Below the pieces are notes generated by a model that was not told where the DNA came from, searched no databases, and saw only the letters and a list, made by a program, of their open reading frames with translations. This document shows, one piece after another, positions 1 through 64,000 of a DNA stretch of 64,000 bases (its first letter is position 1; every line of letters begins with the position of its first letter). The translations under genes were made by a program, and so were the position numbers. The DNA comes from Henricia sp. BOLD:AAB3569 (Eukaryota > Echinodermata > Asteroidea > Spinulosida > Echinasteridae). The DNA lies in contig JBBELK010000308.1 of assembly GCA_037783545.1 (NCBI GenBank), positions 2,728,001 to 2,792,000 on the forward strand. Direction: 5' to 3'.

Positions 1-134
1 CATTGGTTATAGCGCTCCCTGGGTAAAAGCTCAAATTAGTCCTGCCCCTTGAAGAGCGCTATAATGAGAGTTTACCCAATCAAGTTGAGGCACAAAATGG
101 GGCAAGTTTAGTTATATTTATATTTCGTCAACAA

Positions 135-221
135 TGTATAAGCACAAAATGTGGAACCATGTATGTCCTCCCGGAACAAATAAATTGCCCTACAAGATGG
201 CAGCTATTTGATACGGTCTAT
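135..221. repeat. Partial ATAGACC-family MITE
   Basis: The right end (GATACGGTCTAT, finishing at 221) and adjoining interior (tgtcctc...ggaacaaa, then agatggcagctatttg) match the right half of the complete elements at 4024-4144 and 5652-5802. No matching left terminus is visible, so this is a truncated copy. Confidence 0.6.
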
Positions 222-1722
222 ACATACACAGACTGGTTCCAGCACGTCTATACTAGACTGTGGCGAGTCTACATTGAAAGAAGTATTTTTTTTTCCATCA
301 TCCCCGGCACTGTTTCAATCTGCAGGCTGCGCAGAGCGCGCGTTCTGACAGAGCCGCATTGCAACTCCTTTGGTTTATTCACCAAGGAACTCGCAACGAA
401 AGAGAGAACACTCGACTGCACCAGATAATGACCACGGAGACAGAAGACTGCATCGGGGCCCTTGGCGACTGAGGACTGGCGAGCTTCTGCTGCCGAGGCC
501 CGCCCGTGAAGCAAGGTACGGTGCCTGGATCGATATCATCGCAAGGTGGTCTTTCATTCCGATGTTCAAGGTGTCGGACCGACCGTGAATCGCCAGCTGT
601 CGTCGTTAGTGAGAAGACGATGCTTGGTCTAATTGATTAATTGGACATTCTACACGCAGCTTTTCATTAATAATTTGTAAGTTATTTTACATTCATCGTA
701 ATTTATAATAATTGAGCGTATTTAAGAATATGTTTGCCCTAAACATCCCTGATGGGATGTTTAAGATGGTAATCTGTAATTACAATTTGTCTAAGAATAA
801 CTGACGTATAACTCCGAGACGGCCTTATATGCAATTTGGCCTTGCGCCATAGCTGTTGGGAATTGCGCCGTACGTATACTGCATGAGGCATTTTGCTATT
901 TGCCGCCACGGACGCTAGTACCACGCGCTACGTAAACAAGTTTTGTATGGGACAAAAGTTTGTGGTCCCTGAAACTTCAAATCGTGTCCTTGTCCGACAT
1001 TTTGAATTCTTGTTTGAATAATCCTATTACACATTTCGAACAACTTTTCATATTATGTTTCTCCAGTTTCCTTTTTTTTCGCCCCAAATCGTTCACTCTT
1101 GGACAGAATGTATCTTAAATGATGACGTCACCAAGACGTATATCCCTTGATCGGACAAGTTTTTCTAAATGCCAGCTACCACCGCAATATATACACTGTC
1201 TTCGTAACATACTCCCAAGTCGAAATAATTATGCCCAAAATGATTTAAACATTCTGACGTGCAGGACAAATTACGGACGCACCTCAGATAAATTATAAAC
1301 ATGCAGTAAATTACTATCCTCTGTGCTGCTGTGCAGAACATAGAATATTGGAATGTAATAAATGTCATGTTAGGCATCGGCACTGAATTTAGCCGGCTAA
1401 CTTTAATTTAATTTCACGTACACAGCGGCGAATTATTTCGAAAAGAAAGGAGGGTGGTCTAGTCCCTGTGTTCTGATATTTTTAATGATCCTATACATGT
1501 ATTAAGTTACAAAGTACCTGAAGGATCGCGTTGTTCTTTAAAGGGTGGATACCACTGGAATTTTCTGTCAACTTGTGTTAAATAGCAGAATACCAGTCAA
1601 CACACATCACATATGAATTTGGCTGGCAGCCATTTTGTTTTTGCAAATTAAAGCATGTATTTGTTATGCTTAGCAGCACCATGAAGTCTCCTGGTGAAAT
1701 AATTATCTCCGCATCTAGTTCT
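222..1722. other. Non-coding stretch, no gene recognised
   Basis: Short open frames here show no family resemblance. A GC-richer patch around 390-497 ends in a donor-like site (GTGAAGCAAG followed by GTACGG) and could be an untranslated first exon of the tetraspanin downstream. That is speculation from position and composition only. The rest is AT-rich with no recognisable structure. Confidence 0.4.
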
Positions 1723-2016
1723 ACAGACCGTATCGAATAGAGCCTTTGCACGGCGGCCATGACAGGGGGCAGTCACATTGTCACCGTGCGTCATGCATAA
1801 ATAGGTGCTTTGTGGTTCTGTTGTTACAGCATTTACATAAGAAAACCTGCCCCCTGTCATGGCCGCCGGTGCAGAAGCTCTATAGCCGCCATTTCGTTTC
1901 GTGGGGCAGTTTCTTTGTTCCTTTAGGACATGCATGGTTGCACATATATTGTGCTTCCATACCATTGTTGAACGGTTTAAGTAACAAAAGGTGCCCCACG
2001 AAATGGCGGTCTATGG
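1723..2016. repeat. Composite of two MITE-like fold-back units
   Basis: The first unit begins ACAGACCGTATCG and folds through an inverted pair (GCGGCCATGACAGGGGGCAG near 1751 against its complement near 1850). It abuts a second unit at about 1883-2016. The arms of the second unit, gccgccatttcgt and acgaaatggcgg, match the element at 5652-5802. Confidence 0.6.
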
Positions 2017-2375
2017 GCAGTGTGACATTCGTGTGCAGCCTTCAAAATCGCCCTACTTCATTTCCGTCATTCCCCGCCGTGTTCTTTCCGCCTGTAATCA
2101 GTGGAATTTGGCACCTGCCTAACCTCGTTTCTTTCCCGCCACTTTGCGAATCCTTTTCGCGCGCTTTTTTTTCTGTCTCACACCTGTCGTCTGCCAGCTG
2201 AATTTGCGCGGTATTGAAAGTGACACCAGTACATGTAATGACTTTTGGAGCTGCATAGGGAATTATTTTAGACACAAGACGTTCCGTTATATCGTTAACA
2301 CCTACAGCTGTGTACTATTAATTAAGTGTTGTTATTATAAATTTGAGATGCAAAATTACCAAACGTGTATGCCTG

Positions 2376-2517
2376 TTTTCGCGGCCATAAACAGAAAAAT
2401 GTTTCTTGCGTAAAATTTGTTCAACCAATGAGCGACTACTGTTGTCGACGACCAATGCTGACCTTTGGATGAATTCGCAGTTACGTCAGAAACATGTTTC
2501 TAGTTGAGGTCGCAAAA
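2376..2517. repeat. TTTTCGCG-family MITE, copy 1
   Basis: The element has terminal inverted repeats TTTTCGCGGCCATAA and TTGAGGTCGCAAAAA, each followed inward by an ACATGTTTCT-type block. The same arms recur at 2569-2706, 8909-9033 and 20082-20224, defining a MITE family of about 140 bp. No ORF. Confidence 0.7.
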
Positions 2518-2568
2518 AGGGGCGCCATATATGTTGCTGGACCTTTAGCAAATGAAGCTGGGAACCAT

Positions 2569-2706
2569 GTTTTCGCGGCCATAACAAGAATAATGTTTCT
2601 GACTATTTCGACCAATGAACATCTTTGGTCGTAAAAAAATATAAGCTGATTATTGGCTGATTAAGTAATTACGTCAGAAGCGTGTTTCTGGTAATGGTCG
2701 CAAAAA
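2569..2706. repeat. TTTTCGCG-family MITE, copy 2
   Basis: Arms gttttcgcggccataac and ggtaatggtcgcaaaaa flank a 140-bp interior containing ccaatgaac and acgtcagaa, the family signature. It lies about 50 bp from copy 1 in the same orientation. Confidence 0.7.
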
Positions 2707-3169
2707 TACACCCAGATGTTATGACATTTTCTGATGTCTGTGTCCACCCTTTTAGAACAAAACAGGTCGATTGCATTTGCCATTTTAAAGAAGTGGTCCA
2801 AAATATATCTAATTTCATCGAAACACAATTACATTGGAAAGGAAGTGTGACTCTCTCTGGTGTTCCTTTGTATTTCTTCATTTTATTGAATCTGCATACG
2901 ACACTGAATATATCCACGTAAAATGCCAAGAACCTTCATCACTGCCATTTTCCCCCGCAGCTTCTTCGCTTACCTTCAAGTTCACAACATACAAGGAGAC
3001 GGCAGATGTAGCGGATTTACAGAGCAGACGAAATCTATTGATGTAGCTGCTCGATTTGGCGCGAACTGCACGGAGAAAAATCTTTGATTGATTTGTGAGT
3101 GACGCACGCGCACTCGAAGAATTCTTCCTTCTCCAAGATGATAGGTGCAATTTGCACGCACCAAGGCAA

Positions 3170-3296
3170 GCTTTGACCAATCACAGATCAGACCGCAGAA
3201 CACGGTGGACTGAAAAGTATGCTGCGTGCGCACCGAGGACAGTTTTGACCAATCAGAGATCAGACCGTACAACATGGTGGAATAAAAAGTGACAGT
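3170..3296. promoter_or_regulatory. Two-copy 73-bp repeat with CCAAT boxes
   Basis: GACCAATCA followed by agatcagacc occurs at 3174 and again at 3247, each within a similar unit ending in an A-rich aaaag. CCAAT boxes in tandem about 0.5-0.7 kb upstream of the tetraspanin start suggest promoter-proximal elements. A TATA-like AATAAAAAG follows at about 3281. The promoter role is inferred from position; the repeat itself is directly visible. Confidence 0.4.
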
Positions 3297-3704
3297 GACA
3301 TGCAGAGAGAACGTGGACTGCACGCGAATTTACTGCACGCGACTAATGTGGTGACAAATTGTGCGTGATTTCGCGATTGTCAGCAGTGACCTTTGGTGTA
3401 TGTTATGACAAAAGTTACACAATTTGTTAAACACTGTTTGGATTTTGTGTCTTGGGAAGGTTACACGCAGTATCGTGTGCAGCTTGACTCTAACACCACA
3501 CAACAAAATTGTGTCAACTATCTCCCTTGAACTTCAATCTTCAAAAATAGACTTGGGATTGGCGTCTCGCCAACAGATTACCGTTGGCATTACATTGTAT
3601 GTTTTTTTCACACAAGAGATTGAAGCCGAACCAGACACGGGGTAGCTAGGCCAGCTGCTCCCGTCGTTTTGGGTTTGTCGCGACGAGTGTCACACCGTTT
3701 CCAG

Positions 3705-3942
3705 GCTGGAATATTTTGTGCTCGCGCTTTCCCGGACCAAGCCCATCAACCAGGTGCGTCGCGTGTGGAACCGGGAGGACAACCGGCGGAGACCCTCATC
3801 GGCGTCCGCTCGCGGCAGTGTCGGTGGCGGTGGTAGCAGTGCCCAGTTTCCGGACATCGAAGAGACCGGTGACCGAACCAATTCGCAGGACAGGAGACGC
3901 CACCATCGTTACTATCAGCACCACGTGGAAACTTTGGACGAG
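3705..3942 (+). other. Open, GC-rich 5' extension in frame with tetraspanin exon 1
   Basis: The reading frame of exon 1 stays open upstream for about 79 codons, back to a possible splice acceptor (cgtttccag, ending 3704). The codons favour G or C at the third position, unlike flanking DNA. The encoded segment is hydrophilic, rich in Arg, Ser, Gly and His. It contains no ATG of its own, so it is either 5' UTR or a cytoplasmic N-terminal extension whose start codon is in an upstream exon. Confidence 0.4.
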
Positions 3943-4011
3943 ATGGGGCCCAAAGAAGGCTGTGTTATGTGTCTGCGATGTTTCATGGTGTTCTGCAACA
4001 CGCTGCTTTGG
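3943..4011 (+). CDS. Tetraspanin exon 1
   Basis: Encodes 23 residues from ATG (MGPKEGCVMC..., ending TLLW). It has juxtamembrane cysteines typical of palmitoylation sites and the first half of TM1. Donor TGG|GTAAGT. A MITE starts only 12 bp into the intron. Confidence 0.85.
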
Positions 4012-7000
4012 GTAAGTGTGACTATAGACCGTATCAAATAGCTGCCTGAGGACATGCAAGGTTGCACATTTTGTGCTTGCATATTTGACCAATTTAAACA
4101 AGAAAAGTTGCCCTGCAAGATGGCAGCTATTTGATACTGTCTGTCAGCGCCCCAAATTCTTCACTTTGAAATGGAGGTGCGGTTAAGAAAGTCACATACT
4201 ACGCTGTTGTTGCTACGTGGAGCACGCCATTGCATAGCAATCAACACTCTTGTTGCATTATGCCATTCTCACGTACGGTGAACTGATCACACTTATTGAT
4301 TCTGTACTTCATATCTGCCGCGTGCACCACATAGCAACAAACATTTAGTCTGGTAAAGTGGATACTAAGTGTGCATGTGAAAGGAAGTACGTCTGTACAC
4401 CAGACGCTATGCATGCGAAACATGCGTGTTATTATAATCTATCAAAATTCAAGGATTTTTCTTGTGACATTGCATGCTTGTGATGAGCTTTTTCATTCAA
4501 GAATACATCAAATTCCATTTTATTTGGAATTAATTTTGCAACATTAGTTTTTGCTACTACTCTGACAAGATTTGAGGTCGTTAAGAGCAACTTTTGTTAT
4601 TTAATGTAGGCCTATGTATGAAATTTGCATACATTACGAACATTTCCTATTGCACGGAGCTGGTAAGCACAGAAATTTGTTTGGTTTTTTCTTTTTTTAC
4701 TCTGAAGAATTTGCCCCAGATTTTCCTTGTCTTTGCATGCTGCAATAATTTTTTTTTGTGTCAAAAAAAAGCAATGATATGTAAGAACTAATGTTACAAA
4801 ATATACAGGTTACCTAAAAGGATACATTTTGGAATTAACGCGTAAATGACATGCTGGTCATGGTATTCTTGTGAATTACTAAAGTACACAATACATATAT
4901 GACTTTCGAATTATATATTGAAAGGTTAAATTGTGCGTTTTACTGATCATGCAATAAATCTAGGGATTTCTATACGAAGTAAGTATTACAATTGACGTCA
5001 CACATCACGTGACCAGAACATGATCTTCGAAAGCACATGCAATAGGAATCGCGTGCTTAACATTCCTAATGAGCCGTCTAGATGTTTAAGAAAATATACA
5101 CAATGTATGAATTGGCATCTCCGGATGAGAGTAAAGGCTAACACAACACACATGTAACTGGTTGTCTACTCTATAAAAATAAATTATAAAAATAATAAAT
5201 CGTATTAGACATTAAAAAAAATCTTACTGTACGTGTAATAATTCGTATAAACCTATTATAAATTGTCCATGTGGTCAAAACAAATTGGCCGATTGAGCCG
5301 TGTGTAGGCCTAGTTGGATATTAGTGTACATTATTATAATGATTACTTCTTTCTGGTACTGACAATCAAGGATTCCTCAAAAGTGTCAATTGCACTCTCG
5401 TTTGCAAGCGTGAGGAAACCCACGAGGAGAAGACGAATTAGAAACAGCCAGAGACACTATAGGAAATCCCCTTGCTCTTCACTGAAGAATGCTCTGGGAT
5501 CTTTATGGTGCGTTACCTAACACAATGGACCAACGGCTTTACATCCCTTCCGAAGGATGAATCACTGTGGTTGGGTGACTTGCTCAAGGGCACGGATACC
5601 ACGGCCAGTATATGCAACGGCCAACATTTAATTTTTTTTACATAGGGTTCTATAGACCGTATCGAATAGCCGCCATTTCGTGGGGCACCTTTTGTTACTT
5701 AAACCGTTCAACAGTGGAAGCACAATATGCTGTGCAACCATGCATGTCCTCAAGGAACAAAGAAACTGCTTCACGAAATGGCGGCTATTCGATACGGTCT
5801 ATTCTAATTTTGAGGTTTCAAAATATATATATATATATTAATAATTTCGCATATAATTCACACTGTGCCGGCAACAAATGTTATTTACGATTTTACACAA
5901 ACATGGAGTTGGTTCGGTTTTCCCCATTCTATGCGTAATTCAGATGAAGGATTGAGCTAAAACCTAAATACATTTAATATTTATTGTGTAAAATTGACTC
6001 GAACAACCGCTGTTATAGGTTTAGCCCCATTACGTTATTTGCACCTACCCAAAATGTTACTTCATGAGTTGACAAGAAAAAAATTACTAAAAGTGTTCAT
6101 ATCATGGTAACAAACACCACATTGTTTTCCCGTGTAAAAATGGTACCTTTGTAGGAGAAATCGCCAACTAAAGGTGTTTTTTTTTTAAATCGTTTACAAA
6201 CGATTTTTTTTACCATTCATTCAACACAAATACCGTGCATGGCCTACTGCATCCATGTGGCTGAAACTATACAAAAGGTAGTTTAACAACATTATTCTTT
6301 AGTTATGTAATGCTGTTCCTGTTTGTAAACGTTTTCCATAATCATGTAATCTGTTTTTAAAGGTCTACGTGCACGAATTATCTTATAAATACAATTCGTT
6401 ATCATTATTTTGTACTAACAAGATACCATCCGAGGGCGGAAAATTCCACAGTATATTATTGTATATTATCAATTTGAGTAAGGTTTCTCAACCGGATTTC
6501 TGCTCATTGCAACTTGACTATTAATTTCAACGACTGCACTATATACTGAAGAACTGATAACATTCTCCGGCCGAGTTGTCGATAAATAATGTCAGAGTAG
6601 CAGCTCTGTAGCCGTAGCATTGCACTGCACTTTGCAATTACAAATGGTGAAACAGACACTGGTTAAAGAAAGAAAAAACAGACTAGAGTTTTTTTTTTCA
6701 GTCGATAGAATGTCTTGATATGGATACATGTCAAAAGAAAATCTGTACGTTATGGAAAAAGGTTTCAAGCATTTTTGTTGCAGGGAAAATGCATTTCTGC
6801 TGCATCTTTCTTTCTGTTTATAATCCGCTTCACTAACCACCCATTGTTCGAACCCCATAAGAATGTCATATCTGTTATGATGACGCGTATGTCTGCATCT
6901 AACTTAATTGCCGATTTCATTATGATCACAACTGGAGACCCGAACGGTACAAAAATTATTACCTAAAAGGTCAGAGCCGATTCAAACGAGCAGTAATTAT

Positions 7001-10000
7001 ATCAGCAATCGGCCTCAGGGAATCACTGTAGTTATTTATGGCCTGGCATTAATGTCTTATATGCGCTTGGAAATGATGTAGCTTGCTCTGGCTGGGATGC
7101 ACCGTAAATTAAAGTTCCATTTTATCATTTGCAATTATTATACCTATTAGCATTAAACATGTATTATACCTAAGCATTTACTCCACGAATTGACAAGCAA
7201 TATATTACTTAAAGGTAGAGTACATCATTTTGCAGTGACCCCAATTTGTTTTCTCGAGTTGACAAGAAAAACCTTACTAAAAGTGTTAATAACAATGGTA
7301 CCAAACACCACATGATTTTATTTCAGTCCAAAATGGTATTTTGTGTGAGAAATTAACAACTGAATGTGGTTTTCAAAAAACAGAAGTTTTTTGCAAAAGA
7401 CTTTTTTGCCATTCAACTCAACACGAAAGCCATGAATGGATTTTCATTAGTATTACTGCACCTATGTGGCTGAAATTTTGTACAGGGCAGTTTTATCAAC
7501 ATGGGCTTCTAATCACGAGTGGAAATAACGCCCATTTTAACAGTTTACCAATCATTGTGTTCTACTTTAAAATAGAGAAAGCAATGGTGACAAACACCAT
7601 ATTATTAAAAACATGTTCTACGTTTGATCTTAAATAACTTTATTATTTTCCAACGGATTTGAACCAAATTTTCACATCATGTAAACAAGGCCTGACAAAT
7701 TTTATTGAGTGATTTTCATCAGTTTTGGACAAAAGGAGTAAGATTAAAAAGTCACACGAAAAAAACCTCTAAATTTCAGAATTTCCCACTTTCGACTTTG
7801 CATCCTCCACTGTCAAGGAATGCTATGTTTGAGGTCCCTTTGCACCTCTTGTTGAGTTGCGCAAAACGATCAAGATGGTCTAGTCTGCAATAACATTAGG
7901 GATGATCCTGCATTACTTCAGTAGCTTTTGGCTGCAGCACACACATTCCACCAGTCTCCAGCAGTGTATCGACATTGGAGGAGGCCAAGTCGAAAGTGGC
8001 GAATTCTGAAATTTACATTTTTTTCATATGGCTTTTAAATCTCACTCTCTTAGTCAAAGCTGATGAAACTTACTCAATACAGTTTGTCAAGCCTTGTTTG
8101 CATGATGAATGACAAAGTTATTTAAGATCAAAAGTAGGACATGTTTTTTGTACACTGCCAAAACTGTGGTGTTAAATGAACACCAGTGGTGTTGTCTTAT
8201 ATCTATAGATACCAAGACTGGTGTTACAATTTTACACCATAGGTGTTAGTTTAAATTCCACACTTGGAATAAATGCATTATTTTTAACACCCTAGGTGTT
8301 AAAACGTAACACTAGACTTGGTATCTATATAAGACAACACCGTGTTATTTTAACACCACAGTTTTTGCAGTGTATAACACAATAATAATAATAGCCAGTT
8401 CTTATATAGCGCATTTCAGATCCGACGGATCTCTCAATGCGCTTTCTGCATTATTACCCCTGGTCATTGGGCTCAGTAATATCATTCCTTAATCCTTCTC
8501 AGCTGCCTGGGGAGTATATATACAACACAACATTGGCCATTCAATCTGATTGGGAATGGTTTTGCGCTATCCACTACATGCCCCTACACAGACAAGACAA
8601 CGCATTTCTCAGGCGGCCACGAAACGATCACGCGGCGTATAATTTACGGATTCATTGACAACAGATAAACACACGCACGTCATTTTTGCAATTGCCAAAA
8701 TTACGAGACGCGAGTGTTTATACATTCTGTCGAAATGCTCGTATAACATGAGTTCAACTTCGAAAGTAAATTGACATTTTATGGACGCCATTAACGTTAT
8801 ACGATTCACATATTGAATCGCTATGAGAATTGATAACCCAGTTTATGTGAAATGGCACGTGTGGTTTTTTTTTTTTATATGTACGGTTTATGTATGCACT
8901 TGGGCCTGTTTTCGCGATTACTGATCCGACTGATCCGACCAATGACAAGCTTGGATAGTCGGCAGCCAAGGCCATTCATTGGTTGAATTATCAGTTACCT
9001 CAGAAACATATTTTTGGTTATGCTCACGAAAACATATGCCCCTGATTTAATTGAATTGGTGTAGTTATGCGCGATAGTGATGCAAATCCATGCATGGTTT
9101 TTGTGCGTAAATGAACGGTAAAAACATGTCTGCAGCGCAGACAACTTTTAAAAAAAACACTTCAGTTGGCAATTTCTCTCACAAAGGTACCATTTTACAG
9201 AAAAAAAAAATCATGTGGTGTTTGTTACCATTGCTATCAACATTTTAGTCGAGTTTTTCTTGTCAACTCGTAAGTAAAATGTTGGGTAACTGCGAATGTT
9301 TATGATGTACTTTAATTTAATTTCAATGATGTTATATACGCGGCTACACATTACACTAAAAACCGCACGGTCATCTGTCCTTTGTAGATTCAAATTTATG
9401 CCTGCATCGTACATGTATCAGAAAAATGTGAATAGGTTTTTAATTTACGTTGAGCGAAATAAGGCCACGCATAACCACGATCTTTGCAATGAAACGGCTA
9501 CCAACGACAACGCGTATAAGTGTGGCATTAGCGCACGGATTCCACACCTCTTTCATCAGTCCGTCTTGCTATCTACTGTAGCGGCGCACCACGCACGGGT
9601 CTTATCAATCGCCAAGGCTGGCTGCCGCGTGATTCTTGGTTCGATGACAACGGTGTTTGTGGATTTTTAAAAAAGCATCTTCATTCATAAGTAGGAGCGA
9701 GTACATGAATCGGCTTTTAATAGCATTCATTGTGAAATTTGGGTCATTCTATCAAGTTGGGCAAACAAAATACAGCAAAGTCCATATATACATGCATCGT
9801 ATTAACTGAGTTGTATAGGCCTATACATGAACTGAACATTTAAATGTTTGTTGCAATGAATAGGCCTATAAATTATGGTACATGTACATGTATCGTGCCC
9901 TGCAACATTCATTCATGTTTTCCTTGCGCAATGTCTCACCGATTACGAGATTCTTTACCTATATGCTACATGAGCACCACATATCTTTAACACAGTCAAT

Positions 10001-13000
10001 ACATTGTTACTAATATGTAGTTTATTACATTATAATACAAGTACCTTTACTGTGTATAGATCATGATATGGTTTTCTTTTTTAATTGAATATTGGCTGAA
10101 GTTGTTGGGCTGAAATGAGACAGTTTTCGAAATGTGGTATGCCAGTTTGTCACACAACGTGACCCACTCACGAACAGAAACGAACTTAGCACCAAAAACG
10201 AACGATGTTTCCTGTTATGTACATGTATTTCCTCTCTACTTTGTAAAGTATTTTCGCAAATTTCGAAACCTTGCAACTATAGACGATATTGTGTCGTCTC
10301 AAAACGAGAGGGATTTAAAAAAAAAATGGCACACGTTATCTGCTTATCTTCACAGATATAGATTTAGTACAGACTGGCCAGCTCAATACAGTTAAAACAT
10401 GCCTCCAACCAAGCGCTGTTAATTTTCTTATAGTCCCATAATAAAATTATGTAGCGAGATGGTCTAATGTCCCGGCGCGGTGGTTTCATTATGCATGCAT
10501 CGTTGATTGAATGAACTAAGCCTCCCAATGGTTAGGGTGGTTAGTACCAGGAGCGGCCTCCAGTCTACTCGATGTAAAGTCTGAGGATGATGGTATCCCA
10601 AAAGGTCATAGGCATTTTAAAGAAAACAAATGTTATTATCTGGCAAGTGCCACTTTAACCCATCGTTGCACTTGTGGCAAAAGCCTGAATGAATGGTATT
10701 AGTTTTGTATATACAAACATAATGGGACCTGGCAGACATTGTTTTGTACACAAACATACGGGAGCCTGCCAGACAGTCTAGGTTTTTACCGCGGTGCTAA
10801 AAGGTGCAACCACGATGTTGTTGTTTTTCTGTCTATGAGGATAACTTTTAAAAACCGGAAAAAAACTTAGGAGTAATTTAAAAATGTAGATGAGGTACTG
10901 AGCTGACTGATATACATAGGTTAGTTTGTTATCATACACATACTCAATCACACATGGAGATAACACCGTTTGTAACAGTTTTTCACTCCTGTAATGTATC
11001 TTTAATAATTGATTGTCGTCAATCCGTGTTGGGGATCATCACATGGAATTAAAATGGCGTCACTTATACATCACTGGTTATCGTAAGTCTCTGTCGAAAG
11101 GAACTTGGTCGTGTATATTCAATATTACACACATAACACCACTCAGAGATCACTAATTCTTTCGGCTGATCACAACTTCTAGGTCACTACCCCCAAATTA
11201 CGGTACAAATCTCACGAATTAACCACACCTGACTTCCATTACTTTCATCATCGGTTCCACAAAGAACCGGATTTGCGTTTTACATCTGCAGACCGGCCCA
11301 AGTGTTATTTCAGTCGCCTCATATATTCGAAATAATCCCTCCAGAATATCTCGGGCAATCTCGTTCTGATGTCTTGTTGGCAGTCGCGACATTTACGGGG
11401 TTTTTAATTTACGAGTACCAGAAGCACTCACCGGGATTTGGGCAGGCAATTACGGCCGGGGGGCTCGGTTATATTAAGACGGCCTGGAGGCATGCGGTGA
11501 ATGGCGTGATAAAAGAGTTTTCGGTGGATGGCACCACGCACAGTCTTTGCGAGTGTGGACAAAATTGATATTAAGATATGAAATTGTAAGGAGGTATAGT
11601 AAGCCATGACCTTTTAATGGCGTCTAGGATGGCTAACAGTATCAAACATACATACATGTACATGCAAATGAACATGCTGTTGGGTCAAACATGCGAGTAT
11701 GCTAGGAATATTATATACCCCATGCATACTAGTGCATTTTTAAAGTCTCTATAACCTTACTCAAATGGACGATAGAAGTGGTTAATACAATTGATACCAT
11801 GCAGTGATACCACCCGAGATGAATGTATTTAAATGCGTGAGCACACGCATTTTTACAAGGGCGCCCCTGACTACCGTGGTATTATGGTTCCGTTATCTGT
11901 ACAGTATAGCCAGGGAACCAGCCTAAATAGGACAATGGCTTCGAACAATTTCTTAAAAGCGTGGGCACAGTTTTTCGTTGTTTTCTCGGAACGTAGATGA
12001 GGTAGTGAGCTTAGCCTACTTATATACAGCACTGCAGGTTGGTTTTGGAACACATCCTCAATCACACATAGGGGGTGGGGAACATCTCTGAAGTGTAACC
12101 GTTTTCCAATCCTGTAATCTATCTTTAAATGGTAAGAGTTGAGAAGTTGATCAGAAATGTTTTCTTTAATTAAAATGACTCATCAGGCATCATATTAAAA
12201 GTGCAGATTTGATGGAAAACCCAAAATGTAGGGGTGAGATAGAAAAATAAGATTTTGCGAGGAAACACTTTTCAGCATGTCTCATATGTTTTGTGCACAC
12301 ATTCTTGCCTTGTTTTTTCGTCCACAGTTGGCCGGCGTGTCCATGCTCGCCTTCGGCGTATGGCTGCGCTACAACCAGCAGTTCTTCCCGGATCTTCAGG
12401 CCGCGGGCGACGACGACGTGGTATCTGCCGTCACTGCGTACAACATAGGAACCTACGTGCTCATGGCCACTGGGGGCGTCATCATGGTCATAGGCATTCT
12501 GGGATGCTGTGGGGCAGTCAAGGAGAGTTTCTGCTTACTAGGAATGGTGAATATAGACCCATTGCACCGACGGCCATGACAGGGGACAGGCTTTTATATT
12601 TAAATATTGTGACAACAGATACACTCCCCGGATCCTCATGGGGATTTGAGCCCGAGACCTCTGACGCCTCGGGCAGATTCTCTGTATACCAGCTGAGCTA
12701 TGCACAGTGGTACTGAGGAATTTCAAATTGTCATCGAAAATGAGGGTCTCAGTGCTTTCTTTTGTGATAAAATTTGCAAATATAATGAAAAGACGTATAA
12801 CGTAATACAAACGAGACTGCCAGTGTCAACTTGAAATTTGTCAATACCCTCTCAGGTTTTCTCACAAGACTCTGACACACCAGGCAAATGCTCTACCAAC
12901 TGAACTATGAGGCACAGTGGTGTAACTCCCTTAGGTTCCCCCAAGACCCCTGACTCAGTGCAGATGCTCTACCAGTTAAACTATGAGGCACAGTGGTATA

Positions 13001-16000
13001 CACCCCATGTTTCCCCCAAGACCCCTGACACTCGGAGCAAATGTTCTACCAGCTGAGCTATATGAGGCACAGTGGTATACTCCCTCGGGTTTCCCCGGAG
13101 ACCTCTGATACACCGGGTAGATACAGGCTGAGCTATGCGAGGCACAGTGGTATACAGGTTATCCCTGCAAGAACCCCCAATTTTTCCAAGTAACAGTACA
13201 CATTTAACAATTGTTTTACTATCATTTTGAAGTATTTCGTGATCCTGTTCCTACTGTTCGGCATGGAAGTCGGCGCGAGTGCCTGGGTCTACGTTAACAG
13301 GGACGAGTTGGGAAATACAGTGGGCGACTACTTCGAGTCCTTGGTAACCGAAAAGTACAAAACGGACGAAGCCACGCGGGTAGCCGTCGACTACACGCAG
13401 ACTAGTGTAGGTATCTCGGTGTTATTTAGGCCAACCGGGAAGTCTGGGTGTGCATCCCTTTTAAATTGGCACTCGATTGGAACTAAATAATGCTAAATGT
13501 CCAAATTGTTCAACAATCATTTTAAAATACTTAAAAGTCTTACAGCGCTTTGGAACAAAAACTAAAACATTCCTCGAAGTCTTATCTTTTTATTTGTGTT
13601 AAATTTTATGGGGGTTGTCCATCACTTTTATACACTTATTAGCACTTGAAGTATAAAAACCACCCCTGCAAGAGTGAAAATTACCAAACAGGCTAGCGTG
13701 CATTTGGGGAGGAAAAGACTCCCAAACTAAATTATCTAAACAGTGTATTTGCGTTCGCGTGAAGTGTTAACTGGGCTTTAAGCAATAAATAAGATCGCTC
13801 AACATTGACCCGGGGCCAATTTCATAAAGCTGTTTAGCAGAAACGTTTGCTATGTCAACTTGTGTTCTTAGCAAGAGCAGCAGGAGACAGGAAGACAGTC
13901 AATATACACGTCACATACAATTTTGACTGCTAACCCATTTTTAGCAAATAAATTTCGTTGAGCATTTTTTCTGCTTAACAGCTTTATGAAATTGGCATGT
14001 TTCGACTGCTTAAAGTGCATTCGCCTATACGTACATGTATACCCATAATACCACAATTGTAATGTGCAGAAAACGTTGACATTTGTAGATAATATATTGG
14101 TGTATAAGACTTAATTATTGCGTGTATTTGCAGTTAGAATGCTGTGGTGCCAATAATTACGAAGATTGGCTCGATTCGGATCAGGAAATCCCAGGATCGT
14201 GTGGGGTCGCTAACTGCACAATGGACTGCACGGGACTTTTTGAAGAGGTGATGTGTATTTGAAGGCCATTACATGTAGGCCGCCTACTATCAGATAACTA
14301 AAGAATAATGTTAATAAACTGCCTTGTAGAAATCTCACCCACATAGACGCTTAAAAATCGATGCATGTTTTTTTGTGTTGAATGACTGAATCCTTTGCAA
14401 ACGATTTCTTAAAAAAAATGTGTGCCCCTTCAGTTGGCAATTTTACCCACAAACGGGTATACCATTTTACACGGGAACACTTTTAGTCGGGTTTTTCTTG
14501 TAAACTCGATAAGCAACTAGTTGCTGAAGGTAGACATGCGATGGACTGGCATCCCATCCAGGAGGAGTAGCATTGCTCCTAGTTACTCCATGCCACGAGA
14601 AACCGGGGATGAGTACCGGCCGTATGACTAGAAATCGGTCAAAACATTGCACCCAGTGGACCCTGAAAACTTAGTTATTGATAAATAACTAGAAAATAGT
14701 TACAACAGTGAAATCTGACTCCGCCTGGTATAGTTGTTTTAACTAGATATATGTTTGACGTTACAAAGATTTTAGTCATCCTGATTAGGAAATCTAGTCA
14801 AACTGACTGATTTTCAGTTGCACCCAGCTGACCCTTATTGTCTAGTTATTTTTGACTAAGTTGTTTTTAGAGTGTATAGACTCGTAAACGACTTACCTAC
14901 AAATGATGTTATGGTGGGCTTTAACTTTTTTTCAGGGATGCAAAGCCAAAGTCAGTCAGATTTTACAGGGAAACATATTCACTCTGGTTGGGGTGTGTAT
15001 AGCGGTTGCTGTGACACAGGTAAGCACACACAGTAAGGTAAGCACAGAAAATAAGGTAAGCAGAAAATAGGCACAGGTAAGCACAAAATGTAACATAAGC
15101 ACAAAATAATCACAGGTAAGCATAAAATGTTGTTGTGACACATGCAGGTAAGCACACACATGGAAGGTAAGCACGAAATAATTAAGCACAAGTAAGCACA
15201 AAATGTTGTCGTTGAACAGGTAAACACAAAATACAAGGTATAAGCAGAGAATAAACACGGGTAAGCACAAAATGTTTTCGTGCCAGGTAAGCACTTAGGT
15301 AACTGGCACAAAATAAGCACATGTATAAGCACAAAAGTAAGGTAAGCACAAAATAAGCGCCGGTAAGCACAATATTTGCAAGGCATTGAGGAAATCAAGT
15401 CAATAAGATTTGTACATGTTACTCATCATGGTGTCCCCAAAACTGCCCAGGCCAAACCTGGCAACCTCATAATCTATGGGATTCCCCAGATCTCGGATAG
15501 AGACCCGGTAATCTTCTTAAACACGCGCGAAAAAGAATCTCTACATTTCATCAAAATAAGGCTAAAATTTAGTAAGGCCATTTGACTTATCCTATGGGCG
15601 GCCAGTTCTCGTTGTCAAATAATAAGATCTGGTTCATGAACTAAAGTAACTTTGCTGCACAAACAGAATCAATGACATTTTTAAAAATAATTCTTCATCT
15701 GGGCGGCAGGATATGGATATAATCCCGATTGGCAAATTTAAACCAGCCGGTGTTAATCATTACTTTCAGTCCATTTTCAATTTTTCATGATCCACTTATA
15801 ATTATTAGATTTATAATTTTAAGTCGGCGTCTGTCAAGCGGGTACTTTATTTCCCGGTGGAAAATGCCCGGGTGGCCAAATGTCACATTTTCCATGCACA
15901 TAGACCCGCCGCGTGTGATCGACTATCATGTGCATTGATTACAGTATCGGCTGCTGGTGCAATAGATGCGTTTTGATTGGCTCCCTGGATTACTGATTTG

Positions 16001-16707
16001 GCTGGAACTGCCAATTAAAACTGCGCTATGATTTCATATCCGGCCATAACTAGTCCATTTGTTATGATCTATATCTCTGAAACCGAGTTGTCTTGCGACC
16101 AAGTTGACCTGGGACCGAGTTGACCTGGGACCGATTTGGATTACTTTTTTGGACCGGCCGAGCACGTTGACCTGCATCCGACCCATCGCGGCGGTACGGT
16201 CCGACGAGGCCAAAACATACAAATAATTCATGCTTGTGGCCACTGTAAACAACGCCGTTTGTAAAACGCTATACAGTAGCCGACAGTTTTTTAGCGAAGA
16301 TTTTGATAATTACACATGTAACATGGTCATGGCAAACCGTAATAATAACCCTCGGCTGGGAAGTAGTTTTCCACAGCCAAAAAAAACATAATGCATAATG
16401 TATCGAGGTACATAGGCCTATCATGTCGACGTGAAACACTAACGGTCGTCTGCCAAACTTAGAATTGTCCGTCCGCCATTTTGGAAATGGCAAAGAAAAA
16501 ACAGTACAGAAAACAGGCCCCAAATTCGGTAATTTAATCGTCACTTACCCTTATTTGTGAAGTAATCTGTATATACGAGTGTGAAACACGATTATGATTC
16601 CACAATCTTGAATTTCCCGCCAGATTTTGGTGATGGTTTTGGCCGCGTGTCTGTGCAGAGCGATTCGAAAGGCCGACTTGGATTACGACAAATGCGGTAC
16701 CGTCTGA
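3943..16707 (+). CDS. Tetraspanin, six coding exons (complete)
   Basis: Four-pass membrane protein of the tetraspanin family, which organises membrane microdomains and partners such as integrins. Exons are 3943-4011, 12328-12546, 13233-13406, 14134-14247, 14936-15019 and 16624-16707. All junctions are phase 0 and total 247 aa. TM1 spans exons 1-2, TM2 is in exon 2 and ends in the family block GCCGAVKES, TM3 is in exon 3, and TM4 spans exons 5-6. The large extracellular loop has the diagnostic CCG at residues 157-159, further cysteines at 177, 182, 186 and 194, and a glycosylation sequon at N181. The short tail ends KCGTV. A polyadenylation signal AATAAA lies at 16796. Which vertebrate tetraspanin is orthologous cannot be told here. 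The exact N-terminus is uncertain because the frame is open further upstream. Confidence 0.93.
4024..4144. repeat. ATAGACC-family MITE in tetraspanin intron 1
   Basis: Left end ATAGACCGTATCAAATAGC. The right end is its imperfect complement GATACTGTCTGT. Interior matches the copies at 135-221 and 5652-5802. About 121 bp, no coding capacity. Confidence 0.75.
5325..5640. repeat. Dispersed SINE-like repeat
   Basis: Contains ttctttctggta, gcgtgaggaaacccacgagga and a segment reading gggtgacttgctcaagggca. Parts of it recur at 27405-27495 and 63655-63770 (accagaaagaa next to tttcctca-ggctta). It resembles a short interspersed element but its RNA origin is not clear. Confidence 0.45.
5652..5802. repeat. 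ATAGACC-family MITE, best copy
   Basis: Near-perfect inverted arms of about 30 bp, starting ATAGACCGTATCGAATAGC and ending in the complement GGTCTAT, enclose about 90 bp. TCT flanks both sides (5649-5651 and 5803-5805), a possible 3-bp target duplication. This copy defines the family in the window. Confidence 0.8.
6045..6235. repeat. Dispersed repeat with CAAGAAAAA motif
   Basis: The segment from gttgacaagaaaaaaattac through ggtaacaaacaccacat to ggtacctttg recurs at about 7195-7395. It also occurs in inverse orientation at 9150-9285, 14385-14520 and 27985-28080. No terminal repeats could be fixed. Confidence 0.5.
8153..8372. repeat. Palindromic MITE, TA target duplication
   Basis: Inverted ends CACTGCCAAAACTGTGGTG and its complement finish at 8372. 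Matching inner arms carry gtcttatatctata and tatctatataagac. TA occurs on both sides (8151-8152, 8373-8374), as in Tc1/mariner-type elements. 220 bp, non-coding. Confidence 0.75.
8383..8600. repeat. (AAT)n / TATATAGCGC dispersed repeat
   Basis: An ataataataatag tract is followed by ttcttatatagcgcatttc and ctcaatgcgctttctgc. This is a pattern I know from repeats in several marine invertebrate genomes. No copy elsewhere in the window. Confidence 0.4.
8909..9033. repeat. TTTTCGCG-family MITE, copy 3
   Basis: Ends ttttcgcgattact and ggttatgctcacgaaaac, with the interior block accaatgac and cagaaacat. A diverged copy. Confidence 0.6.
12127..12290. repeat. Dispersed repeat just upstream of tetraspanin exon 2
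   Basis: Runs from agagttgagaagttgatcag through gcagatttgatgg to ttttgcgaggaaacac. Recognisable copies lie at 60070-60210 and, partly inverted, at 62820-63015. Here it ends about 40 bp before the exon 2 acceptor. Confidence 0.55.
12328..12546 (+). CDS. Tetraspanin exon 2
   Basis: 73 residues from LAGVSMLAFG to FCLLGM: end of TM1, small extracellular loop, TM2 and the intracellular GCCGAVKES signature. Acceptor tccacag|TTG, donor ATG|GTGAAT. Confidence 0.93.
12551..12615. repeat. Truncated ATAGACC MITE at exon 2 donor
   Basis: Begins atATAGACCCATTGCACCG four bases after the GT of the exon 2 donor and continues ggccatgacagggg, as in the element at 1723. The right terminus is missing. Confidence 0.55.
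12630..13160 (-). repeat. tRNA-like tandem array (minus orientation)
   Basis: Five diverged units of about 78 bp each contain the complement of the tRNA A-box-like TAGCTCAGCTGGTAGAG. On the - strand the first + side unit (12640-12710) also keeps a B-box-like GGGCTCAAATCCC. Same family as the array at 58745-59235. The units are too degenerate to call functional tRNAs. Confidence 0.65.
13233..13406 (+). CDS. Tetraspanin exon 3
   Basis: 58 residues: TM3 (YFVILFLLFGMEVGASAWVY) and the first part of the large extracellular loop. Acceptor ttttgaag|TAT, donor AGT|GTAGGT. Acceptor pyrimidine tract is weak but phase 0 fits both neighbours. Confidence 0.9.
13814..13996. repeat. Fold-back element CCAATTTCATAAAGC
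   Basis: Ends gccaatttcataaagctg and cagctttatgaaattggc are complementary, as are the inner tttagcag and ctgcttaac blocks. A related copy lies at 24365-24557. Confidence 0.65.
14134..14247 (+). CDS. Tetraspanin exon 4
   Basis: 38 residues of the large loop, LECCGANNYEDW to TGLFEE, with the family CCG motif, four more loop cysteines shared with exon 5, and the NCT sequon. Acceptor atttgcag|TTA, donor GAG|GTGATG. Confidence 0.93.
14936..15019 (+). CDS. Tetraspanin exon 5
   Basis: 28 residues, GCKAKVSQILQGN to AVAVTQ: last loop cysteine and start of TM4. Acceptor tttttcag|GGA, donor CAG|GTAAGC. A tandem repeat of this donor follows immediately. Confidence 0.92.
15017..15375 (+). repeat. Tandem repeat of a splice-donor-like unit
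   Basis: About fourteen imperfect copies of a core (C/A)(A/G)GGTAAGCACA, at variable spacing of roughly 15-40 bp with aaaata linkers, begin at the exon 5 donor itself and fill the first 350 bp of intron 5. Most copies keep GGTAAG intact. Confidence 0.85.
16624..16707 (+). CDS. Tetraspanin exon 6 (terminal)
   Basis: 27 residues plus TGA: remainder of TM4 (ILVMVLAACLC) and tail RAIRKADLDYDKCGTV. Acceptor cccgccag|ATT. Confidence 0.93.
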   Translation: MLVMVLAACLCRAIRKADLDYDKCGTV

Positions 16708-16795
16708 AGGGCGCCATCTGTTGACGACTTTTCGTGACGCAGACCCCTAAAGGGCGACCTCAAGTGGTAGGCACGGTCAAGTGAAATGTGAACAA

Positions 16796-16801
16796 AATAA
16801 A
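16796..16801 (+). terminator. Polyadenylation signal of tetraspanin
   Basis: AATAAA 89 bp after the stop codon, the first canonical signal downstream. Confidence 0.6.
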
Positions 16802-17178
16802 AACCGTGCCACTTTGGAGGTTTCGTATTGTAGACGTTTGAGGACAATATTTTGGTGTTCAGTACTACGTGGATGAAACTGTAGGTATTTTATCTAAATA
16901 TTTATTTTTGTTTAATGGGCAAGCATTAATTACTTTTAGGTTACCTATTTTTGTAAATATTTCACTGTAGTAAAAATATGCTCACTTACCAATCAGAGAC
17001 AAGGACATTAACTTGAAACTTTTCTCAGCCAATCAAAAACGATCTTTCCTGAAATAATAACCTTGCAACGCCATATTGAATTAGTTGAACTTTACCAGAT
17101 ACGAGCCTTACCTTCTTTCCACAAAATTTAGGAAGTTATTAGCTACTTTAGTGGCAAGTGAATCGAAAGATTGAAATA

Positions 17179-17837
17179 CACTCGGCAAAAGAAGTTCTTG
17201 GACACTTGTAAAAGTTCAAATAATTTTTAAAAATAATTCATAAAAAGCACATTATTGTATATCAATATGACCACACAATAGTTCTCTACCAGCATGATAT
17301 GGAGTTAACGCGTGAGCAATCATGCATGGCTGGTTACACGCATTAAACAATAGCAAGTACAGTAACAGAAAATTGCAAGAAATGGAGCATTCAGTTATTC
17401 AATTGTGAAACAGTTTATGTGGCATAATGATCCATTGAAAGAAAAAAGCAGTATGTTTCTTTGCTGGGGGTTCATTATTGAACAAATCCCGTGCACATTG
17501 TCAAGTCAAAATTAAATGCCATTTTGAAAAGAAGAGGAAATTATCCATCTTGGATGCATCATTATTCCACTGGAATTGTTAACAAAATTTAGGCCTGCAG
17601 GATGGACATGATTATTAGCATTTGAATGCTCCATTTCTTGCAATTTTCTGTTACTGTACTTGCTATTGTTCAATGCGTGTAACCAGCCATGCATGATTGC
17701 TCACGCGTTAACTCCATATCATGCTGGTAGAGAACTATTGTGTGGTCATATTGATATACAATAATGTGCTTTTTATGAATTATTTTTAAAAATTATTTGA
17801 ACTTTTACCAGTGTCCAAGAACTTCTTTTGCCGAGTG
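17179..17837. repeat. Long-arm fold-back element, TA-flanked
   Basis: Two inverted arms of over 200 bp, starting CACTCGGCAAAAGAAGTTC and ending with its complement, surround a unique core of about 200 bp. TA flanks both sides (17177-17178, 17838-17839). No transposase. A non-autonomous Tc1/mariner-like relative is likely. Confidence 0.85.
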
Positions 17838-18990
17838 TATATGTAGACGTTTTAGAACAGGGTCCTCCAAGTAACTATATGCCTTATATACCTAAAGGAA
17901 GGGACAACACTTAATTGTTCGAAGTTATCGAAGAATGTAATCAAAAATATTACCGGTGCATAAACCTTCATGAGAATCAGAGAATCTTGTTTTCAACGTA
18001 GGCAACCCAATTAATTTTGATGATAAACTCTGCAACTATGTGCTGCGCCATATTTGAAATTTTGAACGGGACTATATGACGGTCATATGATGGGTGACGT
18101 CAAGATTGATGCCTTGTTTCCCGACTCCCATACGCCGTGAAGTATGTAAAAATATGTTGTGTCCTGATTCACGCCCTCTCAATTAGTCTCAAAAGATGGC
18201 GACTTACATGAAGCGTACAGAGTTAGGCAACCCTTTGCAAGTGTTGTCCCTTCCTGGTATATTAATACATTATTATATTAGCCTGAAATGGTATATATAG
18301 TGTATATAAAGCCATATTATAAATTTACCGAAACGGTAAAAACAATATGTCACTGCCACTGTCTTGCAAGTCACTTCCTAACAATACATATACATGTACA
18401 CTATTCATCGACATGTAATTTTATTCTTATACCAAACTAAGTTGGTTTGAAAACTAGAGTAATTACTAGTTACTAGTTTTTAAAAGTTTCTTCAAGCGGT
18501 CACCGACAAGCATTCCGAGTCTGGATTGGTATACAATGTAGTAGGAAATTTACCTTACTGAAAATCCACATGTAGTATAATTTCCGGTAAAATATTAAGT
18601 CTTTTCGCCAAAAAATTAGTAGTTTTGCTTTTTATGTCTGTAAATATTGTAAAATATACGGGTTTTCAGGCCCATCCAAGCTTGTATATGGCGGCAATTT
18701 TAAAAACCTTTTTGGAAAGCACGGCGGTATTGTCTCATTGAATTAGAATGATTTTTTGTTCTCTCAAAAAGAATCGGTCCCTGTTTTACGTTTGACATTT
18801 CATGTCGATCGACGCAGATGAAATAGACTAAATTATATTATTGCACAACTGATTTCAAATTTCTCAAAGATATTTTGGCCGAATCGGGATTTCAATACTA
18901 AAATAAAACAAAACAGTTTTTGCATTCTTACTGTCATAGCTAGAGTATCTTCACAAAATTGTAAAGAGCAGAATTATATGCGTTAGGCCT

Positions 18991-19465
18991 AAAGGCAGTA
19001 CACATGATTGGTATCTCGAAGAATAAGAAATGTTCACAGACTTACACATAACTCACACAATATAGCCTAAACACGATGACGGTAGAAAACTTCCCCTGAA
19101 ATGGTTGTCTGAAGTGCCATAGTCTTTGAGAAATGAGCAAAACAATTATTGTTCGTCTCGCGAGACGAAAATTCATTTCGCCCCAAAACCACCTCGCCCT
19201 GGACCACTGACGCCCCGAAGCACTTCACCAAAAGACCATTTCGCCCCAAAAACCACTTCGACCAAACACTACCTTGCCCAAATGCCACTTCGCCCCAAAA
19301 CAACTTCGTGCGCAGGCCGTGGTCGGGCGAAGTGGTTTTGGGGCGAAGTGACTTTAAACGGAGCTGATTTTTGCTCACGTTGGTTTTAATCATGCATATG
19401 CCTACCTTCAATCACACGGGGATAAAATCATTTGTAACGGTTTACCAATCATGTGTTCTGCCTTT
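18991..19465. repeat. AGGCAG-terminal element with TTCGCCCC core, copy 1
   Basis: Ends aaaggcagtacacatgattg and its complement at 19443-19465. The core is a run of variants of TTCGCCCCAAAACCACTTCG followed by the complementary gaagtggttttggggcga. Other copies: 29985-30496 and 56097-56541. Confidence 0.75.
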
Positions 19466-19665
19466 AAAACGTATTTCCACCACTTTAGGCTACTCCACCT
19501 TTCATATTTTATCACAATTTGAAATAGTTGGTACCCTACAAAATGTTGAGCTTGTGGTAATTTTGAAATATTGTATATATACCTCACATCTGTCATTAGT
19601 TTTATTAAACTTAACAGTTGTTTCAGAAGTAGAAACATGTTCGTGTCACGTGTGTAGATTTATCT

Positions 19666-20067
19666 AAGGGCGCGTTTGTTTCGGACGGATCAAGATTCAG
19701 ATCGGCGCATTACCAAGGTGAACTCGTTCACTTCGCGCACATCCTGATCGAGATCTGTGGAATCCTTCTCGAGAGATGTACAGCGCTAGATCCAAAATGG
19801 CGACGTAAACATCGTGGAGATTTTGTGTGAGTAAAACCGTGTCGTTTCAGTTTTCAGACGCAACACACGATACAAACAAATTTAGAATGCTTGTTTATTT
19901 ACGACGAATGTCTTGGGAGAAATTTGGAACAGAAATTTTACAAATTTGGTAAATAAATTGCAATTCACGTGATTTGAGATCCGAGTTGAGAGCGGTTTCG
20001 TTTGTTTCTGCGCGGTAAAACAGATCGGAATCTGGATTCGGATCTGTCATGAAACAAACACGCCCTA
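19666..20067. repeat. MITE with AGGGCGYGTTTGTTTC ends
   Basis: Left end aagggcgcgtttgtttc and right end gaaacaaacacgcccta are complementary with one mismatch. The adjacent gatc-rich blocks also pair (cggacggatcaagattcaga against tctggattcggatctgtc). Confidence 0.7.
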
Positions 20068-20081
20068 AATGATAGGGCATG

Positions 20082-20224
20082 TTTTCGCGACCTTGACGAG
20101 AAACATGTTTTTGGCATAATTACGGCATCAACCAATCACTGGCTTCGGTTGCCAACTACCAAAGCTGTTCATTGGTTGAATCCGCAGTACGTCAGAAACA
20201 TGTTTCTGGCTGTGGTTGCGAAAA
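20082..20224. repeat. TTTTCGCG-family MITE, copy 4
   Basis: Arms ttttcgcgaccttgacgag and ctggctgtggttgcgaaaa, each with an adjacent aaacatgttt block. Interior ccaatcac and acgtcaga as in other copies. Confidence 0.7.
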
Positions 20225-20725
20225 CAGAAGCCTGATAACCAAGCAAAACCACAAGGGATTTCACTCTGGCAAGCTGTTAATTTGATCCAAATTGAATCTC
20301 CTTCAATCCTCAGGATTTACGAGGACCATGCACAATCTCCGTTCCAATTCAATTTCTAAAACAATTTGGCATTTACAAAGCACATTTCTGAACATATTTT
20401 ACACATCTTACTTTTTTATTTCTCCCGTTCGTAAGATCATACACACAGTACAAAATTCGTAAGTCGACACGAAGAACATGTACACATACTTACATTACAT
20501 GGTATTGCAACCATTTCATATATTTGTTCTGTACATTACGGATTAAGTTTGCTTGGTATCTTCGGCCCAAGCAGTCATAATACATGTATTTTCTCTTAAA
20601 AACAAACAAACAAACATGGAAACAAAAAAATTACGATGATACCCAACGCAGTTTATATTTTGCCCCTTTTTGGAAATAATTTAAATTCTCAGTGTTTCCA
20701 TGTGAAAGCGTGTCTATATGGCTCG

Positions 20726-20970
20726 TCACTGGATGAAGTATGCAATAGCAGGTTGGCTATACGAGAATTGAAGCCATGCGCCGGCCGCCATTGTACTTCC
20801 CAAACAATGCTTTGCCTAGACTGCTCCCCGGTCCATGCGATCGCTTGCATTCCACTTAACACGTGTAGACTAGTGAAGACAGTATGACCAGTCTAGGCAA
20901 GGCATTGTATTTGGGGAGTACAATGGCGGACGGTGGCTTCAAATTTAGACGTCGTTGCTGCATCCAGTGA
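20726..20970. repeat. Fold-back element, TCACTGGATG ends
   Basis: Arms of about 95 bp. The left arm includes gccgccattgtacttccc and gcctagactg, and the right arm carries the complements cagtctaggc and gtacaatggcgg. No coding capacity. Confidence 0.75.
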
Positions 20971-22252
20971 TTATATTTCGATGGTCTCTAAAAAAAAAAA
21001 ACCACAATAACTTCCCACTCGTGTGTAATTTCAAAGACGCGGCCTATGGTGTTCAGCGAACCGTACCGCCTGCACATGCGCACGTACTCTGCCAAAAGAC
21101 GGTTATTGTGGGAGCTGTCATGCCAACCATAAGTACAACGTTGCGTACTTTTGGTGTCATGGCCAAGTTTTGGGATATTTGCTTAACTCTTGCTCATCTG
21201 CATCACGCACAAATCTTTCGCCTTTTACTAAAGATTTCCGTGCAGATGAGCGACTTATGAGTCTATGAACAATTTTTCTACGGCCTGACGAAAGTTAGGC
21301 TAAACATTGAAAACAAAAGACAGGAAAAAGGCTTCCAGAGTAAGAAGCATATACAAATTGTCGTGGAAAACGACGGTTTAAGATAATCTTCACAGATAAA
21401 AATACCAATCAGTAAAGACAACTGCACTACCGTAATTAGAGACCACCAGTTGGCTTCATATAATTCAATTGGTAGGGTTTAGCAGAAGGTGGAGCCGAGT
21501 TGCTTTTCACTGCATCCAGAAATCCCAAACTCATAGACATTTGTATCAAAAAAAAATACGCTCAGCACGATGCCAGGTGATTTGAAAATGTTCATTAAGA
21601 GGGAAAGCTTCTCCACAGACCAACAAGTGGTGGGAGTCTAAAGGACTTAGATCCTAAAAGGTACCGGGCAGTTTAGGGCAAACATTGGCCTCACAGATCC
21701 AAAGGAATCAAGCATATTGACTAAAAATTGTATCAATTCTGAAAATGTTGGGCCGGGTCGCCTTGGCCTAGTCCACGCTGCAAGCCCACAAGCAATCAAT
21801 TTTGGTACTCGACTTAGCTTATAAATAAATTGCAAAGAAATAACTTAAAAACAGAGAACTTTAAAATCGAAATTAAAATACAGGTAAAGTGTGTCATCTT
21901 TATAATAAAGAAAAATTAAAGATGTGTACAGTAGGCTGCAATTTTGCTTCATCGAATGTAGTGATCTTTGTCAAATGAAGCTATTTACCAGCATTGAAAA
22001 TACTCGGACTCGAGACTCCAGTATAAGCTACTCGAGTCCCGATTTTCACTAACCCGACTTGACTCGAGACTCAAAGGCAGTTCGACTTGACTTGACTCTT
22101 GAGCAGAGGGAGACTCGTTACAACCCGTTATTCGCTTCTTTTGATCTAATCTTCTTCGAACGAAGAGGCGTGGGTTCACATCAGGAAATCTGTCAAATTG
22201 TCACATCTTCATTGAATGAGGTAATTTCCTGCATTTGAACGAGGTCTAAGTA

Positions 22253-22852
22253 CACTCGACCAAAAAGTGTTGTCACCAGTAACACATTTATAGATATTTA
22301 TTATGAAATTGGATTTAATGTAGGAAAATAATATATCAAATATTAGCTGAACAAAGGAATATAGAGCTCAAGAGAGATCATGATGGCAAGCTTCACTGAA
22401 CAGGAATGCAACAAAGGAGTGTGGGGTCAGAATGAAAAACACCAAAGAACAATGCAACTTGTGATCATTAGGCAATTTGTGTGAAGACAATTAGCAAATT
22501 TTTAAAGTGAGTTTGGATTTATCAATGTATTGTCAAAAACATCTAAATCAAAATGGTTAAATTGTCAAATCTGAATCGTGCCATTGCATTATGTATGGTG
22601 GAAGCAAAATACTGAACTGTAACTCCCCTTGCTTGAGTGCAACAAAGTTGACATCGTTGTTTTTTGGTGTTTTTCATTCTGACCCCACACTCCTTTGTTG
22701 CATTCCTGTTCCGTGAAGCTTGCCATCATGGACTCCGTTGAGCTCTATTCCTTTGAGTGATATGTTCAGCTAAAATTTGATATATTATTTTCCTACATTA
22801 AATCCAATTTCATAATAAATGTCTTACTGGTGACAACTGTTTTGGTCGAGTG
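22253..22852. repeat. Long-arm fold-back element, TA-flanked, second family member
   Basis: Inverted arms of roughly 200 bp start CACTCGACCAAAAAGTG and end GGTCGAGTG, with TA on both sides. Arms contain ggagtgtggggtcagaatga and its complement. The terminal CACTCGRC matches the element at 17179. Confidence 0.85.
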
Positions 22853-23227
22853 TATATAGTGCATAGGTCTCCCGGATCATCGCATACAACACTGTACAAA
22901 TTGTATGTGCAGAAAATCGCGTGGCGTTGTTGTGAGGCGATGCACTTTGACCTATGTGGGCGCTGTCTGCTAGCTCAGTTGTGATTAGTCGGCGGGTTCG
23001 GCTTGATTGACAGGTCGGAGCTATGAATTCTATTTTTCAATTTTGTACTACCAACAATCCGTTTGTACACTTATATATACAAAATGTAAAGGAACTGCAA
23101 CACATCTGCCCATACTTCAGATACGTGTACAGATAGGGCAAAAATAGATGCATTTAACTTGGTTGACCGCTTCGAAAATGCATCTAAAATAGGGCAGTTA
23201 AAGAGGGGTAAAAAATATTTCAGTTAA

Positions 23228-23792
23228 AGGGCCTGTGACATGCTAAACAACTTTGTGCCTAAGCTTTGCTTCATAATCATGACGGATTACTTGTTCGGCA
23301 AGACATACTATTGTTCGTTTGGATGTAAAATCAATAAAAGGTGGCCTTTTTCAACTTTGAAGATTTCACTGCAATAAATCACAGACAGAGGGCGCTGTTT
23401 TGAGTGCATCACATAAGGAACACAGAAGGGAAAAGTTAAGAAAAAACATAAGACTTCAAGTTGGACTTGTGGCAAATTGCTGCAGTTTCTACCCCCAGTT
23501 TTGTCATGGCTTACAGCAGGCAACATGTAAAACAAACTCAAACAGCCATGGATTACAAAAGTTTCAGGAAAATTGAGAATCTTTTGTGCACAGTTGAATG
23601 TGATTTTCCTGTGTTTGCCTCTTGTGACATAGTGACCTTGGTCATGAATATGCATATTTCATTAGCATAAAAACTAAAAACCTTTGTTTTAACCCCCAAA
23701 GCAAGCTCCAAATAGGATTTTTATGACTTTAACTGAGTAGAGTGGTTTTAAAGCATAGATTTCATTGATAAAAATCCTAAATAAGGGGCCCT
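23228..23792. repeat. TTAA-flanked element, AGGGCC ends
   Basis: TTAA at 23224-23227 and 23793-23796 brackets a segment beginning AGGGCCTGTGACATG and ending GGGGCCCT. TTAA duplication with 5' RRG ends is characteristic of Kolobok-type transposons. Non-autonomous; arms beyond the ends are weak. Confidence 0.55.
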
Positions 23793-24162
23793 TTAAATAT
23801 GCTACTATCACCTAACAATATTATTCAAACGGAAGAAATGTTCAGTCTTGTCCCCTGATTCAGTCCTATAAAAGTCCGACTGCTGATTTGAAGGGAGCCA
23901 GACTTCATGTCTTCCAAGCCCGTTTTGGAACACGTAATTAGTATGGCATCTTCAAAAAATAAACAGGGTTGTTCTTTCCCTCACTCTGACCATGGGTTCA
24001 GACCATGGGGTCACTAGAATTGGCCATGGGGTCACCACATCCGACCATGGAGTAAGCAGACTCCACCATGGGCGCAAATTTGGAATATAAAACAGTATAT
24101 TTACATCTACATTATTTTTCGGACCCTCTAAATTATAGTACTACACCCGCAGGGGCCGTTCG

Positions 24163-24261
24163 TCAATCACTTTCTTCACTGTCCCTCTGTAGAGACCTCA
24201 CAAAGCTGTCGAATTCCACCTGGTTTTCCTCAAATTTGGCAATTTGTGTGGGCAGGTTTTT
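24163..24261 (-). CDS. ATG13: ATG13 coding exon 12 (terminal)
   Basis: 32 residues plus TGA: KNLPTQIAKFEENQVEFDSF through RSLQ, then seven further residues RDSEESD. Human ATG13 ends at the equivalent TLQ. Acceptor gttccacag|AAA. Confidence 0.9.
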   Translation of the reverse strand, partial: KNLPTQIAKFEENQVEFDSFVRSLQRDSEESD

Positions 24262-27200
24262 CTGTGGAACAAAAATTCAATATGAGAAAGGGAAAGAGAC
24301 AAGAAAAATGGATTTATTGCACGTCCAGCGCGCACACTACAGTGCAAAATGCAGTTACCCTGGGGCCAATTTCATGGCGCTGCTAAACTACAAACATTTG
24401 CTAAGCACAGAATTTGTTTGGAAAAATTTATTACCAGCAAAAATTGTATGTGAATTTGTGTTCTCAGCAAGAGTAGCCGAATGCCAGTCAATGATAATAC
24501 ACAATACACACGATTTTGACCGATATTCCTCTTTTTAGCAGCCCCATGAAATTGACATTAATATTTTTGAGCTGGGCCTGTGCATTTTTGAATAATTTAC
24601 TATTCAAAAATTTGGTTTTATTTTCGATCGAATATTCGATACGTAAAATTTTGACCAAAAAAGTCTACCGTGAAATTATCTCGCCCATTCACTTTTTGCA
24701 AAAAATAATCTCGGCTAAAACTATAGACTTTATGTTGTAACTTGCATAAGGATCTGTCGCCAGAAGAGTTTTTGCAAAAATTATCGCCTGTTCTTAAACC
24801 ATAGACCTTGTATTCAATGTGTTCTATCTTGTACACTGGACTCGTAGTTGGACGCAAATGTGACATCAAAGCGACCGTTTCGGCGACAGAAAAGGGATTT
24901 TCACTTTTTCTAATACTGAATGCCTATTCGAAGGACAATCAAATATTTGATTCATTAGGCAACAGCCTTAGACGAAGCCGGCCATTTTGAGAGTGCTCCA
25001 ATTCTATGTCCACAAAGGCATATACATGTAACTGGTTTTATGACCAAATAAAGCCTATATGGGTAATTCCCAAAATTAGGGGTCCAAAAGTGTGACATGC
25101 TTTTTAAGATTTCCAAGTGTTTTTAGTGATTGAAAGTGGTTTCCCAGTAGAAAATAATTATTTTTATTTCAACAAATGCCGCTTAAATTTAAAGTTTGTG
25201 TGTAGATTTGGCACCAAGGTTAATGCAAACTCATTCTACAGCCAATTTTCATTGGCGTAGGTAACCCGGGACACCAAACTCCTATTCAATACCATGGAAC
25301 AAATTATAAGCCTTTGTGGTCTTTTGTTTTGAAAATTTTTCAGGAATCCGAGAACAAAATATTAAAGAAACTGATGCTGCCCCCTATAATCACAGGCCAC
25401 AGTCCATTACTGAGAATTTGTGATCATGAGTGGTGATTTTTGTAGCAGAGAGTATTGTTCGTTACTGGGACACCAAACATTTTGGACCCCTGATTTTGGG
25501 AATTACCCATATGGATACCACACAGACATTTAGTATTAAAACATAAATGTAAAAATTCAAGTGTTAAAGGAGCGTGACCAGAGTTTCTGGAAAATAGTTT
25601 TCGATGTAACTTACCAATATTATCGAGTAACTCCCATACACACCTCCCATGTCCCAAAAACCCGAAAACATTCGCAATTTCCAGTAAAAAATTGAACAAA
25701 ACTATCGAGTATGCTTTCAGCGGATAAACGTTGATACTGGAAAATTAGTTTACAAATAATCGGTGGATTTTCGACGATATCCTCGGAAATATGCGGCCTA
25801 GAAGCGCGGGAGTTTCAGTTTCGTAATCAGAAAAATATAACGGATGTTATGATATAAAAATCTCATGACCCATAAGGTAAGTCCCGGGGAGTTATGGGTA
25901 AAAAAAAGTGATCTGGTCACACTCCTTTAATACAGAATTGTCTTACGAGCGTATCTTCAAAAGTTGGCAGATCGTCAAACATGGCCAATGCTGGAGCCGC
26001 TTGGAACTGCCGATAGAAACTCACAACGTCGCTGTTGCCCTCAGGTTTCGCAAAAGCTGGGTTCTAAATACAATGAGTTTAAAAAAGGATATTTATATAA
26101 TATTGGATGGCTTTGAGGGTATATTCTCATATCACCCGAAAAGACATCCAATATTATTATTGTTATATAAAATGAAGCTTTGTTTTGAAAGATTTCCGCA
26201 AGATTTTTGTCTGTTTGGTGTTGAAAATGTCAGCATGCGCTTTTGTTACTGTTGTACAGTATTTTTTGTTACTGTACTCTGGCGCGCGTTGCACACGCAC
26301 GCAATCCATTCCCTCGATCCATGACGCGCGCGTATGCGTGTGTTCATGGTGCGCTCAGCGTGCACGCACATCGAATCTGGGCTCTGTGCTGCACAGTAAC
26401 AGAAACGCATTGTGTCCGCAAAAGCTTCATTTTATATAATAATATAATATACGGTTCCTAAAAAGAAACAAAATATAGTCTGACCGAAAGATAGAAGAGG
26501 CTAAGACATGTAACATATTTTATTAATCAGTAACATGTATGACAACCTCTTGTTGGCAAGACTGACTGCACCAGCCTCTGTAAGAGCCACTGAGGCAGGG
26601 TGCGCCTCGCTGCCTCGCTGCCTCTCTCCCTGAGACTTGCACTTCTGAAGCTGTGTTTGAGACACACGGCTCCCGAGATCAGCTCATCCCACACAGGTTT
26701 AATCAGATTGAAAACTTAACAAAATTGGTTTTCTGAGAGCCCTTAACTACAGGATTCTCCCACAAACAAGAATTGTTACATTTCATTGCTGTGGGAATCA
26801 CTTTGTTCATCCAGGTCCACTTGGACCTGGATGAAATCACTGAAGTGGAACAGTCTTGAAAGCGATTCCAAAGTGATTGGTTGATCAGTGCTTAATTGTT
26901 ATCCAAAACTTCACTGCATTCAACACACTTCTGTTCTGATTAAGAATCGATATTATAAAAAAATATTATACAATACTATAAAAGATTGGTTTTAACACAG
27001 TAAACTCCGGCTAAGTCGGCACTCTCGGGACCTGAACATTTGTGCCAACTACGCGAATGCCAACTTACGTGAATGGTCTATGCGTGTGGTTCATTGCACC
27101 ATGGAGGCTTCGATTTTACCTTGGTTTAATCTCCTTGCTTCTTGGGTTGATTCTAGCAAAGAAATACTCGATTTATGTTACCGTCATAGCACTGATTTTT

Positions 27201-30200
27201 AACATTGGATCTGGAGACTATGTGTACATAATACATGTTTTTTAGCGACATGTAGTGTTACGTATTATACGCGCGCGCGCATGAGCACGAGCACAAGCGC
27301 GTGTGAAGTTATACATGTATACGTACATGTAAAACGACTTACAAATGCCGACTTAGAAACAAAAAATTCAATGGAAATGCGGTGTCTCTGGCCATTTCTA
27401 ATTCTAATTCTTCATGGGTTTCCTCACGCTTACGAGTGACAGTGCAATGAGCACTATTGAGGAATACTTGGTATGAATACCAGAAAGAAATAATAATAAT
27501 AGGGCGACAGTTCGGGAAGACTCTCCCCGGGGACCACCGAAATTTCGGGAAGAGTCACTCAAATTGACACCTTATTTTTGTACCCAAAGCTTCCAAAAAT
27601 AGTTACAGACCTAAGAGAGACAGTTGTAGACCTAACAAAAATGGTTCTCGATTTTAAAAAAATATTAGGGCGACACCAAAATGACGCCCTATTGAGCGTG
27701 TCGCCCTAATATACCTTTTTTACACACAAATTGTCGCCCTATTCTAGCATCCATAGTTTTTGGGACGGCCGACTTGTACGATGCCGACTTTGCCGACTCA
27801 AGTCACTTACAAATTCCACCATGACGAAGTCTTCTGCGACCGAGTGTTGACTTTGGGTGGATTCCTTTGAATGCTGGGAAGACGATGAGGCCTGGCAGTC
27901 AGGTTGTTCTAAAGCGGTCTGGAAAAAAAACAACGAAATGTGGGCCAATCAGATTAAAGAATAATTGATTATTTAAATCAAAGATACTTGGTGTTTGTTA
28001 CCATTGCTATCAACACTTTGAGTAAGGTTTTTCTTGTCAACTCATGAAAAACAAAATTGGGTCATTGCAAATGAAACAATGGGCCTTTAAGTGTTCTTAT
28101 TATCAGTAGCTTGTATTGACAGTGCTCTTATTATCAGGGTTTCACCGTACCTGTTCACATGAGCTGGATTTGTCCTTGGGATTGGATCCATCTAGTGAAG
28201 TATGCTCTAGTAGCAATGATATGAACGGGATGTCACCAGGAACTATATCACTCTGTGAAATTTATTAAAAGATAAACAATTCCTTTGTTAGTCTGTAAAT
28301 TTTTATTTTTTTTATTTTTTTTTTACACTGGAAAAAACTGAACACGCTCGTTTAATTAACTGGACTGATTTTTGCCAGCAGAAAGTTGATAACCATACAG
28401 AATTATTGTACTTCGAGCAATGTGTCTTGGGTGAATTGCAATATAAGCCTGGTAGGCTGGTACATATATGATCTACAATGTAACTGAATTTGGGACACCT
28501 TTACACATAGTTAGGACATCTTAGCTATGACAAAAATGTATCCGTCTCTAATGCTTTGAACAACATTTGATGTTCATTAAAGACAGATAAATTTGTTAAT
28601 GCAGTGGGGTACCCACCTGATCGGCCTGGTGCTTGGGTGAGGCAAAGGCACCGAGTTTCCCTGAGAGTAGGTCTGATGATGCCACTGCTGGATTTCCACT
28701 GGGGACAAACAAGAAAAGAAGGCACTGTACCACCGTGGTTCCGTTCACACTAAGGGCAGAGGCACCCTTTAAAAATATGCGTGTGCACACATTTTTATAA
28801 ATTCATTCTGAAGTATTGTTTTCTCATAAAAAGTTATCTCGGGTAGGATAATTGCATTGGATAGCTTGAACTACTTCTGTCTTATGAGTAAGGTTTTCAA
28901 GTCAATTATTTGATTAAAATTTTAGAACATACAGGTTTTAAATCTGCACTTTTAAGTTGTATACGAGTCTTTCCACGGTAGAGGGGGAATTTTGGCAACA
29001 CAGACCATATTTTCCAGAAAATACCTTTGTCTGGTCTCAAAATAAAAGAAATAAGTTTCAGTTGTTCTGAAGAGATAACTTAGGCCCAAAAAGGGTTACA
29101 AATAGTGTGACAACAAGCCTTGCTAAAAACCCTGTGTATAAATTTCCAATATACGCTCGTAACCAGGACGGATACTTGTGTTACATTTTAGGTCGTCCCG
29201 GTTACAGCGTGTATTGGAAATTTGTACACAGTGTTTTTAGAAAGGCATGTTGTCACACTATTTGTAACCCTTTTTGGGCCTAAGTTATCTCTTCAGAACA
29301 ACTTATTTCTTTTATTTTGAGACCAGACAAAGGTATTTTCCGGAAAATATGGTCTGTGTTGCCAAAATGCCCCCTTTACTGTGGAAAGACTCATTAACAT
29401 GGTTGCAATACAAAGCAGTATTGAACCTGGAGCACATGCACACGACCACTCTCCACAATAAATCCTCCAGAAGAATGGGTCAAATTTGATATAGCCCAAG
29501 ATATTTGACAAGCATGGAAGACGTATTCGGACGTATTACCCTCTAGGTCTGTCTTCGGTGACTTTTGACCTGCCTGGGAATGGCGAGGTCACAGGCAGGT
29601 CACCGTGCAGCACACATGGTTCAGGTGGTGAGGTAGAGAACGTAGTTGCACACAGATCTTGGGAGCCTTCCATGCCTGATAACTCATCGTACCTAAGACG
29701 AGAACGTCAAAAACGAGAGAGAGAGAAAAGAGTTGATGTTGATATCGTTCAGTTAAGGCCAAACAAAAAATGTTTAGCGTAAGTTGAAGTCTACCAAAAT
29801 AATGCGGTAACGCAGCTTTTTTTTTTTGGTGAGTGGATTCCAAGCAATAAAGGCATGTTTTTAATCAAAACACTCAACAGACGGTGCGTGTCTAAGTTTT
29901 AAAAAGGGTTGAAAGTGACGTGCGCGCTGACGATATTTATTTATTTATTTATATTCTTTTAAAAAATACTAAAAAAATACTAAAAATACATCATTGGTAA
30001 TCTCTAAAATCAGAAATGTTCCCAGATTTACGCCTAACTTACACAATATAAACATGATGACCGTAGAAAACTTCCCCTGAAATGGTTTTGTCTGAAGTGC
30101 TATAGTCTTTGAGAAATGAGTAAAACAATTAGTTTTCGTCTCATGAGACAAATTCAATTCGCCCCAAAACCATTTCGCCCAAGTGCCATTTCGCCCCCAA

Positions 30201-33200
30201 ACCACTTCGCCCGAGTGCCATTTCGCCCCAAATTATTTCGTCCAAACACTACATCGCCCAAATGCCACTTCGCCCCAAAACCACTTTGTGCCCAGGCCGT
30301 GGTTCAGGGCGAAATGGTTCAGGGCGAAGTGATTTTGGAGCAAAATGACTGCAAACCCTTTTTTGACTGTTTTCTCAAAAGTTAGACGAAGTACGGAGCT
30401 GGTTTTTGCTCAGGTTGGTTTTAATCATGCATATCTTCAATCACACAGGGGGATAAAACTATTTGTAACAGTTCACCAATCATGTATACTATCTTTAACG
30501 AGCAGGGTTGAAAGTGAAACATAGTTCCTTTTTTTTGGCCTAACCAATTACTCTGTTCAATAACCCAGTACCGGTCCTAACATTCATGTTCATATGTGAA
30601 ATATGAGATCCAGGAACCAAACTACTCACAATGCAACAGAAAAGAGTAATTCCCAAAATTAGGCGTCCAAAAGTGTGACATGCTTTTTAAGATTTCCAAG
30701 TGTTTTTAAAGATTGAAAGTGGTTTCCCTGTAGAAAATAATTTTTTTTTATTTGAACAAATACCACTCAAATTTAATGTTTGTATGTAGATATGGCACCA
30801 AGGTTAATGCAAACTCATTCTACAGCTAATTTTCATTGGCGTAGGTAACCCGGGACACCAAACTCCTATCCAATATACCATGGAACAAATTATAAGCCTT
30901 TATTGTCTTTTGTTCTGAATATTTTTCAGAAAATTTTTGAAGAAAATGATGCTGCTCCCTATAATCACAGGCCACAGTCCATTACTGAGAATTTGCGGTC
31001 ATAAGTCGTGATTTTTGAAGCAGAGAGTGTCGTACGTAACTGGGACACCAAACATTTTAGACCCCTAATTTTGGGAATTACCCATATGTGAAATATGAGA
31101 TCCAGGAACCAAACTACTCATGTAACATAAAAACAAAAAACTGTTTCAAGAAAATTTTGGAAAAGAGATCTGACCCTGTTGCGTAGCCGGGTGTCAACGT
31201 GGCCGGCGTTCCTTTGTGCCTGGGGCTGGAACTGCTGTAGTAGTCATCTCGGATACTAACTGGACTGACACGGCTGCTTTGCAATTGGCTGTGGGAGGTT
31301 TGGGGGGAAAAACAAAAACACATTTACAGTAAGTTCATTTTGATGAATTCCTGGAACAACGACATTACTACTTATCTAAAGAAGAATGTTGGTAAACTAG
31401 CCTGCAGAAATTTCAGCTACATGTTTATGCAGCAATGTTTCAGAAAATCTTTAAAATCCATGCATTATTTTTGTGTTACGTGAATGCTAATTCATAAATA
31501 CCTTAAAGAGTTTACGCATCCCTATAGACCTTTATCACTGTGCGGCCCTATTAAAATGAAAGGAAAGTCCTGAAATCTGCCAAAATGGGTTGGGGATATG
31601 CTAAATTTTCATTTAGGACTATTTCTAAGGCATTTTCGGAAGAGTATATTTTTTGTAAATTTTGTAAGGACCGGACCTGTCGGCGCCGATGACCCCGGTC
31701 CTGGAAAAAAGAAAGTCCTGAAATCTGCCAAAATGAGGTGGGGATATGCTAAATTTTCATTTAGGATTATTTCTAAGGCATTTTCGGAAGAGTCTATTTT
31801 TTGTAAATTTTGTAAGGACCGGACCTGTCGGCGCCGATGACCCCGGTCCTGGAAAAAAAGAAAGTCCTGAAATCTGCCAAAATGAGGTGGGGATATGCTA
31901 ACTTTTCATTTAGGATTATTTCTAAGGCATTTTCGGAAGAGTCTATTTTTTGTAAATTTTGTAAGGACCGGACCTGTCGGCGCCGATGACCCCGGTCCTA
32001 GAAAAAAAGAAAGTCCTGAAATCTGCCAAAATGAGGTGGGGATATGCTAAATTTTCATTTAGGATTATTTCTAAGGCATTTTCGGAAGAGTCGATTTTTT
32101 GTAAATTTTGTAAGGACCGGACCTGTCGGCGCCGATGACCCCGGTCCTGGAAAAAAAGAAAGTCCTCAAATCTGCCAAAATGAGTTGGGGATATGCTAAA
32201 TTTTCATTTAGGATTATTTCTAAGGCATTTTCGGAAGAGTATATTTTTTGTAAATTTTGTAAGGACCGGACCTGTCGGCGCCGATGACCCCGGTCCTGGA
32301 AAAAAGAAAGTCCTGAAATCTGCCAAAATGAGGTGGGGATATGCTAAATTTTCATTTAGGATTATTTCTAAGGCATTTTCGGAAGAGTCTATTTTTTGTA
32401 AATTTTGTAAGGACCGGACCTGTCGGCGCCGATGACCCCGGTCCTGGAAAAAAGAAAGTCCTGAAATCTGCCAAAATGAGGTGGGGATATGCTAAATTTT
32501 CATTTAGGATTATTTCTAAGGCATTTTCGGAAGAGTCTATTTTTTGTAAATTTTGTAAGGACCGGACCTGTCGGCGCCGATGACCCCGGTCCTGGAAAAA
32601 AAGAAAGTCCTGAAATCTGCCAAAATGAGGTGGGGATATGCTAACTTTTCATTTAGGATTATTTCTAAGGCATTTTCGGAAGAGTCTATTTTTTGTAAAT
32701 TTTGTAAGGACCGGACCTGTCGGCGCCGATGACCCCGGTCCTAGAAAAAAAGAAAGTCCTGAAATCTGCCAAAATGAGGTGGGGATATGCTAAATTTTCA
32801 TTTAGGATTATTTCTAAGGCATTTTCGGAAGAGTCGATTTTTTGTAAATTTTGTAAGGACCGGACCTGTCGGCGCCGATGACCCCGGTCCTGGAAAAAAA
32901 GAAAGTCCTGAAATCTGCCAAAATGAGGTGGGGATATGCTAAATTTTCATTTAGGATTATTTCTAAGGCATTTTCGGAAGAGTCTATTTTTTGTAAATTT
33001 TGTAAGGACCGGACCTGTCGGCGCCGATGACCCCGGTCCTGGAAAAAAAGAAAGTCCTGAAATCTGCCAAAATGAGGTGGGGATATGCTAAATTTTCATT
33101 TAGGATTATTTCTAAGGCATTTTCGGAAGAGTCTATTTTTTGTAAATTTTGTAAGGACCGGACCTGTCGGCGCCGATGACCCCGGTCCTAGAAAAAAAGA

Positions 33201-36200
33201 AAGTCCTGAAATCTGCCAAAATGAGGTGGGGATATGCTAAATTTTCATTTAGGATTATTTCTAAGGCATTTTCGGAAGAGTCTATTTTTTGTAAAATTTG
33301 TAAGGACCGGACCTGTCGGTGCCGATGACCCCGGTCCTAGAAAAAAAGAAAGTCCTGAAATCTGCCAAAATGAGGTGGGGATATGCTAACTTTTCATTTA
33401 GGATTATTTCTAAGGCATTTTCGGAAGAGTCAATTTTTTGTAAATTTTGTAAGGACCGGACCTGTCGGCGCCGATGACCCCGGTCCTGGAAAAAAAGAAA
33501 GTCCTCAAATCTGCCAAAATGAGTTGGGGATATGCTAAATTTTCATTTAGGATTATTTCTGAGGCATTTTCGGAAGAGTCGATTTTTTGTAAATTTTGTA
33601 AGGACCGGACCTGTCGGCGCCGATGACCCCGGTCCTGGAAAAAAAGAAAGTCCTCAAATCTGCCAAAATGAGTTGGGGATATGCTAAATTTTCATTTAGG
33701 ATTATTTCTAAGGCATTTTCGGAAGAGTCGATTTTTTGTAAATTTTGTAAGGACCGGACCTGTCGGCGCCGATGACCCCGGTCCTGGAAAAAAAGAAAGT
33801 CCTGAAATCTGCCAAAATGAGGTGGGGATATGCTAAATTTTCATTTAGGATTATTTCTAAGGCATTTTCGGAAGAGTCAATTTTTTGTAAATTTTTTAAG
33901 GACCGGACCTGTCGGCGCCGATGACCCCGGTCCTGGAAAAACAGAAAGTCCTCAAATCTGCCAAAATGAGTTGGGGATATGCTAAATTTTCATTTAGGAT
34001 TATTTCTAAGGCATTTTCGGAAGAGTGGATTTTTTAAAAATTTTGTAAGGACCGTACCTGTCGGCGCCGAAAAAAAAAAGTCCTCAAAGAAAGTCCTGAA
34101 ATCTGCCAAAATGAGGTGGGGATATGCTAACTTTTCATTTAGGATCATTTCTAAGGCATTTTCGGAAGAGTCTATTTTTTGTAAATTTTGTAAGGACCGG
34201 ACCTGTCGGCGCCGATGACCCCGGTCCTGGAAAAATAGAAAGTCCTGAAATCTGCCAAAATGAGGTGGGGATATGCTAAATTTTCATTTAGGATTATTTC
34301 TAAGGCATTTTCGGAAGAGTCGATTTTTTAAAAATTTTGTAAGGACCGTACCTGTCGGCGCCGAAAAAAAAAAAGTCCTGAAATCTGCCAAAATGAGGTG
34401 GGGATAAGCTAAATTTTCATTTAGGATTATTTCTAAGGCATTTTCAGAAGAGTCGATTTTTAAAAAATTTTGTAAGGACCGTACCTGTCGGCGCCGAAAA
34501 AAAAAAAGTCCTGAAAGAAAGTCCTGAAATCTGCCAAAATGAGGTGGGGATATGCTAACTTTTCATTTAGGATCATTTCTAAGGCATTTTCGGAAGAGTC
34601 GATTTTTTGTAAATTTTGTAAGGACCGGACCTGTCGGCGCCGATGACCCCGGTCCTGGAAAAATACAAAGTCCTGAAATCTGCCAAAATGAGGTGGGGAT
34701 ATGCAAAATTTTCATTTAGGATTATTTCTAAGGCATTTTCGGAAGAGTCGATTTTTTAAAATTTTTGTAAGGACCGTACCTGTCGGCGCCGAAAAAAAAA
34801 AAGTCCTGAAAGAAAGTCCTGAAATCTGCCAAAATGAGGTGGGGATAAGCTAAATTTTCATTAAGGATTATTTCTAAGGCATTTTCAGAAGAGTCGATTT
34901 TTTGTAAATTTTGTAAGGACCGGACCTGTCGGCGCCGATGACCCCGGTCCTGGAAAAATACAAAGTCCTGAAATCTGCCAAAATGAGGTGGGGATATGCA
35001 AAATTTTCATTTAGGATTATTTCTAAGGCATTTTCGGAAGAGTCGATTTTTTAAAATTTTTGTAAGGACCGTACCTGTCGGCGCCGAAAAAAAAAAAGTC
35101 CTGAAAGAAAGTCCTGAAATCTGCCAAAATGAGGTGGGGATAAGCTAAATTTTCATTAAGGATTATTTCTAAGGCATTTTCAGAAGAGTCGATTTTTTAA
35201 AAATTTTGTAAGGACCGTACCTGTCGGCGCCGAAAAAAAAAAAGTCCTGAAAGAAAGTCCTGAAATCTGCCAAAATGAGGTGGGGATATGCTAACTTTTC
35301 ATTTAGGATCATTTCTAAGGCATTTTCGGAAGAGTCGATTTTTTGTAAATTTTGTAAGGACCGGACCTGTCGGCGCCGATGACCCCGGTCCTGGAAAAAT
35401 ACAAAGTCCTGAAATCTGCCAAAATGAGGTGGGGATATGCAAAATTTTCATTTAGGATTATTTCTAAGGCATTTTCGGAAGAGTCGATTTTTTAAAATTT
35501 TTGTAAGGACCGTACCTGTCGGCGCCGAAAAAAAAGAAGTCCTGAAAGAAAGTCCTGAAATCTGCCAAAATGAGGTGGGGATAAGCTAAATTTTCATTAA
35601 GGATTATTTCTAAGGCATTTTCAGAAGAGTCGATTTTTTGTAAATTTTGTAAGGACCGGACCTGTCGGCGCCGATGACCCCGGTCCTGGAAAAATACAAA
35701 GTCCTGAAATCTGCCAAAATGAGGTGGGGATATGCTAACTTTTCATTTAGGATCATTTCTAAGGCATTTTCGGAAGAGTCGATTTTTTGTAAATTTTGTA
35801 AGGACCGGACCTGTCGGCGCCGATGACCCCGGTCCTGGAAAAATACAAAGTCCTGAAATCTGCCAAAATGAGGTGGGGATATGCTAAATTTTCATTTATG
35901 ATTATTTCTAAGGCATTTTCGGAAGAGTCGATTTTTAAAAAAATTTGTAAGGACCGTACCTGTCGGCGCCGAAAAAAAAAAAGGTCCTGAAAGAAAGTCC
36001 TGAAATCTGCCAAAATGAGGTGGGGATATGCTAACTTTTCATTTAGGATCATTTCTAAGGCATTTTCGGAAGAGTCGATTTTTTGTAAATTTTGTAAGGA
36101 CCGGACCTGTCGGCGCCGATGACCCCGGTCCTGGAAAAATACAAAGTCCTGAAATCTGCCAAAATGAGGTGGGGATATGCAAAATTTTCATTTAGGATTA

Positions 36201-39200
36201 TTTCTAAGGCATTTTCGGAAGAGTCGATTTTTTAAAAATTTTGTAAGGACCGTACCTGTCGGCGCCGAAAAAAAAAAAGTCCTGAAAGAAAGTCCTGAAA
36301 TCTGCCAAAATGAGGTGGGGATAAGCTAAATTTTCATTAAGGATTATTTCTAAGGCATTTTCAGAAGAGTCGATTTTTTAAAAAATTTGTAAGGACCGTA
36401 CCTGTCGGCGCCGAAAAAAAAAAAGTCCTGAAAGAAAGTCCTGAAATCTGCCAAAATGAGGTGGGGATATGCTAACTTTTCATTTAGGATCATTTCTAAG
36501 GCATTTTCGGAAGAGTCGATTTTTTGTAAATTTTGTAAGGACCGGACCTGTCGGCGCCGATGACCCCGGTCCTGGAAAAATACAAAGTCCTGAAATCTGC
36601 CAAAATGAGGTGGGGATATGCTAAATTTTCATTTAGGATTATTTCTAAGGCATTTTCGGAAGAGTCGATTTTTTAAAAAATTTGTAAGGACCGTACCTGT
36701 CGGCGCCGAAAAAAAAAAAGTCCTGAAAGAAAGTCCTGAAATCTGCCAAAATGAGGTGGGGATATGCTAACTTTTCATTTAGGATCATTTCTAAGGCATT
36801 TTCGGAAGAGTCGATTTTTTGTAAATTTTGTAAGGACCGGACCTGTCGGCGCCGATGACCCCGGTCCTGGAAAAATACAAAGTCCTGAAATCTGCCAAAA
36901 TGAGGTGGGGATATGCTAAATTTTCATTTATGATTATTTCTAAGGCATTTTCGGAAGAGTCGATTTTTAAAAAAATTTGTAAGGACCGTACCTGTCGGCG
37001 CCGAAAAAAAAAAAGGTCCTGAAAGAAAGTCCTGAAATCTGCCAAAATGAGGTGGGGATATGCTAACTTTTCATTTAGGATCATTTCTAAGGCATTTTCG
37101 GAAGAGTCGATTTTTTGTAAATTTTGTAAGGACCGGACCTGTCGGCGCCGATGACCCCGGTCCTGGAAAAATACAAAGTCCTGAAATCTGCCAAAATGAG
37201 GTGGGGATATGCTAACTTTTCATTTAGGATCATTTCTAAGGCATTTTCGGAAGAGTCGATTTTTTGTAAATTTTGTAAGGACCGGACCTGTCGGCGCCGA
37301 TGACCCCGGTCCTGGAAAAATACAAAGTCCTGAAATCTGCCAAAATGAGGTGGGGATATGCTAAATTTTCATTTAGGATTATTTCTAAGGCATTTTCGGA
37401 AGAGTCGATTTTTTTAAAAAATTTGTAAGGACCGTACCTGTCGGCGCCGAAAAAAAAAAAGTCCTGAAAGAAAGTCCTGAAATCTGCCAAAATGAGGTGG
37501 GGATATGCTAACTTTTCATTTAGGATCATTTCTAAGGCATTTTCGGAAGAGTCGATTTTTTGTAAATTTTGTAAGGACCGGACCTGTCGGCGCCGATGAC
37601 CCCGGTCCTGGAAAAATACAAAGTCCTGAAATCTGCCAAAATGAGGTGGGGATATGCAAAATTTTCATTTAGGATTATTTCTAAGGCATTTTCGGAAGAG
37701 TCGATTTTTTAAAAATTTTGTAAGGACCGTACCTGTCGGCGCCGAAAAAAAAAAAGTCCTGAAAGAAAGTCCTGAAATCTGCCAAAATGAGGTGGGGATA
37801 AGCTAAATTTTCATTAAGGATTATTTCTAAGGCATTTTCAGAAGAGTCGATTTTTTAAAAAATTTGTAAGGACCGTACCTGTCGGCGCCGAAAAAAAAAA
37901 AGTCCTGAAAGAAAGTCCTGAAATCTGCCAAAATGAGGTGGGGATATGCTAACTTTTCATTTAGGATCATTTCTAAGGCATTTTCGGAAGAGTCGATTTT
38001 TTGTAAATTTTGTAAGGACCGGACCTGTCGGCGCCGATGACCCCGGTCCTGGAAAAATACAAAGTCCTGAAATCTGCCAAAATGAGGTGGGGATATGCTA
38101 AATTTTCATTTATGATTATTTCTGAGGCATTTTCGGAAGAGTCGATTTTTAAAAAATTTTGTAAGGACCGTACCTGTCGGCGCCGAAAAAAAAAAAGGTC
38201 CTGAAAGAAAGTCCTGAAATCTGCCAAAATGAGGTGGGGATATGCTAACTTTTCATTTAGGATCATTTCTAAGGCATTTTCGGAAGAGTCGATTTTTTGT
38301 AAATTTTGTAAGGACCGGACCTGTCGGCGCCGATGACCCCGGTCCTGGAAAAATACAGGCATTTTCGGAAGAGTCGATTTTTTAAAAATTTTGTAAGGAC
38401 CGTACCTGTCGGCGCCGGAAAAAAAAAAGTCCTGAAAGAAAGTCCTGAAATCTGCCAAAATGAGGTGGGGATATGCTAACTTTTCATTTAGGATCATTTC
38501 TAAGGCATTTTCGGAAGAGTCGATTTTTGTTTTTTGTCCTGAAAAAATAGAAAGTCCTGAAATCTGCCAAAATGAGGTGGGGATATGCTAAATTTTCATT
38601 TAGGATTATTTCTAAGGCATTTTCGGAAGAGTCGATTTTTTAAAAATTTTGTAAGGACCGTACCTGTCGGCGCCGAAAAAAAAAAAGTCCTGAAAGAAAG
38701 TCCTGAAATCTGCCAAAATGAGGTGGGGATAAGCTAAATTTTCATTTAGGATTATTTCTAAGGCATTTTCAGAAGAGTCGATTTTTTAAAAATTTTGTAA
38801 GGACCGTACCTGTCGGCGCCGATGACCCCGGTCCTGGAAAAATAGAAAGTCCTGAAATCTGCCAAAATGAGGTGGGGATATGCTAAATTTTCATTTAGGA
38901 TTATTTCTAAGGCATTTTCGGAAGAGTCGATTTTTAAAAAATTTTGTAAGGACCGTACCTGTCGGCGCCGAAAAAAAAAAAGTCCTGAAAGAAAGTCCTG
39001 AAATCTGCCAAAATGAGGTGGGGATATGCTAACTTTTCATTTAGGATCATTTCTAAGGCATTTTCGGAAGAGTCGATTTTTTGTAAATTTTGTAAGGACC
39101 GGACCTGTCGGCGCCGATGACCCCGGTCCTGGAAAAATAGAAAGTCCTGAAATCTGCCAAAATGAGGTGGGGATATGCTAAATTTTCATTTAGGATTATT

Positions 39201-42200
39201 TCTAAGGCATTTTCGGAAGAGTAGATTTTTTAAAAATTTTGTAAGGACCGTACCTGTCGGCGCCGAAAAAAAAAAAGTCCTGAAAGAAAGTCCTGAAATC
39301 TGCCAAAATGAGGTGGGGATATGCTAACTTTTCATTTAGGATCATTTCTAAGGCATTTTCGGAAGAGTCGATTTTTTGTAAATTTTGTAAGGACCGGACC
39401 TGTCGGCGCCGATGACCCCGGTCCTGGAAAAATACAAAGTCCTGAAATCTGCCAAAATGAGGTGGGGATATGCTAAATTTTCATTTATGATTATTTCTAA
39501 GGCATTTTCGGAAGAGTCGATTTTTAAAAAATTTTGTAAGGACCGTACCTGTCGGCGCCGAAAAAAAAAAAGGTCCTGAAAGAAAGTCCTGAAATCTGCC
39601 AAAATGAGGTGGGGATATGCTAACTTTTCATTTAGGATCATTTCTAAGGCATTTTCGGAAGAGTCGATTTTTTGTAAATTTTGTAAGGACCGGACCTGTC
39701 GGCGCCGATGACCCCGGTCCTGGAAAAATACAGGCATTTTCGGAAGAGTCGATTTTTTAAAAATTTTGTAAGGACCGTACCTGTCGGCGCCGGAAAAAAA
39801 AAAGTCCTGAAAGAAAGTCCTGAAATCTGCCAAAATGAGGTGGGGATATGCTAACTTTTCATTTAGGATCATTTCTAAGGCATTTTCGGAAGAGTCGATT
39901 TTTGTTTTTTGTCCTGGAAAAATAGAAAGTCCTGAAATCTGCCAAAATGAGGTGGGGATATGCTAAATTTTCATTTAGGATTATTTCTAAGGCATTTTCG
40001 GAAGAGTCGATTTTTTAAAAATTTTGTAAGGACCGTACCTGTCGGCGCCGAAAAAAAAAAAGTCCTGAAAGAAAGTCCTGAAATCTGCCAAAATGAGGTG
40101 GGGATAAGCTAAATTTTCATTTAGGATTATTTCTAAGGCATTTTCAGAAGAGTCGATTTTTTTAAAATTTTGTAAGGACCGTACCTGTCGGCGCCGATGA
40201 CCCCGGTCCTGGAAAAATAGAAAGTCCTGAAATCTGCCAAAATGAGGTGGGGATATGCTAAATTTTCATTTAGGATTATTTCTAAGGCATTTTCGGAAGA
40301 GTCGATTTTTAAAAAATTTTGTGAGGACCGTACCTGTCGGCGCCGAAAAAAAAAAAGTCCTGAAAGAAAGTCCTGAAATCTGCCAAAATGAGGTGGGGAT
40401 ATGCTAACTTTTCATTTAGGATCATTTCTAAGGCATTTTCGGAAGAGTCGATTTTTTGTAAATTTTGTAAGGACCGGACCTGTCGGCGCCGATGACCCTG
40501 GTCCTGGAAAAATAGAAAGTCCTGAAATCTGCCAAAATGAGTTGGGGATATGCTAAATTTTCATTTAGGATTATTTCTAAGGCATTTTCGGAAGAGTGGA
40601 TTTTTTAAAAATTTTGTAAGGACCGTACCTGTCGGCGCCGAAAAAAAAAAGTCCTCAAAGAAAGTCCTGAAATCTGCCAAAATGAGGTGGGGATATGCTA
40701 ACTTTTCATTTAGGATCATTTCTAAGGCATTTTCGGAAGAGTCTATTTTTTGTAAATTTTGTAAGGACCGGACCTGTCGGCGCCGATGACCCCGGTCCTG
40801 GAAAAATAGAAAGTCCTGAAATCTGCCAAAATGAGGTGGGGATATGCTAAATTTTCATTTAGGATTATTTCTAAGGCATTTTCGGAAGAGTCGATTTTTA
40901 AAAAATTTTGTAAGGACCGTACCTGTCGGCGCCGAAAAAAAAAAAGTCCTGAAAGAAAGTCCTGAAATCTGCCAAAATGAGGTGGGGATAAGCTAAATTT
41001 TCATTTAGGATTATTTCTAAGGCATTTTCAGAAGAGTCGATTTTTAAAATATTTTGTAAGGACCGTACCTGTCGGCGCCGAAAAAAAAAAAGTCCTGAAA
41101 GAAAGTCCTGAAATCTGCCAAAATGAGGTGGGGATATGCTAACTTTTCATTTAGGATCATTTCTAAGGCATTTTCGGAAGAGTCGATTTTTTGTAAATTT
41201 TGTAAGGACCGGACCTGTCGGCGCCGATGACCCCGGTCCTGGAAAAATAGAAAGTCCTGAAATCTGCCAAAATGAGGTGGGGATAAGCTAAATTTTCATT
41301 AAGGATTATTTCTAAGGCATTTTCGGAAGAGTCGATTTTTTAAAAATTTTGTAAGGACCGTACCTGTCGGCGCCGAAAACAAAAAAGTCCTGAAAGAAAG
41401 TCCTGAAATCTGCCAAAATGAGGTGGGGATAAGCTAAATTTTCATTAAGGATTATTTCTAAGGCATTTTCGGAAGAGTCGATTTTTTAAAAATTTTGTAA
41501 GGACCGTACCTGTCGGCGCCGAAAAAAAAAAAGTCCTGAAAGAAAGTCCTGAAATCTGCCAAAATGAGGTGGGGATAAGCTAAATTTTCATTAAGGATTA
41601 TTTCTAACGCATTTTCAGAAGAGTCAATTTTTTGTAAATTTTGTAAGGACCGGACCTGTCGGCGCCGATGACCCCGGTCCTGGAAAAATACAAAGTCCTG
41701 AAATCTGCCAAAATGAGGTGGGGATATGCTAAATTTTCATTTATGATTATTTCTAAGGCATTTTCGGAAGAGTCGATTTTTTAAAAATTTTGTAAGGACC
41801 GTCCGTACCTGTCGGCGCCGAAAAAAAAAAAGTCCTGAAAGAAAGTCCTGAAATCTGCCAAAATGAGGTGGGGATAAGCTAAATTTTCATTTAGGATTAT
41901 TTCTAAGGCATTTTCAGAAGAGTCGATTTTTAAAAGATTTTGTAAGGACCGTACCTGTCGGCGCCGAAAAAAAAAAAGTCCTGAAAGAAAGTCCTGAAAT
42001 CTGCCAAAATGAGGTGGGGATATGCTAACTTTTCATTTAGGATCATTTCTAAGGCATTTTCGGAAGAGTCGATTTTTTGTAAATTTTGTAAGGACCGGAC
42101 CTGTCGGCGCCGATGACCCCGGTCCTGGAAAAATAGAAAGTCCTGAAATCTGCCAAAATGAGGTGGGGATATGCTAAATTTTCATTTAGGATTATTTCTA

Positions 42201-45200
42201 AGGCATTTTCGGAAGAGTAGATTTTTTAAAAATTTTGTAAGGACCGTACCTGTCGGCGCCGAAAAAAAAAAAGTCCTGAAAGAAAGTCCTGAAATCTGCC
42301 AAAATGAGGTGGGGATATGCTAACTTTTCATTTAGGATCATTTCTAAGGCATTTTCGGAAGAGTCGATTTTTTGTAAATTTTGTAAGGACCGGACCTGTC
42401 GGCGCCGATGACCCCGGTCCTGGAAAAATACAAAGTCCTGAAATCTGCCAAAATGAGGTGGGGATATGCAAAATTTTCATTTAGGATTATTTCTAAGGCA
42501 TTTTCGGAAGAGTAAATTTTTTAAAATTTTTGTAAGGACCGTACCTGTCGGCGCCGAAAACAAAAAAGTCCTGAAAGAAAGTCCTGAAATCTGCCAAAAT
42601 GAGGTGGGGATAAGCTAAATTTTCATTAAGGATTATTTCTAAGGCATTTTCAGAAGAGTCGATTTTTTAAAAATTTTGTAAGGACCGTACCTGTCGGCGC
42701 CGGAAAAAAAAAAGTCCTGAAAGAAAGTCCTGAAATCTGCCAAAATGAGGTGGGGATATGCTAACTTTTCATTTAGGATCATTTCTAAGGCATTTTCGGA
42801 AGAGTCGATTTTTGTTTTTTGTCCTGGAAAAATAGAAAGTCCTGAAATCTGCCAAAATGAGGTGGGGATATGCTAAATTTTCATTTAGGATTATTTCTAA
42901 GGCATTTTCGGAAGAGTCGATTTTTTAAAAATTTTGTAAGGACCGTACCTGTCGGCGCCGAAAAAAAAAAAGTCCTGAAAGAAAGTCCTGAAATCTGCCA
43001 AAATGAGGTGGGGATAAGCTAAATTTTCATTTAGGATTATTTCTAAGGCATTTTCAGAAGAGTCAATTTTTTTAAAATTTTGTAAGGACCGTACCTGTCG
43101 GCGCCGATGACCCCGGTCCTGGAAAAATAGAAAGTCCTGAAATCTGCCAAAATGAGGTGGGGATATGCTAAATTTTCATTTAGGATTATTTCTAAGGCAT
43201 TTTCGGAAGAGTCGATTTTTAAAAAATTTTGTAAGGACCGTACCTGTCGGCGCCGAAAAAAAAAAAGTCCTGAAAGAAAGTCCTGAAATCTGCCAAAATG
43301 AGGTGGGGATATGCTAACTTTTCATTTAGGATCATTTCTAAGGCATTTTCGGAAGAGTCGATTTTTTGTAAATTTTGTAAGGACCGGACCTGTCGGCGCC
43401 GATGACCCTGGTCCTGGAAAAATAGAAAGTCCTGAAATCTGCCAAAATGAGTTGGGGATATGCTAAATTTTCATTTAGGATTATTTCTAAGGCATTTTCG
43501 GAAGAGTGGATTTTTTAAAAATTTTGTAAGGACCGTACCTGTCGGCGCCGAAAAAAAAAAGTCCTCAAAGAAAGTCCTGAAATCTGCCAAAATGAGGTGG
43601 GGATATGCTAACTTTTCATTTAGGATCATTTCTAAGGCATTTTCGGAAGAGTCTATTTTTTGTAAATTTTGTAAGGACCGGACCTGTCGGCGCCGATGAC
43701 CCCGGTCCTGGAAAAATAGAAAGTCCTGAAATCTGCCAAAATGAGGTGGGGATATGCTAAATTTTCATTTAGGATTATTTCTAAGGCATTTTCGGAAGAG
43801 TCGATTTTTAAAAAATTTTGTAAGGACCGTACCTGTCGGCGCCGAAAAAAAAAAAGTCCTGAAAGAAAGTCCTGAAATCTGCCAAAATGAGGTGGGGATA
43901 AGCTAAATTTTCATTTAGGATTATTTCTAAGGCATTTTCAGAAGAGTCGATTTTTAAAATATTTTGTAAGGACCGTACCTGTCGGCGCCGAAAAAAAAAA
44001 AGTCCTGAAAGAAAGTCCTGAAATCTGCCAAAATGAGGTGGGGATATGCTAACTTTTCATTTAGGATCATTTCTAAGGCATTTTCGGAAGAGTCGATTTT
44101 TTGTAAATTTTGTAAGGACCGGACCTGTCGGCGCCGATGACCCCGGTCCTGGAAAAATAGAAAGTCCTGAAATCTGCCAAAATGAGGTGGGGATAAGCTA
44201 AATTTTCATTAAGGATTATTTCTAAGGCATTTTCGGAAGAGTCGATTTTTTAAAAATTTTGTAAGGACCGTACCTGTCGGCGCCGAAAACAAAAAAGTCC
44301 TGAAAGAAAGTCCTGAAATCTGCCAAAATGAGGTGGGGATAAGCTAAATTTTCATTAAGGATTATTTCTAAGGCATTTTCGGAAGAGTCGATTTTTTAAA
44401 AATTTTGTAAGGACCGTACCTGTCGGCGCCGAAAAAAAAAAAGTCCTGAAAGAAAGTCCTGAAATCTGCCAAAATGAGGTGGGGATAAGCTAAATTTTCA
44501 TTAAGGATTATTTCTAACGCATTTTCAGAAGAGTCAATTTTTTGTAAATTTTGTAAGGACCGGACCTGTCGGCGCCGATGACCCCGGTCCTGGAAAAATA
44601 CAAAGTCCTGAAATCTGCCAAAATGAGGTGGGGATATGCTAAATTTTCATTTATGATTATTTCTAAGGCATTTTCGGAAGAGTCGATTTTTTAAAAATTT
44701 TGTAAGGACCGTCCGTACCTGTCGGCGCCGAAAAAAAAAAAGTCCTGAAAGAAAGTCCTGAAATCTGCCAAAATGAGGTGGGGATAAGCTAAATTTTCAT
44801 TTAGGATTATTTCTAAGGCATTTTCAGAAGAGTCGATTTTTAAAAGATTTTGTAAGGACCGTACCTGTCGGCGCCGAAAAAAAAAAAGTCCTGAAAGAAA
44901 GTCCTGAAATCTGCCAAAATGAGGTGGGGATATGCTAACTTTTCATTTAGGATCATTTCTAAGGCATTTTCGGAAGAGTCGATTTTTTGTAAATTTTGTA
45001 AGGACCGGACCTGTCGGCGCCGATGACCCCGGTCCTGGAAAAATAGAAAGTCCTGAAATCTGCCAAAATGAGGTGGGGATATGCTAAATTTTCATTTAGG
45101 ATTATTTCTAAGGCATTTTCGGAAGAGTAGATTTTTTAAAAATTTTGTAAGGACCGTACCTGTCGGCGCCGAAAAAAAAAAAGTCCTGAAAGAAAGTCCT

Positions 45201-48200
45201 GAAATCTGCCAAAATGAGGTGGGTATATGCTAACTTTTCATTTAGGATCATTTCTAAGGCATTTTCGGAAGAGTCGATTTTTTGTAAATTTTGTAAGGAC
45301 CGGACCTGTCGGCGCCGATGACCCCGGTCCTGGAAAAATACAAAGTCCTGAAATCTGCCAAAATGAGGTGGGGATATGCAAAATTTTCATTTAGGATTAT
45401 TTCTAAGGCATTTTCGGAAGAGTAAATTTTTTAAAATTTTTGTAAGGACCGTACCTGTCGGCGCCGAAAACAAAAAAGTCCTGAAAGAAAGTCCTGAAAT
45501 CTGCCAAAATGAGGTGGGGATAAGCTAAATTTTCATTAAGGATTATTTCTAAGGCATTTTCAGAAGAGTCGATTTTTTAAAAATTTTGTAAGGACCGTAC
45601 CTGTCGGCGCCGAAAAAAAAAAAGTCCTGAAAGAAAGTCCTGAAATCTGCCAAAATGAGGTGGGGATATGCTAACTTTTCATTTAGGATCATTTCTAAGG
45701 CATTTTCGGAAGAGTCGATTTTTTGTAAATTTTGTAAGGACCGGACCTGTCGGCGCCGATGACCCCGGTCCTGGAAAAATACAAAGTCCTGAAATCTGCC
45801 AAAATGAGGTGGGGATATGCTAAATTTTCATTTATGATTATTTCTGAGGCATTTTCGGAAGAGTCGATTTTTAAAAAATTTTGTAAGGACCGTACCTGTC
45901 GGCGCCGAAAAAAAAAAAGGTCCTGAAAGAAAGTCCTGAAATCTGCCAAAATGAGGTGGGGATATGCTAACTTTTCATTTAGGATCATTTCTAAGGCATT
46001 TTCGGAAGAGTCGATTTTTTGTAAATTTTGTAAGGACCGGACCTGTCGGCGCTGATGACCCCGGTCCTGGAAAAATACAAAGTCCTGAAATCTGCCAAAA
46101 TGAGGTGGGGATATGCTAACTTTTCATTTAGGATCATTTCTGAGGCATTTTCGGAAGAGTCGATTTTTTGTAAATTTTGTAAGGACCGGACCTGTCGGCG
46201 CCGATGACCCCGGTCCTGGAAAAATACAAAGTCCTGAAATCTGCCAAAATGAGGTGGGGATATGCTAAATTTTCATTTAGGATTATTTCTAAGGCATTTT
46301 CGGAAGAGTCGATTTTTTAAAAAATTTGTAAGGACCGTACCTGTCGGCGCCGAAAAAAAAAAAGTCCTGAAAGAAAGTCCTGAAATCTGCCAAAATGAGG
46401 TGGGGATATGCTAACTTTTCATTTAGGATCATTTCTAAGGCATTTTCGGAAGAGTCGATTTTTTGTAAATTTTGTAAGGACCGGACCTGTCGGCGCCGAT
46501 GACCCCGGTCCTGGAAAAATACAAAGTCCTGAAATCTGCCAAAATGAGGTGGGGATATGCAAAATTTTCATTTAGGATTATTTCTAAGGCATTTTCGGAA
46601 GAGTCGATTTTTTAAAAATTTTGTAAGGACCCTACCTGTCGGCGCCGAAAAAAAAAAAGTCCTGAAAGAAAGTCCTGAAATCTGCCAAAATGAGGTGGGG
46701 ATAATGCGGCCTTCCCACATACAGGTATAATACGGCGGATGCGGGGCGGAACGTAATTTGGCGGATTGGTGGCGGATGCGACGGGAAAAATGCAGTGCAC
46801 GGGTGAGTCGCCGGGTGTGCAGGATGTCCGCCGACTGCCCGGCGGCTGTCAGGCGGGTGATACGCCGAAATCGGTGCAGACGAGCAGGGGTTAGGCCCGG
46901 CTGTGATGGACGATCCGTCGGGTTGTACGGATCAGTCGGCGGATACAAGGAGTACAGTAGGGATGCCTCTAGGGACTCGTCGGCAAGGACAGCTAATACG
47001 GCGACTGTCCGCCGACTATGACGGCTGGTCCGAAGGATACAAGTCGCATATATAAAGGACCTGCCGCACAGCCTCTGGTCATTCGTTCACAAGACTTCAG
47101 AGAGGCAACATGTCCCAGGATACAACAGATGAAGATGTCTACCTTGCCAGTGCCCAGGTCCTTTGTACGACTGCCCTTGTAGTGGTTCTGGACGAGGAAG
47201 AAAGGGAGAGGAGCAGAAAGAAAAGAGAACAACAGGCAGCCCGTAGAGCAGCAAGAAGAAGATGGTGGGTGCGACCATGGTTGCTTCGCAGAGTGCAGCA
47301 GGGCCATTACCACACTCTACTTCAAGAACTGCAGAGAGAAGATGAAGGCAGACTGAGGAATTTCCTGCGCATCGACGCTGCAATCTGGCAAGAAATTTTG
47401 GAGAAGATCCAGGGGAAGATACAGCGACAGAACACCTTCTGGAGGAAGGCACTGGAGCCTGGCCTGAAGCTTGCTATTACCCTGAGATATTTGGCAACAG
47501 GAAGCAGCTACCAGAGTCTGATGTATGGTTTCAGAGTGGCCCACAACACCATCTCCAAGTTTATTCCGGAGGTCTGCGAGGCTATCATTGACGCCTATGC
47601 TGAGGAGGTGATAGTCTGCCCATCAACACCAGATGAATGGAGGCAGGTGGCGAAGAAGTTTGAGGACCGCTGGAACTTCCCCCACTGCATAGGTGCAGTT
47701 GATGGCAAGCTCCGAGATGTCCCAAGAAGTCCGGCTCCATTTACTACAATTACAAAGGCTTCTACTCTATAGTGCTGATGGCTGTAGTGGATGCTGACTA
47801 CAAGTTCATCTACGTGAATGCAGGAGCGAATGGAGCTGGATCCGATGGCGGGGTGTTTGCTGAGACGGACTTCCGGGAAGTGTTGGAAAGTGATACTCTG
47901 GGGCTACCCCCTGCAGAACCACTTCCTTGTGACCAAGTGCCTTTGACGTACTTCCTGTTGGGGGATGCCGCTTTTCCTCTTCGCAGCTGGTTGATGAAGC
48001 CATTGCCTATACGCAACATGACCATGGAGCAGCGCATCTACAACTACCGATGCTCCAGAGCCAGACGTGTGGTAGAGAATGCCTTCGGCATCCTGGCAGC
48101 CAGATTTCGTTGTCTCCTGACAACTATGCCACAGCAACCAAATACTGTGGAGTCCATCGTCCTGGCCTGCTGCTGCCTGCATAACCTGCTGCGAATCCGG

Positions 48201-50188
48201 TTCCCTGCCCAGACCCACAACGAGGTAGATGGAGAAGACGGAGCCACACATCAAGTCATCCCAGGTACCTGGAGGGATGTAGGAGAACTGCAAGATGCTG
48301 CTCCAGGACCCAGAGGCAATTATGGGACAACACAAGCCAAGAGACAGAGACTGTACCTGGTGGAGTACTTCAACTCGGAAGCTGGCAGTGTTGAGTGGCA
48401 GGGCGACATGGTCTAGTCTCTGCACCTGTGGATTTCGCTTTGCATATTTGTATTATATGTCATGTATATAGCTATTGTAAGTAGAAATTCCTAAATGTAT
48501 ATATGTATTACTAGTAAGAAAATTGTACATATTACTTGTGTGTTGTCAAAACTTGTACATATTATTGCTGTCATGTGCTTCTCATTAATTATTACCATTT
48601 TAAAAAGTAGACACTTGTACTTGTGTCAGGCCCCGCAAAAAAGAAGAGTGCTTTTGTCATGGCCCAAACAAATTAAATAAAAGACTTCAGTTGTTAGGCC
48701 AAAAGAAAATAAAATTCTGAGAGTGGTATCAGAGATAAAAAAAAGTAAGAAAAGAAAGTTGAAGGGAAAAGGTCATTGAAATGGAAAGTGCATAGGTGGT
48801 TTTTCATTAGCAAGTGGGACTGAGGGAACTTTTTTTTTTGCCAACACACTGTGATGATTGGTTTATTCTTTTTGGAGGATTTGGTGGCCCTGAAAAGGGC
48901 CGGGGGTTTCAGTTGGAGCAAGACTTGCTCACTGGTAACGGCTGCTGCTGGACCTCGCTGGTGATGTTGTTGTAGGGCTCCTCTGACTGGTGAAGGAGAA
49001 TGGAGTCCCTGGAGTCCCTGGAGTCATGTTGTCCAAAGAGGCCAACAGGCTGCCGATGGATGGAGGGCCGGTGTCGGTCGCTGCAGGTCCTGATGTTGAA
49101 GGCACCGGATGCTGCTGCTGTGGCTGAGCTGTCGGGGTCCCTGGCTGTGGCATCCTGTAAGGTGCAGGAGGCGGCTGCATAGGCACATATGCCATCCCAT
49201 AGCCCTGGTACTGCATGGGCATGGGATGCATCATGGTGGGCTGCGGTGGATGCTGGAACTGGTGTTGCTGCTGTTGTTTCCCACTTGTGCTTGGAAGTCT
49301 TCGTAGTCATCCTTCTCAAGCTCAATGGCCTCGGTGTAGAGGTACTGGCACCAGTTCTTCACACGCAGGCTGTGGGGGTCCTTGGGTGCCTGTTCCACCT
49401 TGGTCCTCTGTTCCACAGCTTGGGAGGTCAGCAGGGCAGCATCGACGAGTCGCTGGACCATAGGAGAAGGTCCTTCAGTCTTCCTCTTCTTCCCCTTCCC
49501 CCTGGAGGTTCCGGCCACAGGCTCCTCGATGAATGCCACCTCAGGTTCTTCCTCCTCCTCTTCCTCCTCGGGATCTGACTGGCGCTGTTCGCTGGAACTG
49601 GAGTCGGAGGTCCTCTTCTGCCGCACGATCCGAGCAGCCTGTCTGCCGGGCACCCTCTTGATGTGGTCGGCGAGGAACCCAAAGTTCTGGATCACCCAGG
49701 ACTCCTTCTCCGTTGGGTTCTTCTTCGCTGTTCCAGAAGGACCTTGCTTCAGAAGCTTGCCAGCCGATGTCCGCATGGAATCCAGCCAGGTCTTCAAGGC
49801 GTGGGCAGAGCAGGGAACAGACAGAGAGGCAGCTATCTCCTCCAGCTTCCAGGACTTCAGGGCAGTGTCCTTGTAGTCACGCCGGGCCTTGTCATAGAAC
49901 ATAGGGTGGTCCTCGAACCAGTCAGCCACCTTATGTTCATCTTCGGGAGGCAGGTGCAGCTTGTCATGTCTTCTCCTGGCTGGGTCTTCAGAGCTGCGCT
50001 GAGACAAGGATGATCCAGGTCTGGAGGTCCGGCCCAAAACTGGCGAAGGAGGTCCAGGAACCGGACTGGCTGGCTCAACATCCTCAGCAGGATCCGCAGC
50101 AGGCTCTTCAGCAGGCTCTTCGGTAGGCCCCTCAGCAGGCCCCTCATCAGCAGGCGTTGACTGGAGTGGCTGTTCTTCCTGCTCTCTT

Positions 50189-50232
<44 letters not shown>

Positions 50233-53200
50233 TGTGGACTTCTTGGAAGCTCTGACTCTAGGCATTCTTGTATACTATGTTGTCGTACACGTCGATGTGA
50301 TCTCGTCGAAAGCAGAGATACGAATGACTTTTCTGGGCCAGCGCACTCCTATTTATACTACCTCCAAACCGTAGTGGACCCGTCCTCAAGCCGTAGTGCA
50401 CTCGTCGGATCATACGTGGTATCCGCCAATCAGCCGGCGCTATCCGTCGCATACGTACCTCATACCTGGTACACCCGTCACAGCCGTGAACCCATCCGTG
50501 ACGCATCCCTGCACACCCGGCATGGAGCCGTGGTGGATCCGACGACTTCACACGCCACGTGTCTGCCACGGCTGTTCACGTATGCGCCGGATTAGCCGCC
50601 GGGTGTAGGCGTATGCCGTCGGATGTCCGCCGGCTGTGCTACGGGTGTGTCTTACCGGGAGCAGACTCCCCGAAATTTCAAACATGTTTGACATTTTCGC
50701 GGCGTGGCCACGGCTTCGCCGTATCCGCCACTGCTACTAGGGATGCCCAGGGGTGTACTGGGGATCCTCAGGGATGTCTCCCGGATGAGCAGGGATGGGC
50801 ATCCGCCGTCGATACGACGTACTATACCTGTATGTGGGAAGGGGGCTTAAGCTAAATTTTCATTAAGGATTATTTCTAAGGCATTTTCAGAAGAGTCGAT
50901 TTTTTTAAAAATTTGTAAGGACCGTACCTGTCGGCGCCGAAAAAAAAAAAGTCCTGAAAGAAAGTCCTGAAATCTGCCAAAATGAGGTGGGGATATGCTA
51001 ACTTTTCATTTAGGATCATTTCTAAGGCATTTTCGGAAGAGTCGATTTTTTGTAAATTTTGTAAGGACCGGACCTGTCGGCGCCGATGACCCCGGTCCTG
51101 GAAAAATACAAAGTCCTGAAATCTGCCAAAATGAGGTGGGGATATGCTAAATTTTCATTTATGATTATTTCTAAGGCATTTTCGGAAGAGTCGATTTTTA
51201 AAAAATTTTGTAAGGACCGTACCTGTCGGCGCCGAAAAAAAAAAAGGTCCTGAAAGAAAGTCCTGAAATCTGCCAAAATGAGGTGGGGATATGCTAACTT
51301 TTCATTTAGGATCATTTCTAAGGCATTTTCGGAAGAGTCGATTTTTTGTAAATTTTGTAAGGACCGGACCTGTCGGCGCCGATGACCCCGGTCCTGGAAA
51401 AATACAGGCATTTTCGGAAGAGTCGATTTTTTAAAAATTTTGTAAGGACCGTACCTGTCGGCGCCGGAAAAAAAAAAGTCCTGAAAGAAAGTCCTGAAAT
51501 CTGCCAAAATGAGGTGGGGATATGCTAACTTTTCATTTAGGATCATTTCTAAGGCATTTTCGGAAGAGTCGATTTTTTTTTTTTGTCCTGGAAAAATAGA
51601 AAGTCCTGAAATCTGCCAAAATGAGGTGGGGATAAGCTAAATTTTCATTTAGGATTATTTCTAAGGCATTTTCAGAAGAGTCGATTTTTTAAAAATTTTG
51701 TAAGGACCGTACCTGTCGGCGCCGATGACCCCGGTCCTGGAAAAATAGAAAGTCCTGAAATCTGCCAAAATGAGGTGGGGATATGCTAAATTTTCATTTA
51801 GGATTATTTCTAAGGCATTTTCGGAAGAGTCGATTTTTAAAAAATTTTGTAAGGACCGTACCTGTCGGCGCCGAAAAAAAAAAAGTCCTGAAAGAAAGTC
51901 CGGAAATCTGCCAAAATGAAGTGGGGATATGCTAACTTTTCATTTAGGATCATTTCTAAGGCATTTTCGGAAGAGTCGATTTTTTGTAAATTTTGTAAGG
52001 ACCGGACCTGTCGGCGCCGATGACCCTGGTCCTGGAAAAATACAAAGTCCTGAAATCTGCCAAAATGAGTTGGGGATATGCTAAATTTTCATTTAGGATT
52101 ATTTCTAAGGCATTTTCGGAAGAGTCGATTTTTTAAAAATTTTGTAAGGACCGTACCTGTCGGCGCCGAAAAAAAAAAAGTCCTGAAAGAAAGTCCTGAA
52201 ATCTGCCAAAATGAGGTTGGGGATATGCTAACTTTTCATTTAGGATCATTTCTAAGGCATTTTCGGAAGAGTCGATTTTTTAAAAATTTTGTAAGGACCG
52301 TACCTGTCGGCGCCGAAAAAAAAAAAGTCCTGAAAGAAAGTCCTGAAATCTGCCAAAATGAGGTGGGGATATGCTAACTTTTCATTTAGGATCATTTCTA
52401 AGGCATTTTCGGAAGAGTCGATTTTTTGTAAATTTTGTAAGGACCGGACCTGTCGGCGCCGATGACCCCGGTCCTGGAAAAATAGAAAGTCCTGAAATCT
52501 GCCAAAATGAGGTGGGGATATGCTAAATTTTCATTTAGGATTATTTCTAAGGCATTTTCGGAAGAGTCGATTTTTTAAAAATTTTGTAAGGACCGTACCT
52601 GTCGGCGCCGAAAAAAAAAAAGTCCTGAAAGAAAGTCCTGAAATCTGCCAAAATGAGGTGGGGATAAGCTAAATTTTCATTTAGGATTATTTCTAAGGCA
52701 TTTTCAGAAGAGTCGATTTTTAAAAAATTTTGTAAGGACCGTACCTGTCGGCGCCGAAAAAAAAAAGTCCTGAAAGAAAGTCCTGAAATCTGCCAAAATG
52801 AGGTGGGGATATGCTAAATTTTCATTTAGGATTATTTCTAAGGCATTTTCGGAAGAGTCGATTTTTTAAAAATTTTGTAAGGACCGTACCTGTCGGCGCC
52901 GAAAAAAAAAGAAGTCCTGAAAGAAAGTCCTGAAATCTGCCAAAATGAGGTGGGGATAAGCAAAATTTTCATTTAGGATTATTTCTAAGGCATTTTCAGA
53001 AGAGTCGATTTTTAAAAAAATTTGTAAGGACCGTACCTGTCGGCGCCGAAAAAAAAAAAGTCCTGAAAGAAAGTCCTGAAATCTGCCAAAATGAGGTGGG
53101 GATATGCTAACTTTTCATTTAGGATCATTTCTAAGGCCTTTTGCGGAAGAGTCGATTTTTTGTAAATTTTGTAAGGACCGGACCTGTCGGCGCCGATGAC

Positions 53201-56200
53201 CCCGGTCCTGGAAAAATAGAAAGTCCTGAAATCTGCCAAAATGAGGTGGGGATATGCTAAATTTTCATTTAGGATTATTTCTAAGGCATTTTCGGAAGAG
53301 TCGATTTTTTAAAAATTTTGTAAGGACCGTACCTGTCGGCGCCGAAAAAAAAAAAGTCCTGAAAGAAAGTCCTGAAATCTGCCAAAATGAGGTGGGGATA
53401 AGCTAAATTTTCATTTAGGATTATTTCTAAGGCATTTTCAGAAGAGTCGATTTTTAAAAAATTTTGTAAGGACCGTACCTGTCGGCGCCGAAAAAAAAAA
53501 GTCCTGAAAGAAAGTCCTGAAATCTGCCAAAATGAGGTGGGGATATGCTAAATTTTCATTTAGGATTATTTCTAAGGCATTTTCGGAAGAGTCAATTTTT
53601 TAAAAATTTTGTAAGGACCGTCGAAAAAAAAAAAGTCCTGAAAGAAAGTCCTGAAATCTGCCAAAATGAGGTGGGGATAAGCTAAATTTTCATTTAGGAT
53701 TATTTCTAAGACATTTTCAGAAGAGTCGATTTTTAAAAAAATTTGTAAGGACCGTACCTGTCGGCGCCGAAAAAAAAAAAGTCCTGAAAGAAAGTCCTGA
53801 AATCTGGCAAAATAAGGTGGGGATAAGCTAAATTTTCATTTAGGATTATTTCTAAGGCATTTTCAGAAGAGTCGATTTTTAAAAGATTTTGTAAGGACCG
53901 TACCTGTCGGCGCCGAAAAAAAAAAAGTCCTGAAAGAAAGTCCTGAAATCTGCCAAAATGAGGTGGGGATATGCTAACTTTTCATTTAGGATCATTTCTA
54001 AGGCATTTTCGGAAGAGTCAATTTTTTGTAAATTTTGTAAGGACCGGACCTGTCGGCGCCGATGACCCCGGTCCTGGAAAAATAGAAAGTCCTGAATTCT
54101 GCCAAAATGAGGTGGGGATATGCTAAATTTTCATTTAGGATAATTTCTAAGGCATTTTCGGAAGAGTCAATTTTTTAAAAATTTTGTAAGGACCGGAACA
54201 TGCCTGACATGTACACGTACTATGCAGTGGGGAATAAGACAAAGATGGACGCACCGTGATAAAGGTCTATTGGCTGAGAGCACATCACGTGGCCAGTATT
54301 AAATGGACGATAAAGGCCCGGTCAGTCTTTAACACTTTTGAGCGTGGCTTGCGGCCATAACCGTGCCCTGGTCAACGCGTATGGAACACGCACACGCACA
54401 CAGAAACTGCACGCTCCCGAAAGCAAAAATGTGCACTGTGATGAGTACCCGGTCGTGCGCGTACAACATGCTTGCATTAGGGGGTAACGCGCGCGATCAA
54501 ACAAAAACAACATGACGCACAGCTAAAGTTTGTAGTCCCTGATGAAAATTAAAACACCATTTGCAATAAAGTTCTCAAGATCCAAGAAGGTACTTACTGA
54601 ACCGAAAGAGTGAGTTTAGTTCTGTATGCCACGGATAGGACGACGGAGCCAATAGGCGTAGGTACTGAACCAACATTGAGGGAATGGAAATCTGTAAGAT
54701 CAACAAAATTGCTTCAGGTCAATTCCAGAAATTCAGAATTTGAGGACTTGTAATGCCTCACGTATTCAAGTTGTTTGATTTTAAACATGTGTTCTTCAAG
54801 CATCCTTGACGGAAGTTTAACTCCTGAAAAACTGATCGTAATGCCATTCTGAATAAGTGTGGTACGTTAAAAAACAAATTTACATATGGGTCTGTCCACA
54901 GTAATGGAGTACATTTGAAAAATAAGACAATAATTCCTTTCAGATGTCTTTGTTTTGTTCTCAGGAGATAACTTTTGCCCAAAAAGGTAAGAAATTGCTG
55001 CCACAACATACATTTTTGAAAAGCTTGTGTACAAATTTTCCTATTACGTATGTAAGGTGGACAGACCATTTTGTGACTTTTTTCTGTCTTTGTAACATGC
55101 GTAATAGGAACATTTGTGCACGGGGTTTTCACAAATGTATGTTGTAGGACTATTTTTCGTACTCCTTGGTGAAAAAGTTATTTCCTCAGTTTAGCTTGAT
55201 AATTTAAAGATAAAATTAAGACATTTGAAGTGAACTGGGACCTAAGATCTTGAATGTTACAGAAATGTACCCTATTACTGTGGACAGACCCATATATATG
55301 CTGAGGGTAATTGTTCTCCAAAGCACAGTATTTATTTAAAAAATCTCAACACATCATAAAGCTGTCGATTCTACGAGGAATACGCTATTAAAGGAGATGT
55401 TCAGATTTTTCCAGAAAATGGATTTCGTTCTAACCTAACAATAACATAAAATGCTTCCCCAAAATACTATCCATGGGAAGAAAACATGAAATTTGCAATC
55501 TCCAATTTGGATGTGGAAGCAAAAAGGTTGGTGTAATCACTGCACTGCTTTATGGAACGGATAAATTAGTTTACAAAACATCTGTGGTTTTTTGACGATA
55601 TCCTTGGAAATATATGGATTGAGAGTGCTGAATTTCAGAATGGTAATGAGAAAAATATGACAAATGATACGGTATCAAAATCTCAACACTCGTGGGGAAA
55701 AAATGGGGGCGCTCAAAAATGTGACCTGACATGCTCTTTTAACTTCTAGCAGTTATATTAAATTTGATAAAAGCGTAAAAATCTTACTTTCGCCAAGATA
55801 GGCCAATTTCAAATCCCCATAGTACATGCGGGACATGACGCGGTAGTCGGCGCCCAACTGGTGCCGTGCGATACGGTACGCTGGCGTGACCCTGGATATG
55901 CAAATGAGCGACTTGATGAGGAGACCGAGTCGGTTGTAGACGGCGTAGTGGATTTTGGCGTTGGGGTCGCAGGACTCGTTTAGGACAAGACTCCAGCATT
56001 CTAAGACCATTCTGTCACCCTGTGATGTCGGAAATGAGAAAGGGAAAAGGAAGAGAAAGGAATAGGTAGAGCACTACTTAAAAGTTGATGTTTTAAAGGC
56101 AGTATACATGATTGGTATCTCGAAAATCAGAAATGTTCACAGATTTACGCCTAATTTACACAATATAAACATGATGACCGTGAATGGTGAATGGTTTTGT

Positions 56201-59200
56201 CTGAAGTGCTATATCTCGTAAGACGAAAATTCAATTCGCCCCAAAACCATTTCGCCCCCGAACCACTTCGCCCGAGTGCCATTTCGCCCCAAATCACTTT
56301 GTCCAAACACTACATCGCCCAAATGCTACTTCGCCCCAAAACCACTTGGTGCACAGGCCGTGGTTCAGGTCTAAGTGGTTTTGGGGCGAAATGACTGCAA
56401 ACCCTTTTTTGACTGTTTTCTCAAAAGTTAGACGAAGTACGGAGCTGATTTTTGCTCATGGTTGATTTTAATCATGCATATCTTCAATCACACAGGGGGA
56501 TAAAACTATTTTTAACAGTTTACCAATCATGTATACTATCTTTAATGAGTTGACGCCAGGATTATTTTTGGCAAAAAATACAATTTATTTTTAAAAAGCA
56601 AATGTGATTGGCCAGGTTAAGCACCATAAATACCGACTATTGAGAGTCATTTCTACATTCATTGTATGAAAATTCTCACCAAACGTTCATAATTTGCAGC
56701 ACTCCGAGGCGGCTGCCACGAAGCGAGATTTGCTACACCGACAAGCCGCTAGAAAATCGTGTTTGGTGACTTTACACCTAATTTTGGAATGACTTGGCTG
56801 TACATGTACTTTCGTGTTTTAGAGGGGAAAATACATTTATTTTTTGGTCCGGGCGGCCAGGTTTTTTGTCCGGGCGGCAAATTTTTGTCCGGGCGCTATT
56901 GGTACTTCTGATGATTTTGTCCGGGCGGCGTGCCCGGACAAAACTGGTAGTTATTTTAAATACACTTTTAAAGCCTCTGACAAATTAGATTATTTAACTT
57001 TTTTCCTACCTCACTGGTCTCCAATGAAACCTCGACATTGAGTGGAGATCCGGCCCTGGGTAGTTCCTGGGCCAGCAATTTCTTGATGTTGGTTTTAATA
57101 ATTGGGTTGTCATATATGGCTAGATTGAACTGATTAAAAGAAGAAAAAAAAACAGTACAGAAAAAAAACATGAAAATAAACGAGAATGTTTTGCTTTTCC
57201 TATACAGTTCAAAAAAGAAATCCAAATTGAGGATGCCAAGAGATGTAACATATTTTATCGGTCAGTAATGTGTTTGACCACCTCTTGTAGCAAGGCTGAC
57301 TGCTCCAGCCTCTGCATCAGCCTCCGTATGAGCCGCTAAAGGGTGCACCACTCTGCCTGAAGTGCCTCCCTGAGCTCCTGCACTTCTGGAGCCGTTTTTG
57401 AAACTCCCGGCTCCAGAGGTAAGCACATCCCATGCAGGTTTTATCAGGTTAAAGGGACACACCGGCCTATTGTTTACATAACGTAGCGATCTAGCATCTT
57501 TGACAATAATATTTCGATGGTCGTTGTGAAAAACAATTATCAAAATGTCACGTAATTAACTAGAAATGTTTAAAATTAACAAAAGAGACAAATGTTGGGC
57601 TATACGATTTACCAGCCGTGGCAATGTATTATGTATCATGTGTTTGTAAATAAAGGTGGCGTTCGATATGGGTGGACACATGTTTAACCTCGATTCCTTG
57701 TTTTCCCTGACTCATTACACCTTGCATGATCCCTCAGGTCAGCGCTGACTCGAGGAAGCAACTCGAACGCAACGTTTCGGTGTCTTTAGCACCCTCAATA
57801 GGCCTATATGCTGTTTTTTTCTTAAGATATTATTTATCGACGCGAACGCGAAGCGAAGACACGAAAATCTGAGAGATTTTCTCGTCCATATCAACACCCA
57901 GAAACCCTTCTTATGAAATATGTTGGCAGATTTGTGTACAAATTGGAAAATACGGTATGTACATAGTGTTCGTAGGACATTATTTTCCAACAAGAAGAGA
58001 AACCAACCGCGAATGACAAAAGCAACTCGCACTTCGCGCTGGTTTCTACTGCTGGAAATACAACTAACTCACAAGACCATGTGACTTTATTCGGAACCAG
58101 AATCTGGTTCCGAAAAGTCACGTGACCTTTAATCTTTTTTAAATGCTCAAAAATTGCCAAATTTGACGGCGTCTTTTCAGGATATATCTAATTTACTCTG
58201 GAAAGCGCTTCAGAATAATGTATGGGTCTATTTCGAGCCCAAAATAGCCCAACAAAGCCGGTGTGTCCCTTTAAAACCGCAACAAAATCGGTTTTCTGAG
58301 AGCCCCTAAATGCAGGATTCTCCCAGGAACAGAAAATGTCACATTTTATAACTGTGGGAATCACTTCTTTCAAACAGGTCCTCTTGGACCTGGATAAAAT
58401 CACTGAAGCGGAACAGTCTCGAAAGTGATTCCAAAGCTATTGGTCGATTACTGCACTGTATTCAACAAACTTCTGCCAAGATCAAGAATTGATATTTTAA
58501 GAAAATTGCATTTCTTTTTTGGGAGAGTATATTTCGTGTTTACTCACCCAATCAGTCCCATCTGATTTAGCCTTCGATGCGGAGTCAATTTTTTCTCCTG
58601 AACGAGACTGTATGATGACCTGAACAAACTTTAAAAACAAAGATGCCAAAAAGAAATATATTATAAAATGCCTTGCTTAAGGGCACAAACATTGCAATCC
58701 AGGCCACAAATCAATCTTCACTAGTAATTTGCACCCTTGGGGGAAAACCCGAGGAAGTATGCGACTGTGCCTCATAGCTCGGCTGGTAGAGCATCTGCCC
58801 GGTGTGTCAGAGGTCTTAGGGAAAACCTGAGGTAGTATACCACTGTGCCTCATAGCTCAGCTGGTAGAGCATCTGCCCGGTGTGCCAGAGGTCTTGGGAG
58901 AAAACCTGAGAGAGTATACCACTGTGCCTCATAGCTCGGCTGGTAGAGCATCTGCCCGGTGTGTCAGATGTCTTGGGGAAACCTGAGGTAGTATACCACT
59001 GTGCCTTATAGTTCAGCTGGTAAAGCATCTGCCCGGTGTGCCAGAGGTCTTGGGGGAAACATGAGGGAGTATACCACTGCGCCTCATAGTTCAGCTGGTA
59101 GAGCATCTGCCCAGTGTGCCAGAGGTCTTAGGGGAAACATGAGGGAGTATACCACTGTGGCTTATAGCTCAGCTGGTAAAGCATCTGCCCGGTGTGCCAG

Positions 59201-59743
59201 AGGTCTTGGGTGAACCTGAGGGGGTATACCACCGTGCCAGGTTCATTACCATGCACGGACACCCAGGATTTTCCTCATTATGACATATAAACCACGTAAA
59301 AATTTTAGTTTAATGATAAAAACGCAAAATTAGAAGGGAAAGTGTTATGAATTTACTACGGAAAAAATAAGATATTTTGAGAGTTGTCCCATAGGTTTAG
59401 CGCATGGGGTCTCAGACGGTGTCCGTCCATGTTAATCTTTCCCCGTGATTTTTCTTGGTCTTTAAGACACTGTACCATCATGAAAATAAAAATACAATGT
59501 AGTAATGCTACACTTTATTTTCCTATACAGTCCTACAAAAATGTGTCAAACTCTGCAGAAATTTGTCAAAAAAAATGTTGTAGATTTTAGGTTCTTTGTG
59601 ATAATGATTTTTGTATTTACCTTGAAAGATAAGAACTTTATGAACTTCTTGAGATCTCGGAGCTCCCTTTCAGACAGGCTAGCGGCTCCGGCTGTGGCTA
59701 TCCCGAGTGGATTTGGCTCATCGGACGGACCTTTGGCCATCAT
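24163..59743 (-). CDS. ATG13: Autophagy-related protein 13, twelve coding exons
   Basis: ATG13 is the HORMA-domain scaffold of the Atg1/ULK1 kinase complex (with FIP200 and ATG101) that starts autophagosome formation. Coding exons in transcript order: 59743-59621, 58628-58548, 57129-57010, 56019-55788, 54691-54598, 31288-31175, 29692-29540, 28698-28617, 28252-28151, 27918-27811, 26063-25947, 24261-24163. All junctions are GT/AG and phases agree, giving about 474 aa (human isoforms are near 480-550). Exons 1-6 give the HORMA domain: DLKKFIKFLSFK, GEKI, YNRLGLLIKSLICISRVTPA and TPIGSVVLSVAYR match the family. The middle is Ser/Pro-rich (CATTFSTSPP). Exon 10 carries an LC3-interacting motif, EDFVMV. 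The last exons hold the ULK1-binding tail (FDSFVRSLQ). A 23.3 kb satellite array fills intron 5. An acceptor at about 59762 implies a 5' UTR intron. Confidence 0.95.
24365..24557. repeat. Fold-back element CCAATTTCATGGCGC
   Basis: Ends gccaatttcatggcgctgct and agcagccccatgaaattgac pair imperfectly. Related to 13814-13996. In ATG13 intron 11. Confidence 0.6.
25057..25512. repeat. Fold-back element ATATGGGTAATTCCC, copy 1
   Basis: Inverted ends atatgggtaattcccaaaat and its complement enclose about 400 bp. They include ggtccaaaa on the left and ttttggacc on the right. Copy 2 is at 30645-31089. Confidence 0.8.
25568..25926. repeat. TTAA-flanked element at ATG13 exon 11 donor
   Basis: TTAA at 25564-25567 and 25927-25930. 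Ends AGGAGCGTGACCAGA and TCTGGTCACACTCCT are complementary with one mismatch. Its edge is 16 bp from the exon 11 splice donor. Kolobok-like by TSD and AGG ends. Confidence 0.75.
25947..26063 (-). CDS. ATG13: ATG13 coding exon 11
   Basis: 39 residues, NPAFAKPEGNSDVVSFYRQF through LPTFEDTL, matching the family FKPAF...FYREFQ region after the LIR. Acceptor atttag|AAC (phase 0), donor CTC|GTAAGA. Confidence 0.92.
26490..26960. repeat. Dispersed repeat in ATG13 intron 10
   Basis: Runs from gatgtaacatattttat-like sequence through actgcaccagcctctg to ggttttctgagagcccttaa and beyond. A second copy at 57240-58490 is split by an inserted element. This copy is the uninterrupted version. Confidence 0.75.
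27500..27742. repeat. TAGGGCGACA inverted-repeat element
   Basis: Starts tagggcgaca and ends tgtcgccctatt. A second inverted pair inside (27667 tagggcgacacc, 27698 gtgtcgcccta) suggests a nested or duplicated copy. Confidence 0.55.
27811..27918 (-). CDS. ATG13: ATG13 coding exon 10 (LIR exon)
   Basis: 36 residues, TALEQPDCQASSSSQ to AEDFVMVEF. The acidic EDFVMV fits the LC3-interacting consensus (aromatic-x-x-aliphatic) and aligns with human DDFVMI. Donor TTT|GTAAGT. Confidence 0.93.
28151..28252 (-). CDS. ATG13: ATG13 coding exon 9
   Basis: 34 residues, SDIVPGDIPFISLLLEHTSL to KSSSCEQ, matching the family block containing DIPFA. Acceptor ttcacag|AGT, donor CAG|GTACGG. Confidence 0.88.
28617..28698 (-). 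CDS. ATG13: ATG13 coding exon 8
   Basis: GNPAVASSDLLSGKLGAFAS through PKHQADQ, aligning with the family RKVGAF segment. Acceptor gtccccag|TGG, donor CAG|GTGGGT. Enters in phase 2, leaves in phase 0. Confidence 0.9.
28965..29392. repeat. Long hairpin in ATG13 intron 7
   Basis: Two arms of about 200 bp (gagtctttccacggta... and ...tactgtggaaagactc) pair almost completely, including agataacttaggcccaaaaa and its complement. The gap between arms is short. Transcribed with ATG13 it would form a long double-stranded RNA. Confidence 0.85.
29540..29692 (-). CDS. ATG13: ATG13 coding exon 7
   Basis: YDELSGMEGSQDLCATTFST then SPPEPCVLHGDLPVT..., aligning with human EDSQEVCTTSFSTSPP. Acceptor gtcttag|GTA, donor AGG|GTAATA, phase 2 on both sides. 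Confidence 0.9.
29985..30496. repeat. TTCGCCCC-core element, copy 2
   Basis: Same body as 18991-19465, left terminus eroded. Right end ccaatcatgtatactatct followed by TTAA. Confidence 0.65.
30591..31120. repeat. Fold-back copy 2 inside 38-bp direct repeats
   Basis: A second copy of the 25057 element (30645-31089) lies between two identical 38-bp direct repeats (30591-30628 and 31083-31120, starting catatgtgaaatatgagatc). The second direct repeat overlaps the element's right end and lies 55 bp from ATG13 exon 6. Confidence 0.75.
31175..31288 (-). CDS. ATG13: ATG13 coding exon 6
   Basis: QLQSSRVSPVSIRDDYYSSS through GYATG, corresponding to the end of the HORMA domain (human [20 protein letters not shown] region). 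Acceptor tcccacag|CCA. Donor GG|GTCAGA is non-consensus after GT but phase 2 matches exon 7. Confidence 0.82.
39742..45561. repeat. 2910-bp tandem duplication within the satellite
   Basis: The segment from about 39742 is repeated 2910 bp downstream. It shares private variants: the gtccgtacctg insertion at 41801 and 44711, ccctgg at 40498 and 43408, and ctaacgc at 41604 and 44514. I found three base differences (40155/43065, 40323/43233, 42314/45224). Confidence 0.85.
47110..48416 (+). pseudogene. Harbinger DDE transposase, one frameshift
   Basis: HARBI1-like transposase (DDE superfamily endonuclease, PF13359 type). The first frame runs 47110-47772 and contains the helix-rich N-terminus (around FLRIDAAIWQEILEKI) and FPHCIGAVDGK with the first catalytic Asp (47701). 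The matching second frame continues from about 47733 to 48416 with GSDGGVF (second Asp, 47844), GDAAFPL and VVENAFGIL (catalytic Glu, 48075). The frame changes between 47713 and 47733, just after GAVDGK, so this copy as read is inactive unless the shift is a sequencing error. No intron boundaries fit there. Total length is about 430 residues, slightly longer than HARBI1 (about 350). Confidence 0.92.
48929..50265 (-). pseudogene. Harbinger MADF/Myb-like DNA-binding protein, frameshifted
   Basis: The open frame 50265-49231 encodes 344 aa. It has a poly-Ala tract at residues 13-25 (GCN repeat at about 50190-50230), an acidic Pro/Glu region, and a MADF-like domain near 105-200 (WFEDHPMFYDKARRDYKD, SWKLEEIAASL, LKTWLDSMRTSAGKLLK). 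A basic stretch with RGKGKKRKTEG follows. Such proteins accompany Harbinger transposases and recruit them to DNA. A Gln/Pro-rich C-terminus (QYQGYGMAYVPMQPPPAPYR) continues in another frame to 48929, implying a frameshift near 49270-49290. It runs tail-to-tail with the transposase, with about 500 bp between. Confidence 0.82.
54271..54597. other. Unique DNA between satellite block and ATG13 exon 5
   Basis: I see no exon or repeat here apart from a second gataaaggccc-like word at 54309, 46 bp past the first. Composition is more balanced than the array. Confidence 0.6.
54598..54691 (-). CDS. ATG13: ATG13 coding exon 5
   Basis: NFHSLNVGSVPTPIGSVVLS then VAYRTKLTLSV, matching HORMA core human VGTVGTPVGTITLSCAYR. 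Acceptor cttacag|ATT, donor TCA|GTAAGT. Joins exon 6 across the 23.3 kb satellite intron in phase 2. Confidence 0.93.
54884..55296. repeat. Fold-back element ATATGGGTCTGTCCACAG
   Basis: Ends atatgggtctgtccacagta and its complement (ctgtggacagacccatat) with long imperfectly paired arms. In ATG13 intron 4. Distantly similar at the ends to the hairpin at 28965. Confidence 0.75.
55392..55738. repeat. TTAA-flanked element, AGGAGATG ends
   Basis: TTAA at 55388-55391 and 55739-55742; ends AGGAGATGTTCAG and CTGACATGCTCT. A truncated relative is at 59795-60065. It ends 46 bp downstream of the exon 4 donor. Confidence 0.65.
55788..56019 (-). CDS. ATG13: ATG13 coding exon 4
   Basis: 77 codons plus one base: GDRMVLECWSLVL, YNRLGLLIKSLICISRVTPA, then MYYGDLKLAYLGE, the best-conserved HORMA block. 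Acceptor catcacag|GGT, donor AAA|GTAAGA. Confidence 0.97.
56097..56541. repeat. TTCGCCCC-core element, copy 3
   Basis: Complete copy flanked by TTAA (56093-56096, 56542-56545). Ends AGGCAGTATACATGATTGG and CCAATCATGTATACTATCT pair with two mismatches. This copy fixes the family as TTAA-inserting. Confidence 0.8.
57010..57129 (-). CDS. ATG13: ATG13 coding exon 3
   Basis: 40 residues, FNLAIYDNPIIKTNIKKLLA to VEVSLETSE, matching human FNLAIKDIPEV...EISLKTSE. Acceptor ttaatcag|TTC, donor GAG|GTAGGA. Confidence 0.96.
57240..58490. repeat. Dispersed repeat split by an inserted element
   Basis: Outer parts (57240-57452 and 58269-58490) match 26490-26960 continuously once the TTAA-flanked insert is removed. 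Confidence 0.8.
57453..58268. mobile_element. TTAA-flanked non-autonomous transposon, 816 bp
   Basis: TTAA at 57449-57452 and 58269-58272. Ends AGGGACACACCGGC are exact inverted repeats. No transposase-like ORF. The paralogous empty site at about 26700 confirms both boundaries. Kolobok-like by TTAA duplication and AGG termini. Confidence 0.85.
58548..58628 (-). CDS. ATG13: ATG13 coding exon 2
   Basis: 27 residues, FVQVIIQSRSGEKIDSASKA then KSDGTDW, aligning with human TVQVIVQARLGEKI...GSDW. Acceptor tttaaag|TTT, donor TGG|GTGAGT. Confidence 0.95.
58745..59235 (+). repeat. tRNA-like tandem array, 78-bp period
   Basis: Six units start at 58771, 58849, 58928, 59005, 59083 and 59161 (period 77-79). 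Each carries TAGCTCAGCTGGTAGAGC (A-box consensus) and tctgcccggtgtgycagagg. The B-box region (ggtcttgggggaaacc) is degenerate, so they look like tRNA-derived repeats rather than working tRNAs. Located in ATG13 intron 1. Confidence 0.75.
59621..59743 (-). CDS. ATG13: ATG13 coding exon 1
   Basis: Starts at a double ATG (59743 and 59740). 41 residues, with LSERELRDLKKFIKFLSFK matching the HORMA start (human QDRKDLDKFIKFFALK) after a leader about 18 residues longer. An acceptor (gttccacag) ending near 59762 shows that the 5' UTR is spliced. Donor AAG|GTAAAT. Confidence 0.92.
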
Positions 59744-61824
59744 GATGCATAGTCGTTAACTGTGGAACAAAAGAAATGCAAATTTTCAGTTGAAGGGGGG
59801 TGCTCAGATTTTTCCATAAAATGGATTCCGTTCTAACCTAACAATCATACAAAATACCTCTCCAAAATACTATCCATGGGAAGAAAACAGGAAATTTGTA
59901 ATATCCAATTTGGATGTGGAAGCAAAAAGGTTGATGTAATCACTGCACTGCTTTATGGAACTGATAAATTAGTTTACAAAACATTGGTGGTTTTTTGACG
60001 ATTATATTAAAAATATACGAGTGTAACAGTATTTTAGAAGGGTTATGAGAGAAATATGAAAAATCCATGGTGATTAAAGAGTTGAGAAGTTTATCATGAT
60101 ATTTTTTTCTTTAAAATGAATCATCTGGCATCGGTAAGTGGAGATTTGATGAAAAAAAACAAAAATGTTTGGTGAGGAAAATTTAAGATTTTGTGAGGAA
60201 ACACTGGTTCCCACTCCACATATTCCACATACAACAAATGAATATGAGGACCGGCTACCGTTGTGTTTAAAATAGCACTAAGCATTATGTCATGCATTTA
60301 TTTTCAGGAGAGCATAACTGTTAATTTTTAAAGCGCACTGTGAGCACTACGGCACGAGTGTATAACAATTTGAAAGGGGTTATTCCATATTTGGCCAATC
60401 AAAATTTAATATATTAACCTTAAAATATTACACTTGCCCATTATAGCATCAAAAATCAAATTCAAACCTTGTCTGCATCATCATAAATAAACACGCGACG
60501 GCACGCGGTGTCAACACAAATTCTCGAAACAATGACGAATCGTACCCGACGATTAACGATAACGTCCGGACGTGCACTCGGGTAACTTTGGGAATCTTCG
60601 GAAAAAGGAGGAATTCCTCCTGTTTTAATATTATATGGCGGTCTAATGTATACTGGCAGCTGTCGGACCTAAAGATCGGTCGGGAATCTTTTGGTCCGGG
60701 AACCAGACTAGGAAACACTTCAACTTCTCAGAAAACACTTCAACTTCTCAAATCTTCATTTTATTTTATTTTATTTTATTGAAACCCAAATTTAGGAGTG
60801 CGAAAATTTTAAGATTTTGTGAGGAAAAATAAATTGTTCAGCCATTCTGCTGAAGCCATGATCAACTTCTCAGTTCTTTCCATTCTTTCACTTCACTCAC
60901 TTTATCTAATAAAATACATCCAATGTTAGGTATTTTTTCTGTATACATTGAACAAAGATTTGAATGAAATTACCTCCTGCAATCAACAGATCATCCAATT
61001 CTAAGATATACTTTAATTGCACTTCTGTCGGAAATGTTGCATTTCTGAGATAAATGATAAAATTACTGCATGCCATAAAGTAATGCACAAAATTACGGTG
61101 CGAGCGGTCCAGGCGTAAGCGAGACAACAGAGGGCGCTGTGCGCGCACATGAATGGTTATCTTGTGCACTAACTGAATTTTGTTGCAACATTTGCAACAA
61201 AAGTGCAAGTGGGAAGTAGAAAATTAGATTAGGCCTATTCTGTCGATTCCAGGAGGTAATTTCCTTCAAATCTTTGTTCAATCATGGAGGTTTCTTCCTC
61301 CTCCATACGAAAAAAACACCCTTTATTAAATTTCACTCCACTCACTTTATCTAATAAAATACGTCCAATGTTAATACTGTTTAACCAAACACACGAACAA
61401 CTGGGGCCTAAACAAGCTTGAAACGTATCCCAGTTTTACAAAATTTACACACAAAAAAAACAGCAGACAGCTGCGAAACACACTGGTCAATGTTATGATT
61501 TGGATCATGACGTCATTGACCATAGTCTGTTTACGAACTTGTCTAGTGCACAAAATAGCACAGTGCGAGTTGGGCGCAAGATTCCTGAGAAATGTTGGGG
61601 TCATTGAACTATTAAATGTACGGAACGCAAAAAGTACAAAAATGATAACGATAATGGAAATTGATAAACTAACAAAGACCCAACGCAAGAGGGCAGCAGA
61701 CAGCTGCATTGTGATAATGTAAACGTACGATTTGGGTTGGGTTCATCCGCCGGAAACGATTCCTAATTTATTACCACAAAAAAACATCAAGAATCTTTCA
61801 TTTTGAGTGAGGTAGAGCTGCAGG
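59744..61824. promoter_or_regulatory. Shared 5' region of ATG13 and AMBRA1
   Basis: About 2.1 kb between divergent start codons, likely holding both promoters and the ATG13 5' UTR exon. It contains a diverged TTAA-element relative (59795-60065), a TTTTA microsatellite (60756-60780) and a CCAAT at 60400. I cannot place transcription starts. Confidence 0.5.
61015..61250. repeat. Direct repeat upstream of AMBRA1 exon 1
   Basis: Contains acttctgtcggaaatgttgc, acaacagagggcgctg and ggttatcttgtgcactaa. All recur in order at 62345-62550, beyond exon 1. Confidence 0.65.
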
Positions 61825-61959
61825 ATGATGGTGCATCAATGCAGGAACGTTTTCATGAGCCTGAAGGGCCGGGAGATTGGTTTCAAAGGCCGAAATAGGC
61901 GAAACATTCTGCTGAATTTTGCGGAGGAGATCGCTGCAACTTCGTCAACAGACAACAAT
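61825..61959 (+). CDS. AMBRA1: AMBRA1 exon 1 (candidate)
   Basis: 45 codons from ATG to AAT|GTACGT. Assignment rests on the GRExG...RRNILLNFAEE similarity, phase agreement with exon 2, and the expected distance to the first WD repeat. Confidence 0.68.
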
Positions 61960-64000
61960 GTACGTGTCCAGTGCCATGCCGTGCCCGTGGGCGTGGGAAA
62001 CAGGACAACTCGCACCTGGGACAACTCCTACCTGGGACAGCTCGTACCCAGCAATTGTTGTGCCTTTTTTCTTGGAATAGCAAGCTTTATAGCAAATGAT
62101 TTACATTGCTTTAGAATCAAATGGGGGAATTTAATTTCAGAAATGCGATTAATTTTTAACAAAGCCTTTAATTTTTAAAGCCTAAAGCCAAGGCAAGGAA
62201 CAATATGCAGGTCTAAAATGTGATTAGCTGGGCAGTAGGCCTTATGTATACGTGTGTGTTTAAAACCAGGGTATATGTTTCGTTCACATTGATCACGGAT
62301 TTTGGTAAATTTATATATTCGAATCGATATCTTATTCAATTCTATGAGGCACTTCTGTCTGAAATGTTGCATTTCTGAGATCAATAAATGATAAAATTAC
62401 TGCGCAACAACAGAGGGAGCTGCGTGCACGCACGAGTGGTTATCTTGTGCACTAAATGCAATTTTTGAAGGAGAAAATTTGATTTTTCTACAGAAAAGCA
62501 ACATTTGCGACAAAAGTGCAAGTGGGAAGTATATCGTAGAATTGAATAAGCTATCGAATCCAATATATAAATTTACGTTCAATGTGAACGAAAAAAATAC
62601 CAAAACCAGCCATAGGCTTGGATGTGAATAATTTAAAACACTGCCTCAAACCGGTTTTAAACACACTGTTTCAGAACTGGCCAGCCAAGCATAGTGTTTT
62701 CCATTGGGAAAGAATTCCGTTTATTCGTCGCCACTTAGGTCTAATGACCACTAAAATGTGTTACTATTTTACCAGGAACTCAATTTAAAAGTAAAAATCA
62801 TTCAACAATTTTGTTGAAAATAATTGAGAAGTTGATCGATCATTCATGGCATCAGAACTTGTGTAGAAACCATATGAGACAGGCTGAAAAATGTCTAAGT
62901 GTTTCCTCGCAAAATTGTAAATTTTTCTCACTCTCAAATTTGGGTTTTTCCATCAAATCTGCACTTAACGATGCTTGATGAGTCATTTTAAAGAAAAAAA
63001 ATTCTCAACTCTTACAATTTGTATCCATTAATTAAATAAAAAATTTCTGGAGTTTCATTTTTTTAAATTTATTTTTTACAGCCATGCTCTCTCCCAGGGA
63101 CTCCGCGTTGCACGTTTCTCATAACCTTCAGCTACGACCATTCACTGGTAGCCTCCTCGCACGGTAACCATACCATCAACATATCGCGCCTGACAACCGG
63201 CGAGCACGTGCAGACCCTGACGGGCCATCCCAGAAGCCCCTGGTGTGTGACCTTTCACCCGTCGTCCAATGAGATTCTTGCTTCTGGATGTTTGGGCGGT
63301 GAGGTTCGAGTCTGGGATTTGCAGGTACAGGTAATTGGGTTTGATTCTAGGAATTAAAAGCACAGGCTCGTCAGCAATGCGCATGCGCCAAATTCATCCC
63401 ACGAAATACGCAGCTCCACAGCAAAGGCACGGAGCTTCGTATTTCATGGCACGAATTAAGCGTGTGCGCATTGCTGACGAGCCTGTCCCTTTAAGGTTGC
63501 GTACTGGTACTTACATGTACCTTGCTTTTCACCTCTTGTGGCCCTAGTTCAAATGTCGTCTGGGTCAGTATGTGGATTAGATTCTCAGTCCCTGTTTGAT
63601 TCCATGGATTTCCTCCATTCATGCGTGTAGGGGTTTTCCGCCCACCCCTAAAACGGAGCATATCTTCGTCGTCTTCTCTTCACAGGTTTCCTCAGGCTTA
63701 TGAGCTACGATGTTGCACAGTCTTTTGAGTAATCTTTTGTTTTTAGTACCAGAAAGAACCGATAATTGAGTAATTTCAAATTATGCTTGTTGTGATAAAA
63801 TTTAAAAAATTAAAAGACGCATGACGGCTCGACATCTAAAACGAGACTGCCAGTGGCAATTTTATATTTTTCAATAATTTTTTTTTTTGTACTTACATTT
63901 TTGGGTTGTCCATATAGTATAAAGTACGTACATACTTTTACTGAATTTGTCTTTCTCCATTCTGTAGGGGAGCAGTGAGGTCTGGCAGTCGGACAATCAT
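61825..64000 (+). CDS. AMBRA1: AMBRA1, first three coding exons (runs off the window)
   Basis: AMBRA1 is a WD40 protein that regulates ULK1 and Beclin-1 in autophagy initiation and is a CUL4-DDB1 substrate receptor. Exon 1 is 61825-61959, exon 2 is 63082-63324, and exon 3 starts at 63968 and is cut by the window edge; all are phase 0. Exon 2 encodes PRCTFLITFSYDHSLVASSH, TGHPRSPWCVTFHPSSNEIL and ASGCLGGEVRVWDLQ, a close match to human AMBRA1 WD repeats. Exon 3 begins GSSEVWQSDN, matching GGSESWFTDSN. Exon 1 is less certain but contains GREIGFKGRNRRNILLNFAE, similar to human GRERGARAMGAQRLLQELVE. ATG 61825 follows an in-frame TAG. Confidence 0.92.
62345..62550. repeat. Direct repeat downstream of AMBRA1 exon 1
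   Basis: Second copy of 61015-61250, same order and orientation, with an extra inserted stretch (gaaggagaaaatttgatttt). Confidence 0.65.
62820..63015. repeat. Dispersed repeat before AMBRA1 exon 2
   Basis: Contains gtgtttcctcgcaaaattgt and ttctcaactcttac, the complement of the repeat at 12127-12290, plus a forward attgagaagttgatc at its start. Ends about 65 bp before the acceptor. Confidence 0.55.
63082..63324 (+). CDS. AMBRA1: AMBRA1 exon 2 (WD40)
   Basis: 81 codons covering the first WD repeats. Acceptor tttttacag|CCA. Donor CAG|GTACAG, with an alternative GTAATT six bases on. Confidence 0.95.
63358..63490. repeat. TTAA-flanked MITE in AMBRA1 intron 2
   Basis: TTAA at 63354-63357 and 63491-63494. 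Arms contain caggctcgtcagcaatgcgc and its complement. Right end AGGGACAGGC keeps the AGG terminus. 133 bp, starts 33 bp after the exon 2 donor. Confidence 0.85.
63968..64000 (+). CDS. AMBRA1: AMBRA1 exon 3 (partial)
   Basis: 11 codons, GSSEVWQSDNH, after acceptor ttctgtag|GGG. Cut by the window end. Confidence 0.85.

Follow-up and report, generated by a model that had tools for sequence, protein, structure and literature searches.

A satellite array enclosed by inverted repeats within an intron raises the question of whether the array grew inside a small transposable element or reached its site ready-made. We examined such a locus in a sea star, Henricia sp. The window, that is, the whole stretch of DNA that was analysed, is 64,000 nucleotides long.

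Paired inverted ends abut the satellite array

The block at 31524..54270 consists of a tandem array and one Harbinger element between inverted ends. Its parts are as follows.

31524..31562, plus strand: left non-satellite end, 39 bp
31524..31547, plus strand: left terminal inverted repeat, 24 bp, of which 22 match the right end
31563..46704, plus strand: satellite array, left part; type A units only at 31563-33944, then mixed A and B units, often alternating
46705..50847, plus strand: Harbinger element, with TAA target duplications at 46702-46704 and 50848-50850
50848..54195, plus strand: right part of the satellite array, ending in a truncated unit; border placed to a few bases
54196..54270, plus strand: right non-satellite end, about 75 bp
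54247..54270, minus strand: right terminal inverted repeat

Across the whole window, the sequence ATAGACCTTTATCAC matches exactly at 31524 (plus strand) and 54270 (minus strand). With up to three mismatches permitted the window yields three matches, where 1.94 would be expected; the additional one, at 27709, carries three mismatches, and no further copy of the block end is evident in the window at this threshold. Read in inverted orientation, the two ends are identical at 20 of 21 bases. BLAST aligns them at 22 of 24 (E 2.9e-5), and 24 of 27 bases agree once the alignment extends into the flanking CC. As a control, an 80-bp and a 110-bp segment were drawn at random from the two flanks 300 times, and each pair was scored for its best 21-base inverted match. 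The pairs scored 11 to 17, and 17 was reached in only 2 of the 300. The satellite block between inverted ends that the preliminary description had reported is thus present, with ends matching better than any control pair.

The distance from the outer edge to the nearest repeat unit is about 39 bp on the left and about 75 bp on the right, where the border is placed within a few bases. The end segments have no significant similarity to the monomer (eight comparisons, p 0.118 to 0.586), so the monomer is not traceable to the ends, and we rejected a derivation of the unit from them. Neither a second copy of the ends nor a match to the 148-bp satellite was found in the viral_contigs or genome_contigs collections; these negatives say little because neither collection is composed of animal genomes.

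Structure and growth of the array

The array spans 31563 to about 54195 and is interrupted only by the Harbinger element. It totals approximately 18,490 bp, or about 125 units of a near-identical 148-base repeat that occurs in two types. Cutting at a conserved anchor gave 120 segments, and the 112 that measured 100-160 bp were aligned; the pairwise figures therefore exclude eight segments, seven of them merged and one split by the Harbinger. Among the aligned units, 105 are 145-150 bp long, four are 112 bp, and one each is 133, 134 and 115 bp, and their mean pairwise identity is 0.887. Type A units are mostly 149 bp and type B units mostly 146 bp; the two differ chiefly over the final 25 bases or so.

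The first unit of the array was missed by the anchor and is described separately. It differs from a type A unit at four positions, and the truncated last unit is mixed between types A and B. An array that grows by exchange is expected to show, at its edges, such differences in the first unit and a truncated, mixed last unit.

Within the left part of the array, a long segment recurs at a lag of 2,910 bp.

39732..42813, plus strand: duplicated segment, first copy
42642..45723, plus strand: duplicated segment, second copy

The two copies align over 3,082 bp with five mismatches and no gaps. If the assembly is right, this recurrence shows recent growth of the array by multi-unit blocks.

A Harbinger element inserted into the array

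Both ends of the Harbinger element carry the 20 bases CCTTCCCACATACAGGTATA, as read by eye, and the array resumes in phase after it. The in-phase array and the TAA duplications together indicate that the Harbinger entered after the array already existed at that point. Its main reading frames are the following.

47056-47772 and 47703-48416, plus strand: transposase frames
50274-49231, minus strand: MADF frame

In Pfam searches the second plus-strand frame matched DDE_Tnp_4 and the minus-strand frame 50274-49231 matched MADF_DNA_bdg; there was no Pfam match for the first plus-strand frame or for a second minus-strand frame. The transposase seems to be split over the two overlapping plus-strand frames. 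With a DDE_Tnp_4 transposase, a MADF protein and a 3-bp target duplication, the insert has the features of PIF/Harbinger elements, and the insertion described earlier within the satellite is borne out by its target duplications, its common end bases and both protein domains.

The Harbinger element also contains a match to the Rfam Histone3 3'UTR stem-loop (48862-48906, minus strand; 34.8 bits against a gathering threshold of 34), which is the sole match in the window to a strict stem-loop pattern. It reads GGCCCTTTTCAGGGCCACCA followed by CAAAAAGAATAAA, so that an AATAAA follows as well. The MADF frame is followed on the minus strand by a frame at 49306-48929, and the stem-loop begins 27 nt past the stop of this second frame; the two frames may represent one gene. 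A transposon gene with a histone-type 3' signal would be unusual, and may be more unusual than the satellite finding itself. A literature search for transposon genes with histone-type 3' signals, judged by title, returned nothing related.

The host gene is ATG13

The gene was identified with a human ATG13 probe, in searches with the whole probe and with short pieces of it. This autophagy gene lies on the minus strand, and its matches are colinear on both sides of the block.

59677-59603, minus strand: match upstream of the block, E 0.004 in the short-piece search
58652-58548, minus strand: match upstream of the block, E 9e-5
57135-57010, minus strand: match upstream of the block, E 3e-6
56028-55789, minus strand: match upstream of the block, E 2e-23
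54606..54689, minus strand: coding exon on the upstream side, E 0.002 alone
29623..29673, minus strand: first recognisable exon downstream of the block, E 0.044 alone, supported by colinearity
27879-27811, minus strand: match downstream of the block, E 2.3
26060-25983, minus strand: match downstream of the block, E 0.92 (whole probe) or 0.028 (piece)
24258-24187, minus strand: match downstream of the block, E 8.6e-4

Support is strong upstream of the block; the downstream matches are individually weak and draw mostly on their order and strand. Elsewhere, the short-piece searches gave chance matches at E values of 0.28 and above, and no convincing exon was found for human ATG13 residues 196-244. 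Counting the recognised coding exons, the block lies in the fifth intron of ATG13, and the colinear matches on either side agree with the intronic location proposed before.

On the sense strand of ATG13 (minus), the block at 31524-54270 holds 58 acceptor-like motifs consisting of a run of five or more T and CCAG, compared with two in the remaining 41,253 bases of the window. Their number makes an effect on ATG13 splicing testable. A U5 spliceosomal RNA match (21184-21301, plus strand) lies past the last recognised ATG13 exon, about 2.9 kb away and on the other strand; it covers model positions 1-117 of 117 with 90.5 bits against a gathering threshold of 40.

Target site and flanking repeats

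No target duplication longer than 2 bp was found at the borders of the block. When the ends are taken to begin with ATAGACC, there is only a T before and a T after. When they are taken from GACC or AGACC, a 2-bp TA or AT appears by eye on both sides. The TA on both sides that results from starting at GACC is Tc1/mariner-like, yet it lies inside the inverted repeat, and a flanking TA or AT proves nothing because these letters belong to the inverted repeat itself.

The left flank is part of a dispersed repeat. Against copies near 6.3, 7.5 and 14.3 kb it scores 37 to 43.5, as high as none of 200 shuffles; against two other copies the similarity is not significant (p 0.15 and 0.535). For the right flank, the scores against these five copies are 10.0 to 16.0 (p 0.055 to 0.92), which gives no evidence that the repeat of the left flank carries on there. 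A search of the window for an empty site, made with the flanks joined, gave no interrupted copy.

Relation to the local MITE family

The preliminary description took the initial ATAGACC of the block to be that of the local MITE family. The first seven bases are indeed common to both, and kinship does not follow from them. The family (5652-5802 and relatives) starts with ATAGACCGTATCRAATAGC; beyond the seven bases, the block ends have in common with it, by eye, only TATCA with a one-base gap. We therefore did not assign the block to this family, since the ends diverge after about seven bases, and the common stretch could reflect one transposase group or chance. ATAGACC occurs 12 times in the window: at the two block ends, at four MITE ends (221, 4024, 5652 and 5802), in a shortened MITE relative (2014), inside another repeat (12553), and at 15900, 24801, 27081 and 58231, where we saw no link to the block or the MITE.

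Origin of the block

We hypothesize, with a probability of roughly 0.6, that a short inverted-repeat element in the fifth intron of ATG13 had its interior multiplied to about 125 units by unequal exchange and later received the Harbinger. The starting point would be a non-autonomous element with terminal inverted repeats, approximately 260 bp long if it held one monomer, whose interior, whether native to it or a captured repeat unit, underwent tandem duplication. The number of units could then have risen to about 125 through unequal exchange and the duplication of blocks while the ends stayed put, and the Harbinger would have inserted into one unit afterwards. Such growth of the interior finds support in the significant inverted pair of ends, which borders the array directly to the left and right, and the duplicated block means that the array grew. 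The ends would once have belonged to one mobile element, which presumably arrived by transposition before the array grew, and the block is likely to be immobile now. It is probably MITE-born. The earlier proposal that the satellite grew from the interior of a small transposon is thus partly supported, by the abutting ends and the block duplication; the borders do not show a clean insertion, as there is no duplication above 2 bp and the left-flank repeat is broken.

The missing duplication of more than 2 bp, the broken left-flank repeat and the dissimilarity of ends and unit would also be compatible with integration of an array into an inverted-repeat element, or with sequence having been lost at a border. 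A satellite array that already existed, such as an excised circle or the copy of an array elsewhere, might have integrated into or between copies of an inverted-repeat element, so that the ends frame the array and did not generate it. All three observations would suit such an event, the repeat of the left flank stopping at the border. We nevertheless consider it rather unlikely, because the ends are one matched pair, each near the array, and no extra copy of an end occurs inside the block at up to three mismatches. An artefact of assembly, in which the length of the array or the near-identical 3.1-kb repeat arose by misassembly of a shorter array, is improbable. Segments of 3,082 bp with five mismatches are hard to assemble, but the ends, Harbinger junctions and unit variants are orderly, and misassembly would alter the size of the block and not its paired ends.

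Helentrons and their non-autonomous relatives (HINEs) are defined by palindromic subterminal repeats and a 3' stem-loop in the relevant section of PMC4067079. A HINE whose centre holds tandem repeats and which entered between two T without duplicating its target would account for the T on either side of the block and the lack of a clear duplication, and central repeats are typical of HINEs in the parts of PMC4067079 and PMC7492417 that treat them. Judged by at least two T on each side and no target duplication, the borders have one T on the left, and two on the right only if the terminal base is counted. The repeats lie at the very ends of the block and are not palindromic by eye. Inverted pairs of at least 12 bases are absent from 31400-31600, and the only one in 54150-54400 is the A/T palindrome of the last unit; in the fold of the right end, the only stem is the 5-bp ACATG/CATGT towards the inner edge. 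We do not favour a Helentron reading, which appears very unlikely for this block. It is similarly unlikely that the ends are still recognisable to a transposase and that the whole multi-kilobase array could move, or has moved, as cargo between loci and seeds arrays in gene introns.

Comparison with known systems

If the ends belong to one element, the growth of its interior would place the block at an intermediate stage between MITE and satellite: about 125 units have accumulated in the intron of a conserved gene, both ends can still be recognised, and part of the array growth can be ordered relative to the Harbinger insertion. A MITE-associated satellite of this kind, miDNA4, was reportedly described by Scalvenzi and Pollet in 2014. 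In the accounts of miDNA4 given in PMC9659126 and PMC12628747, a Tc1/mariner MITE of Xenopus tropicalis contains a satellite unit once or as a variable array, and the model has the array expand within the MITE, after which the ends decay. These reviews also report Xstir. Like miDNA4 as characterised there, the block has paired terminal inverted repeats that closely flank a tandem array; it differs in being a single locus of about 125 units with no superfamily assigned, where miDNA4 is a Tc1/mariner MITE.

Tetris (TIR-220) in Drosophila virilis, in the sections of PMC4079207 that concern it, has tandem repeats amplified within an inverted-repeat element into arrays of up to 66 copies. The block resembles it, on that account, in holding a satellite-like array inside an inverted-repeat element. 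The Tetris repeats are described there as lying in long foldback terminal inverted repeats and having 37 bp in common with the outer repeat, whereas the block ends are 24 bp and have nothing significant in common with the unit. The Cg_HINE Helentrons of Crassostrea gigas similarly have satellite-like central repeats inside a mobile element, with units of 160-180 bp dominant in that genome and arrays of 4.56 to 5.05 units on average in three clusters, according to the parts of PMC7492417 dealing with them. The subterminal repeats with inverted repeat and palindrome noted there were not found in the block.

The route from MITE to satellite, which the preliminary description had proposed, is therefore already published for miDNA4, Xstir and Tetris. 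On the evidence of the sections cited, it is described in frogs and flies, and the block is a large further example. At about 125 units it exceeds the array lengths stated there for Tetris and the oyster HINEs. The review PMC12628747 mentions Helitron-derived arrays of up to several hundred repeats, so the size of the block alone is no record.

Other repeats of the window

The window also contains a dispersed element with an internal tandem array.

18990-19467, 29986-30502 and 56094-56549: dispersed element; inverted ends near TAAAGGCAGTATACATGATTGGT; 16-bp tandem repeats of TTCGCCCCAAAACCAT inside, in arrays of somewhat different length

The inverted ends are clear in the copies at about 18.99 and 56.09 kb, and the left end is altered in the copy at 29.99 kb. 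Partial copies near 10.9 and 12.0 kb comprise the right-hand part only. These copies demonstrate that small elements with internal repeats exist in the same genome, which counts in favour of reading the block as an element with a multiplied interior.

ARAGORN called no tRNA in the window. A 78-bp tandem array at 58741-59238 (6.4 copies) has a tRNA-like core, CATAGCTCAGCTGGTAGAGCAT, and is inverted relative to a smaller array at 12844-13155. A 218-bp inverted repeat at 17176-17393 and 17623-17840 is 99% identical, with its arms 229 bp apart.
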